Origin: Arthonia radiata
Lineage: Eukaryota > Ascomycota > Arthoniomycetes > Arthoniales > Arthoniaceae
Assembly: GCA_002989075.1 (NCBI GenBank)
Contig: PSQN01000003.1
Location: forward strand, 558,001-622,000
Length of the DNA: 64,000 bases
Direction of reading: 5' to 3'
Below, piece by piece: positions 1-64,000 of this stretch. Under the pieces are notes generated by a model. The model worked only from the letters and a program-made list of their open reading frames with translations. It was not told the DNA's origin and made no database searches. The position numbers were made by a program, and so were the translations under genes. Each line of letters starts with the position of its first letter. Positions within the stretch are counted from its first letter, which is position 1.

Positions 1-410
1 TGGTGGTGGGTGTCTCGTGTGCTAGAGACTGAAAGACAGGAGAGGCGAGACAGATTACAGAGGGTGAGAGGGGCTTGACTAAAGTAGACAGAAGGTAAAG
101 CACGTTACTTAAATATAGTTAAGGAACTTGTATTCAGATATTGAGTTAACAGACTAAAGTCTATCCTAAGGTCGGCCATTAGTCTGGCTATATAATCTAA
201 GGTACATAGGGAAGTTCCTCTATGTCCGTTAATTCCGACAATGCTTATATCGGGTTTGTAAGGAACGTAGGCTCTTAAAGCCGTCTTGTTCGATAATGCC
301 TACGGCGGGTTTGTAGGCTTAGTCGGGAATGATGCTGGTAGGGCTAAGATAACTAGCGGTGGTCGATACTTGGGTGCACGCTAGGCCGTCTGGGGCTGGT
401 GCCCGTAACA
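1..410 (-). repeat. 3' LTR of Gypsy copy A (partial)
   Basis: These 410 bases align without gaps to 6872-7281. The 24 differences are all transitions (about 6%), which fits RIP more than neutral drift. It ends in GTAACA, and the missing first 62 bases lie left of the window. Confidence 0.92.
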
Positions 411-596
411 CAATCCCCCCTCTTCTAGTTAAATCGTCCTCGATTGACCCTCAGCCTTTCAAACACCTATAAGTTGCGTTTCGTCCCTCCTTTCGTGACT
501 AATCTGTAAGTCGCTATGCCTCGCATAAAGTCTGTTGCTGCGGGTCTTGATAAAAAGTACAGCTAATACCTGTTAATTGAAGCCTGCGGTATCGCG

Positions 597-1091
597 ATGC
601 CTCCTTGTTCTAGATGTGTGTCGACTAAGGAAAGGTGTGTGGTTCAGTCCGAGAAGGCGACGTGTTCGGTGTGTACTCGAGATAGAAAGAGTTGTGATTT
701 ACGGGTGTCGATGGCAGATAGTATGCCTTTTCAGTGTCCTTTTGTGGTAACTGGAACTGACTTAATTGTAGCGCGTTCGGTTTATTCTCAATATTCCTCT
801 CAGTCGGCTGCCCTTCAGCGCGCGAAGAGCTAATTGCGTGCGTCAAAGGCTCAGGCAGCAGCGTTGGTTGCGGCTGTGCAGCGTGACCGATCCGAGGTCC
901 GGAAGTTGAAAGAGGAGGTTAAGAAGACTCGTGCGCGGGCAGCAGCGAAGTTAGCTCGGGATAAGTTGTTGGAGCAAGAAGAATTTGCTGCGTCGGTAGC
1001 TGGTAGTAATACATTTAAATGTCCGAGCGGGTTATCCGTTGACTTTCGGAGTGACCCCTACTCGGTATTGGGTAGTAGTCCTGTAACATAG
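597..1091 (+). other. antisense Cys-rich accessory region in Gypsy copy A (fossil)
   Basis: Between the end of pol and the 3' LTR, and on the strand opposite to gag-pol, there is a reading region beginning MPPCSRC. It has a cysteine cluster of the form CxxC-x5-C then CxxC-x6-C, followed by an Ala/Lys/Glu-rich stretch likely to form a coiled coil. The same position in copy B shows a decayed version of the same start (about 48.2 kb), so the region belongs to the element family and is not chance. It looks broken. The function is unknown; a small zinc-binding or nucleic-acid-binding protein is a guess. Confidence 0.6.
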
Positions 1092-4000
1092 TAGGCTGGT
1101 TCGTTCGAGGGTGACCTGGGTACCGGCGAGGCACACTAGGTAGTGGATTAGGGTGTTAGTGCTGCTACGACCGATTAATATTCTGGTCTCAGTATCGTTA
1201 AATAGTGTCTTTATAGTTAGTTAGGTTTCGTTCCGGTTCCCATTGATTTTCGTGTTCGGGATATCCTTTCTACTTTATGAGATACTGTCGTTTGCCTCAG
1301 TGTTGTCTATGAGCTCGAATTGCTTCAACTTTATACTCGGGTTCTTAATTGTCAGAAAGGATTTCTAGGTTAGGTCGTTCTGCTTCTCGAAAGTAGGCTA
1401 GTTTTAACAGCGCTACGTAAAATACAGGATGTATTCTTATTGTCTTCGGGAGTTTGAGTTTAAATGTTACGGGTCCTAATTGCTGTAAGATTTTAAACGG
1501 TCCTGTCTTAGTGTAGTCGAGTTTTTTGCTTGGTCTGATGGTTTTTAAGTTTCTTATAAGCAAGTAAGCTCTTCCCCCCTCTTTTATGCTTGTATTTAGA
1601 GTTGTTCTTGACTTGTTATACCACTTTCTTGTTTGTTCGTTAATAAACTCGCTGTCAGACTTTAACTGCTGATGCAGGTGTTTTATGTTCGTAGCTATTC
1701 GTGTAGCTGATTTGTTTTCTGTGGTATTTTATAGTTGTCTTCCCTAAAGAGGGTGATAGCCATATAAGGCGTAGAACGGAGTTGTCTTGGTTATATTGTT
1801 CTTTGTATCGTTGTGCGCTGCTTGCGCTACTAGTAGTAACTGTACCCAGTCGTTCTGCTAGTAGTTAATGTATGCCCGGAGATACTGTTCCAGTGTTTAA
1901 TTTGTTCGTTCTGTCTGTCCGTCTGTTTGTGGATGGAATGATGTTGACATTTTTTGTTTTGTTCCTAGCTGTTGCATTAGGGATGTCTAAAACCGTGAGA
2001 CGAATTTCCGGTCTCTGTCTGAGACAATTCTTTGGGGTTGGCCATAGTTTGCTAAGATAATCCGAAAGAAGGTATATACCAAATATTCTGAGTTGCTGGC
2101 TTCCTTGTAAGGTACGAAGTACGCGTACTTTGTTAGTTTGTCGCATATAACCAGGATAGCGTCGTAAGCTACTCCTGTAAATAGATCCTTGGAAGTTAGT
2201 AACTTAGTAATAAAGTCTAGTAAGACTGTGTGCTATAGTCTCTCGGGTGTCTCTAGTGGTTGTAGTTTACCGTATGGTGAATGCCTCGGGTGCTTGGTTC
2301 TTGCGCATATGTCGTATTCTCGGATATAATTCTCGACGTGGTGTCGGATCCTCGGGATGTAGTAGGTTCTTGTAATCTTTTCTATAGTATTGTCGATGCC
2401 TTTATGTCCTTTAGTTGGGTTATCGTGGAAGTTACTAATAATGTTCCGGATCAGATTCCTCGGGACGTAGATTTTGCCTTGAAATTCGTAATATCCCTTG
2501 TTGTTCTTAGTTAATCCTGGGTGTCGTTTCTCGTTTTCTTGGTAGGTTTTAGGGTCGTTCAGGATGTCTGGGATTCGGCTGTCTGGTTCAATAACAAACT
2601 CGGTTGTCATAGCCAATTAATTGTATCTAATCTCGTTATTGTGTTCTCGGAATATTGTATGCTCGATATGTTCCTTGTTATTAAGGTAATCCGGTCGTCG
2701 GCTCAGAGCGTCGGCCCTGTCGTTTTCGGAACCCTTCTTGTAGGTGATAATAAAGTCGTATAGAGCTATAGTTTCTAACCATTTAACTTGTTTGCGGTTG
2801 AGTTTCTTTGTTGTCGTGAAATAAGTTAGGTTTTTGTGGTCTGTGTATACTATAATCGTATAGTTTGCTCCTTTCAGGTAAGCTCGCTATGTCTCGAATA
2901 CTGCTATAATGGCTAAAAGCTCTTTATCGTAAATGTCGTAGTTCTGTTCTATGGGTAACATTTTCCTTGAGTAGAAAGCTACTGGTCTAAGCTTTCCTTC
3001 TTTGTTGTTTTGACTTATGCATGCTCCAATTGTATAATCTGACGCGTCTGTTTCTATGATGATCGGCAGGTTAGGGTCAAATATTGCCAGTACAGGCCCG
3101 ATCTTAAAAGCTTCTTTAAGTTCTTCAAATGCTAATTGTTCTTTTTACGTCCAGAAGAATCCTGTCGATTGTTTCGTCTGTTGAGACAGCGGTGCTGTAA
3201 TTCGGCCAAAGTTGGATATCCATCGCCTGTAGTAGTTGGCAAAACCAAGAAACTGTTGTAATTGTTTCACATTCTTTGGTATAGGCCAGGTCAGAACGGA
3301 TTAGATCTTCGAATCTTCTATTTGAAGACCGTGCTCGGTAATTATAAATCTAAGAAATTCGACGGATTGTTGGTAAAACTGAGTTTTCTCGATGTTAATT
3401 TGTAAATCGGCACGCGCCAATCTTTCTAATACCTTCTTAACATGTTTCTTATATTCTTCTAGTGTACGGCTGTACACTAGAATATCGTTTAGATAAGCAG
3501 TTGTAAATATGTCCAGGTAATCGCTGAGTGTGTTGTTAATTAGTTCCTAAAATAATGCGGGAGCGTTCGTTAGCCCGAAGGGTATAACGCAATACTCAAA
3601 AAGTCTGTGTCTGGTGCGGAAGGCCGTTTTCTATTCTTCGCCCTCCTTTATACGGATCAGGTTATATGCTCCTCGTAGGTCAAACTTAGTGAACCATTGC
3701 GCGTCATGCAATCGGTCTGTTATTTCGTCGATGCGTGGTAAAGGGTATCGATTCTTGATAGTTACTCCGTTCAGTTGTCTGTAATCTACGCAGAGTCGCA
3801 GTTTGCTATTCTTCTTGGGTACGAAGAGTATCGGGTATCCGGCTGGTAATGTTAATTTCCGGATAAATCCTTTCTTAAGGTTCTCGTTAAGATAATCACG
3901 GAGCGCTTGATTTTCTGCTTCTGATAGGGAGTATATTGGACCGAATGTTGGCGTTTTGCCTTCTTGTAAAGGTATTGTGTGATCCCACGGTTTGTGTTCT

Positions 4001-6809
4001 GGGAGAGCTGAGTCCGGCTCAGCTTCTTCAAACAGGTGTCGGAATTGATCGTATTCCTTAGGTATCTTAGTAATTAACTAAGTACTTGTCGTCGTGTAGA
4101 ATCGTTGGCGTGTAGTCGTCTCTTGTTTATACTTGCGTGTAGTTAGCCACAGACGAGATACTACGTTAGACTCCTCTCGTAGGATGTCTGAATGTCGGAG
4201 TGTGGTGATGCTGACCCGCGTAAGTTTCTTATCGCGCTCCTCATTCTTACTACTAAAATTAGCTTGTAGGGTATTCGTTCCGCAGAACGACTCTTGCTTA
4301 GAGTGCTTGCACCTAGTAAAGAGGAGTTTCTTGGTTCTCTAATCCACTTCTGAGTTATATTGTTGCAACTAAAGTATACCTAGCACAGCGTGGTGCTAGT
4401 TAATATCTACGATATTATAAGTAATTTCTTCTTAATAGTCCCTAATTGTCATACCTATTGGCGAAGTCTTGTAGTCGACTCTTCCCTCTGCCCCTTGAAA
4501 TCCGGACAGTGCGTAGGGTGATTTCTTCTTTCGTGTTTGTATCTAGCACTCCTCAACGCAGCGTATTAAGATAAAGTTGCCTGTTGCGCCTAAATCGATT
4601 ATAACTTCAATGTTTCTGTAGTTTACTGTTGCCCGAGTGTGCAGGTATGTTCTATAGGCAGCCGAGCTCGCGCAGAGCTAGACTCCTAGAGAGTCTAACC
4701 GTTGGACGGGCCGGTACTGCTGCCCTCGAAGCAGTCGGCTTGGTCTTTTTCCTGTTGATCGTATACGTTCTGGAGTATTTTGGGTACCGGAACCCATTGT
4801 CGGTTGATTTATTGTAAGAATTTCTGTGTAGGGTGTCCTAGTACTGCTTTTATTATAACGTCTGGTTTGTCGTTTACGATCCCTGCTTTAATTATGCAAC
4901 CATCGCTGGTTAAAACTCGTCGTGTCTGTAGGTTGTACATTGTTAGTCGAAGATATTAGTACTGACTGCGCAATTCTAGACTCCTAATAAGGTAGTCTAC
5001 TGGTTGTCGTAGGCGTGAGTAAATGTATCCCGGGATATCGTTAATGTCTCTATCAGCGCTCAACTTCCTATCGTAGAAGGCTAACTAACAAAGTCTCTAT
5101 ATTATTCCTTTCCAACGGATTGGGGTTTATTCTTCCTAATTAGTGTTGTCCTCGAGCGAGGATTCCGTACCATCAGGATCCATGTTTTCGTCTTCGAGTC
5201 GTTGTCTTGCCTGTAACGCATCGTAGCTACTGTCTTGCTCAGCTTCTACGGTCTGTTCTTCCTTAGATTCCCCTTGGGTTTCTGGGTAAGGTGACCTAGG
5301 TCGTCCTCGGGTAAGGCCTAGTTCTTGTGTCGAACCTTGTTTGAGAGATGTCGGTTTCTTCGGCCACCATCCTGACCCTAGTTTGTCGGATTCGTAGATC
5401 GTGCAATCGTTATTGTAGCACGCGGTCTAGGATAGTGTATCGTATAGTGCAACGGTACTCTGTACCTAATGCCTCGGAATAGTGCGGTTAATGTTGTTCC
5501 AGTCCTATGGGTCTTATTGTTCCTGTTTTATTTGTCGTTCCTTTGTTTCTTCCCATGACTCACTGTCTGTATCCCAGTTTTTGTGTAAATCAAACAAGTT
5601 TAGTTCGTTGTGCTTCTTATCGGAAGTAACTGAATGAGTGTCTTTCTGGTCACAGAAGGCACCCCAGTAGGTGTCCTTCTGCTCCTTGGTTAGTCCGGTA
5701 ACGTACTCACACCAGTTCTGGTTGATCTTAGGTGGGAGTCCAAACGCTTGAAGTGGACGGTTCCCGGTTGGGTTTATGTGCCAGCGGTCGGAGAAGGCTG
5801 CTAGTAATTCTATTGCCTTATCGCGACCGTAGTGTTCCTGTGTCTGGATAGTTATATTGAACTATTATCGTGGGAGACAAGGTTTCTGAGATCGATTGTT
5901 ATGCCCGTTTCTGCCGGTACTGTTGAACTGTTGTTTCTTGAAGCGGCATTCTTTAACTTGATGCCCTGGTTTTTCGCAATACAAGCATAGCTTGTTCTTC
6001 ATTCTGTGTTCTCTTTCTTAGTTGTTTAGTTTCCCTCGAGGCTTTGTAAAATCTAACTCTATTAGATCGCCTCGGTCTTGTCGTAAGTTTGCTCGATTCT
6101 TTGTTCTATAGAACCTGTTGGTGGGGTTGCCCTTCTTTTCCATTTATCTTTCGAAGTTGCTGTCGTCGATCTCCTTTACTCGTTGTATAAAGTTGTCGAG
6201 ATCATCAAACTTTTCTCTACGAATATAGATTATTTCCTTAACATAATCCTTGAGTCCTTCGTAAAAGGTCTCGATCAGGGGTTTCTCGTCCTATCCTGTT
6301 TAATTAGCATACTGTATGAATTCGGCGGCGTACCTGCTTGCTGGTCCTGTCTGCTTAAGGTTCCTAAGCTTCCTAGTAGCGACGCGTCCAGCGTCGGTCT
6401 ATCCAAAGATTTCGCGAAGCTTCTTCTGAAAGAAGGTAAAGCTAGCGAAGAACTCGTCGGTGTCCTCGCGCCTGCTCTTTATCGAGGTAAACAAGAAATC
6501 GTCGAGGTAGTACTCGACCCACTTGTAGGCATCTCTATCTATACAAGAGGTAGCGAATAGAACTATAGTGGTATCGTTCGGGAACTGGTCTTTGTGAGTT
6601 CTGAAGTACACGGCTAGGCGTGTTAAGAATAAAGTGACTTTAGAACGTTCACCTGAGAAACTTTTTCCCATCTTAGTGTTAACGTCCGATATCTTACTCG
6701 TGCTGGCCATTCTGTTGGCCAATCTGTCCGCAGCGTCGCGGCTGTTGGGTACCGAAGTGGTAGACATAATTAATCTGCTTTCTCTGCTTTCGTAGCGAGT
6801 CTATCAAAG

Positions 6810-7281
6810 TGTAACGCCGGTCGCTAGGAGGACCGAACTAAGGCTCACTTGCCTTGTGTGCTTATCGACCTTGATGGTGGGTGTCTCGTGTACTAGAGAC
6901 TAAAAGACAGGAGAGGCGAGACAGATTACAGAGGGTGAGAGGGGCTTGACTAAAGTAGACAGAAGGTAAAGCACGTTACCTAAATATAGTTAAGGAACTC
7001 GTATTCAGATATTAAGTTAACAGACTGAAGTCTATCCTAAGGTCGGCTATCAGTCTGGCTATATAATCTAAGGTACATAGGGAAGTTCCTCTGTGTCCGT
7101 TAATCTCGATAATGCTTATATCGGGTTTATAGAGAACGTAGGCTCTCAAAGCCGTCTTGTCCGATAATGCCTACGGCGGGTTTGTAGGCTTAGTCGGAAA
7201 TAATGCTGGTAGGGCTGAGATGACTGGCGGTGGTCGATGCTTGGGTGCACGCTAGGCCGTCTGGGGCTGGTGCCCGTAACA
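6810..7281 (-). repeat. 5' LTR of Gypsy copy A (472 bp)
   Basis: The LTR runs from TGTAACG to GTAACA (plus strand), with the TG...CA ends of retroviral-type LTRs. Gag starts 42 nt inside it on the minus strand. The sequence that follows at 7282 is integrase of another element, which fixes the boundary. Confidence 0.92.
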
Positions 7282-10200
7282 ATTAGCGTTCTCTGTTTAA
7301 CTATTAGTCTAGAAATAGTATACTGTAGAAAACTTGTCGACCGATCTTAAACGCTAAGTTAGTCGGCGCTAGAAGGTAGAGACAAACTGTGTGCCTCGAT
7401 TAGACACAATAGAACTTAGAAGACTATAAAGCTTAAAAATATAGGTTAGGAAGAGATCTACGACGGCTTCTGCTAACATATTCTCACAGAGAATAAAGTG
7501 TTTTATCTTAGTAAGTCTGTTAACGACTACTAAGTAGTTATAAACCTTAAATAAGCTAGACAAGGGGCAAGAACTAGGAAGCTAAACGATAAAATCTATA
7601 GAAATGTCTTTCTATCGTTGTTAAGGAACCAAAAGAGGGTAGAGCTAACTATACTAACGTTAAAGCGATAGCTTAGTTTAAATATAGATATAGTAATTAC
7701 GTACAAAACGCTTAACCGCTAGGTAGATGCTAGGCTACTAGAAAGAATAACGGAGGAGACTCGAAAGCTGGACGAAACCAGGATAACCGGAGGTAGGATA
7801 GGTGTAAGCACTTTCTAGCAAGTATAGGCGAAGCTTGTCGTTGTTTAGAACTACTTAACAATCGTAGTAGTAAACGATATCGCCTTAAATAGAATAAACA
7901 GAGAGATTAATATCTTTGCGGCAGATAGTACCGAAAAGCTTAAGATTATGGAGGAGTTGTTTGTACCAAGGATTGTTTCGACGGGAGTCAGTTTAGAGCT
8001 GTATAATCTCGGAATCTTGTTCTTCGAGATTAAGGGCAGTTAACTAAGAAACAGAAACTAGAGGATCGCTAGGAAGCGGCGGACTTAGACTATTTATCGG
8101 GATTTAAGGAACGGGTATCGGAGACTAGACACAAATTTCTAGAATACTTAGAGCGGGAGCGGAACTTAAACTTGAACGCTAACTTTAACTAGGGATTGGA
8201 GCCGCTTAACGGCTTAACTAAGGAGATATAGACCGAAACTACGACTAAGAACTTAACTAATGATTTCTTAGAGATCGACGGAGAGCGTTGACTAGAGCTG
8301 GAGCAGAACTAGAGCTACTATAGTTTAGAGGTTTGTTAACAACTTCCAAATTGCGTGTGTGCTGTAGCTTAATAAGTACCTGTTGTTGGTAAGCTGTCCT
8401 TAGGTCTAGAGCTATATCCCCCTCTTTCTTAGAGAGATTACTAGATCGATAAGTAAGACTATTAGGCTTTTTATCTTTTTTACCAGAACGATAGGCCAAC
8501 TAGAAATCGAAACGAGATAGAAATTCAGCCTAGCGGGCTTAACGACGGGAGAGATTCTTAGTAGTTATAAACTACTCTAGGTTTTTATAATTAGTAATTA
8601 CTTAGATTGGATATAGTGAGCTCTTAAGCTCTAGTCGCTATTCTTCGAAAGACTTAATAATCGCTAACAATTCTTTGTCGTAGATCTTATAATTGCACTC
8701 AGCGGGCAACATCTTTCAGAAAAAGAATGCAACAGAGTAGAGAACACCGTTGTCGTTGTACTAAGATAGTACTTTAGCATTGACCCAATCTAAAGAATCT
8801 GTTTCAACGATAATTAATTTTCCTGGATCGAAATAGGTAAGAACAGGACCTTTGGTAAACATTAACTTAAGTTTCTCGAACGCAGACTGACATTGTAGAG
8901 ACCAGAAGAATATTTTATCCTTACGCGTAAGCTTAGTAAGCGGAGCAGCGATTCTTAAAAATTCGAGAATAAAACGACGATAGAAGTTAGCAAGGCCTAA
9001 GAAACTTTGAACGTCTTTAATAGAACGGAGTTGAAGCCAGTTAACAATAGTCTTACTCTTCTTAGAATCTATTTAAATGCCCTCGGTAGTAATAATAAGT
9101 CCTAAGTACTTAGTTTCCTAAACTGTAAATTTACACTTCTTAAGGTCGCATTGTAAGCCGGCCTTATTAAGCTTCTCTAAAACTTACTTAATGTGTTTTT
9201 AATAGGATTTCTTGTTCTAAGAGTAGATTAGGACATTATCTAGGTAAGCGGTGTAAAAGTTATTAAGATACTCTCTCAGAGTATTATTAATATAGTGCTA
9301 GAACGTTGCTAAGCTATTACAAAGGCTAAACGGCAGGACAAGAGACTTAAAAAGACCGTAGCGTGTTTAAAAGGCGGTTTTCTATTCTTCGCCTTCTTTT
9401 ATACAGATACGGTTAAACGTAGAGATAATATTAAGCTTTGTATAGTACTTAGCCTTAGATAGTCGATTGAGAGTTTCGCGGATTAATAGGAGAGGATACT
9501 TAAATTTAATTAACAGAGCGTTTAAGCCTCTATAATCGATATAAACTCGAAGATCGCTATTTAGTTTCTAAACAAATAAGACTGGGGACGCGGCTAAACT
9601 ATAACTAGCGCGAATAAAGCCAGAATCGAGGTTTTTCTTGAGCTATTAAAGCAACGCCTTTGCTTCGGATTAACTATAGAAGTAAAGAGAGCCGTAGAGT
9701 AGTTCTAAACCGAGCTTAAGCTTAATTTTATAATTATATTGACGGTGTGGTAGAAGGGTTTTCGCAGCTTTTTTAGAGAATACTTCGCAAAAGGCTTGCA
9801 ACTCTATTAGCAAGCGGAACCAATCGGTGTCTTCTTAATCGGAACTAGACTATAACTATAGAGGTTTGTCTGCGAGAGCTTAAATCTGTTTAATTAACAT
9901 AGAATACATTTAATACCCTCTGCGGGCTAGTAACGTAAATAGGGCGGTACTTACGCGAAGAATGTAGTAGCGTAACGTCGATAGGGGTAAGTTAACCTGC
10001 TTAGAAGCAGTTAACGGACAAGCAGCCTGCTGGGAAGTAGCTACGGACTTAAAATTTAGGACGGCCTGCTTACGAGCAGCCGGTAACTTAGAAGGGAGAA
10101 CAGTCTACAGCTTAGTAGCTATAGAGCTAGAAACTAGAGGAGCAAGCTGCTTGGTAGCGCTTAACGGAACTAGAACTCTGGAGATAGGCTATACTAACGC

Positions 10201-13101
10201 AGCTTAAGCGTAGGTACGCGACCTTTAAACTAGGGTAGTCTGCACTAACGCAACTATAGACTTAGAATTTAGCTTAGCCTACTTAAGAGCAGCTAAGAAA
10301 CAAGGAACTAACGGCTTAAGCTGCTTAGAAGTACTTAACGAACTAGAATTGCTGGTAGTTAGAGGTAAAGGAGCTGAGATAAGCTTTTACCGCTTAGCTT
10401 CCTTTTTCTTAAGTTCAGGCTTTAACGTCTTTTAAACTCTTAACCTATGCTTCTTTGTAATAGAGTTAATCTGCTCTAAATTAGCAGGACTAGGGGCGTA
10501 TAGCTCTTCTTTATAGCTATAGAGACTATCGAGAATAACATAAATTGTAGTGCCGGTAGATAGAATACCGCAATACTAGAAACAGAAATTAGAATCGAAA
10601 CGGAGGGTATTCTGGCCAAACTACTAGGTAACGTTGTAGTTTCTTAGCTATAAAAGGCCAAGAAAAATAGGTTTATTAGGAAGGTCAGTAATAATAAGAT
10701 AGCAAGACCTTTTAACATAAGAGCCTATCTACAAGGTAATGCGGGCAGTATAGATAACCTAAGTATAGGTTCGAGCATTATCTTTAAAGTTTGTTAATAT
10801 ATAGAACTTACGGAGACGGCGGATTAAAAAGCCTTAACGTTGCGTAAACTTTAAATTAATAAATCTAACGGATAAATATCCGGAATCAAGGAAGATAGGA
10901 ATAGGATAAAGTATATTCCCTATCTAAATCTAATAGTTAATGCGGGCCTAAATATTAGTATAAGCGAGGTTAAAACCCCTCTTATTATCTAAAAGAATGT
11001 TTTTGGCTTTAGTTAATAGAACTCGAAAGAATAGATTCAAAGAAATAAGTAGGGGACGTCTTTATACGCGCCTTTGTGCAGAGACTAGATATTTTCCGAG
11101 TCGAAAGGTAACTCGTTTTCGGGCTCTGGCTGAGGAACAGAGATCTCTTGACTATTAAGCTCGCTTAATTAACTAAGGTTAGTAGGGCGAGCACGGGGAC
11201 ACTTGTTGCGGTAGTGCTAGTCGGAACTATAAACAAGGCAAAGGCCTTGTTCTTATCGATGCGTTCGCTTAGCGGGGGTAAGTCGACCTTTATCGTCGAG
11301 ATACATAAGAGCAGAACCGTAGTAATCGTATGTACTATTACCTTAGTTAGCTTTAGCAGGGGTTAACTAGACCTAACGAACGGTACGGCTCTTATTAGCC
11401 TGGTTACCGTTACTTAGACAGGGAACATTAGAATTCGGACGGTAAATAGAAGCTAATCTAGGACCAGAGGGGTTATTTCTGTTAGACTGTATAGCGCGGT
11501 AACGACGACCTGCGCTAGCTTAATAGATAATAGTAGTAAGTTCTTGTATAAGCTACCCAAGCTTATAAGAATAGTAAGTAAGGTAGCGAACGTCCTTAAA
11601 AGCTTCGTTACTTAGACTGTTTATAAGCAGTTATTTAAGCAGGCCTTAATTAACAATTTGGCTATCGTTAACAAGCTCCTAGAAAGTAGAAAGGTGTTTA
11701 ATAATAGATTTGTTCTTCTAACGGAGGGATATAAGGGATTGACGCGCGTCTTAAGTACGCGTCGGATCGCCGAAACGTCGATACAAGAGGCTAAGGAAGT
11801 TATTAAAGGTACGAAGGTAACTGGCTTAAGCACAGTTAACAAGATTAGGGATAAACTGTTAGAAATATAAAAGGACAGGACCTTCCAGCATCGACAGCTT
11901 ATAACTAATACGGGATTCTTCAGAAGGGTATCGATTACGATTAGTAATAAGCTTAATTTAAAGAGTATTGACAAACTCTTGATACTTCTAGGGCTAGCGA
12001 CTATCGAATTTCTTGGGATTAGCTGCGCGCTCGGACTTAGAGGTAGGTAGTTGAGGTGCAGCGGGTAGCAACCACAAACGTATAGCTGTATTAGAGGCTT
12101 GGTTAGTAATATTGAAAGGGGTTAACTCTCGGGCGTAAGTATCGTTTACAGGCATAAAAGAGGAAGAATTATACGTTCCGTAGAGACTATAAGGAAGATC
12201 GGTCTAAGGTGCATCTGCGACAGTTTTCTGTCCAGAGCGGAAAGATTCTTGGTCTATAGAACTCGAACGGGCTACTTAAAGCTAGCTGACAGCCTCTACA
12301 AGCTCCCTTAGTCTAGTCTCGGTCTAGTATGTCTCGGACTGTGTATATTGTCGGAGGGCTGCGTTAAACTAACGTCTTAACTCTTGCACGGCTACCGTAG
12401 TATCGCTGTCTAAGGATTAAAGATAGTTTTCAGCGCTTTAGAGCGTATTAATATAAACAGCTTCTTCGGAGAACTGTTCGGAGGGGAGAGGCATAGTAGG
12501 GGATAATTTATACTGTAGTGCAATTAAGATTCGGAACGCAGGACTAGAACTCAAAACCCTTATAAATAGGCGTACAAAGCACTCTACAGAACTTAGGTAA
12601 AGGAAGCACGACTTAAAAGTGCTTAATAAGACTAGAAGGCCTATACAACCTAGTATAGCCTTAGATAGAGGGTTAATATAATAGTCCTATATTATAGGTA
12701 TAGACTAGAGCTAAGGATTAAGAACGACTAAACAATAAATAACAAGAAGAACTAATTGCTGTTGAAATTATGCACAATAGACTGTAGTGGCCGCTACGGT
12801 AATTTTAATCTAATCCTAGTATAAGAGGGCGAACTAATAACAGCAAGGATGCAATACTAAGAGCTCTATTCAATTATAGATATAAAGAAAATTAGATACA
12901 GAACAAGAACAAGAGGTCGGGCGATACCCCTAGATATATTAAGAGGATCTAAATTACCTAATAGATGCGCTAAACTAGAAACAGAAAAGCTAGGGGCAAT
13001 AGTGCGGTTAAGATGTGTTGGGAACGTTGGTCGGAAATTGCGATAATGCGCCAAGCGCTCGGAGGCCCAGCGCTCGGAGGGCCTGGGACGGGTTTATAAC
13101 A
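7282..13101 (-). mobile_element. Ty3/Gypsy LTR retrotransposon C (fossil, truncated by copy A)
   Basis: This is a second, unrelated Gypsy element on the minus strand. From right to left there are gag (from about 12.5 kb, zinc knuckle near 11.2 kb), protease (about 10.5-11 kb), reverse transcriptase (about 9.6-8.9 kb), RNase H (about 8.7-8.3 kb) and integrase up to 7282. Integrase core sequence is recognisable right up to base 7282, where the LTR of copy A begins, so A jumped into C and the rest of C should lie left of the window. It is heavily broken and TpA-rich, older than A. Confidence 0.8.
12760..13101 (-). repeat. probable 5' LTR of Gypsy element C
   Basis: On the minus strand this stretch starts TGTTATAAACCC and ends TTCAACA, giving TGTT...AACA ends, and lies about 260 bp before the gag start. 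Its partner LTR is outside the window, so the limits are inferred from end motifs only. It holds a short GC-rich core (about 13.05-13.09 kb) with a repeated AGCGCTCGGAGG motif. Confidence 0.45.
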
Positions 13102-13689
13102 CAAGGCTATATTAGTTATCAAAAAGTCTACTAATAGCAACTAAGTATACAGTATATTAGTAGCGCAATATTACTTGTACAATAACTTAGCCGAATCTCG
13201 AGAAATGCGTAGACTGCAGTGCAGACTGCAACGGCCTGTCTAATAGTAGGGTTTCCGACTATATAAATAAGCTCGTAAGAACTGCTAACGTACGATAGAC
13301 AAGCTTTCCGCGTAAATCCTCGCAGATGCTGTAGTGCGGCTTTATAAGGACGGAGAACATATTATAGTATACGAGCAGTACGACCTCGCAGTCGACTTTA
13401 CTTAACAAGAGCTAAGTAACCTCTAAATTTATCGTTTGATTACCGGTACCCAGGTAGTCGACGCTATAGAGGGGATAGAGGCTGTGGTAGCTATAGACAA
13501 TAACCGAATCGAGGCTATAGACGCTAAGAATAAGAACAAGGCGCAGTCTATTTAGGTGTGCTCGTACGTCTCTACTAGACTTAAGCCTTACGAACAGCTT
13601 GAGACTGTTAGCAGATTGTCTGGTTTCTACTACAGTAAGCGCTCGGTCCTGTGTCCGGGTTTATAGGCGTTAAGGTAGATTGTATATTT

Positions 13690-14590
13690 ACTAACTGTTA
13701 CCTCGTTCTTCTGATATAGTTTCTTAAATTGTTCTATATCTTTAAAAACGTAATAGTAGAGAAGAAATACTTATAATCTTTCTGTTAATTAAGGGGACGA
13801 ACAACCTTTAGCTCAACCTCGTTCTCTTGCTCGAAATCTTCTTCTAGGCCTTGCTAGATCTAGCCGTTTTACATTGTATAGGATTTTAGAACACGGTCGG
13901 GGCGGATAGCGTGCCATTGTCGCCCTATAACTTGTTTACCTTCGAGACTATGCTGTATCCAGGTGTCTACCCTCTCTCAAAAGGCTTTTTTATGTTCTTT
14001 AGAGAGCCCGATCGTAGCAACATTACCGTCAACGGACATTAAAAATGCTTGGTTAGTGGCGCAAAGCCCTATAGACTTGACTACACTATAGTTCTAACTA
14101 CCCGTACGTCCTTTCAATTTGTTAGGCCCTATAACTATACGCTAATGCCCGCAATGTTAATAGACATCCGGCTGAGGGGTGTCTTTAGATACTATCTCGA
14201 GGGTGTTAGTTTCGCCTAATTAGTGTATATAGCAGCTTTGGTGGCAGTAACACTTGCTAATAACACTTTAGTAGGAGATATAGATATATTTACGACAGTA
14301 GGGCCGCTAATATTAGTATTTTGTCTAGTCTACAACAATATAGTGTCTAATGTCTCCTCTTGCTTTATAACTACCGCTCTTAGCTCCTTATTTTTCTTGC
14401 GTACTACCGCAAGCTTACTAAGGACCTCTTCTGCTTGTTCTATTAGACGCTTAATTTATCTATTAAAACTACTATTCGCTTCGCTTCTATGTTCTTGATC
14501 GCTGTTTTTAAATATTAATTTACTGTTTATAGAAGGCGACTTTCCTCTAGTCGTCTTCCGCCTCTAAGACTAACTTAGCTCCTTGGTAAG
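13690..14590 (-). mobile_element. LINE-like (Tad-type) ORF1 fragment, decayed
   Basis: The minus-strand translation around 13.75-14.1 kb resembles the nucleic-acid-binding ORF1 protein of fungal Tad-type LINEs. Recognisable pieces include 'MSVDGNVATIGLSKEHKK', 'GRQWHAIRPDRVLK' and an 'EEDFEQENEVELKVVRPL' segment, read with several in-frame stops. The upstream part (14.2-14.6 kb) is charged and could be its N-terminal coiled coil. No zinc knuckle or reverse transcriptase follows on the left, so only a fragment remains. The family call rests on remembered similarity, not on an alignment. Confidence 0.4.
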
Positions 14591-14639
14591 CAATCTTCTA
14601 TAAGTTCTCTTATCGGTAATTAATAAATTATTATAAGGC

Positions 14640-15565
14640 ACAAAGACTATACTGTCGGCTAGATTAGCGCGTTACTACGCGAACAGAGTGCTACGCTCCT
14701 TAACGACGTCTACAAGAAACTGCCTGTCTCTAAGTATAGCACTACCTATATCTACAGGCGCATTTACGTATACAATGTAGTTATTGTATGCTTGCCTGCA
14801 ACGGGCTTGGTCGCAACTACTCGGTACGTCGTACGGCTCGAAGTTAGCTTCCCCTCCCTTCGCTTCGTTCTTCTCGTCGGTATCGGGGGCGGTGTACCGA
14901 CTTTAAGAGACGTACGATTAGAAGACGTCGTAGTTAGTATACCGGACAAGTACGGCAAGAGGTTGTACAGTATAACTTTGAAACGAAGTTCCAAGATAAG
15001 TATCTTAAAATCTACGATGCTAGTCTAGACCGCCTATCCGATCTCCTTATTACTGCGGTAAGCGCAATAAACACCTAAGATAACTAACGATTAAATAGAC
15101 TATCTCTCGAACAGCGTCTAGACGCTATAACGAAAGTACTCGCCAAGATATATCCTAATATATAATCTAGCCGGCGGCCTTAATACGATTAGCTGTACGC
15201 AAAGGACTACCGACATTAGGTAGATAGTCTTATATACAAAGGGAGCTATTGCGATTAGTTATAGCTAGTCGACCGGCCAGCGCCCGCGCGCTAGGATAAA
15301 GCATACATTTACGAAGGCCTAATTGTATCCGACAACGAAGTTATAAGGAACACGAAAAAACGCGACCGCCTCGCGGAAGAGAGAGGAGTTCTGTGCTTTA
15401 AGATAGAAGCAGCTAGACTGAAGACGAGTCTAGGGTAGCTAGTTATACAAGGTATTTATAACTACTACGATTCGTATAAGGACAAGGACTGGTAGAATTA
15501 TGCTACGGCCGTTGCTTCCGAATACGTAAAAAAGCTTCTTAGAGCTACGTCTAGTTTAAGAAATA
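14640..15565 (+). pseudogene. decayed nucleoside-phosphorylase (PNP_UDP) domain of a fungal NLR-like protein
   Basis: The plus strand reads through a nucleoside phosphorylase domain like the one at the N terminus of many fungal NOD-like receptor proteins. It starts with a 'DYTVG.ISAL' box at about 14.65 kb. It continues with 'YNVVIVCLPATG', the 'LLVGIGGGVP' glycine loop and 'DVRLEDVVVSIPDKYGK' (about 14.78-14.96 kb). It ends with 'GVLCFKIEAARLKTS' and 'IQGIYNYYDSYKDKDWQNY' (about 15.39-15.5 kb), which match the usual 'GVLCFEMEAAG' and 'RGICDYADSHKN' boxes. Several TAG/TAA stops interrupt it, mostly where Trp or Gln is expected, as RIP would leave. No NACHT or repeat domain is recognisable downstream. 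In living relatives such proteins are linked to self/non-self recognition; this copy cannot be functional. Confidence 0.72.
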
Positions 15566-16900
15566 AACAGTCGACTGACTTACTGCCGGGAAAAGGCGCG
15601 AGAACGATCTCTAAGACCGGCAACGTGTCTAGCGGTCAACAAAACAATTTTATAGGAGATTTCTATACGTTGGGCGGTTAGGCTTTTGTAAGAGGCTAAT
15701 TCCGCTCTAGTAGACTTATATACTTTTAAGCCTGAGATGTCTTGTTAAGTCCTCGACATTTGCTTGCAAAGTCTCTGTAGACTGAGAGCGTAAGAAAAGA
15801 AAAAAATCTATAAGGCGATGTCAAACAAGATACGACTATAGGACTCGGTAATAGTCGCCGTTCTTAAAATTAGGAGCAGCTCTTATACGTAGCGTATATC
15901 GGTACTAAGTATCTTAATAAATGTAACTATATTAGAGTACTATCGCACGACCTTCTAAGTATTATAACAAGGTGTGTAAGAAAATTAATTAAAGAGCTTA
16001 AAGAAAAAATATCGAAAAGATTAGAAATCTATAAATAGAATATCTTACTAGTACTAATGTCTGTCGAGCAATGCTACAATAAGAATCTATAGCACCCTCC
16101 TAGCGCCTAAATCGTACTACGCTTGCAGCCAGACAAGTTAGATAGTACTACCGTATCCTTAACAAAGTACCTTTTATAACTAGAATATAACACAGTTCTG
16201 CACGCAATAAAGGCTATAACGCTCTTTTAGGCCTTAAAAACTGATAGTTTGTAATATAGAGGCGCATTTCGTATAATCCTGCAGTATTGAAAGGCATTAG
16301 ACGCTTGTTAGATATATAACGACTAAGTTGAGTTCGGCTTATAAAGAAGGCTGTCAGCGACTTAGGCGATTAGGCAACAACGCTAACGGCGATCTTAAAA
16401 TGTTAGGCGTCGATGTGTTTAGTAATAGCTAAAGTACATGCTATAAGCAAAATAATAGAAATTGTCGATAGACTCAATGTATAAGAGCCGTATTTAGTTG
16501 ATGTATCTATAAATTTTCTCGGTACGGTAGGTTTCTCGGGACACGGGAAGGAACGTTAGAGACTTTACCGAGACGGACCCGCATCGTATAGCCGCTATAG
16601 CATCTAGAACTCGCTTCCGGAGCGATAGGTTGCTTGCTTAGCAGGTAGCTTAGCCTTATCTTGGCTCTAGCAAAGCCTACAATATCGTTAATTGTCTGTA
16701 GACATCTAAACGACGAGAAGCAATCTATAATAGGTCGAAGACCTAACAATTCCGCTCTTGCGCCTAGCTATTACTTATCTTACTTAGCAACAAGTACGTA
16801 TAATCTCTCTACCCTTGCCTGTTGCTTTCTCTACGTTCGCTGTGCTTCTAGTACATTAACTTTCGTACAGAGCAAGCCTCTCCGCTAGGAAATAGCTTCT
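15566..16900. other. gene-free decayed stretch
   Basis: This AT-rich, stop-filled DNA lies between the phosphorylase relic and the transposase relic. A short frame just after the relic (about 15.6-15.7 kb) reads 'SSGQQNNFIGDFYTLGG', which might be the linker after the phosphorylase domain. The bases around 16.5-16.9 kb are less AT-rich and open on both strands but resemble nothing I know. They may hold the 5' end of the mariner element. Confidence 0.4.
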
Positions 16901-16904
16901 AATA

Positions 16905-17830
16905 TTTCTAATGCGCAGTATAGACAGGTTTACGATATAGTTATAGAGAATAAGTTCTCTTGCAAGTAAATTGCCTATACAGCTGAGTATAGCGTTACCG
17001 CGGTAAAACGAATTTAGTGTAACGTTCGTACCTTTAAATCTATTAAAGCGCCTTGCAACGTTGGTAATAGACCTCGCGCCCTTATATCCCCTATGTGCGA
17101 CGCCTTGTACGACTACCTGTTAGAGAAGCCGAGTCAATACCTCGATAAGATCGCTGTCTTTATCTAAAACGAGTTCGGATTACAAGTAGCTGCGTCTACT
17201 ATTAGTCGAATCCTGTCTTATATAAGGTAGACGAGGAAGATAATATATCGAAGAGCTAGAGAATAGAACTTAGAGTTACAAGACTTCTATCTCTACTAAT
17301 TGTCGGCTTTAAAATCCTATTACCTAGTCTATATAGACGAGTCGGGATACGACAAGCGTATTGGCTTTAAAAAGAAAGGCTGGTCTCTACTTAGAGTGAG
17401 CCCTTTACAGGTAGCACAGTTCTATCGTACCCAACGTTTCTAGATATTCCCAGCGTATACATAAGATAGCGTTGTTCTCTCCCGTATCTTCTAGAGAACT
17501 ACCGATACTAGGCTATTCGAGGACTTTATTAAAGAGCTGCTTTACTAGTATAGCAGGTAGTCTGAGTCTAAATCGGTTCTTGTTATAGACAACGTGTTAT
17601 TTTATCGGTTAGATCGTATTGATCGATTGTGCTTAGAGGCGGGTATTAAACTTATTTATCTGCCGCCGTATTCGTCCGACCTTAATCTTATTAAGGAGTT
17701 CTTTGTAGAATTAAAAGCCTTTATTAAGCGCAACTAGCATCTATACGAAGAAGATAAGGACCTATACTTCTCTTTATTCCTAGATAAGCTGAAACAAGGC
17801 TTCGGTAACGGGTATGTGGTAGGAACCTAC
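16905..17830 (+). mobile_element. dead Tc1/mariner-type transposase (DDE_3)
   Basis: The plus strand encodes a fungal Tc1/mariner-like transposase. A helix-turn-helix reading 'SVTAVKRI' is near 17.0 kb. The DDE catalytic domain has 'VYIDESGYDKRIG' (first Asp) near 17.33 kb, 'VLVIDNVLFY' (second Asp) near 17.58 kb and 'LIYLPPYSSDLNLIKEFF' near 17.66 kb. In active relatives the last motif reads NPIEEFF; here the catalytic Glu is Lys, a G-to-A change typical of RIP. At least five in-frame TAA/TAG codons interrupt the frame. I could not find the terminal inverted repeats or the TA target duplication with confidence, so the outer limits are those of the transposase match only. Confidence 0.75.
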
Positions 17831-18123
17831 AATCGCGCGGTAGATGTTTAAGGGCTTGCATTAATTTTTTTAGAGTCCTTTGCTAATCCCTTTACCGCAG
17901 AGGAGTTTAAAACTCTACTAGAGCTCGATAAGGTTATTTAGCGCAAGCGTATAAAGACTGTTAAGGACGAAGTATCTGCTTTTGCAAACAACAAGCTATA
18001 CGTGTTTCTGGGTCAATAAATTCTTTAAGCAGGGCAATAAGAGCCTTTACATCGACCTTGCGCTCAAGTAATCTATACCAAGCTCTAGAAAATATTCGTG
18101 CACGTAGCAAATAGGGTCGAGAG

Positions 18124-18285
18124 TAGCCTTATTATATAACTAGCCTTATTATATAACTAGCCTTATTATATAACTAGCCTTATTATATAACTAGCCTTAT
18201 TATATAACTAGCCTTATTATATAACTAGCCTTATTGTATAACTAGCCTTATTGTATAACTAGCCTTATTATATAACTAGCTTTAT
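18124..18285. repeat. 17-bp tandem repeat, nine full copies
   Basis: The unit TAGCCTTATTATATAAC repeats head to tail from 18124 at exact 17-bp spacing for nine full copies, with a tenth partial copy. Copies seven and eight share one A-to-G difference; the others are identical. The uniformity inside otherwise heavily mutated DNA suggests recent expansion. Confidence 0.95.
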
Positions 18286-18619
18286 AAGTACCCTACATAA
18301 ACACTCTATTTACTTAGTAAGGCTACTTATAGTTAGGCTATCACTAGAGTGTTTATAGAGTGTTTCTATAAATAGGATGTTTCTATAGAGTATCTATATA
18401 GACAGATTGTTCTTATAAATAATCTGTTAGCTCTATTATATAGCCTTCTATAAAAACAGTCTTATATAAATATAGCCTCTCGGAGAGGGTATACGCCCTC
18501 TGTTTAAAAGGTGCAGGGAAGAAGAAGGATACTACTACAAAGAGTAGAAAGACGAGACCAGCTTAAGACTAGTACAATACTTAGGCTTAATACAGGTACA
18601 ATACTTAGTAGCAAGAAGA

Positions 18620-19006
18620 AGCTGTTGTTATATTGTCTGTCTTGTTAGCTAGAATCCTCTAGAGAGATCCTAGCTTATATATTTAAGTCTAGCGGCCTAT
18701 ATAGAACCTACTAGATATCTGTTCTTTTAAATAGAGGCCAGACAACCTGTAACTTACCATATAAGATAGTAATTCCGTCTATTTAAAACTGTTAGTCTCA
18801 GTCTATCCCGTGTTGTCTTAGACTACGGGCCAGCTGTCTAGGACGGGTCGTACAATGCTCCTTTTTGTCCTAGGCCCGGGCCACTAGGCCCGATCCTTTA
18901 GGTAAAAGGCTTGTTCTATTCTAGGCCGGGACAGCTGGTAGGACCTGTCCAATACTCCGGGCCCCTGAGGGTTCCGGCTAACCAGCTAGTTGGTTAATTT
19001 CCAACA
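18620..19006 (-). repeat. LTR-like (Copia-type) fragment, tentative
   Basis: On the minus strand a stretch starting at 19006 opens TGTTGGAAATTAACC, the usual opening of fungal Copia LTRs, and the region ends near 18623 in AACAACA. It holds GC-rich self-complementary pieces (about 18.82-18.95 kb, such as GGGCCAGCTGTC and GGGACAGCTGG). No matching second LTR, no coding part and no matching flanking duplication are visible. It could be a solo LTR or another repeat. The rest of 18286-19454 shows only AT-rich DNA and short imperfect repeats of TATAGACTCTATTT at about 19.38-19.45 kb. Confidence 0.28.
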
Positions 19007-19454
19007 GTTTCTTTGTTATCGGTTCCATTCAAACAAGAAATGTCATAACGCACACGTCTAGGGAATTCTTCTCCGGAGATGTTCTCTGAAACTTAGCGTG
19101 GTTCTTGCTTTTAATTTCGATCGGAGCCTTCCCTTAGTTGGTTAAGACAGTCCGACAGACCTATATATCCTCCCCTTAGACTTATTAGACGCGCGGCATC
19201 AGCAGACGACTGCTGCCCGTTTGGATGGCGGCCGATACTCGTTTAGTGAGTTCGCTTGCAGTTTCAACTTCAGAAAAAATAGACGTCCTTGTGGGGGGTG
19301 TTTCGCGTCCGGCGTCGTTGCTCAGAGACGCCATAGCTTGAGAAAGTCGCAAAGTCCAGCGATGGGAAGTGGCTCATATAGACTCTATTTATATCTAGAC
19401 TCCATTTTAGATTTTATTTCCATATAGACTCTACTTCTGTATAGACTGCATTTC

Positions 19455-22400
19455 TTACAGCCGCAGATGGGCATTGTCTACGAAATGACTGCCTCCTGCG
19501 CATCTGTAACCATCTGCCTGTCTGATCCATCGGAAGCCCATGCAACACACGCCCATCTCGCGCAACTTTCTCTGCGCAACAGCTTCTTGCTTTCTCTCCT
19601 TCTCCTGCCTGTTCTTCTCCCTGCTTCTCTCCTGTTCGAGCCGCTCACGCTCCTGCAGCATCCGCTGACGCTGCAACCTCGCGGCTTCGAGCTCCCTGAG
19701 TCGGCGGCGGCGCGCTTCGGCCGCTTCCTCGTCCTCGGAGTCTGAATCGTTGAACGCATCGCCAACTCCCTTGTCCTTGGTGACGGCTTTCTCTTGTCTT
19801 CGGAACTCCTCGTCGGTGTGATGAAGAGCTTGCTCCACGTCGGCGTGTTTGACATTGAGAGCTTCGAGGGTCGCAGTATCGTCTCTCTGGCGCTGGGTGG
19901 CGGCCGCGATGTCTACTTGGAGGTGTCTCCACAAAGCATCCGAGACGCCATCATCGCGACTGTCAGAGGGTGAGTCGCCATCAAGAGATTTTTCCAGTGG
20001 AGACTCTTGGCTTTTTACAGTTGACGCGATGGTGGCTGGAGGCGGCGCGCTCATCAGGTCCTGGATCTGTGGTGGGGCAAGGACATTCTGAATGTCCAGA
20101 TCAGAGCGCTTTGCTCGGCTTTCGACCTTGAGACGCTGGTGAAGCTCCTTGTTTAGACAATCTAGAATTGCCATACGCGGTATAACGGACGCACTCTCAT
20201 CGGACGTATGCTCTCGCCCAAAGACGTGGCGCATTGCCTTCTTGCTGATGTTCTGTACATCGCGCGCGTTGCCCCAGAACTTGAGTTGGACCAAGCGCTC
20301 GAAGATTCTAGACGCCTCACGCGCTTCAGCAGACTGGCGGGCTTCTAAAGAAGGACACTTCAAGCCATTCTGCTGAAGCTGCTTGGCCAAGAGACCCATG
20401 CATTGCGTTGATGTAAGGGGTTCGAACGTTATAGTCTCAGGGAAGCGGCTGGCCAGGCCAGGATTCACAGAGATCAGCTCATCCATCTGGTCCTCATAGC
20501 CTGCAAGGACAACGACAAGCTTTCCCTTGAACTGAGGTTTGGTGAGAAGGTCTGTCAGCTCATCGATGGCCTCTGTTGCGAAATGGCCTTTACCAAGACG
20601 ATATGCTTCATCAACGAAAAGCACCTTACCGAGCGCTTTCTCCAGCTCTTTCCTAGTCTTGGGTCCGGTTTGACCCACGTACTGGCCGACGAGGTCTGAC
20701 GCTGAGCATTCCAGAACCTGGGCACGCTGAATCAGGCCCATGTCGTAGTATATCTGCCCAATCTTACGTGCCGTGCTAGTCTTTCCAGTTCCTGGCGGGC
20801 CTTTGAAGACAAAGTTGAACGGCACATGATCTTTGACATGATGCCCTGCAGCTTTGACATTGGCTGCGATGATCTGATATTCACGAAGCTTTGTGACGAG
20901 GGGTTCAAAGCCAACCGTATCCTTGAACAGCTCTGCAAGCCGTATGCCGGCTGATGTTGCTCTGGCGTGATCAGGATCGAAGTCACCCGGCCCCAGTTCA
21001 AACGTGCCGTAATCGCTGGGATTCACGCGTTTCTGCCAGTTCACTTTGGCCTTGCTGATGAGATTCTCGACTGCTCCGGCGTTGCCGAAGTTCATCATGT
21101 TTCGCTCCCGGGCCAGCAACCCCAGGGCTATTGCTTCACCTTCCGGTGTCGCCGTTAAGTCTTGATCCTTGAGCTTAAGCCTGAGTATGCGTTGCAGTTC
21201 CTCTTCGCTGAAGTCTTCAAATTGGAATGCGTCTTCGAGAGGAAATCTCCTGCTGAAGCCCGGATTTACTCGCTGGAACATTGCTTCCATCTGCGCTTCA
21301 TACCCAAGCAGCAATACGCAACGGTCATCGCCAGGGACATTGTGGACTTTTGAGACCATGGTGTCTAATACCGCTGTGCGGAAAGGGTCGGGTGCACCGT
21401 CGCTGCCCTCGGTGCCTGACGAAGAGCTGAGCATGTAAGCTTCGTCAATGATGAGGACCTTCCCTTTGGTAGCGTCAAGAATGCTGCTGGTCGCTTGCTC
21501 CGAGGCGCCTAAGACCGAACCAATGAAGTCTGTCGGGGTTTTGGAGACCACTACGGCAGACGGTCAGCATTTACTGCAGCAGTTCGTGTTGGACACAGAT
21601 CTGACAGAGCTTACCATCACCATTGCTCAGCAAACCGATGTCGGCAAGTAGACGGCCATAAAGCTTTGCGACGGACGTCTTCCCTGTTCCAGGTGAGCCT
21701 AAGAACACTTTGTTCAATGCGACCTGAATCGGCTCCTGCTCTTGCAGCTCTCTCTTGTAGTTGGTCTTGAGCAATGATACCAGTGTCTTGATGCTGTCTT
21801 TCACTTTTCGTAAGCCGATAAGACTATGTAGCTTCGCCCAAGCCGGACTCTGCAGCACTGCGGCGGAGGGTTCGGGTCCGATAAGGTCCTCTCTGCTGAA
21901 AAAGTAATCATCTGGACGCTGTCCGTTCCTTCGCTCCTCACCGATGCGACGAGCTTGTCGCGATCGAATGCGACTGAATAGATTCTCCAGATCCCGCATG
22001 TTGCCAAAGCCTTCTGTGTCACGCTGTCGTGACAGCCTTCTCGCCACGATGCGCGCGTAAAGGCCGTTCAAACCGCCTTCGACCTTCGCCTTTCCATCAT
22101 ATCGGTCTTTAAAAAGCTTATGAAGCATTATGATCAATTCTGCTTGAGAGTAGTCATGAAAGTCGAAAGTGTACGGGACGCGGCTTGGGACGCCAGGGTT
22201 GTGCCCAAAGAAGGCCTCCATTGGCTGCCTGTATCCTGCAAAGACAAAGACGATAGTGCCTCGGCGATTTTCGATCTCTTCAAGCAGGAAATTGAGGACT
22301 TGCTTGCCCCCTGCATTTATGCCGCTGGTCAGCTGGTATGCCTCATCGACAAACATAACGCCGCCACTTTTCTTGGCCAATGTCTTGATGTGCGTCTCCG

Positions 22401-25400
22401 CCTGCGGTACCCCATTAGTTGCAAGCCTGGAACCAGTGGTCTCCTCGAACGCGGCACCAGAGATGACATCTAGGGAGTGCAGAAGAGTCGCCCAGAGTCT
22501 GGCAACGGTTGTTTTCCCAGTGCCGGGGTTGCCAAGAAAGGCGACATGGAAACGTTCTCCCGCAATGTCAACACCCTGACGTTTCTGTATCTCAATCTGC
22601 CCTTTGATATCGAGGACGTGTTGCTTGACGTTCTCGAGCCCAACCATGTTCATGAGCGTGTCGATGGCTCCGTTTGACTGGCTCTCTACGGTCTTTTGAC
22701 GTGACCACTCCCGCTCTGCGGGAGAGGCTCTGCGCTCGTCTGAGACGGTGTCATTCGAACGTGGTGCAACCGTGTCCGAACGTGCTGTAGTATGCGATGT
22801 TCTGCTTTCGCTAGAGACTCTGGGGGTTTGGGGTTTGCGATCGAGGGACGGCTCATCTGCGACCTTTAAAGCAGCCTTGCGAGCCTCTTCAAACTCTTGA
22901 AGCTGTGTACGCGCCTGTCGCATATCCACCTGTTTGGTAGCAAGAGCCCTGCATCTATCGTCCTTGAGACGAGTGCCGGCCATTTCCTGTTGTATTAATG
23001 CAACTTCTTCATCCAGCGCATCTATTTCTTGGTCATGCCTCCTCTGATCTGCCTCGTTCTTTTGAGTCTGGTCCAGTCTAGCTTGCGCCCGCCTCTTGCG
23101 CTTGTCCTCTAACTTCTTGCAAGTAGCGCATCCAGACGTAGGCTTTGACTGGCATCGTGAAGTTCGCACGTGGCCCTGGGCACAGCTGCTCTTGATAACC
23201 TCAGCACAGGCAATCTTAGAGTGATCCACAAGGATATGGCATCGGGAAGGGCACTTGTGTTGACCACATGCCAGCATTTCAGGGCTGTATATTGGTTAGC
23301 CATTGAGCAGCCATGCAGAAATGAACTGGCTTACCAGGGCTGGGAGCACCCTCCATCAGGACACAAGTTCTGAAAGTCGTCGGAGTTCACAGCAATGCTC
23401 TTGACGTCTGGATGCGACTGGCATTGGATTGGGAGACCTTGGCAAAGGAATCCTTGCTCCTTGATATATTCCCTCAATGAAGCCCAGACCTGCCCTCCTT
23501 TCTTGGATGACGTGAATGTTGACAAATTTCCGATGACTATCAAGCCGTCTCTTGCACGAGATAGCAACACGTTGAGGCGCTCGGGTTGGGACATGAAGCC
23601 TATATCGCCGGTAGTATTGCTACGAGTCAGAGCTACAATAACAATCTTCCTCTCTTCACCTTGATAATTGTCTGCCAGAAGTCAGTCCTGTTGGCAGACG
23701 TGTGTGTCATCTAACGCACCGATAGAAGATATGTGTATCTGGCGGCCCTTAGGCGCCGACGCACTCGGACTCAACAGCCCAGCCTGATAGAGATCGTGAC
23801 TATCGAGATCATTGAGGACTGGATCGTTCTCTTCACTCAGCTTCTCTTGCAGTAATCGAAGCTGTCCCAGATAGGGTGTTAGCACAACCATATCATCGGA
23901 GCCATAACCCTGTTGCGCAAGGTATTTGACATAGCGCAAAGTGAGAGCTGCTTCGTGCGGGTTCTGCTTGGACACCCCAACATGCCGTTCCTGGACATTC
24001 TCGGGGAGTGATTCGGGTTCACGGTGGTCGATGAATGTCACATTTTGCCGCAATCCGCGAATAGATGGCCTATTCAAAACTGAGTCTGCGTCCTCAAGAT
24101 TCGGATAGGTCAAATGCCGGACGAGGCCAGCTATCTCGGGTCTCATGCGGTGCTGCTTGGAGAGAGAGATGTGAGGGAAGCCGTTTAAAATGAGCCTTTC
24201 AAACAACGAGCGGTTGAGATCATATCCGTCTCCCCTCTCGACAGTCAACGAGTACTTTGCAATTTTGGGACGCAGCTGCTTATGGTCGCCTATCATGACA
24301 AGCCTCTGGGTGCAAGCACTGATAGATGTCAGCACATGGGGCTCGAGTAGCTCACCAGCCTCTTCAAGCAGCACAGCTTCCGGACGCACTCGTCCCAGAA
24401 TGTCAGAGGACATTGCGGCATAAGTACTTGTGCACGCGATGATCCTCTTGGTGGCAGCGGTGTTAGCACTCTGCGTACGAAATTGATCTAGAGTGAATTG
24501 TTGGTGGTGATTGTACGACAAGCCAGCAGCCTTCAAATCATCAACGTGTTGTTGACGGATGCACTTCAGCCACGATGTGTGAATAGTATGTCGCGAACCC
24601 TGGGGCATTTGCCATACTTGGCTCATGTTGGGTGTCGACTGATGAGCAAAGGCACCTGCATCATTGTGGCCCTGCAGCCACCTGTCCAGCAAGTAACCTT
24701 CCTGAACAGCTTTGCCCTTTTTACCTACTGTGGTCATTCCATCAGATTCTGTGGGAACGCGAAGCGCGTCGTAGAAGCGGTCGTCATCTGAAAATTCGAG
24801 AAAATCGAAGACTTCTCGTGCGGACACGGGCGCAAATAACTTGCCAACAAGCTCACACATGTCGTCGCTAAGCTGCTTCATACGATTTCCAGCTTCGTTG
24901 ATTGCACGCCAGTCGGATTGTGAGAGCCTGGAAGAGTGTGGCTGGCGCCGTAGAAGCAGAGGCTCAGTCCTCGTGGAGGACTTGGACCCAAGTCGCACAA
25001 TAGAGTGACTAGGTATGCCGATATCCATCAGATCCTCTGTGAATTGATCTAGGGCATGATTAGTGTAGCAAATGACTAATGTGGTTCCTTCAAAATAATC
25101 ATGCAGTGCACGTGCAATTAGCGCACCAATGAATGACTTGCCAGTGCCTATGGTCTGTCAATGTCTGGGGGAATGCCGTGTAGTTCGCTCACGTACCCGG
25201 AGGTCCCTGAATGAGACTGACCGCATCGTTCAGCCCTGAAAGTAGAGCGGCACGCTGGGAAAGATCAAGCCGTAGCGACTTCCGAATTTTGAGCAAGTCT
25301 TGCAAGTCTTGGCCGCTGTTCGTATCGATCGCTGTCATTAATCGCCGAATCCGTTCATATGGTGGGGCGATGTGTAGGTCTTGTCCTATCCCGAGGAGAA

Positions 25401-26694
25401 GACTGCTAACAGGCAATAATGACACCCGCTGCAGCTTCTTAAGAAAAGGTTCGTAAGCGAAAACGGGTGTGTCTATCTGCAGGAGGTCGAAATTGGCGCC
25501 CGAGGCGGCAAGATCGAGCACAGTGTTAGAAGAGCCGTCAACTAAACGCAGGACGACTTCTGCTAAGTTGGAGCTCAGTCGATCGACATGCCGATTGACT
25601 AGACCGATACCGACGAAATCTCTACATACACAGATTGCAACAACAGCGCCATGTCGCATGATCTTGCTGCCTTGTCCGCGTGGATTGTTGAGAAAATCGG
25701 AACGAGCGGCCACGGTCATTCTCTCAAGACCTGGAAGAGGAGCAGGGCTTCTAAAACAAGCGGCCCATGGTTGTCGATGCCATGGCTTGACCTCTGGTAC
25801 ATTATCGCATTGAATACCAGAAAATGCCGTGGATAACATCATGATACTGCGCTGGCTTGGTTCGTTATTATAAGCACTCAGTAACTTTTCCTTGAAGTCG
25901 TGAACCATGTCTTCTCTGAGAAGTCGAAACATGTGGTCAGGATAGATGCGGCGTCGTTCGTCAAGATCGGCCGATTCGAAGACTTCAGCTGCTGTCCTCA
26001 AGAACGGAGGTTGAACGGATAAGATCTCGTCACGAGTCGGCATGAGCTGTATGTCCCGAATGGACTTAAAATCATTGTCGTGGCGGCCGCCTGGACCCAC
26101 TGCATCTGAGTGTGGCGCAGTTCCAACTGATCGGAGCGAAGCTTGATGTCTAATCAGATAGCCATAGGAGCGCACCTCGTGCGATTCGGAGGCCAGGAGG
26201 GTGTTGATGACTTCCGCGTCTCTGGCTTGCTCGACATACTGATCAATCTCGTCAGCGGTGAAGAGACGCAGAGTTTCAGACAGAAGCCAAGCCACACGAA
26301 GACTTGATTCTGCATTGAGAGCTCCTTGCTTGAGATGCTTGATGCAAGCGGACCAGAAGAAGCTTGTTTGAAGCAGGGCTCTGATTATCCGGCTCAAAAC
26401 ACTGCCAGAGTCGATTTCGGCAAGCGAGGGCTCTGATAACTTAGCCAGCAGCTGCGAAGCAGGACCCGCGATAAAGTCGACGGAGAGATCTTGACGAAAG
26501 CAGCGCTGTAGAGCCTCTAGACCCTTGGGCTGACAAAGTAGCTGATCTCCAAGCAAAGCAACGTCCTTTTGCGCGCATGCTGCCTCGATGAAGAGGTTTC
26601 CCGTACGGACAGAATTGATATCGGTCTTGCCGCGAAGAACGCTCGTAAAGAGGCGCTCGAGCCTCTTTTGGCGGTCATCAATTTCAGCAGACAT
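19455..26694 (-). CDS. ZNFX1-type RNA helicase fused to NFX1 zinc fingers and three SpoVK/CbbX AAA ATPase domains
   Basis: Five exons (26694-25197, 25147-23720, 23671-23335, 23284-21615, 21550-19455) join in phase to 7,029 nt, 2,342 aa; introns are 48-64 bp. The N-terminal 490 residues carry the ZNFX1-family 'GGRHDNDF' box. The superfamily 1 helicase core follows: Walker A GPPGTGKS (497-504, split by intron 1), 'EEAGE' Walker B, 'QHRMRPEIA', 'IDNYQGEE' (restored by intron 2) and 'RLNVLLSRAR'. Cys/His-rich NFX1-type fingers follow (about 1080-1150), then a coiled coil. Three AAA domains of CbbX/SpoVK type have Walker A lysines at about 1345, 1623 and 1901, each with a DEAY Walker B. The C terminus ends in a Cys pair and 'YRCAGGSHFV', conserved in this fungal family. 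ZNFX1 and Hrr1 relatives act in RNA silencing; a role here with the divergent Argonaute is inferred from position. The gene looks intact. Confidence 0.9.
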
Positions 26695-27435
26695 AGGACA
26701 GCAATGACATTGCAGTTCTGTCTATCGGCGTGGCTAATGAGGAACTTTCGTATACACCCTCAAATCATCCATGTAGGGCGAGCTATCGACCTTAAAAGCT
26801 CTCCTCGCTGATTGACCAAGCCTCGCAAACGGCGGGGAGGCCCATGACTATCCCACCCTGCAGCAGCCTGCATGTCAGAAATATACCTCATGCAGGTGAT
26901 ATGATGAACAATAACTATTCGATCGCTTGATGACTGCAGTTCCGTGGACGGGGAGACTATTGGGTGTTTTATCGGCGTGGGCGCAAGACATCCGTGGTGG
27001 CCTCATCCGGCAGCGTGATGGGTCTCTACCCATGGGGACCTGCATGGAAAACCAGAAACATAGAGTGACCAGAACCCGAAGAGGCGCTGTTTGCTGAGAT
27101 CCTGGACGCGCTGAGCGGAGGCCGATGATATCTACGTCAGCGTGCATAGCGCTGTGGGTTACCGTGCGCTATTCCCAATTGAGAGGTTTAATCTTCGGGC
27201 CATTTTGAAACTCTGAAATGAGCGCACAGCATCAATCAGACGCAAGGCAACCACCGCCAGTCCACACAATTTGCAGAACGAATCTTTTTTGCCGATAGAA
27301 TCTTTTTTGCCGATAGAAAGATGCGCCCGGCCATGGTCTATATTAAGGTAGCCAGCCGTCACGGCGGTCAGGTTGCCGACCCTCTTCCTTGCACTCGCAG
27401 ACTGATTTCGACCGGCGAACCCTGCTTTTACCATC
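26695..27435. promoter_or_regulatory. shared divergent promoter region of the helicase-ATPase and Argonaute genes
   Basis: These 741 bp separate two start codons facing away from each other, so they must hold both promoters. On the Argonaute side a TATATTA box lies at 27339-27345, about 90 nt before the ATG, and an 18-bp element is tandemly duplicated at 27281-27316. An upstream ATG at 27321 opens a frame that overlaps the Argonaute start out of frame; it would act as an upstream ORF only if transcription starts before it. No coding feature is supported here. Confidence 0.6.
27281..27316 (+). repeat. perfect 18-bp tandem duplication in the Argonaute promoter
   Basis: AATCTTTTTTGCCGATAG occurs twice back to back (27281-27298 and 27299-27316), 120 nt before the Argonaute ATG. 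It could be a repeated factor-binding site or a slippage product. Confidence 0.9.
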
Positions 27436-30400
27436 ATGTCCGCTCGAGGCAGAGGCTCTGGTGGTCGTGGAGCTCGAGGCAACCCTCGCGGTGGCGTCGG
27501 GACTTTAAGAGGGAGGGGTGGCTTTCAGACCAACCCGGAAGTGTTCCGGTGCGTCTCAACAGTCCTCCAAGAATGTCTCAGACAGCAGAATTAACAAACC
27601 TTGTCGCAGCCTGTCTGATGGAAATGTGCCGAGTGCCGACGATAGTGTCGGCACGTTGGAGTCCAAGCTTGTTCCAACATCAAGTGGAACAGCTTTGGAC
27701 GTCGCTCAACTGTCACTCAGCTCAGACGGCCCTTTTCGCCCTGGCTATGGCACTCGTGGCGAAATGGTCGTACTTTGGACGAACTATTTCCAAATTCTTC
27801 CTCAGCCTGACGTCTCACTGTTTCGCTACGCCGTTGACATCTCTCCGGAAGTCCAAAACCGCAGGCTCAGAGCGCGCATCATCAAGTTGCTGCTCGAGGA
27901 TAGCCCGGTGTCCAATCTTGCTCCGGGGATAGCTTCAGACTATCAAGCCAACATTATCACCACAACTGCGTTGACAGCCGACCAGAGATACACCAACATT
28001 CGCTATCGGGACGAAGGCGAGAGCACTGCACCATCGAACGCCAGACAATATCGACTTCGTCTCCAGGAGACAGGTAGCTTTGTCGTTGCGGACCTGATCG
28101 ACTATCTGACCTCTATTAATGCAAGTGCCGCCTTTGCCGAGAAGGCGGGAGTTATACAAGCACTCAACATTGTTTTGAACAACCTGCCAAAAACCAAAGA
28201 TCCCAGATCCGCCTTGTCTACCCGCAGAAATGTTCACTTCACCGTTACTGGTTCGTCCGCGGAGGGATTCAATCTTGGCGCAGGGCTCGAGGCCTGGCGA
28301 GGGTACTTCACGAGTGTTCGCACCGCGGCTGCGCGGCTGCTCGTCAACGTTCAAATTAAACACGCTGCTATGTACAAGGCTATTCGGCTTGACGAGCTGA
28401 TGAATGAATTCATCCAGGAGCATGGAAAGGAACACTTCAGGATGAACCAATTCCTCAGCCGCGTGCGCGTTGATCGGCTCCACCTTAAGGCATCCAATGG
28501 CCGTCGCACTGTCCGTCCCAAGATCATTCACGGTCTTGCAACGCCCTATGATGGTCGAAGACTTCCAAAGCCTCCAAAGGTCCCATTAACCGGTGCTACA
28601 GCCAAACAAGTTCAATTCTATATCGGTGATCCAGCCCCTCCACCACTGCGGTCCAACACTTACGTCACGGTGTTCGACTACATCAGTAAAGGTACAAGTA
28701 ACCACATGATTGGACCTTTAGCACGTCGAGTTGACTTCTGTAAAAGTTCACAAGACTTCAGCCAATGCTGCGCTTCCTGTCGTCAATGTTGGCACGAAAG
28801 AGCAGCCCAGCTATCTGCCACCAGAGGTGTGCTTGGTAGTGTCAGCACAGCCGGCGGTAACAAAGCTAAGCCCAGATCAGACAGCTCAAATGATACGTTT
28901 TGCTGTACGCAAGCCATTTGAGAATGCACGATCGATCACGGACACCGGGCTCGCTGATGTTGGACTTGCCACTGTGAATCCCGTCATGGTCAGCCCTCGA
29001 CCTATATGACTTGTATGCCAGTATGCCTATGCTGACTATAACAGACGGCTTTCGGCCTCCAAGTCCAGCCTAGTATGCTTGCGGTCAAGGGACGAATACT
29101 GCCAACTCCTGGAATGCGTTACGCCGGGAACAAAGTTAGCCAACCAAGATTCGGAGCCTGGAACATGGGCAACTTGGCCTTCTCCAAGGGTGCTTCCCTT
29201 CAGAAATGGTCAATCCTATGGCTGCGCAGTCGCTCTATGAGAGATCCATGGAATGGTGACCGCGAGGCTCTAGTATCGACGATGAAAGACTTCCACAAGA
29301 CACTGAACGATTGCGGAATGCGATGTTCTCCTCCGATGCTGCCGGGCAAAGATGCCGAAGTTGATGCTGGACATGATGAGCTGGCTATCGAGGCTGCCTT
29401 TCAACAGCTTCTCGCTCGAAACCGCCAGGAGACACTTTTGCTGGTCATCATTCCTCGGCGTGACGATCGTTTGTACAATTTCATCAAGCAATGTGGTGAC
29501 GTTCGCTTTGGTATTCACACAGTCTGCGTAGTCGCAAGCAAGTTTGCGAAGCCCAACAATGTCCAGTATTTCGCCAATGTTGCCCTGAAGTTCAACCTCA
29601 AACTGGGCGGGACGAACCAAACCCTCGACGCTACGAAATTAGGTCTCATTGCTAGAGGGACTGCTATGATAGTTGGAATCGATGTAACGCATCCTTCTCC
29701 GGGCTCTGTCAATAGCGCGCCTAGCGTTGCTGCGATGGTTGCCAGCATCAGCAAAGATCTGGGACAATTTCCAGCAGTTTTGAACGCACAGAGGAGTCGT
29801 CAGGAGATGGTGAGTGATTTGAGCGACATGCTCAAGTCTCGCTTGCGCCTATGGCAAAAGCACAACCAGAACCAGCTGCCTCAATTCATTCTGGTGTACC
29901 GAGACGGCGTTTCTGAAAGCCAATACCATATCGTCTTGGACAAAGAGTTGCCACTTCTCCGTCAAGCTTGTGATCAGCTCTACCCAGCCAATACAAAGCG
30001 TCCGGCTATTTCCATCGTCATCGTTGGAAAGCGCCATAGCACTCGATTTTACCCTACGTCCACCGACAAAGACAGGATCGATGAGCGATCCTCTAACCCA
30101 AAACATGGCACGGTGGTCGACCGCGGCATTACCGAGCCTCGCAACTGGGACTTTTACTTGCAAGCCCACACTGCAATTCAAGGCACGGCGCGACCGGCTC
30201 ACTACTTCGTCATCCACGACGAGATCTTTAGGCGCTTGGCGATCCCACCTGGATTCGCACATGCCAGCGACGTGCTGGAAGATCTGACTCACAACCTGTG
30301 CTACATGTTTGGTCGAGCGACAAAGGCTGTCAGCTATTGTCCACCGGCGTACTATGCTGATATGGTGTGCGAGCGCGGAAGGTGCTACTTAAGTCATCTC

Positions 30401-30514
30401 TTCTCACCAACAACATCGAGCGCCGGAAGTGCCACGGCAGGTAGCTCGACTCCTGAAGAGCCTACTTCTGTGCACCTGCATGATGCTATCAAAGACAGCA
30501 TGTTCTATATCTAG
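27436..30514 (+). CDS. ago: Argonaute
   Basis: Four exons (27436-27548, 27589-28691, 28747-28988, 29045-30514) join in phase to 2,928 nt, 975 aa. The start gives an Arg/Gly-rich tail (MSARGRGSGGRGARG), common in Argonautes. The N domain shows 'RPGYGTRGEMVVLW'; the linker shows 'GFNLGAGLEAWRGYF'; PAZ, linker 2 with 'LPPEVCLVV', and MID follow. The PIWI domain carries D699 ('GIDVTHPSPG'), E740 ('SRQEMVSDL'), D773 ('YRDGVSESQ') and D925 ('PPAYYADMV'). This D-E-D-D set should allow slicing; many animal and plant Argonautes have His at the fourth position. The protein ends in the usual 'DSMFYI'. Intron 1 is only 40 bp, and intron 3 has a weak donor (GTCAGC) but restores 'NPVM-TAFGLQVQPS', so I trust it. 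It is divergent from the helicase-ATPase gene and 431 bp upstream of Dicer on the same strand. The product binds small RNAs and guides silencing. Confidence 0.94.
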
Positions 30515-30945
30515 AGTGTCCTTGTGCGAACGAAGTTACTGGGGGCGGGTCAGCCGAAGATGGTCATGTAGTGTGACAACAGAAGATCGACGTGTCTTGA
30601 ACTAGTCACAGAGTACTGTACAATTCCAGATTGACCGCCGCGTGAAACACAGCACTCATCTATTCGAGCACTGAATAGAATGGCGCATGAAATCCCTTGT
30701 TTGGACGTAATCTTAGATATACCCAGTCCTTCATGCCGAGATTGAACGCTGAGCAGCGATGCTCGAACTCTTCTGCCTCGTTTGTGGTGTTGAGCTAATG
30801 CAGTGAGACAAGTGATAACCCCGCGCCGCGTCGTTTGCAATGATCTTCTGCGAATATATTTTTATGCTATCCTCGTGTCTTCATATCTTCGTTAAAATCT
30901 CAGCAGCAGACGCTAGGATCCGTACGACAAGACTTGCAAGTGTCG
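30515..30945 (+). promoter_or_regulatory. Argonaute-Dicer intergenic region
   Basis: These 431 bp must hold the Argonaute 3' end and the Dicer promoter. An AT-rich stretch (TATATTTTTATGC) lies at about 30.86 kb, near the expected core-promoter distance from the Dicer ATG. Separate promoters are likely, though read-through cannot be excluded. No other coding feature is seen. Confidence 0.4.
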
Positions 30946-33900
30946 ATGCACGCAAACATGGCGTCTGATGAAATGATGGTGGGGCCGCCTGATCTTGTCC
31001 CCACGCCACTCAAGTTGAGGTCATACCAACATGAGATGTTTGAGCGAAGCTTGGAAAGGAACACCATTGTTGTGGTATGCCTTACTTTGGCGTTTTGGGA
31101 AACCGCCGCTGACGCTGGCATCAGATGGAAACAGGCAGTGGAAAGACGCCAGTGTATGCTCCGTTTATCGTTGCGCGCGATATTTCGTTAACAAGACTGC
31201 TTTCTAGGGCCATACACAGAATCATACATGCGGTCGAGACGTGCAGGGACGATCAAGTGCGCCCATGTCAAAACGTGTTCATTTCCCCTTCACCACCTGA
31301 CGAGACACAGTTGGTATGGTTCCTGACTGAGGGTGTCGCGCTTTGTCGACAACAGCGTGAATCTGTGCAACGAGCATGCCCTGCGATCAGATCAACAATC
31401 ATTGTTGGAGACGATGGGCCGGAGCTGTGGGGTTCACAAGCTACGTGGACAGAAGTCCTTACAAACGTCGACGTCGTCTTCTCCACCTTTGAAGTTTTGC
31501 ATCAAGCTCTCGCACATGCATACATTCGGATGGAGCGCCTCCGACTGCTCATTTTCGATGAAGGTATGTCGAGTTGCTGTCTTGGCAACAACGAGGCTGA
31601 GCAATCCCTAGCACATCATGTAACAAAAGATCACCCGTCCAACAAGATTATGCGAAAGTACCACGAAACGCTCCGCTCGCAGGCCAGTGAAGCTCGTCTG
31701 CCATCTATCCTCGGTCTTACGGCAAGCCCTGCAGAAAACGGGAGGTTGAAACGGCTACTGTGTGTCGGAGTGGCCCCTGCGTCATTGCAAAAGCGCTGAC
31801 GTTGTCCAGTGACCTTGAAGCCAACCTCGCGGCAACTTGTCAATCCCCTCGCCGGCATAGGCTCGAAATGCGAGACTTTGTCCATCGACCGACGCTTGAA
31901 AGACTGGCATATTGTCAGTCCAATGACGGCGCTTTTACTGGTGGCGACGTATCAGCGCGGCAACTTGATAGAATTCCTATGGAGAAACACGGGGAAGCTA
32001 TGAAGAAATTGCAGAGCAAAGTTCAATATCTTGCTGAAGAGTTGGGCTGGTGGGCAGCATTGAGCTTCGTCACCGACCTTGTTGATGCGCTGCGAGGCAA
32101 GGTAACCCGTCAAGCCTTGCTAGGTGAGGTGCTGTCAAAGGGCATCAAGAGCAGCATGCTAGCTTGTGTGAAGCCTCTTCTGTGTAGTGTGAAGCGGATG
32201 CATGAGGCGCAAGCGCAGAAGTGTGGCACTTCCACACACGTATCGACAAAGTTTCGATGTCTGATCAATCGACTTCAAGGCCTTCTCAAGGATCGAGGAG
32301 AAGGCTTTCATGGCATCGTCTTTGTGCGACAGCGTGTAGCTACAGTTATGCTCGAGAAACTGCTGCAGACCGAGTTCGGCACATCTGACGACCTTCGGTG
32401 CGGTTCATTCGTGGGTGAGTCTAATTCTTGCTCGTATGGTACTAACTTGAGCGAGCTCGTCGTGCCTAGAACTCAAAGCACAGTTTTGAAACAGTTTAGA
32501 GAGCGGGAGAAGAATCTCATCGTCGCTACTGATGCACTCGACGAGGGCATTGATGTTGCTGCTTGCAACAGTATCATCTGTTTTGATCCGCCGCAGAACC
32601 TCCGCTCCTTTATTCAAAAAAGAGGGCGGGCCCGTGAGAAGGATTCGACTTATGTTATCATGGTGCCACATGATGCCACAGGTTTGTCCCCCAGAAAATT
32701 TGAGGATGCCGAGCTTCTCATGTCCGAGATGATCGCAAGTGAGAACGAGAAGATACGCCGAGCCTGTAAAATAGAGTCCATCAAGGAGAAAGTTGAATAT
32801 GAACTTGCAAGTCCTATCGGGTAAGTCTTGCCTCGATGACGGTTACTGCCTCGTACTCATAGCTACTAGAGCTCGTCTTACTGCTGACATGACATGTGCT
32901 CATCTTGAACACTTCTGCGCCAAGCTTCCTAAGGCGCCGTACACCGATACCAGGCCGACCTTCCGTTGCCTAGAAGATGAAGATGGTTTGACGCGTGCTG
33001 AGGTCCAGCTTCCCATGTCGGTACCTTCAGCCGCTCGCGTCGCCCACAGTCTGAAGGGTTGGAAGACCGAAAAGGCTGCCATCATGGATGCTGCCTTCCA
33101 AGCTTACAAGGGGCTGTTTGATTACGGTCTGCTGACAGACCATCTCCTGCCATTTGACAACGGCCCTGAGATTGACGACGATTTTCAGCGGAAGCGAGTC
33201 GACTTCTATCATCTTGGTGGCCGCTTATGTGTCTGGGAGCAGGCGCCTTCCAACTCGCATGTTACAGAGTATTTCCGCACTACAGTGACAATGGGTAACA
33301 CTGTGACGGGATGGGTAGGTCAGCAGCTTGCACTCTGGACGTACACAGATCTATCGCCCATTGGAAGCTTCTCCTTGTACGCCGAAGAAGATCAGGAAAC
33401 TCGCGTTGAGTGTCAATCACCGGTTCGTGTTCTTGTTGATTCTGACAAGACTGCGCATGCTCTGGATTTGTGCACGCGGACGTTGATATCGGCATGTCGG
33501 TCGAGATCCGTACCAGACGATGAGAAATTTGCGGTCTTCGTCACACCTGACCTTGCCCTCGACGAGCTCCCACGGTGGGTGGAGAGATATCAAGGGCAAT
33601 TGTCTGCAAGAAGCTGGCTTGAGGGTGCAAGCTACACAAGTCCAGGAGTCATTGTCAATGCCGCCCTCGGGAACTCCCTTCACGTCTATCGAGGCCTCCG
33701 TCAGTACCAAGATGAAGATGGAAATGATACTGTTGAGGTTGAATGCGCACCTTTTCCAAGGCGTCGCAACTTCTTGAAGGTGAGGCTGAGTCACCACGCT
33801 ATCCTCGAACATGAGATCGTAGAGCAAGAGGACCATGAGGAGCAAACAGTGTTGTTCGATGTGGATGACTGCTTCGTTCGACGCCTTCCTTTGGACTACG

Positions 33901-35384
33901 CCTGGACGATGAGATACCTTCCCAGCATTTTCCATCATCTAGAGATGACCCTGACGGGATACTGCTTGATGCTACAAGCCTTACCGGAAAATCGTTTCCG
34001 AAGCCTCTCCGAGGTAGTCCGCTCAATTACGTCTCCGTCAACCATGCTCAAAAAAAACTACGAGCGATTGGAGTTCTTGGGTGATAGTCTGCTGAAATAT
34101 CATGCTTCCCAACAGCTCTTTTGTGACTATCCGACCTGGCACGAGGGATATTTGACCCGCGAACGGAACACCATCATTGCCAACATATCTCTTGCCAATG
34201 CAGCGGTTGACAAGGGCTTGGACACGTTCATTCTCAAAGACGCCTTCGTGGGCAAAGACTGGACGCTCCCGACGGAGGCGACAGTGAGCAAGCAGCGAAA
34301 CAGCGTGCGTCACTTACCGATGAAGACCGTAGCAGATGTCGTCGAGTCTCTCATCGGCGTCGCATTTCTGGGTGACGGCATGCGCGGGGCTGCTCGGTGC
34401 ATGGCTACCGTGTTGCCAAAAGTTCGAGATCAGAAAGCAGACTTTGGAATCATTGTCGCAAGCAGTGGAGTGCCGAATACGGCTCTCGGAACATCCAACA
34501 GGCTTGTCGACCAAGCGGAATCGCTAGTCGGCTATCGCTTCCGGAGCAAAAACCTATTACTGGAGGCTTTGACCCATCCTTCCTGCACGAGAGACGTAGT
34601 CACGGAACCATACCAGCGGCTCGAGTTCCTTGGGGACGCCGTCCTAGACGTTCTCGTTGTCACTCAGCTGTTCCAGCTCCTCCCACAAGCTTCACAATCC
34701 CTGATGACCAAGATCAAAGCAGCACTTGTCAATGCCGACCTCCTAGCCTTCTTGAACTACTCTTTAAAGAAGAGCACAGAAGGTGTCTCGGTTGCAGCAA
34801 ACAGACATGACGGAGTTCGGCGCTCTGAGGTGCATCATGAGCTCGCCTTGTGGATGCTAATGAGGTACGAAAGCGAGGATGTGGCCAAAGCGCGCGAAGA
34901 AAGTCTGCAAATTTTTCAAGCCGTGCGCAGAACGATCACGGCCAGCTTCGACGCGAGAACTTATCCGTGGGTAGAGCTCTGCCAACTGCGCGCACCGAAA
35001 TTCGTGTCGGACATCATTGAGAGTGTACTCGGCGCAATGTTTGTCGACGGCGATGGCGAGCTGGATGCGTGCCAAGGATTTCTGGAAAGAATCGGCCTCA
35101 TGCGTTATCTTCGTCGCTTAGTCAGCGAGAGCATTGACGTCATCCACCCTCAAGAGCGTCTCAATCGGCTGCTGCATGGCCGCACGTTGGTTCACTCCTA
35201 TCACGCGAGTTCAGCGGATTCGGCCTTGTGGGACTTGTATCTGTTTGCTGGAGATGAGATGCTGGCACAAGTGCAGGCGTGCGCCTCCAAGGATGAAGCA
35301 AACATCATGGCAGCTTCGAAGGCGTGCAGCCTTCTCACGGGTACGCTGAGTGGAGCAAAACAGTCACTGCATGAACACCCATGA
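30946..35384 (+). CDS. dcl: Dicer-like RNase III helicase (DCL2-like)
   Basis: Five exons (30946-31074, 31125-31563, 31612-31744, 31810-32820, 32870-35384) join in phase to 4,227 nt, 1,408 aa, usual for fungal DCL2. The helicase has Walker A METGSGKT (44-51), DEAH at 188-191 (restored only by removing the 48-bp intron 2), 'LGLTASP', 'VATDALDEGIDVAAC' and 'QKRGRARE'. A Dicer-dimerisation region follows ('LEHFCAKLP'). RNase IIIa has 'ERLEFLGDSLL' (about 970) and 'ADVVESLIG'; RNase IIIb has 'RLEFLGDAVLD' (about 1154) and 'SDIIESVLG' (about 1287). All eight acidic residues are present, so it should cut dsRNA. No PAZ or clear C-terminal dsRNA-binding domain is seen. Intron 3 (31745-31809) needs a GTTGAA donor but gives the expected 'LEANLAATC' continuation; a frameshift is the alternative. 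ATG 30958 is a second possible start. Confidence 0.92.
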
Positions 35385-35647
35385 TTTCGGGTAGATGCAT
35401 CTTCGGAACGTCGAATACATTCATCGATTTGCATCCAATCGCGCCAAGGCATAGCCTTGCGTCGCTGTCCGCTACCTCATTGGCTCGATGCTCCATCCCT
35501 GTGACGCTCAGCTGCCTGCAAGTATCCATCCCCTCAGAGCGACGCGAAAGCCTTAGAAGAACGTCGAAGGTAGCACTTTTATGATCAGACGGTCGTGCCC
35601 CGCGCAAGCTGGGAAGTGTTTGTTGTCCTCTGCGTGCGTCCACGAGA

Positions 35648-37530
35648 ATGAGCGGCCCATTGGACACTACTAGCATCAGTCAGGTCAACGACATCTGGCA
35701 GCAGAACATACAATGCGTAAGGCAGACGATTGACAGGCCACAGACGGCGGAGGACCTCATTGTTGAGGCGCTGACATCGGCTCATCGCGCACAATCTAAC
35801 GACTACGCGAGCAACGGCAACCGGGAGCTTGCCGGCTTTGGTCAGACAGCGCTTGGAGCATGCATTCAATTTGGTCGCAACAGTGGGAGAACAGAATTCA
35901 GCAGTAAGTTGCTCGTCCATCTGAACTGCTACCACCGGTCTCATCCGCGCTAGAGCAAGCACGACACGAGGGTTCTTGGGCAAAGTTAGGAACCCATCAA
36001 GGACTTCTTCAAATTGCGTCTCGCTCACCTATGCGACATTGTCTGGTCCCAAGCATTCGGCAACACAATGCTTCAAGCTCATCGCCGGCCTCAAAAAAGG
36101 TCGTGGCGTACGTTTTTCGCAGCCTCATTGGAGCTGTCTACCTGGATTCAGGTCGCGATCGAGAAGCTACCTCTCATGCATTGAATGCACTGTGCCGCTT
36201 TCTTGACTCTGCACAGCCACCTGACCAAGGATCGCGGTTGCCATCCTCCATCTCGTCATCATCCGGCCACGGAAGTGGCACGAATCCTGAAGAGCTTACG
36301 CTTGAGGCGCAGGGCTCAGCGGCCTTCGAAATGGACCTTGCGTTTGATTCAGAATTTTGGAGTCAGGTGGCTTCGGAAATCTCACTCGACTACGTAGACG
36401 TAGATTTTCCATGGGGCGCACCATCTCCGAGCTGTCTTCAACCGCAGTCACATTCCGGTCAAGATCCGTTAGACGCTGATTCAACTCGTCACCAACTTGC
36501 AGGCACAGACTGTAGCCAGCAGATCCCCAATGCCAGGACATTGGGCTGCGCTTCAGATGTATTGCTTGAGGATTCTGGCTTTGGTATGCAAAAGCTCAGT
36601 CTAGCACATGCTGCTGAGGGCAAACAGAAAAGCTTCGTGGTCACTCCTCCTCAAGCAATCGAAGCACCGGCAGAGCCATGCCATATGCTATCCTGTTCAT
36701 CGCCAATCAACCCGACGCCAACGCCGTCCATAACGACACCGCCTGCGTCGACAACGGAGAGTCACCCAAAGAAGCCGAGAGCGACCAGACCACGCTACAG
36801 AAACCACCAGAGACTTGATGACTATGTCAGCAGTCAATTGCGACGGGCCAAAAATACTTGGCCAGTCTCTCCAGTTGACGGTTCGCAGATACTGCCAACC
36901 ATCCATCAAAGCTTCATCCGACCAAGCAAGACCCAGAGATTCCAGGTCACCATGCGAAAGCTCCACCTCGGCACGGCGAGCAGCTTCGTTATCAGGGTTA
37001 TCAAGACCGCCATTTGTGCACGTAGATCTGCTACGCTTTCGAAAAAGGATGTTCAGTCTCACAGCCCGTCGCATACGAGCTATCACTTCCTTGAAGTCGT
37101 CAGGCTACGGGTCCAACGCGCGCAAAATAGCATTGAAGCCCTGTATCATACTTATGAGCTCTACAGAAGCCTTATTGAGGGCGCTGCGTCTGAGCTCGCC
37201 GACGGGTTTGTCCACAGCGACCAGCAAGAACTCGCTCACGCCACGGCGTCTAAGAAACGGAAAAGGTCCGGCAACCCCCTCAAAGCAAGAACCACCAAGC
37301 TGTACAATGACATGATCGCCGCGCTTGAGCCTGACTTCGATCGTAAAACAGAGGAAGAACAGGCATACCTGAAACGCGATGTTGAAAAGCTACGACTGCT
37401 TGGTGTGCGCTTAGACGCGCTGGTGAGGCGATTTGGCCGTGGTGTTCTCTGTCTGATACCCTTTTCTAATAGCGTTGTTGATTCCGAATCAGCTGTTGCC
37501 ATAACAGAAGCAGAGTCAGTGTTCTTATGA
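35648..37530 (+). CDS. RNase III-fold protein with substituted active site (pseudo-RNase III)
   Basis: Two exons (35648-35903, 35954-37530) joined over a 50-bp intron give 610 aa. The N-terminal 165 residues look like an RNase III domain. 'NRELAGFGQTALGACI' (58-73) stands where the signature normally reads like 'NERLEFLGDAVL', and 'VVAYVFRSLIGAVYLDSG' (135-152) where a helix like 'ADTFEALIGAIYLDSG' is usual. The four metal-binding acids map to A62, Q66, Y138 and R141, so cleavage is very unlikely. Next come a low-complexity region (about 170-420) and a helical, basic C-terminal part with a 'KKRKRSG' nuclear-localisation-like run. The gene starts 263 bp after Dicer on the same strand. A dsRNA-binding or scaffold role beside Dicer is inferred from the fold and position. 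An alternative 3' splice (donor 37521, acceptor 37565) would extend the product to 683 aa ending at 37794. Confidence 0.75.
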
Positions 37531-37565
37531 GCCTTGTGTAAGCATCACTACTGATCATCCTTCAG

Positions 37566-37944
37566 GTTCTGGGACCTTCCAGAGACCAGTCTCATCGAGA
37601 TGTGCACTGACATGACCCGGAATCATCACCCTCTACAACTGTTCTCCCAAGCGGCCCGTCCCATTCTTCAGCTCCTAGTCAACGAGATTACCTCTGACAC
37701 AAGACGGTTTCGATGTGAGTACACCGAGACAGTGCAGATCAAAGACATGGTGGACGGTTCGTCTGAGCTGCTTAGCCAGCTTGAACCCGTGTAATCTGTA
37801 GGAGAAGCTGTTCGACTTGACACGGCCCGTAGACTACTACTGCAATGATGTTCCGGAATTGTGTTCCCAGAGACACTCGGTGTCGATCTTAGGTCCGAAG
37901 GCATTGCCATGGGCGACGTCTCGCCTGTGTTCACCGCGACGTGA
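37566..37944 (+). pseudogene. possible last exon and decayed C-terminal tail of the pseudo-RNase III gene
   Basis: After a CTTCAG acceptor one frame reads 'FWDLPETSLIEMCTDM', 'HHPLQLFSQAARPILQLL' and 'VQIKDMVDGSSELLSQLEPV' before TAA at 37792. The same frame then goes on with 'SVGEAVRLDTARRLLLQ', a TGA, and 'FPETLGVDLRSEGIAMGD' to a stop at 37942. The composition is protein-like throughout. Both inner stops could come from C-to-T/G-to-A change. The 'VGEAVRLDTARRLLL' segment faintly recalls the last helix of a dsRNA-binding domain. Either the gene uses the first part as its final exon, or the whole tail has been lost by mutation. Confidence 0.4.
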
Positions 37945-38068
37945 ATAGCCATTACCAAAGGTGAACGATACCAATCCAGAACTTATCCACTTTCAGATCT
38001 CAACGAGAGGCCGTGCATGTCGCATTGGCATCGTAGCCGTCGTACCAAACATTCGAAACTCGACCCTT

Positions 38069-39431
38069 TCACTCTTCGCCCTCATCGCCAGCCAAAAGAA
38101 CACCGCTGGTCTCTTCGCCCACCCAGCGGTCCTCCACATCGCTCGGCAGAGCTCCATAGAACTCCGCGCCAGGACTGCGAACTTCGAGGTCCCCACTCTC
38201 ATGCCTCCAGAGCTCCATCAAACCATCCGGCTCAGCCTTCACTCGCTTCATTACCCACTCAAGCAGCCCTGCAAACCTCTTGATGTCTTCCGAGCTCTCG
38301 GCCTCCCACTGAGCGATCTCATTTCGAACATTACGCACGCGTACATCCTCAAAGCGTCCACGTAAGTGAAACGCTAGCACGAAATACGGCGTCTGCGTCA
38401 GCCACAGCCGCGGCGCAAACTCTCGCACGTAGTCTTCGTCCTTGCGACGCACGCTTCGCGTCTTGAGCTCGAAAGTCGCTGATTGAGGAATGTCTGTGCC
38501 AGCGCGTGTGACTGCGAGATCGCCGGTGACACTTTCAGGGGGCAGGGAGGTGGTCACATTCGCGCCACTCATTGCTGCACTGAGGTCATCGAAGTGATGA
38601 TCGCATCGAGCACCACCGACAGAGCTACTCGGCGACGCCGCTGCTGCACCAACAGACAGCTTATCGGGCAAGTATCCATCAGGCTCGTATCGAACCAAGC
38701 AGTTCATGCCAGCGAATTTGTACTGCACAACCCTCTGGTTCGATATGCTCCCTCTGACGTCTCGATGCCATGTCGTATACGCTTCGGGCATTGTATGCCC
38801 ATAGCCGCGGACGTTAGGGATTGTCTCACGTGGAGAACCCTCACGGCGAATGAAGAAGACCGTGTTTCCGACTTCCTCGACCATGATGCGGAAGGTCTTG
38901 CGCTCGCCGCGCGCGAATATGAAGAGGCTGCGGAGCGTGCTCGCACAAGCCATGAGATCAATCTCAGCTGTGGAGATAGAGGGGTTTGAGAAGACCGCAA
39001 GAGCGATTGGGTGAAGTGGATGCTGTGGGCAGTGGGCGGCATTCAGATCACGATAGTATGTGCCGGAGTCTTCTGAGAGCTGGGGGTCGATCATGGGTGG
39101 AGTCCATTTGGATGGTGCGCCTATCCTCCTTTCATCAGCATTTGAACATGATCGAGGAATTCAACATGCAATGTTATCACCAACCGGGTATGGCGATGGT
39201 CGGCTGGTCGACGCTATCAAGCCAGTTGTAGGACGCCACGCCCTGAGCGTTGCGGATCGTGGTACTATTGGACTTCGTTGGAATAATACTCTCACCGCGA
39301 AGGATGTCGATGACTTCGCCTAGATCATCGGGCACCGTGTCTGGCGGTGGTGTCTGAGGGCGTATGTATCGAGGCGCGGCACTGTAGCTGCCTCTACCAC
39401 GGCCTCTACCGCGTCGTGGGATATCGAACAT
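38069..39431 (-). CDS. conserved fungal protein of the family often mislabelled geranylgeranyl pyrophosphate synthetase
   Basis: Two exons (39431-39185, 39120-38069) joined over a 64-bp intron (donor GTTGGTG) give 432 aa. The start is set at the Met before 'FDIPRRGRGRGRGSY'; an in-frame Met at 39563 would add 44 residues. Family hallmarks are 'ASYNWLDSVDQPTIAIPG', 'DSGTYYRDLNAAHCPQHPL', 'FRIMVEEVGNTVFFIRRE', 'VRGYGHTMPEAYTTW' and 'QRVVQYKFAGMNCLVRYE'. Automatic annotation often calls such proteins GGPP synthetase, but there is no DDxxD prenyl-diphosphate motif, so that activity is not supported. The RGRGRG run near the start resembles RNA-binding tails. It converges on the pseudo-RNase III gene. 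Its function is unknown; any role with the silencing genes is only suggested by proximity. Confidence 0.8.
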
Positions 39432-41784
39432 AGTTGCCGCACGCTCGAATTTGAAAGATTTCGTAGCACAAATAAAATGGGCGAGAAAACTTGCAAGAAG
39501 AGACGAGCGTGTGGACAGTCGGGAGGTATTTATGTCCCCGATGCATATCCTACTTGGCTGCATGTGTATCCGAATGCGATTGCCAGGTGCCGGGAGCTCA
39601 AGGATCAGCTGCAGATAGCTCTCGTCTTTTCCGTCTCAAAGAAAAACTATTCAGGTAAAGGCTTTCTAACACCCACGTCCGTCTCGTTACAGTTCCACGG
39701 GGTTGCCGTGTTGTCCACTGGTCTTGGTTAGTGCATGAGATTCGGAGAAGAAATTGTACGGCCATGTAACAAAATGCGGCTCTCCCTCTTCGGGCTGTGA
39801 TCGGAAGGTAGAAGTCCTCAGGCGCCGCGAATAGAATGAAGCTACCGAGGAAGCAGAGTGTCGGCAGCGTGGCAACTTGTATGTGGCATACGGGCGAAGC
39901 AACGGCGGTCGCTTATAGAGAGGTTTGGCTGCCGCTCACTGTCGCTATTGATGATGTCCTTCTTGCCAAATTGCCTTTTGCTGGGCGGGTTGTAGCGTGT
40001 CCTGCTCATCGCATGGAGACTGTACCATCTGAAAAGTCCGCATAGCTTGTGTCTTTCTTTGGCTTCTCCCTGGATGCGACCGCTCTCAATTCTTCAAAGA
40101 TCATAAATGCTTTTGTAGGTCGCAGAGGCTAGGCGCTCGAAAAAGATGGAGATAGTCGTTCCGCAGATGTAGATGTGATACTTTCATGAGCCGCGACGTG
40201 GATGATAGCTCTATAGTGGCGGTAGCAGTAACGAGGATAATCGGCGATTAGAGGCAATGACATTCTCGGCTCTGGATTGCAGACCTCTGTCGTCTCAGTC
40301 AGATCAGGACCTGTAGGGGGCGTTGCCATGCGATTAGCCCATCTCTTGCGCTTATGAAGCATTCCATTGCTGAATCCACCCTCGCGGCAGATTTACCGAG
40401 ACGTACGATCTCTTGACGGATGACGCTCTGGGTAGAGGATATCCATTCCTCGCTGAATCCACAAGATGGTCTTTGCGCTCCCACCCCAGCGTGTCTGCTC
40501 TCTGCCTGTTCGCCTAAGCTGCTCTTTCCCCTGCTTCTGGTCATGACAAAATTCGCGACAGGAGTTCATGGAGCAGAAGAGGCTCGCTGATGATCATGAT
40601 ACTGCTCTGCCTACATTGTAGCCGCAAAATATATAGTAAAGACGGATATGGGATTGAGAGTAGAGTAGGGCATGATATCCCGTGGAGAGGCCATAGGAGT
40701 GGAGCACCAATGAGCGCTGGTTAGCCAAGCGCTTTGTGATTCTCTAGCATCTCAGATGCCGCGAGTAGCATTGCGTGGGCGATAAGGACGGTGGTGGACA
40801 TAGTCTCTCGATTTGAATATGACGGAACGGGTCGCTGGTCCTCCAGGACTCACGTTGTGGCTCGTAGGTTGTGGTCAGACTCTGGATGAAGCGCGGTACA
40901 AATGGAATAACATGGGACAAGCATCTCGAAATCAGCTTGCATGCAAATTCTTGAGCCTCAGGAGACCCTCAAAAGTATATCATTGTGAGGTATGGCGCTA
41001 CGGATGGTCTTGGACTACGGGTAGACACGTTGCGCTGAATGTTCACGCATGCGACCCTGCCCAAATCCAATATAGGGTTACCGAACATAAATTCCTGAAG
41101 ACGTTTCAATACTTCTTCCTCCCAAATAGTCAAATTAGATCTTCATTGCATACTTCTCTATTTTGAAGGCCGCACGCGGCTCACTTGATACACCACAGTC
41201 GCCGCCGTGTCCATGAAGTCCACAGAGTAGCGGCCACGGCCACTGGATACTCCCATACCACATCGCGATGGCCATCTCCCTTCCTCGTCCGATCGTGCGT
41301 TCTCCATGGGAGCTCAGCCACTCTGTGCTTGCAACAAGCAGGTGCAATTACTGACCGCAGAGCTGCTGGGGATCATCATTGTCGGAGTACTGCGCGCACA
41401 ATGAGCTCGTCGTCAAGATTTTCACTGATATCTTATCATCATCTGACCATCGGACTGTTTGCTCTGCCAAGACCGTCAAACAGCATTTAGATCCAGCATC
41501 TGATTGGTCACTGTAATTTGTATGTAGTTGGTCTGCTGATCTGCACAATGCTGTCAACAAAATGCACCCACCATATTTCCCCAGACGTCTTATTGCTGTT
41601 TCCCCTGGTCCTCGATCCAATGTGTTGGTTCCTCTAGCCGCGGCCTCTTGACAATTGGCTCTGTGTGATGATAGACTTCTGTGTGATGGTAGACTTCTGT
41701 GTGACGGTATCCTTACTGGCGTCAAGGATATACTTTACAAACACGAGTATCTGGAAGTCGAAACACGAAACTTAAATCTTTAGC
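39432..41784. other. gene-poor stretch inside the island
   Basis: Base composition is normal for the island but no reading frame here resembles a known protein. Short frames on the minus strand at about 40.13-40.54 kb ('HKRKRWANRMATPP') could be parts of a small unknown gene, but no convincing exon join was found. The stretch also holds an 18-bp tandem repeat at 41661-41707. Confidence 0.5.
41661..41707. repeat. 18-bp tandem repeat, 2.6 copies
   Basis: CTGTGTGATGATAGACTT is followed by a copy with one difference and a partial third copy. Confidence 0.85.
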
Positions 41785-42255
41785 GCGCTGCTTACCGTCG
41801 CGGCTCTTCCGCACGCAATTCGAGCAGCGGAGGGAAATACACCTGTAGCCAATCTACTAAAAGCAAGAAGTCTACCGACTATCGCGACTACCCAGCCGGC
41901 ATCGCCTCCATTCGAGACGATGAAGAATCCCATGGCGGCCGCCAAGCTCTGCTTGGATTTCAACAAAGCCCCTTCGCAAAATCCTACGTCTAAACCACCT
42001 CTAGACGGGCTGCAAGAATCTGAGAGGATAGTAGCGCAGAGATTAAGTATTAGTTGCGGGGACTTCCTGTGTGTTAAGAGGCAGATATTCCAACGCTATC
42101 TCGAATGTGTAAAGACGGCCAGCTTCAAGTAGAACAAAACAGCCGCACAAAAGTGCAGCAACATGGACGTTAGCAAGATAAGTCAGATGTTTACATTCTA
42201 CTTACGGGTTGGATGGTTTGAGCCGGAATTTTATCGCTACAAGATCGAAAGCTAG
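41785..42255 (+). pseudogene. SWIRM-domain protein relic with one in-frame stop
   Basis: An open frame reads 'MAAAKLCLDFNKAPSQNP', 'PPLDGLQESERIVAQRL' and 'VKRQIFQRYLECVK'. After one TAG (42130-42132) the same frame gives 'NKTAAQKCSNMDVSKISQMF' and 'VGWFEPEFYRYK', then a natural stop at 42253. This is a SWIRM domain, a helical DNA/nucleosome-binding module of chromatin proteins, of the fungal Fun19-like type, at its usual C-terminal place. The inner TAG sits where Gln is plausible (CAG to TAG), the change RIP makes at CpA. No start codon or upstream exon was found; a TTTAG acceptor precedes the block. Read-through or a sequencing error are alternatives, but a recent pseudogene fits best. Confidence 0.75.
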
Positions 42256-42550
42256 AAAAGCTGGGTTCACTGCGAACGCCTGTCATACATATAACCTGAC
42301 AATGCCAGCCGTGGACCGGGATTGTCCAGATCTTAGCCTCCTCGTTCTTCCACAGCGACTCGATTGCCTCTTTCGCTTCCCACATCGCGATATCCCCCCT
42401 CATATGGTACAGCTTCATATCTGTAACATGTTCAGTACCAAATGCAAGCCATAGCTTTTCACAGTAAGCCGAATCGGCTTTATACGCCCATTTGCAAGTC
42501 CACAACCAAGATTCGTGCTTCTGCTTTGACCTCATTGACTGCTTGCCCAC
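42191..42550 (-). CDS. hypothetical protein, uncertain
   Basis: A 119-aa frame is rich in Trp and Lys ('ESWLWTCKWAYKADSAYC', 'MWEAKEAIESLWKNEEAKIW'). It overlaps the end of the SWIRM relic on the other strand. The composition is protein-like but there is no recognised domain, signal peptide or membrane segment, and its last third may be intron read-through. The bases from 42551 to 43123 show only short frames without recognisable content. Confidence 0.28.
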   Translation of the reverse strand: MGKQSMRSKQKHESWLWTCKWAYKADSAYCEKLWLAFGTEHVTDMKLYHMRGDIAMWEAKEAIESLWKNEEAKIWTIPVHGWHCQVICMTGVRSEPSFSSFRSCSDKIPAQTIQPVSRM

Positions 42551-43123
42551 TTATAAAGTCAGTAGAGCTAGGTACTATTACAATCAGGAGCTGTTAATTG
42601 TAGACTACCGCTTCACTCTTTCGATGCTATGGCCTCGAATGTGGGCGGTGCGTCTGGTGCTGGCGGTGATCTGCCGCGCAAAGAGCGGGCAAGCCGTGAG
42701 CGTGAAAGTGTGCATTTCGACAACGCCGAATTTCGTGAGTGCTTTAATGACTAGCCTTGCGTGCGGCATAGTCATTGGCGGCGATGAGAGTAAGATATGA
42801 ATGCGTCCCTCACGTGACCTGTGTATATGCCTAATCAGGGAATCCTCCACCAAATATCCTGTGTCTCGGCATGGCAATCTAGACAAGGGGATCCTGCCCA
42901 TAACATGCTTCGAGCATATATGTGTCAATCATTCTTGCTGAACAGTCCTCCTGTTAGAATGCTGACTGGGGACCCAACACCCTCATTCTACAGTACGTTT
43001 GATCGATCACCGCCCAGAGCTCGGAGAGTACCTACGAAGGCGCTGAAATATCCCATTCACGTTTATCTACGCTTTTGAAATAAGCATGCCTCGCCATAAG
43101 TGTCATAACTGAACTCGTCCTCT

Positions 43124-43650
43124 TTATCCGCGCCTCTTCGCAGAATCCAGGGCAGTACGAAGGAGCTTGAACAACTCGTGTGCTTTCGCTTGAGTGGAGG
43201 TCATGTCCTCACATGCCATATACTTGTCCGGGTGCAACCATGTCGTCATGCGTCTTGCAGCTGCCATCTCTGTCTCTGAAAGACTGCCCATGTACTCGTA
43301 GAAATTGCACCTGCACTCAGGAGGCTCGATATGACACCGATAGCAGTAATCAAAAGAAGGATCTAGCAAGCTCTTGTTGCGTTTTGTCGCCCTCTGAACA
43401 TCTTCTGCCCACTTTTGTAATCTTAGTTTTCGAGCAAGCCTCTGATTTGGCTGAGCTTTCCGGACGTCTGCTTCCATTTATTGCTGCTGCTGCTGCTCTC
43501 GCTGATATCGCTCTTCTTTATACTATCGTCGCCGCTGCTCTTCTCGCTGCACATGTAGCAAGCCTTCCCTTTCTGCCTTTCGTTGGAGCTTGACCTGTCG
43601 CTGCTACCGCCTGTGAGCCCTTAAGCGCTCTACGCCGCACGTTAAGGCCG
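43124..43650 (-). pseudogene. J-domain-like coiled-coil protein, 5' part broken by stops
   Basis: From the Met at 43477 the frame gives 117 aa. It has a basic helix, a Cys cluster 'CYRCHIEPPECRC', then 'RRMTTWLHPDKYMA' and 'AKAHELFKLLRTALDSAKRR', which resemble the HPD loop and last helices of a J domain. Upstream in the same frame, to about 43650, lies a charged Gln/Arg/Glu-rich coiled coil with three inner stops (TAG, TAG, TAA), each at a place where Gln (CAG or CAA) fits. All three match RIP-type C-to-T change at CpA. The intact part might still be expressed as a short protein. It is the last recognisable island gene before the AT-rich flank begins. Confidence 0.5.
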
Positions 43651-45344
43651 GAACGATGACAAATTGCAGGAGAAGAGCGGCGTAAAAAACGCTGATTATT
43701 GTAAGCAGGCTAAGACCTAAGTACCGCAGTATCGTAAGAATTGCGTTTATGTATACACGAATAGCGCTTGTAAAGCTAGTAATCAGTGCGTTGTATTTAC
43801 GAATTAGAAGGCGTACGAGCTATAAAAATAGAGTTGAGATCTTATTGCCGACCTCGTTGTAGTAGGACTGAATGCCTTGCTTGACGGTATAGAGGAGGGA
43901 TGTTACTAAACCGGGAGATCGACCGAGCGGTGCTATCTATTAAGAATCGCAAAGAATTTTAGTAGCTGGTAGCGCGTTCTCGGCGCCGTTGTAGGTGCGA
44001 ACCGGTACCAAATCAGAATAGAAAGGCTTAAGGAATAGAATATATTTCTTAATAGAGATTATACGTTTAGGCTCTTAGAATATTTAAAGTCCGTCTCCGC
44101 AGTATCTAGAGAAAAATTAAGGAAAAAGATCGCTAGTGTTAGAATATGGCCGCTGTGTTTTTATCGTAATACAACGAACCGCTTATACGGTATATATATG
44201 CTATAAATCTATCTGGGGCTCTGCCTTACGAACCTTATAATTTTTGGCCCTATAACAATACAATAAAATTCAAGCGGCTTTTTTTGGTTTTATATCAACA
44301 AGCCGGATTTAATTACTCTTCTCTGTTTAGTCGTATACTTGTCTTCAAGAATGACTGCTTTTCTTTAACGAAACAGCCGCAGTGCTTCTCCTTGTAGCGC
44401 TTCTATACACTCTAAACCGCTATTAATAAGCGTTTGCTTTCTTAATATAACTATATAGTTTCTATTATATGCAACTACTGCATTGTATCAAATTCTTAAT
44501 AAGTAAACGCCTATTAGTTAGATTAAGATTCCTCTACTTAAGTAGAAAAAGAAGATGCTTAAACAATAAAAGGTTTTGGATTCCAGAAAAAAATATGTTT
44601 GCGGTAGATGTCCGGCAATCTGTATTTAAACAGCAAGAAACGTATAAAGCGCAAATATAAGTAATAAAGAGTATCGGTAGCATACTTAAAAATATATAGA
44701 CAAGCTTTAGTACGTGTATTAGAAGATATACTTGCGATAGTAGATACATATGTTCGCGTCTATAGTAGATCCTAGTAGAACAAACCGAAGCCCTGCTTTT
44801 TTATTTTATATCTTTATATAACATATAGAAGTTTCTTTAGCCGATTTATGTCTCTATTCGCTTACCGCTTAAATCTGCTAATATCGTATAATAGCTTCGA
44901 GAATGTATTTTTATTCTATATAAAAGCAGATACTTGCGATTTAAGAACAGTACAAGCCTAGCCTAATGTATAGTACTACTAGTACTAGAACTTAAATAAC
45001 GCGTTCGTACAAACACAAAGCACTGTATATAAGTAAACAACAGCCTCTGCTAGCACACTGCAATATTAGAAAACGCTCTATATAACTTCTATCTTATTCG
45101 CTCTTTTATATATTAATTAACAACTCTTAAGACGCTCTTTCCTCCTCTCTATACGGTCTAAGAGACTTTACTTACTTAAACCGTCTGTCCCTATTTTTAA
45201 TCTACTTCGAGTTCTAGTAAGAAGTAGATATCTAGTACGGATAGGCCTAAAGAATAGCAAAGCACCTATTTCTGCTATAGATAGCTTATAGCCTTCGCTA
45301 AATAGTTATAGTAGACCTATTATAAGATATTACGGAGTTTATTC
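43651..45344. other. AT-rich RIP-decayed DNA, no feature assigned
   Basis: This stop-filled, TpA-rich DNA marks the right edge of the gene island. GC is higher in the first 500 bases and then falls. No domain is recognisable on either strand. Confidence 0.6.
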
Positions 45345-47475
45345 TCCTTCAATCTAAAGAATATAAAGAGCTTCTTAATATTATTAACGCTCTTTAAATA
45401 GAAGGCGTAAGTTATTGTATACTTCTGCTCTAACTTATTGTTACGGACGACTATTTATTAGGTAAGAGTTTAGTGCTCGAAGCAGTGTCCGGTATCCGGT
45501 TTCTAGTAAAAGACAACCTTTATACACACTTTGCTACCGAGCTCGTACTACGACGTAGCGAACAGAAGTAACTTTCTATAAATATTATCTCTAACCTAAA
45601 CTGTTTCGAGAGCGAGAAAGCGGAGCTTATAAACTTTTAAGTATCTAACTTAGGTTCTAAAGAGCTTAGAGAATTAATTAAGTAGGTTAAAAAGACTATA
45701 GACCTTTTTAATAGAAATAGTCGCTTTAGTAAAGATATCCTTAAGATTAATATAACAGAATTTAAGTAGCTAAATCTTATACTTATCGATCTACTTGGTC
45801 TTATTTATACTAAGAACAAGGGCTAGAATAAGACTAACGTTATAGTTATCTCTTTGCTTGTATAATTATATATAAAGAACCCTTATAGTATTATTCTCTA
45901 TTTTATATCGGCTAAGAGTAACTATACTAACTAAGCAATTATATCTTATATCTATAAGGCCGATTTAAATAGGCTTTAGACTCTAAGTATTATTATAAAG
46001 TCTAATAAGCTCAATAAGGGTATAGAGATAAAGAGAAACTATATCGATTTTATTTAATTAAAAAAGACTTATAAATTTTAGCTTAGCTAGTATACTATTA
46101 AGAACTAGAACTTCTATTAAAAAGCCTACTTTAATAAGAAGTAGAATCGTACTAAGGCCGATTTCTTTGCTAGTAGTATGTAGATAGTAGTACCGTGCTA
46201 GCGTATTGGAATTACTACTCTTTAGTCTTAGTTAAGCGCTATTCTTACGGACTAGATTGCCTTATACTTACTAAATATAGCTTAAAATTAAATATAAAAA
46301 TAATAGTATATTAAACGCTCCTTTAAAAGCTAATTACAGCGAGATTAGAATCTTCTAAGCAGCGCCGTTACCTCTTATAGATTATTAAGAGATTCGACTA
46401 TCTTATATAGAAGGCCGTTAAAGGTATATATAGCGACGCGTTCTTTGGTAATACTATAACGAAGCTCGGATACGTTAAACGCCTTTAAGTAGTAGTTTAA
46501 AACGTGTTTCAAGACTTTTTCTAATAAGATATATTATAAGGGCTAGAAGAAAAAGAGTACTAAATTTTACGCTGAAAATGAGCTAGATACTATTATAAGA
46601 ACTATCTTTGTTAAAAAGGTACAGAACTAAATAAAATAAAGTCGTAGTAGAGAATTGTTAGGTACGTTTAACCCTCTAATTATTAGTAACTTATTCTTCT
46701 AACAGTTAAAACGTTAAAAAAGTCTAGTAAATAAGTACTATTGTATACTCTTAGATATAGTATAAGACTATTTTAACCTAATACTGTTCTATATTGTAGA
46801 TAAGGCTACTTACTATACTTTAAGCTAATTTATTTTAGGTTCTAAAGTTAATAAGCTTAAGCTAGTACTATTAGAGAAAGCTACTAAACTTCTATATTCT
46901 ACTAATAAGGGTATCTAATTATATATAACTATTATTTTCCAGATATAGTATAAAAAGCTTGCTACAAGCACTAACAGCGCAATTTAAAGAAGGTATTGTA
47001 TTATTACCTTAGCGTTAATACTAACTTTAAGGCCTTCTAAATTAAAGGTATTTTGAGTATAGTACTACTAAGTATACTTATCTTAAGAATAGAGCAAGAT
47101 ATAGATTTATATACCTATTTAAAGCTAACTAGCTATATAGAGGCTTACTATAAGATACATAAGCAGACTTAATTTAATTTAGACTCTTTTTAAACATAGT
47201 AAGATAATAGATTGCTATATATCTCTTACTAATAATGTTTACTAAGTTGCTATAAAGACTCTAATTAACAATGTTATAGCCTTAGTAAGCGAGTTCTATC
47301 TTCTTAACACGCTATTAGCCTTACTTTTATTTAATTTAATTATAGATATTAAAGATAACGATCTATTAGGTATTATAGACGAATCTCTAGACGTTTAAAG
47401 CTAAAGAGCTAGTACAGCATCTAAGCTTAAAAGTCTTAAGTACGGATTATAGATTCTTTAAAGATTTAGTTGCTA
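45345..47475 (+). pseudogene. RIP-destroyed dynamin-family GTPase gene
   Basis: Pieces of a fungal dynamin-like GTPase can be followed in order on the plus strand. A decayed P-loop leads into 'KSLVLEAVSGIRFLVKDNL' and 'FATELVLRRSEQK' (about 45.46-45.58 kb). Then come 'VSNLGSKELRELIK', 'LILIDLLGLIYTKNKG' (switch/G3 region, about 45.78 kb) and 'ADFFASSMQIVVPC'-like text (about 46.16 kb). Middle-domain text follows ('SRELLGTFNPLIISNLFF', about 46.65 kb), and a GTPase-effector-domain-like end ('LINNVIALVSEFYLLN', about 47.26 kb). Dozens of stops interrupt it. Almost every odd residue can be explained by C-to-T or G-to-A change. Living relatives are dynamin-type membrane-remodelling GTPases. Gypsy copy B is inserted about 115 bp after its last recognisable part. 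Confidence 0.75.
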
Positions 47476-47589
47476 TTGTATTAGAGGCACGTATCCTTAA
47501 CTTTTACTAGTTCTTGTTTACTTACTTATAAGCTGTTTATAGCGAGCAACAATAAAGAGCTACTTAGTAATATAGTCTCTAACTTTAAT

Positions 47590-48038
47590 TGTAACGCCGG
47601 TCGCTGGGAGAACCGAACTAAGGCTCACTTACCTTATATGCTTATCGACCTTAGTAGTAGTTATCTTGTGTACTAAAGACTAAAAGGCAGAAGAGGCGAG
47701 ATAGATTATAGAAGGTAAGAGGGGCTTAACTAAAGTAGACAGAAGATAAAGTATGTTACTTAAATATAGTTAAGAAACTTATATTTAAATGTTAAGTTAA
47801 TAAACTAAAGTTAACTCTAAGATCGGCTATTAGTCTAGCTATATAGTTTAAGGTATAAAGGTATATTCTCTGTATTTAATAGTCTTAACAATCTCTTTGT
47901 CGCGTAGTCGGAATTCTATTGCGATATAGCGACGTTGCTAATATCGCTATATCGAAGTTATCGGGTATACTGTATAATATTTTAATAAGGCTGGCTGCGC
48001 TCAGCTCTATACTAGCTAAACATAGTAAGATTGTAATA
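47590..48038 (-). repeat. 3' LTR of Gypsy copy B (449 bp)
   Basis: It starts TGTAACGCCGG and ends GTAATA, where copy A ends GTAACA. It pairs with 54430-54878 at equal length. Confidence 0.9.
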
Positions 48039-51000
48039 TAAGATCTCCTCTTTAAGACTAGTCGTCCTTAACGGCTCTAGAAACATTAAAACTTCGTTGT
48101 TGCTCTATAATAGATTTAATTCTATAAGTCGTTATATTTAAAGTTAAGAAGGCTTCTAACGCTAATAAAGCGCTTAAGATTAATATTGTTCTTACTAAAG
48201 TTTATAGTCGAGAGATGCCTCTGTGTTTCCGTTGCTCTTATCTAGATAAGAAGTATATTCTAAAGTTTAGAAAGGTATCGTATTTTGTGTATATTTGCGA
48301 TAAGAAGTTGTATAACGTTTGCTTATCGTTAGAGAATGGTTAGTTTTTATCCTACGTTCGTTTCCTTTAGGTTAGTGTTAACTTATTTTAGCTTAGAGTA
48401 TCCGTTCTCAGTACTTACAGGTGTTGGATGCCCTCTAGGGGCAACGTAAGTGTTTAATAGAAGAAAAGGAAGTCGTTCGTACGGCGAAAAGATCGTACGA
48501 AGCTATTAAAGTGGCGATTGTAGATTTAGAGAAGAAGCTTAAAAGATTACGCGTTTAGACGCAGAGTAAAATAGATTAGAATAATATATTATTCGAGAAA
48601 GAATGGCTAGCGGCTATGTTCGATAGTAATATTATAGATATATCGAATAGTTTAAGTATAGACTTGCATAATAATCTGTATCTAGAGTTAGGTAGTAGGC
48701 TACTAATATAGTAGACTAGTTTGTTTATAGATAACCTAGGTGTCGGTATAGTATACTAGATAGTAGATTAGAGTGTTAGTACTGCTACAACTAATTAACC
48801 TTCTAGTTTCAATATTATTAAATAGTGTCTTTATAGTTAGTTAGGTTTCGTTCTAGTTCCTATTAATTTTTATGTTTAAAATATCCTTTCTATTTTATAA
48901 GATACTGTTGTTTGCCTCGATGTTGTTTATAAGCTTAAATCGTTTTAACCTTATACTTAGGTTCTTAATTATTAAAAAGGATTTCTAAGTTGGATTGTTC
49001 TACTCTTCGAGAGTAGGCTAGTTTTAACAGCGCTATATAGAATATAGAGTGTATTCTTATTGTCTTTAGGAGTTTACGTTTAAATATTACGGGTCCTAAT
49101 TACTATAAGATTTTAAACGGTTTTGTTTTAATATAGTTAAGTTTCTTACTTAGTCTGATAGTCTTTATATTTCTTATAAGTAAGTAAGCTCTTTCCCCCT
49201 CTTTTATGCTTGTATTTAGGGTAGTTTTTAACTTATTATATTATTTTCTTGTTTGTTCGTTAATAAACTTGCTGTCTAACTTTAACTATTAGTATAGAGT
49301 TTTTATGCTTGTAGCTATTTGTATAGCTAATTCGTTTTCTGTGTTGTTCTGTAATTGTCTTCTTTAAAGAGGGTAATAGCTATATAAGGTATAAAACAGA
49401 GTTATTTTACTTATATTATTCTTTGTATTATTGTACGCGGCTTACGCTACTAATAATAATTGTATCTAGTCGTTTTACTAGTAGTTAATGTATACTCAGA
49501 GATACTGTTCTAGTGTTTAATTTGTTCGTTCCGTTTGTTTGTCTGTCTGCAGATAGAACGACGTAGACATTTTCTATTTTGTTTCTAGTTATTGTATTAG
49601 AGATATTTAAAACTGTAAGACGAATTTTTTGTCTCTGTCTAAGATAATTCTTTGTAGTTAACTATAGTTTGCTAGAATAATCCGAAGGAATATATATACT
49701 AATTGTTCTAAATTGTTAGCTTTCTTGTAAGATACAAAGTACGCGTACTTTATTAGTTTATCGTATATAACAAGGATAGCGTTGTAAGCTACTTCTATAA
49801 GTAGATCCTTAGATATTAGTAGCTTAGTAATAAAGTCTAGTAAGACTATATACTATAGCCTCTTAGATATTTTTAGTGGCTGTAGTTTACCGTATAGTAA
49901 ATGTTTTGGGTGCTTTGTTCTTGCGTATATATTGTATTCTCGAATATAATTCTCGACGTAGTGTTGGATTCTTAGGATATAGTAGGTTCTTATAATCTTT
50001 TCTATAGTATTGTCGATGCTCTTGTGTCCCTTTGTTGGGTTATTATAAAAGTTATCGATAATATATTAGATTAGATTCCTTAGGATATAGATTTTATCTT
50101 AAAATTTGTAATATTTCTTGTTGTTCTTTATTAGCCCTTAGTGTCGTTTCTTGTTTTTCTAGTAGGTTTTAGAGTCGTTTAAGATGTCTGGAATTTGGTT
50201 GTCTAGTTTAATAACAAACTTAGTTATTATAGCTAATTAATTGTATCTAATCTCGTTATTGTATTCTTAGAATATTGCGTGCTCGACGTGTTCCTTGTTG
50301 TTAAGGTAATTGGAACGTCGGCTTAGAGCATCGGCTCTATTGTTCTCGAAACTCTTCTTGTAGGTAATAATAAAGTTGTATAAAGCTATAGTTTTTAACT
50401 ATCTAACTTGTCTGCAGTTAAGTTTCTTTATCGTTATAAAGTAAGTTAGGTTCTTATAGTCTATATATACTATAATTGTATAGTTTGCTTCTTTTAAGTA
50501 AGCTCGCTATATTTTGAATGCTGCTATAATAGCTAAAAGCTCTTTATTGTAAATGTTATAGTTCTGTTCTGTAAGTAATATTTTTTTTAAGTAGAAAGCT
50601 ACTAATCTAAGCTTTCTTCCTTTATTATTCTATCTTATATATACTTTAATTGTATAGTCTAACGCGTCTATTTTTATAATAATCGGTAGGTTAGAGTTAA
50701 ATATTACTAATACGGGCTCAATCTTAAAAGCTTCTTTAAGCCCTTTAAATACTAATTGTTCTTTCTATGTCTAGAAAAATTCTATCAATTATTTTGTCTG
50801 TTAAGACAGCGGTGCTGTAATTCGACTAAAGTTGGATATTTATTGCCTGTAGTAGTTAGCAAAACTAAAAAACTGCTGCAATTATTTTATATTCTTTAGT
50901 GTAGACTAGATTAGAACGGATTAAATCTTCGAATCTTTTATTTAGAGACCGTACTCGATAATTATAAATCTAAGAAATTCGACAGATTGTTAATAAAACT

Positions 51001-54000
51001 GGGTTTTCTCGATATTAATTTGTAAATCGGTACGCGCTAAGTTTTCTAATACCTTTTTAATATATTTCTTATGTTCTTCTAGTATATAGCTATATACTAG
51101 GATATCGTTTAGATAAGTAGTTATAAATATATTTGGGTAATCGCTAAGTATATTGTTAATTAGTTTCTAAAATAATGCTGGTGCGTTTATTAGCCTAAAG
51201 GGTATAACGCAATACTTAAAAAGTCTGTGTCTTATATAGAAGGCTGTTTTCTATTCTTTACCTTTCTTTATATAAATTAAGTTATAGGCTTCTCGTAGGT
51301 TAAACTTAGTAGACTATTGCGCGTTATACAATTAGTCTGTTATTTTGTCGATATATAATAAAGAATATCGATTTTTAATAGTTACTCTATTTAATTGACT
51401 ATAATTTATATAGAGTCGTAGTTTACTATTCTTCTTCAGTACGAAGAGTATTAGGTATTCGGCTAGTAATGTTAATTTTTAAATAAATTCTTTCTTAAGA
51501 TTTTTATTGAGATAGTCGCGGAGCGCTTAATTTTCTACTTTTAATAGAAAGTATATTAAACCGAATATTGGCGTCTTACCTTCTTATAAAGGTATTATAT
51601 AATCTTACGGTTTGTGTTCTAAGAGAGCTGAGTTTGGCTTAGTTTTCTTAAACAGGTATTAGAATTGATTGTATTTCTCGGGTATCTTAGTAATTAACTA
51701 AGTACTTGTTGTTGTATAGAATCGTTAGCGTATAGTTGTCTCTTGTTTATACTTATATATAGTTAGCTATAGACAAGATACTGCGTTAGACTTCTCTTAT
51801 AGAATGTTTAAGTATCGAAGTATAATAGTGCTAACCTGTATAAGTTCTTTATCGCGCTCCTTGTTCTTACTACTAAAAATAGCTTATAGAATATTTATTC
51901 TGTAGAACGACTCTTATTTAAAGTGCTTATATTTAGTAAAGAGGAGTTTTTTAGTTCTTTAATCTACTTTTAGGTTATATTGTTGTAACTAAGGTATACT
52001 TAGTACAGAGTAATACTGGTTAATATCTACAATATTATAAGTAATTTCTTCTTAATAGTCTTTAATTATTATATCTGTTAACAAAGTCTTGTAGTCGACT
52101 CTTCCCTCTACCTCTTAAAATTTAGACAGTGTATAGAGTAATTTCTTCTTTTGTGTTTATATTTGACACTCTTTAATATAGCGTATTAAGATAAAGTTGC
52201 CTATTGCGCCCAAATTAATTATAATTTTAATGTTTCTATAGTTTATTGTTACTTAAGTATGTAGATATGTTTTATAAGAGACCGAGCTCGCACAGAGCTA
52301 GGCTTCTAAAGGGTTTAACCGTTAAACAGGCCGATACTACTGCTCTTAAAGTAGTTAGCTTAGTCTTTTTTCTATTAATTATATACATTTTAGAGTATTC
52401 TAGATACCGGAACCTATTATTAGTTAATCTACTATAAGAATTTCTATATAAGGTGTTTTAGTACTGTCTTTATTATAACGTTTAGTTTGTCGTTTACAAT
52501 CTCTACCTTAATTATGCAACTATCGCTAGTTAAAACCTATTGTGTCTGTAGGTTGTATATTGTTAGTTAAAGATATTAGTACTAACTATATAATTCTAAA
52601 CCTTTAATAAGGTAGTTTACTAGTTGTTGTAGGCGTAAGTAAATGTATCTTAGAATATTATTAATATCTCTATTAGCGCTTAAATTTCTATTGTAGAAGG
52701 CTAACTAACAAAGTCTCTATATTATTCCTTTCCAACGAATTAGAGTTTGTTCTTTCTAGTTAGTATCGTTCTTAAGCAAGAATTTTGTACTATTAGAATC
52801 TATATTTTTGTCCTTAAGTCGTTGTCTTGTCTATAACGCATCGTAGCTGCTATCTTACTTAGCCTCTACAATCTGTTCTTTCTTAAATTTCCCTTAAGTT
52901 TCTAGATAAGGTAACCTAGATCTTTCTCGGGTAAGGCCTAGTTCTTGTATTAAACCTTGTTTTAAAGATATCGGTTTTCTTAGCTATTATTCTGACCCCA
53001 ATTTGTCGGGTTTATAGATCGTACAATCGTTATCGTAGTATACAGTCTAGAATAGTGTTTCGTATAGTACAACGGTATCTTATACCTACTACCTTGAAAT
53101 AGTACGGTTAATATTGTTTCAGTTCTATAGACTTTATTGTTTCTATTTTATTTGTCGTTTCTTTGTTTCTTCCTATAACTTAATGTCTGTGTCTAAGTTT
53201 TTATATAAGTTAAATAAGTTCTACTCATTGTATTTCTTGTTGAAAGAAACCTAGTGAGTGTCTTTCTAGTTACAGAAGGTGCTCTAGTAGACGTTTCTTT
53301 GCTTCTTAGTTAGTTTAGTAACGTACTTATACTAGTTCTAAATAGTCTTCTATAAGAGACCTAATTCTTAAAAGGAACAATCTCCGGTTAGGTCTATATA
53401 CTAGCGGTCGGAGAAGGCTGCTAGTAATTCTATCGCCTTATTGCGACCGTTGTTCTCTTATATCTAAGTAGTTATATTAAACTATTGTCGTAGGAAATAG
53501 AGTTTCTAAGGTCGATTGTTGTGTTCGTTTCTACCAATACTGTTAAACTGTTATTCTTTAAAACAGTATTCTTTAACTTAATACTCTAGTTTTCCGTAAT
53601 ACAAGTATAGCTTGTTCTTTATTCTGTATTCTTGTTCCTAGTTGTTTAGTTTTTCTCGAAGCTTTATAAAATTTAACTCTATTGAATCGCCTTAGTTTTA
53701 TCGAGAGTTTGCTCGATTCTTTGTTTTATAGAACCTATTAGTAGGGTTACCCTTCTTTTCTATTTATCTTTTAAAGTTGCTGTCGTCGATCTTCTTTGCT
53801 CGTTGTATAAAGTTATTAAGATTATTAAACTTCTCTTTACGAATATAAATTATTTTTTTAATATAATTTTTGAGTCTGTCGTAGAAAGTCTCAATAAGGG
53901 GTTTCTTATTCTATTCTATTTAGTTAGCATACTATATAAATTTGGCAGCGTATCTGCTCGCTGGTCCTATTTGCTTAAGATTCTAAAGCTTCTTAATAGT

Positions 54001-54429
54001 AACGTATCTAGCGTCGGTTAGTCTAAAGATTTTATAAAGCTTCTTCTAAAAGAAGACGAAGCTAGTAAAGAACTCGTCGGTATTCTCGTACCTACTCTTT
54101 ATTGAGGTAAATAAGAAATTATCGAAGTAATACTTAATCTACTTATAAGCATCTCTGTCTATATAAAAGGTAGCGAATAGAACTATAGTAGTATTGTTTA
54201 GAAACTAGTTTTTATAAGTTTTAAAGTATACGGCTAGGTGTATTAAAAATAAAGTAACTTTAAAACGTTTATCTAAGAAGCTTTTTTCTATCTTAGTGTT
54301 AACGTTTAATATCTTACTCGTACTAGCTATTCTGTTGGCTAACCTATCCGTAGCGTTGCGGCTATTGAATGCCGAAGTAGTAGATATAATTAATCTACTT
54401 TCTCTACTTTTATAGCGAGTCTATTAAAG

Positions 54430-54878
54430 TATAACGCCGGTCGCTAAGAGAACCGAACTAAGGCTTACTTACCTTATATACTTATCGACCTTAGTAGTAG
54501 TTATCTTGTATACTAGAGACTAAAAGATAGAAGAGACGAGATAGATTATAGAAGATAAGAGGGGCTTAACTAAAGTAGATAGAAGGTAAAGTACGTTATT
54601 TAAATATAGTTAAGAAACTTATATTTAAATATTAAGTTAATAAACTAAAGTCTATTCTAAGGTTAGCCATTAATTTAGCTATATAGTCTAAAGTATAAAG
54701 ATATATCTTCTATATTTAATAGTCCTAACAATCCCTTTGTCGCGTAGTCGGGATTCTATTGTAATATAGCGACGTTGCTAACGTCGCTATATTAGAGTCG
54801 TCGGATATACTGTATAATACTCTAATAAGGCTGGCTGCGCTTAGCTCTGTACTAGCCGGACGTAGTAAGATTGTAATA
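54430..54878 (-). repeat. 5' LTR of Gypsy copy B (449 bp)
   Basis: It starts TATAACGCCGG and ends GTAATA, followed at once by the TTAAT target duplication. Confidence 0.9.
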
Positions 54879-55001
54879 TTAATTATAAGTACTAGAATTA
54901 AGCTATTTAAGCTAGAATAGTAGAAAATAAGGAAAAGTTATAAGATAGTTAAATTAACCTTAACAACGTAGAAGACGTATAGACTATACTAGTAGAGATA
55001 C

Positions 55002-55197
55002 TGTAATCTGGGTATAGATCAGAAAGCAGTTAGATAGCAAAAAGGGTCTAAATAGGCTCTACTAGTGTTCAAGCTAATTATTAAGGAGACCAGAAAGAGA
55101 TACGTCTACTAGAGGAAAGATATTCTCTTAAGATTGTAGCCTTCTTAAATAGACAATATTCCGTTCTAATTTGCTATTAGAACGTTTATATATTATA
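55002..55197 (-). repeat. 3' LTR of Gypsy element D (196 bp)
   Basis: It starts TGTAATCTGGG and aligns without gaps to 62746-62941; most differences are transitions. Confidence 0.92.
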
Positions 55198-55399
55198 ACT
55201 ATCTTCCTCCTTAAGGAGAATCGCTCTCGATCTAGGTGCAATATACTATCTCTATCGTACCTTCTATTTATTGTCTTACGTAGAGCAATAACCTCGTTAA
55301 AAATCTACTGGCTTATGTCTACGTTTAGTCGGAAAAAGAGTAATGTTGCTTACTATTATTCTATACGTCGTTTAGTGCTAGTTTTCTATAGCACTAAGT

Positions 55400-57650
55400 T
55401 ATAGTACTAAGCTCTATTTTTAATTTAAAGCTCCTAAGCCTAAGTTATAAGCTTGGTAGTAAGGTTATATATTATTTTTATCTAATTTTATATTCTTTTG
55501 TATACTCTTATATACGCTTTTACCGATTAATTGCCTCTATAGGTAGTAGTAACCTATATAAATAGGCTTCTTTACTTCTATATTAGTATCTATAGGGGGA
55601 AGCTTTGTTATTAGTACCTAACAATAGATATAAAATAAGGCTCTTACTCTTTTAAACTTTCTCTTTCTTTCTTTAATATTATTATACTCTTTTACTTAGT
55701 CTATAAGCTTCTCTTCTTTAATAGGCCTTTACTTTTCTTCTTAAGTAATAAGTTTATAGCTAATTTAGTGTTAAATTGCCTTTAATTTGCCTTTATAATC
55801 TCTACTATATTAAGTTTTAACTTTATTAATAAATTCGCTGCTAGAGCAAGCTCTTCTAAAGCGCTAACTTGCTACTTAACTTACGGCATTAAGGACTTTA
55901 AAGCCGCTGTTAATTTTAAAGCTCTTCTTTATAACGCTCGTAAAAAGAAAACTTTTAAGATTGCTTTACTAATTTCTAAATTATCTACGGCTTCTTTTAG
56001 TCTACGCTCTTTTAAACTAGATAGCGTATCTCTAACTTTTATAACTCTTTATAAGTTTACTATCTCTTATTGCTTTATTTTAGTCTAACTATTAGTATTC
56101 TAGCTTATTAAAAGCGTTACGTCTATAAAAACGACTCCAACGATAATAAGATTGTTCGTTCTCTCTATTACTACGGTACTGCTTATAAGCCCGAGTCGTC
56201 TACAAAGTCTTGCTGGTTTGCCTCCTTAAATTCTACTTTTTGCGCTGTATCTGCGTTAATTTAGCCTTAGCTAGAGGCTTACGTCTTAGTATACTACTAT
56301 TGTATAAAGGTCTTGTTTAGCGATATAGCTGTACGTAGTAGTCTTTCTATAAACTCTAATTTTAAGTATTATAAGGACTAAACCTGCGAGTAGCCTAAAA
56401 AACAGTATACTAAGTATACCCGCTATACTAATATTAAGAGGTCGAAAGACAAGTATAAGATAGTAAGTCTAATACTCTTTTATTTTAAGTACTAATTGAC
56501 CCTATATTAACGTATACTAGGTCTCTACTTAATAAAGATATACCTATAACCTTCTCGTACGCGTTAACTTTTTCTTAACCTTTAGCGAGGACGTCTAAAA
56601 TAACAAAGAGTCTTTTTATAACGACTATTTTACTTTACTTCGCGCTTTTTGCGTTTAGCTGTAGACTTAGTAGCGCGGTCTAGGTACTAAGTCGGTTGAG
56701 TAGGCCGATACTAACAATTTTAAGTACATTAAGGCGCTATATTAGAGCTTCGATTCTAATATAAGGTTGTACGGCCCTTAGCCGTCTATAAATAAGGCCT
56801 CTTATAAGCTAGCTATAGTAGATTTAGTTAATTAGATTTAGAACCGTATTAACGATAGTCGCGACTAGGTTAAGTAGTATTATACCGCCGATTCGTACTA
56901 ACTTCGGTGCTAGTTTAGATAGTCTTTTTGTAGTTTTCTGTCTTTTATTCGGCTAGAATTTTAATCTATATAAGTAGTTTTCCTTAGCCTATCGGAATAG
57001 TTCTATATTTTCTTTCTGTATAAGTCTTATTTTAGCTTTCTTATAGCTTAAGCTTTATAATTATATATAAATAGTCTTAAGGTTTAATACTATACTAATT
57101 CTATGTTCTAAACTATACTTAAGATAATCTACCTTCTCTTTAGCGTTATATTGTAGGCTAATTGCATAGGCTTGTAGTTCTTTCTTATCTACGTTGTCTA
57201 GTTTATCTTAGACACTTGCCTCTCGGCTTAGCGTCTTTACGCTTCTTAAATTACTTAAGGACGTTAGAGTCTTTAAGATATGTCCGCGGCTCTATTATGT
57301 TATTTACCTTTAACTATCTTTACTACTTAGTTCAATATTAGTCTTTATTCTTAATCTTAAAGCAAATCGCCTTAACGAGCTATTTTTTACTACTATCGAC
57401 TTTAATCGGACTAGACGGTTTTGTACCAGGTCGACGGCAATATAGCTCTAGTAAGAATACATAGAAGATAGAGTAGATGCGGTAGAAGTTTAGTAGTGCT
57501 AGCTAGTAAGCTTATTTACCTACTTTCTTAAGGATTCTAAATAGTTCTAAGCTTCGATTGTTAAGCTTCTTTATTGGCCTCTTTGTCTTAAGGTTCTTTA
57601 ACGATAGTAGCACTAAGTTACCTACTATATAGTATTTTAGTGTATACTTA
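55400..57650 (+). other. extra 3' region of Gypsy element D with antisense coding-like text (fossil)
   Basis: Between the integrase end and the 3' LTR lie about 2.3 kb that gag-pol does not explain. The plus strand, opposite to gag-pol, shows long protein-like runs such as 'KASYKLAIVDLVNQIQNRI' near 56.8 kb. The position and polarity match the antisense Cys-rich region of copies A and B, but no sequence likeness between them is visible. It is decayed and its function is unknown. Confidence 0.4.
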
Positions 57651-60600
57651 GTATTATACTATTTTATCTATAAACACTAAGCTTTCTCTAGCTGCTACTT
57701 TATTTTTTATTAGCGGAGAGGGCGTTCTTTTATATACTTAACTGCTATAGAATATTCTAGTTTAGACTATCTTCCCTTTTAACAGAAGGTATTCTTACCG
57801 ATAGAAAGGTTGTTCGGCTTAACTACGGTACGGTACCAATTTAGCGGCGGCGCGCCGTCTAGTACGTCTATAACGCGATCGAACGTACATTTAATCAGCA
57901 AAATTTTTGTTAATAAATAAACTTTGAAATTATACGCAAAAGTAGCTTCTTTTAGATACTTATACTAATTATCTTAATTTTAAGAGATGTAGATACGTAG
58001 GTAGTTTTTAAGCTTCTAGTTCTAGTGCTCAGTTTAGCTATTAGTTTAAGGGTAAAATGCTATACTTAACCTTCGTTTTACGGCTAAATACTGGCAAAAG
58101 GTGCTCTAATATAAGCTAGTAAACATAAATTCTCTGTCAGACAAGAGGCTCTTTAGGAATCCTAACGTTTTTGCTTAGTGTTTATAAAGCACTTCTATCA
58201 GCTTTATAGTATCTATAGTTTTATTAACTAGAATATAGGTTATAAACTTAAAAAAGCGGTCTACGATTATAAGAATTAAATTAATAATGTTTCTGTTTTT
58301 TAAAAGAACTATTAGTAGTTTAACAATAAAGTCTAAGAATAGGTTCTTAAAGAAGCTAATTAGAACTAATATCGCTGCTATCTTACTATATAGCTTATAA
58401 CTCTTTATAGCTGTTTATTAGTATATATTGTATTTAGCAATAAAGTTCTTAATATACGTTACTATCTTTTCTTACGTATATTTGTATTTTAGAATTTTAA
58501 GAGTCTTCTTAATTTTAAAGTAGCCAGCAGGCTTATTATTATAATTTCTGCTTATAATTTTAAGCTTTGACGTAGAGCATTCTAGTATTTAGATTTTACT
58601 ACCTTAGTATAATAACTTATAGCTATTAACTAACTATTTTACGTACTTTAAAGACTTAGAGTTTAAGTTAGGCTCTATTAAAGTATCTAAGTTAATTTAA
58701 CTCGTACAACGCTTTCTTATACCGGCTTAATAGCAATCTGTTGCCGTTTTATTACTCTACTAATCTTTAGTTCTAGCCAATAATTTTAACTCCGATACTT
58801 TCTACTTTATAAAGGCGTCCCTCTACTAGACTTTAAGGATTAGAGTTGCGAGACCCCAAAAAGTATTATTATAAGCTGTTTTAAGAGCAATAGCTGTAAC
58901 TACCTTAACTTATAATACGAGAGCTATCGAAAAAGGCTTTGTATTAGTAAAGAAAGACGAACGCGTTTCTCGCTCCTAGACGTTCTATATAAGGTCTGTA
59001 TCTAACTCTAATCTACCTTCGATTTAGATTACAGTCGCATTTAGGGTTTTAGGTCGGTAGCTAAACTACTAATAGTATTCAAACTAATTTTTAAGTAATA
59101 TAATTAAGGTAATAATTATACCTTCTTTTAGGCGAGAGAGCTCTTTCCTAGTACTAAGTAAAGTAGTATCTTTTCTAAGCTTCTGCTATAGACTCGGCAA
59201 CATCTTATTGGCGTTATCTTTCTTTGCTCTACGTAAATTCTTATAATCTAAACGGCGCAATAGCACGTCTGCTAGGTTCTTACTATTTATACGGTATAGT
59301 ATTTTAAAGTTAAATACTAACAGGTCTTCTGTCTAGCGCGTCTATCGGCGAGACAATGCTTTTATTGTTATAAAATACTATAGATTATTGTAGTCTATTA
59401 TAACCTTTATTAAGTACTATACATTAATAAGGTAATAGCGCTAGTACTTAAAGCTAGTCTATATTACTATAAGCTCTTTATTATAGATATTATATCTTAG
59501 CTTAGCGTTTATAAATTTCTTTAAAAAGAACGCTACTAGATATAAATGTGTATCTACCTTATTATTAATACTAGTCTAAACGGTGTCCGCTATATTTAGT
59601 ATAGGCAAGCCTAAGTTAATATTTAACGGCAATAGTAATTAGCTATCTCCCCTTAGCTAAAGTAAGATGCCTACTATTATAAAGTCTAATACGTTAGTTA
59701 TTAAAACAATCGATAGTACCGGGTTAAAGTACGTTAGCACTAGTATATTTATAAAGGCTTGCTTTAGCGCTTTAAAAGCTTTTTGTTAGGCTTTGCTCTA
59801 GACAAACTTAATGTCTTTCGTTAGTATGTTTATTGGTACTACAATGCAGCTAAATCTATAGATAAATTACTAATAAAAGTTTACGAATTCTAGGAAGGAC
59901 AGGATCCGCTTTGCGGTGGTAGAGACTAGCCATTCGGCTATAATTTGTATTCTTTTTGGGTCTATTTCGATACTATCGACTTTCTATAGAGCCTTTGTAG
60001 GACTTCTTTAATATAGCCTTTATAGCTTTCTTTGTCTTTAAAGAAAATTAAGATATTGTCTATATAAACGATATATATAGTATCAATAAGATTATCTATA
60101 GCTTTATAGATATATACCTAGAACGTAGCAGAGACGTTTGCTAGTTTAAAAGATATTACTAGGTATTTATAGTACTTGTATCGGGTACAAAACGCTGTCT
60201 TTTATTTATTCTCTTTATAAATACAGATACAGTAATAGGTATTGCGAAGATTAAGCTTTGTAAATATCTTCGAGCCTTATAGGCAATTAAGAATCTTAGA
60301 GACTAGTAGCAATGCGTAGCGATTCTTTACAGTTATATTGTTTAAACCGCGGTAGTTAATATATAGTCTCAACGATCTGTCTACCTTAAGTATAAATAGA
60401 ACTAGAGCACCCGCCGAACTAGTAGAGGGTTGTATCTATTCTTTCTTAATTATAGTATTTAGATACTCTCGAAGCGTCTTTAGCTTATTCTATAATATCG
60501 GGTAAATTAGCTTATACAGAGGTTCTATACTATTCTTAAGCTTAATCTTATAAGTATGCTTACTAAGCGGCGTAAGCTTACTTAACAGTTCTTTAGAAAA

Positions 60601-62745
60601 GATATCTTTATATTTAGTATACTAAGGAGGAAGCTTATCTCGCTTCTCTACTTTCTTAGGCTCGCTATTCGGAATTCGGTCTGGTAGCAAACTAACGTCT
60701 AATAGGACCGCTATTTAATACTTATAACGTTTATCTACTCTTATCTATAAGATTATAGAATAGCACTGTTCGCCTTTTTATAAATATACTAAAATTATGT
60801 CTTTATTAATAATCTTAATAGATTTAGCTTCTATTATCTATTCTTTAGGCACAGAAAGGTTTCTCTAAGCAATTGTTCTTATCGCTTAGCTAATTTAGAG
60901 CTTAACTTACTTAAGCTATAAGTATCCTAAGACGAGGCTGTATTCTATAAAGTTAGCTAAATATAGATAGAGTTAGCAATACCGTTTCTCTCTATATACG
61001 TCTCTTACAGTTATATTTACGTTATAAACGCTATAAAGCTACAGCTTATTTTTATTAAGGAACTTAGTATACAGAAGCTTTACTTTATACAATTTTTGCT
61101 ATCCTCTTTTAAATACAATACGATAATTAATAAGATTAATCTCTATATTAAAATCTACTAGCGCGAGAATCTCTTGCGGTAACCTGTCTAGCTGTACCGA
61201 GACTTTAATTTATACTCGCCGTTAATTAACAGCTCTAAGCTTTAGAGACGCAAGGCTTATTCTTAGGGCCTATCGTTTTTCTATCTAATTAGCGTCAAAT
61301 TGACACTAGTTTGAGGTATAGTACATTTAGTAGTATAATACCCTTTCTAATTGTATATAAAGTAGATAATGTTTGCCTTACTGTATATCAACCTTAGTTA
61401 CTTTTATGCGGCAGAGCTATTGTCTCTTTATTAGACCGGCAAGTTACCTTGTCTTTAGTATAAACCGCCTTATTTGTAGCCCGACCTCTATAGAGATGCT
61501 CTAGCGTTATAACCGCTATAGTTTGTATCCGATCCGCTACCGAAGCGATCTCGGTTTATATTAGTATTGCGGGCGTTCTGCAATATACTATAATTAATAT
61601 TTATATATTAACAAACTTTCTTTAGAAGCTCGTTTATATCTTTAAGCAGGTTCTCTAAGAGACCTTACTTAATTAGCTTTATCTTAATTTATAAAGATAA
61701 GCGCGTATAGTAAAATGCAGCCTAATTTAAGTCCGGTATCTTGCTATCTAGCAACTTAGTTTCTTCGTTTTATAAAAAGCTTAAAAAGTTCTTAAGCTTT
61801 TACGTTGAACTCTGTATTAACGTAAAGAACTTTTCTACGTTAGCTATAGTAGCCGTAGCTAAGTCGACGATATATTTTATTACCTATTCTTTAAAGTACA
61901 CTTATACGTAAAGCGACGTATTCTCTTTATTCTCTTCGACGTAAGTTTACTATCTATCTACTAGATCTCTAGGAAGTCTCTAAACATATTAAATAATAAT
62001 ACGAACGTTATCGAAGTTCGATACGTTAGCTATCTAAAATCTTTTCTTAATAGTTTAAGTCTATTAAGTGCTCGTAGAGCTTATAACTCTTTTAAGCTTA
62101 GACGCCTCTTTCTTAAGAAGCTCGTTAATCTAACTTTAAAGGCTTAAATCGCTCTATAGCCGCTTGCTACTAGCCTTCAAATTGTAGGTAGACTAGAGCT
62201 TAACTTCGAGTATTCGCTTTTTAAGCTTAAGCTTTTTAATAATATACTGCTACTGCTATACTAGTAGTTCTTGTCTCAGCTTTCGTATCTTAACGCTTAA
62301 GAAGGCACTAAAAAGGGATTCTTTGCGGTTAAAGCTTTAGTAAGCCCCTTTATTATCGTTATTGTTTTAGTTTAAACTATCGTTCTTTTTAGTTTACGAT
62401 CTACTTAGCGTCTATTCGCCGGCTTATAAGCTTTCTTACTTATTATCGTTACTAGATTCTATATAAGGGTTTTAGTCTTCTTTAGTATTAGCTATATTTT
62501 GCTACGCTCTATATTCTACTTGTACGGCGGATATAAAGCGACTACCGTCGCGTGCTTAGTTTCTTGCTTGTTCTCTTTAAATACAGTACTTGCTAGTACC
62601 GGCCATCAATTAATTTTAATATTATTTATTTTAACGTATATACGGAGTCTCGGCTATACTCGATTATACTAAGTTAACCCCTAAGCGACGTTAATAAGGT
62701 ATCTAACTACCGGCCGCCTTCCTTGTAGGTTTAGAATAATTAGGA

Positions 62746-62941
62746 TATAATCTAGGTATAGAGTAGAGAGCAGTTAGATAGCAAAAAGGGTCCGAATAGG
62801 CTCTACTAGTGTTCAAGCTAATTATTAAGAAGATTAGAAAGGAATGCGTCCACTAGAGGAAAGATATTCTCTTAGAATCGCAGCCTTCTTCAATAGGCAA
62901 CATTCCGTCCTAATTCGCCATTGGAACGTTTATGCATTACA
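62746..62941 (-). repeat. 5' LTR of Gypsy element D (196 bp)
   Basis: It ends GCATTACA and is followed by the GATAC target duplication. It keeps higher GC than its partner. Confidence 0.92.
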
Positions 62942-64000
62942 GATACAATCTATAGACGTAGCTCTAGATACTTAGAATACTTCTAGATTGAGAAAGAAAA
63001 AAATAGAAATCTTAGATTTATTAACTGAGCTAAGAATAGGGTTCTATTAAGTAAGATTAAGGATAATATAACTATTTATCTTATTAAGCTCTAGGTTTTA
63101 TTTTTCCTTCTAAATTTTCTATATTCTCTGTATAAATACGAAAGCGGGTATAACGTTATATAGATTATTATATATAGAGTATTGTATTAGATATTCTACT
63201 ATAGTTTTTTAGTTCTTAAAAAGTCTTCTTTTGTACTTTAGATATTTATCTATAACTTAAGTAGAAGGAGTAACGAGTCTAAAAAACTAACAGAGAACTA
63301 TACTTAAAATTAGAACTATAGAGGCTTTAAGAGCTATAAAATAATCTTAAATAAACAGTATTAAGGCTTGTTAGATGCTTATAAGAATTATCGACTATAG
63401 TGTAGAGTACTTAGCTATATATAAAATATAAATATAAGTATATTAAAGATACTAAACTTATCTACGTGGCTAAAACTATAGATAATAGCATTTAATACGA
63501 CTAATAGAGCAATAGTTGCTAAAAAACTCTTATTCTAAACTATCTAGTATTACTTATATATAGCGTTAGTATTAACGCTTAGCTTAGTGTCTACGCCCGG
63601 TCCTAAGCTATATACTATAATAAACTTACAGCGTAGTAATAGAGCGTATTAGAAAGTAGCGCTATTATATTTTATTTTAAGAGAGCCTCTACTTATTATA
63701 TAAGCAGAGAAGCGCTTTATTATCTTTTTTAATATACTTAACTCTCTTTTATCTATACAGTTTCCCTTTTAAAGACGCGTTTAACTATAGTAACGGAAGC
63801 TATATTGTACATTAGAAAGACGCGAGTATTAATAGAAGTCTATTAATATTAAAGGTAATCCTAAATTTAGCCAAGCTTTTATTAATATATTTAAGAAAGT
63901 TCTAAATCGGCTATTATTTAAGTATAATTTAGGTACAATGTTTAAAGCTATTAGCTAAAGAGTGTATTAAGTATAGTAATAGAGATTAGAGCGGATAAGC
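62942..64000. other. AT-rich RIP-decayed DNA, no feature assigned
   Basis: This is TpA-rich and stop-filled on both strands. It begins with the GATAC target duplication of element D, so it is the old insertion site. No domain is recognised. Confidence 0.55.

Follow-up and report, generated by a model that had tools for sequence, protein, structure and literature searches.

Four adjacent genes in Arthonia radiata, including a QDE-2-type Argonaute and a Dicer: a possible lineage-specific RNA-silencing cluster

RNA-silencing genes of fungi are usually scattered. The window examined here, 64,000 nucleotides corresponding to positions 558001-622000 of contig C9 in the 33.5-Mb, 16-contig assembly of Arthonia radiata, holds an Argonaute gene and a Dicer gene side by side, flanked by genes for a helicase and an RNase III-like protein, and we sought to establish whether these four genes form a silencing cluster or are accidental neighbours. 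The features concerned are:

26694-19455, minus strand: helicase/AAA+ gene of the fungal NFX1/SpoVK family, 5 exons in the gene model (26694-25197, 25147-23765, 23671-23335, 23284-21615, 21550-19455), 2,327 aa
26695-27435: intergenic stretch between the helicase and Argonaute start codons, 741 bp by the model ends
27436-30514, plus strand: Argonaute assigned to the QDE-2 type, 4 exons in the gene model (27436-27548, 27610-28697, 28762-28988, 29045-30514), 965 aa
30946-35384, plus strand: Dicer, 7 exons (30946-31074, 31125-31153, 31208-31256, 31311-31563, 31612-31759, 31810-32820, 32870-35384), 1,377 aa
35648-37530, plus strand: RNase III-like protein without catalytic residues, 2 exons (35648-35903, 35954-37530), 610 aa
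39431-38069, minus strand: fifth gene, converging on the cluster, 2 exons (39431-39185, 39120-38069), 432 aa
18900-43500: island of normal composition, its edges set by eye from 2-kb bins

The initial annotation had described four neighbouring genes, the first divergent from the rest, with exon models that keep phase, and this was borne out. Four intact genes occupy 19455-37530 on one unbroken contig, these positions being the outer limits of the helicase and RNase III-like genes, the helicase gene is divergent from the other three, and phase-keeping exon models were obtained for all four, with four of the six Dicer introns set by hand from conserved motifs. In these models, the coding regions are separated by 741, 431 and 263 bp in the order helicase, Argonaute, Dicer, RNase III-like. 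The helicase gene and the Argonaute gene have their upstream stretch in common. The fifth gene is an addition to the four-gene picture; it and the RNase III-like gene converge, with 538 bp from stop to stop. When 39.4-45.5 kb and 17.5-19.4 kb were modelled, nothing beyond short, weakly scoring frames was found, and hence the island has no firm genes besides these five. No 11-base word is common to any two of the five intergenic stretches compared, which counts against a cluster.

The Argonaute has the domain order expected of a QDE-2-type protein (ArgoN, L1, PAZ, L2, Mid, Piwi); ArgoN, L1, L2 and Piwi (3e-72) lie above the Pfam cut-off, and PAZ (18.6 of 28.8 bits) and Mid (18.2 of 27.5 bits) lie below it. 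Its best solved relative is Neurospora QDE-2, matched over the C-terminal part, and in an alignment beside QDE-2 the residues D, E, D and H of the presumed slicer tetrad are present. Among the best 120 of 273 matches, the closest, at 63 %, is from Bathelium mastoideum (Trypetheliales, Dothideomycetes); the less similar ones that follow include those of lichen fungi, and three of these relatives are named Qde2. The 46 rows of a quick tree were 42 outside rows drawn from these 120, retrieved with the clustered protein as query and not including QDE-2 itself, and the four Argonautes found in this genome. The clustered Argonaute is the only one of the four to fall among the 42 QDE-2-type relatives (support 98, 43 rows) and is sister to that of Bathelium, its place among the deeper groups being open; the other three are long-branched and their placement is unsure. 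The clustered Argonaute is intact, and the domain order and the quick tree place it with the QDE-2 type. A search of viral contigs with its last exon gave no match.

The adjacent Dicer combines the DExH helicase, dimerisation domain and two acidic RNase III domains of fungal Dicers (Pfam DEAD, Helicase_C, Dicer_dimer and two Ribonuclease_3 stretches); the motifs METGSGKT and DEAHH are there, as are the acidic residues in each RNase III domain. Identity with this genome's other Dicer is 25-35 % over the aligned pieces, and the clustered Dicer is a candidate for the DCL-2 type. The best 120 of 1,551 matches to a combined Dicer-helicase query were all of the helicase kind. An intact Dicer beside an intact Argonaute with slicer residues speaks for a silencing cluster. 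The protein kinds are like those of the antiviral and quelling RNAi of the Pezizomycotina, in which QDE-2/AGO2 acts with Dicer (Neurospora, Cryphonectria), and the catalytic motifs are intact here; the difference is that in A. radiata the Argonaute and Dicer genes adjoin one another, together with the genes for the helicase and the apparently dead RNase III-like protein. In Sclerotinia, agl-2, named QDE-2/AGO-2, is antiviral, and the two Dicers overlap, the debilitated strain being the double mutant (PMC6694225). The Colletotrichum antiviral Dicer named DCL1 is the homologue of Cryphonectria dcl2 (PMC4890784). Given this overlap and this naming, the Dicer label gives no function, which is a point against the cluster.

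The initial annotation had labelled the helicase ZNFX1/SpoVK, and a reading of it as ZNFX1 itself was rejected. The protein includes AAA_11, AAA_12, three AAA and two AAA_lid_6 stretches (Pfam), with Walker A motifs at residue 497 in the helicase and at residues 1324, 1602 and 1880 in the AAA domains. With AAA domains and AAA_lid_6 behind an SF1 helicase, it belongs to the fungal family annotated as 'NFX1-type zinc finger / stage V sporulation protein K', many listed members of which have a similar length and an equal Pfam set. No NF-X1 finger model passed in the Pfam search of the clustered helicase, and neither the RZ-type zinc finger PF20173, which we take to be the mark of ZNFX1, nor a CCCH finger is among its 22 Pfam families. 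A protein encoded on contig C15 has a helicase, a CCCH finger and an RZ finger (5e-23); hence, it is the C15 gene and not the clustered helicase that fits ZNFX1, and that this RZ-finger helicase is encoded away from the cluster counts against the latter. Hrr1 is the Schizosaccharomyces pombe orthologue of ZNFX-1, according to PMC9276528. The clustered helicase shares with the ZNFX1/Hrr1 helicases an SF1 core of the AAA_11/AAA_12 kind but differs from them in lacking the RZ or CCCH finger and in having three extra SpoVK-type AAA domains.

Among the best 120 of 1,551 helicase matches, many are from Ascomycota and Basidiomycota, showing the NFX1/SpoVK family to be widespread; most carry identical Pfam accessions and many are near 2,300 aa. 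The closest of these 120 is again from Bathelium mastoideum (P0122, 58 % over 1,827 columns). The nearest relatives listed for the Argonaute and the helicase thus both come from Bathelium, at a similar distance (63 % and 58 %), in favour of a cluster. In a 32-row tree (the clustered helicase, the C15 protein and 30 of the best 120 matches), the clustered helicase pairs deeply with that of Bathelium, and the pair sits in an open set that also takes in rows from basidiomycetes and leotiomycetes. Hence, the tree does not demonstrate simple descent, which weighs against the cluster, as does the finding that the literature searched yielded no RNAi role for the NFX1/SpoVK helicase family. What sets the clustered gene apart from other members of the family is its divergent position beside an Argonaute gene and its deep place in the tree, beside Bathelium only.

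The fourth gene had been described as a pseudo-RNase III, and the details agree with this. Its RNase III-like domain is weak, residues 36-154 matching Ribonucleas_3_3 (PF14622) at 5.2e-6 and 27.1 bits, below the cut-off of 35, and the acidic residues of an active RNase III (E-E-D and D-E) are replaced. In an alignment with the five RNase III domains of this genome's own proteins, the first signature reads R, A, Q in place of E, E, D (two of the five themselves vary at the first E), and the second reads Y, R in place of D, E; this second comparison is with four of the domains, as the alignment truncates the other one. From these replacements the protein is predicted to be catalytically dead. 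The one relative found, P0001, a 435-aa frame on a 49-kb contig, matches only the part behind the RNase III domain (58-59 %); that this C-terminal part is kept in another assembly, at 59 %, is a point for the cluster. Cryptococcus Rde3 is likewise an RNase III-domain protein outside the Dicers and is needed for RNAi (PMC6643885). Rde3 is described there as likely able to cleave dsRNA, whereas the clustered protein has lost the acidic signature and is tied to RNAi by position only.

The product of the fifth gene has no Pfam match, and its predicted structure (mean pLDDT 33) is not usable. There is one paralogue in the genome, at 2233 kb of C9 (53 % and 42 % in two pieces). Motifs judged by eye had suggested DXO/RAI1; this candidate was rejected, as all matches to solved-structure profiles had E values of 1 or worse, none being DXO/RAI1, and Pfam gave none.

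Elsewhere in the genome, for which all counts are lower bounds, there are at least four Argonaute loci (on C14, C9, C12 and, in two pieces, C2), at least two two-domain Dicers (C9 and C12), of which the clustered Dicer is one, a single-domain RNase III gene on C4 and a weak RNase III match on C13. AAA_lid_6 was found in the clustered helicase only. At least four RdRP loci were found, all off the contig of the cluster, which counts against it. These lower bounds equal the numbers of Argonautes (four), Dicers (two) and RdRPs (four) given for Cryphonectria in PMC4890784. Among the loci found, no Argonaute, Dicer or RdRP outside the cluster lies within 30 kb of another. When 4 Argonautes, 2 Dicers and 3 ZNFX1-like helicases were placed uniformly 200,000 times, an Argonaute-Dicer pair fell within 30 kb in 1.4 % of placements, and such a pair was joined by a ZNFX1-like helicase in 5.5e-5 of them, a post hoc figure for a gene set picked after the cluster had been seen. 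The packing is thus unlikely by uniform chance, which favours a cluster. Of the silencing module proposed in the initial annotation, the argument from ZNFX1 fell; what stood is that the genes are real, intact and packed, and that they include one of the two Dicers found and, of the four Argonautes found, the only one to group with QDE-2-type proteins in the quick tree.

The same figure bears on a possible though somewhat doubtful alternative, that ordinary orthologues were joined by rearrangement and are accidental neighbours, not co-regulated, with the Argonaute and Dicer alone sharing a pathway as they do elsewhere. Such packing is rare under uniform placement (5.5e-5), and rearrangement would have had to bring together four adjacent genes, three of them with Argonaute or RNase III domains, beside one other firm gene of the island. 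In its favour, the helicase and Argonaute families are widespread and of ordinary architecture, and the repeat-rich block around the island makes rearrangement easy here. Linkage in other species also favours it: in 6/6 comparable distant species the helicase and the Argonaute are on contigs differing in length. Four of these gave single-member rows (Aspergillus pseudoustus, A. oleicola, A. karnatakaensis and A. cavernicola), and Leptodontidium sp. MPI-SDFR-AT-0119 and Stemphylium lycopersici gave a multi-member row on at least one side. The test, which drew on the best 120 of 273 Argonaute and the best 120 of 1,551 helicase matches, is a rough one, since each species gave a single helicase row, the contigs are drafts and multi-member rows give the length of the longest contig; Bathelium was left out, its rows stemming from different assemblies (M1821 and M1822). 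As the contigs differ in length in all six species, the linkage does not look ancient, and this rough comparison leaves an ancient helicase-Argonaute linkage unsupported, which also weighs against the cluster. Of the conserved linkage to which the initial annotation had looked for support, a deep conservation of the helicase-Argonaute part is contradicted by this rough test.

The five genes nearly fill a 24-kb island within a RIP-like, AT-rich block of at least 120 kb. Island bins of 2 kb have a GC content of 0.48-0.55 and a TpA/ApT ratio of 0.48-0.63 (0.95 in the last bin); outside the island, 2-kb bins of C9 538-662 kb have a GC content of 0.16-0.45 and a TpA/ApT ratio of 1.1-2.2, the mark of RIP, with about 4.8 kb of this block being N, including one bin that is all N. 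Of single 250-bp samples, the one at 520 kb looks RIP-like and those at 500, 680, 700 and 740 kb look normal. An unmutated island with few other genes, inside such a block, speaks for a cluster. Copies of one LTR-like element lie on both sides:

1-7171: LTR-like element copy, left of the island, repeats 6.87 kb apart
47584-54791: LTR-like element copy, right of the island, repeats 6.84 kb apart

This setting suggests two further alternatives. The first, which we think improbable, is that the arrangement is linked to chromatin, the silencing genes sitting in a putatively heterochromatic, perhaps pericentromeric, block under siRNA/heterochromatin feedback. It would fit a RIP-like block that takes in C9 538-662 kb or more and whose lowest bin has a GC content of 0.16, and the composition at other RNAi-related loci, where the GC content is normal throughout in 12 of the 14 10-kb stretches (the stretch at the C15 helicase runs into AT-rich sequence and one on C5 starts with N and AT-rich sequence); against it, the outer limits of the block rest on single 250-bp samples. 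The second is that the genes are cargo of a mobile element, for example a Starship, that collected defence genes. Mobile elements can carry defence genes, and RIP-like repeats with the LTR-like copies flank the island on both sides; yet none of the genome's 18 matches to DUF3435, the Starship captain domain, lies at C9 538-662 kb (outside the N-filled 4.8 kb or so), the closest such match on C9, at 1,569 kb, is interrupted by stops, and the window contains no inverted repeat pair of at least 60 nt. Starship cargo is unsupported on these grounds and appears very improbable.

The reading that we prefer, and to which we give an even chance, is that of a lineage-specific physical cluster in which the dicer-slicer pair of RNA silencing is accompanied by two candidate partners. 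The initial annotation knew of no described cluster of this content, and none was found in the literature searched here either. The adjacency of the four genes suggests that they work jointly against viruses or transposons, and the proteins may act together and be co-regulated. The Dicer would cut double-stranded RNA of viruses or transposons, and the neighbouring QDE-2-type Argonaute would load the siRNAs and slice targets. The helicase/AAA+ protein would remodel target or viral RNA-protein complexes, and the dead RNase III-like protein would have a non-cutting part, as a dsRNA binder or as a partner of the Dicer; both are silencing candidates by position, with putative roles. As meiotic silencing is known in a dothideomycete (PMC10512333), a role in the sexual phase is also possible. 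A stronger version, which we consider unlikely, is that of a self-contained antiviral RNAi island with a dicer, a slicer, an RNA-remodelling helicase/AAA+ protein and, to tune or guide the Dicer, a non-catalytic RNase III. Selection would have held these genes together in a single lineage, whose nearest known kin are in the Trypetheliales, and their place in heterochromatin would let silencing control its own genes.

RNAi has been lost more than once in fungi. Where a single locus contains a dicer-slicer pair, one step could be enough for its loss or transfer, and the locus here names two new candidate silencing factors, an NFX1/SpoVK helicase/AAA+ protein and a dead RNase III-like protein.

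The island of normal composition that holds the helicase-Argonaute-Dicer-RNase III-like cluster lies between two copies of one LTR-like element, whose repeats are spaced 6.87 kb apart in the left copy and 6.84 kb in the right. A 17-bp tandem array (window 18090-18319) stands at the island's left edge. Two further frames lie within it.

Window 1-7171 and 47584-54791: LTR-like element, one copy each side of the island
Window 38069-39431: fifth gene, no Pfam match
Window 43124-43477, minus strand: 117-aa frame with an HPDK stretch resembling a J domain

The fifth gene, which has a paralogue elsewhere on contig C9, at 2,233 kb, includes GDL, ELKT and WLTQTPYFVLAF stretches that, by eye, we take to be reminiscent of DXO/RAI1 RNA-end nucleases, and profile searches gave no support for this likeness. 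A Pfam search with the 117-aa frame found no match.

RNAi-related genes were also modelled on contigs C2, C5 and C12 of the assembly.

L035 2496-5408 (C2:334.0-336.9 kb): Argonaute
L034 4439-8122 (C12:76-80 kb): Argonaute
L046 3635-8209 (C5:1304-1309 kb): ZNFX1-like helicase frame
L039 3766-6488 and 7263-9067 (C5:1538.8-1544.1 kb): RdRP gene and SF1 helicase gene, one strand

The C2 Argonaute perhaps lacks slicer activity, because in the model glycine replaces the expected third slicer aspartate (GYRGGVSDGQ). In the C12 Argonaute model, an RGG-rich insert precedes the Piwi core, and this region may include a hidden intron. The ZNFX1-like frame is followed by frames that by eye resemble a nucleoside phosphorylase and TPR repeats, and the model may run two separate genes together. 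The RdRP and SF1 helicase genes are, as modelled, separated by approximately 0.8 kb; in fission yeast, the Hrr1 helicase works together with an RdRP (PMC9276528).
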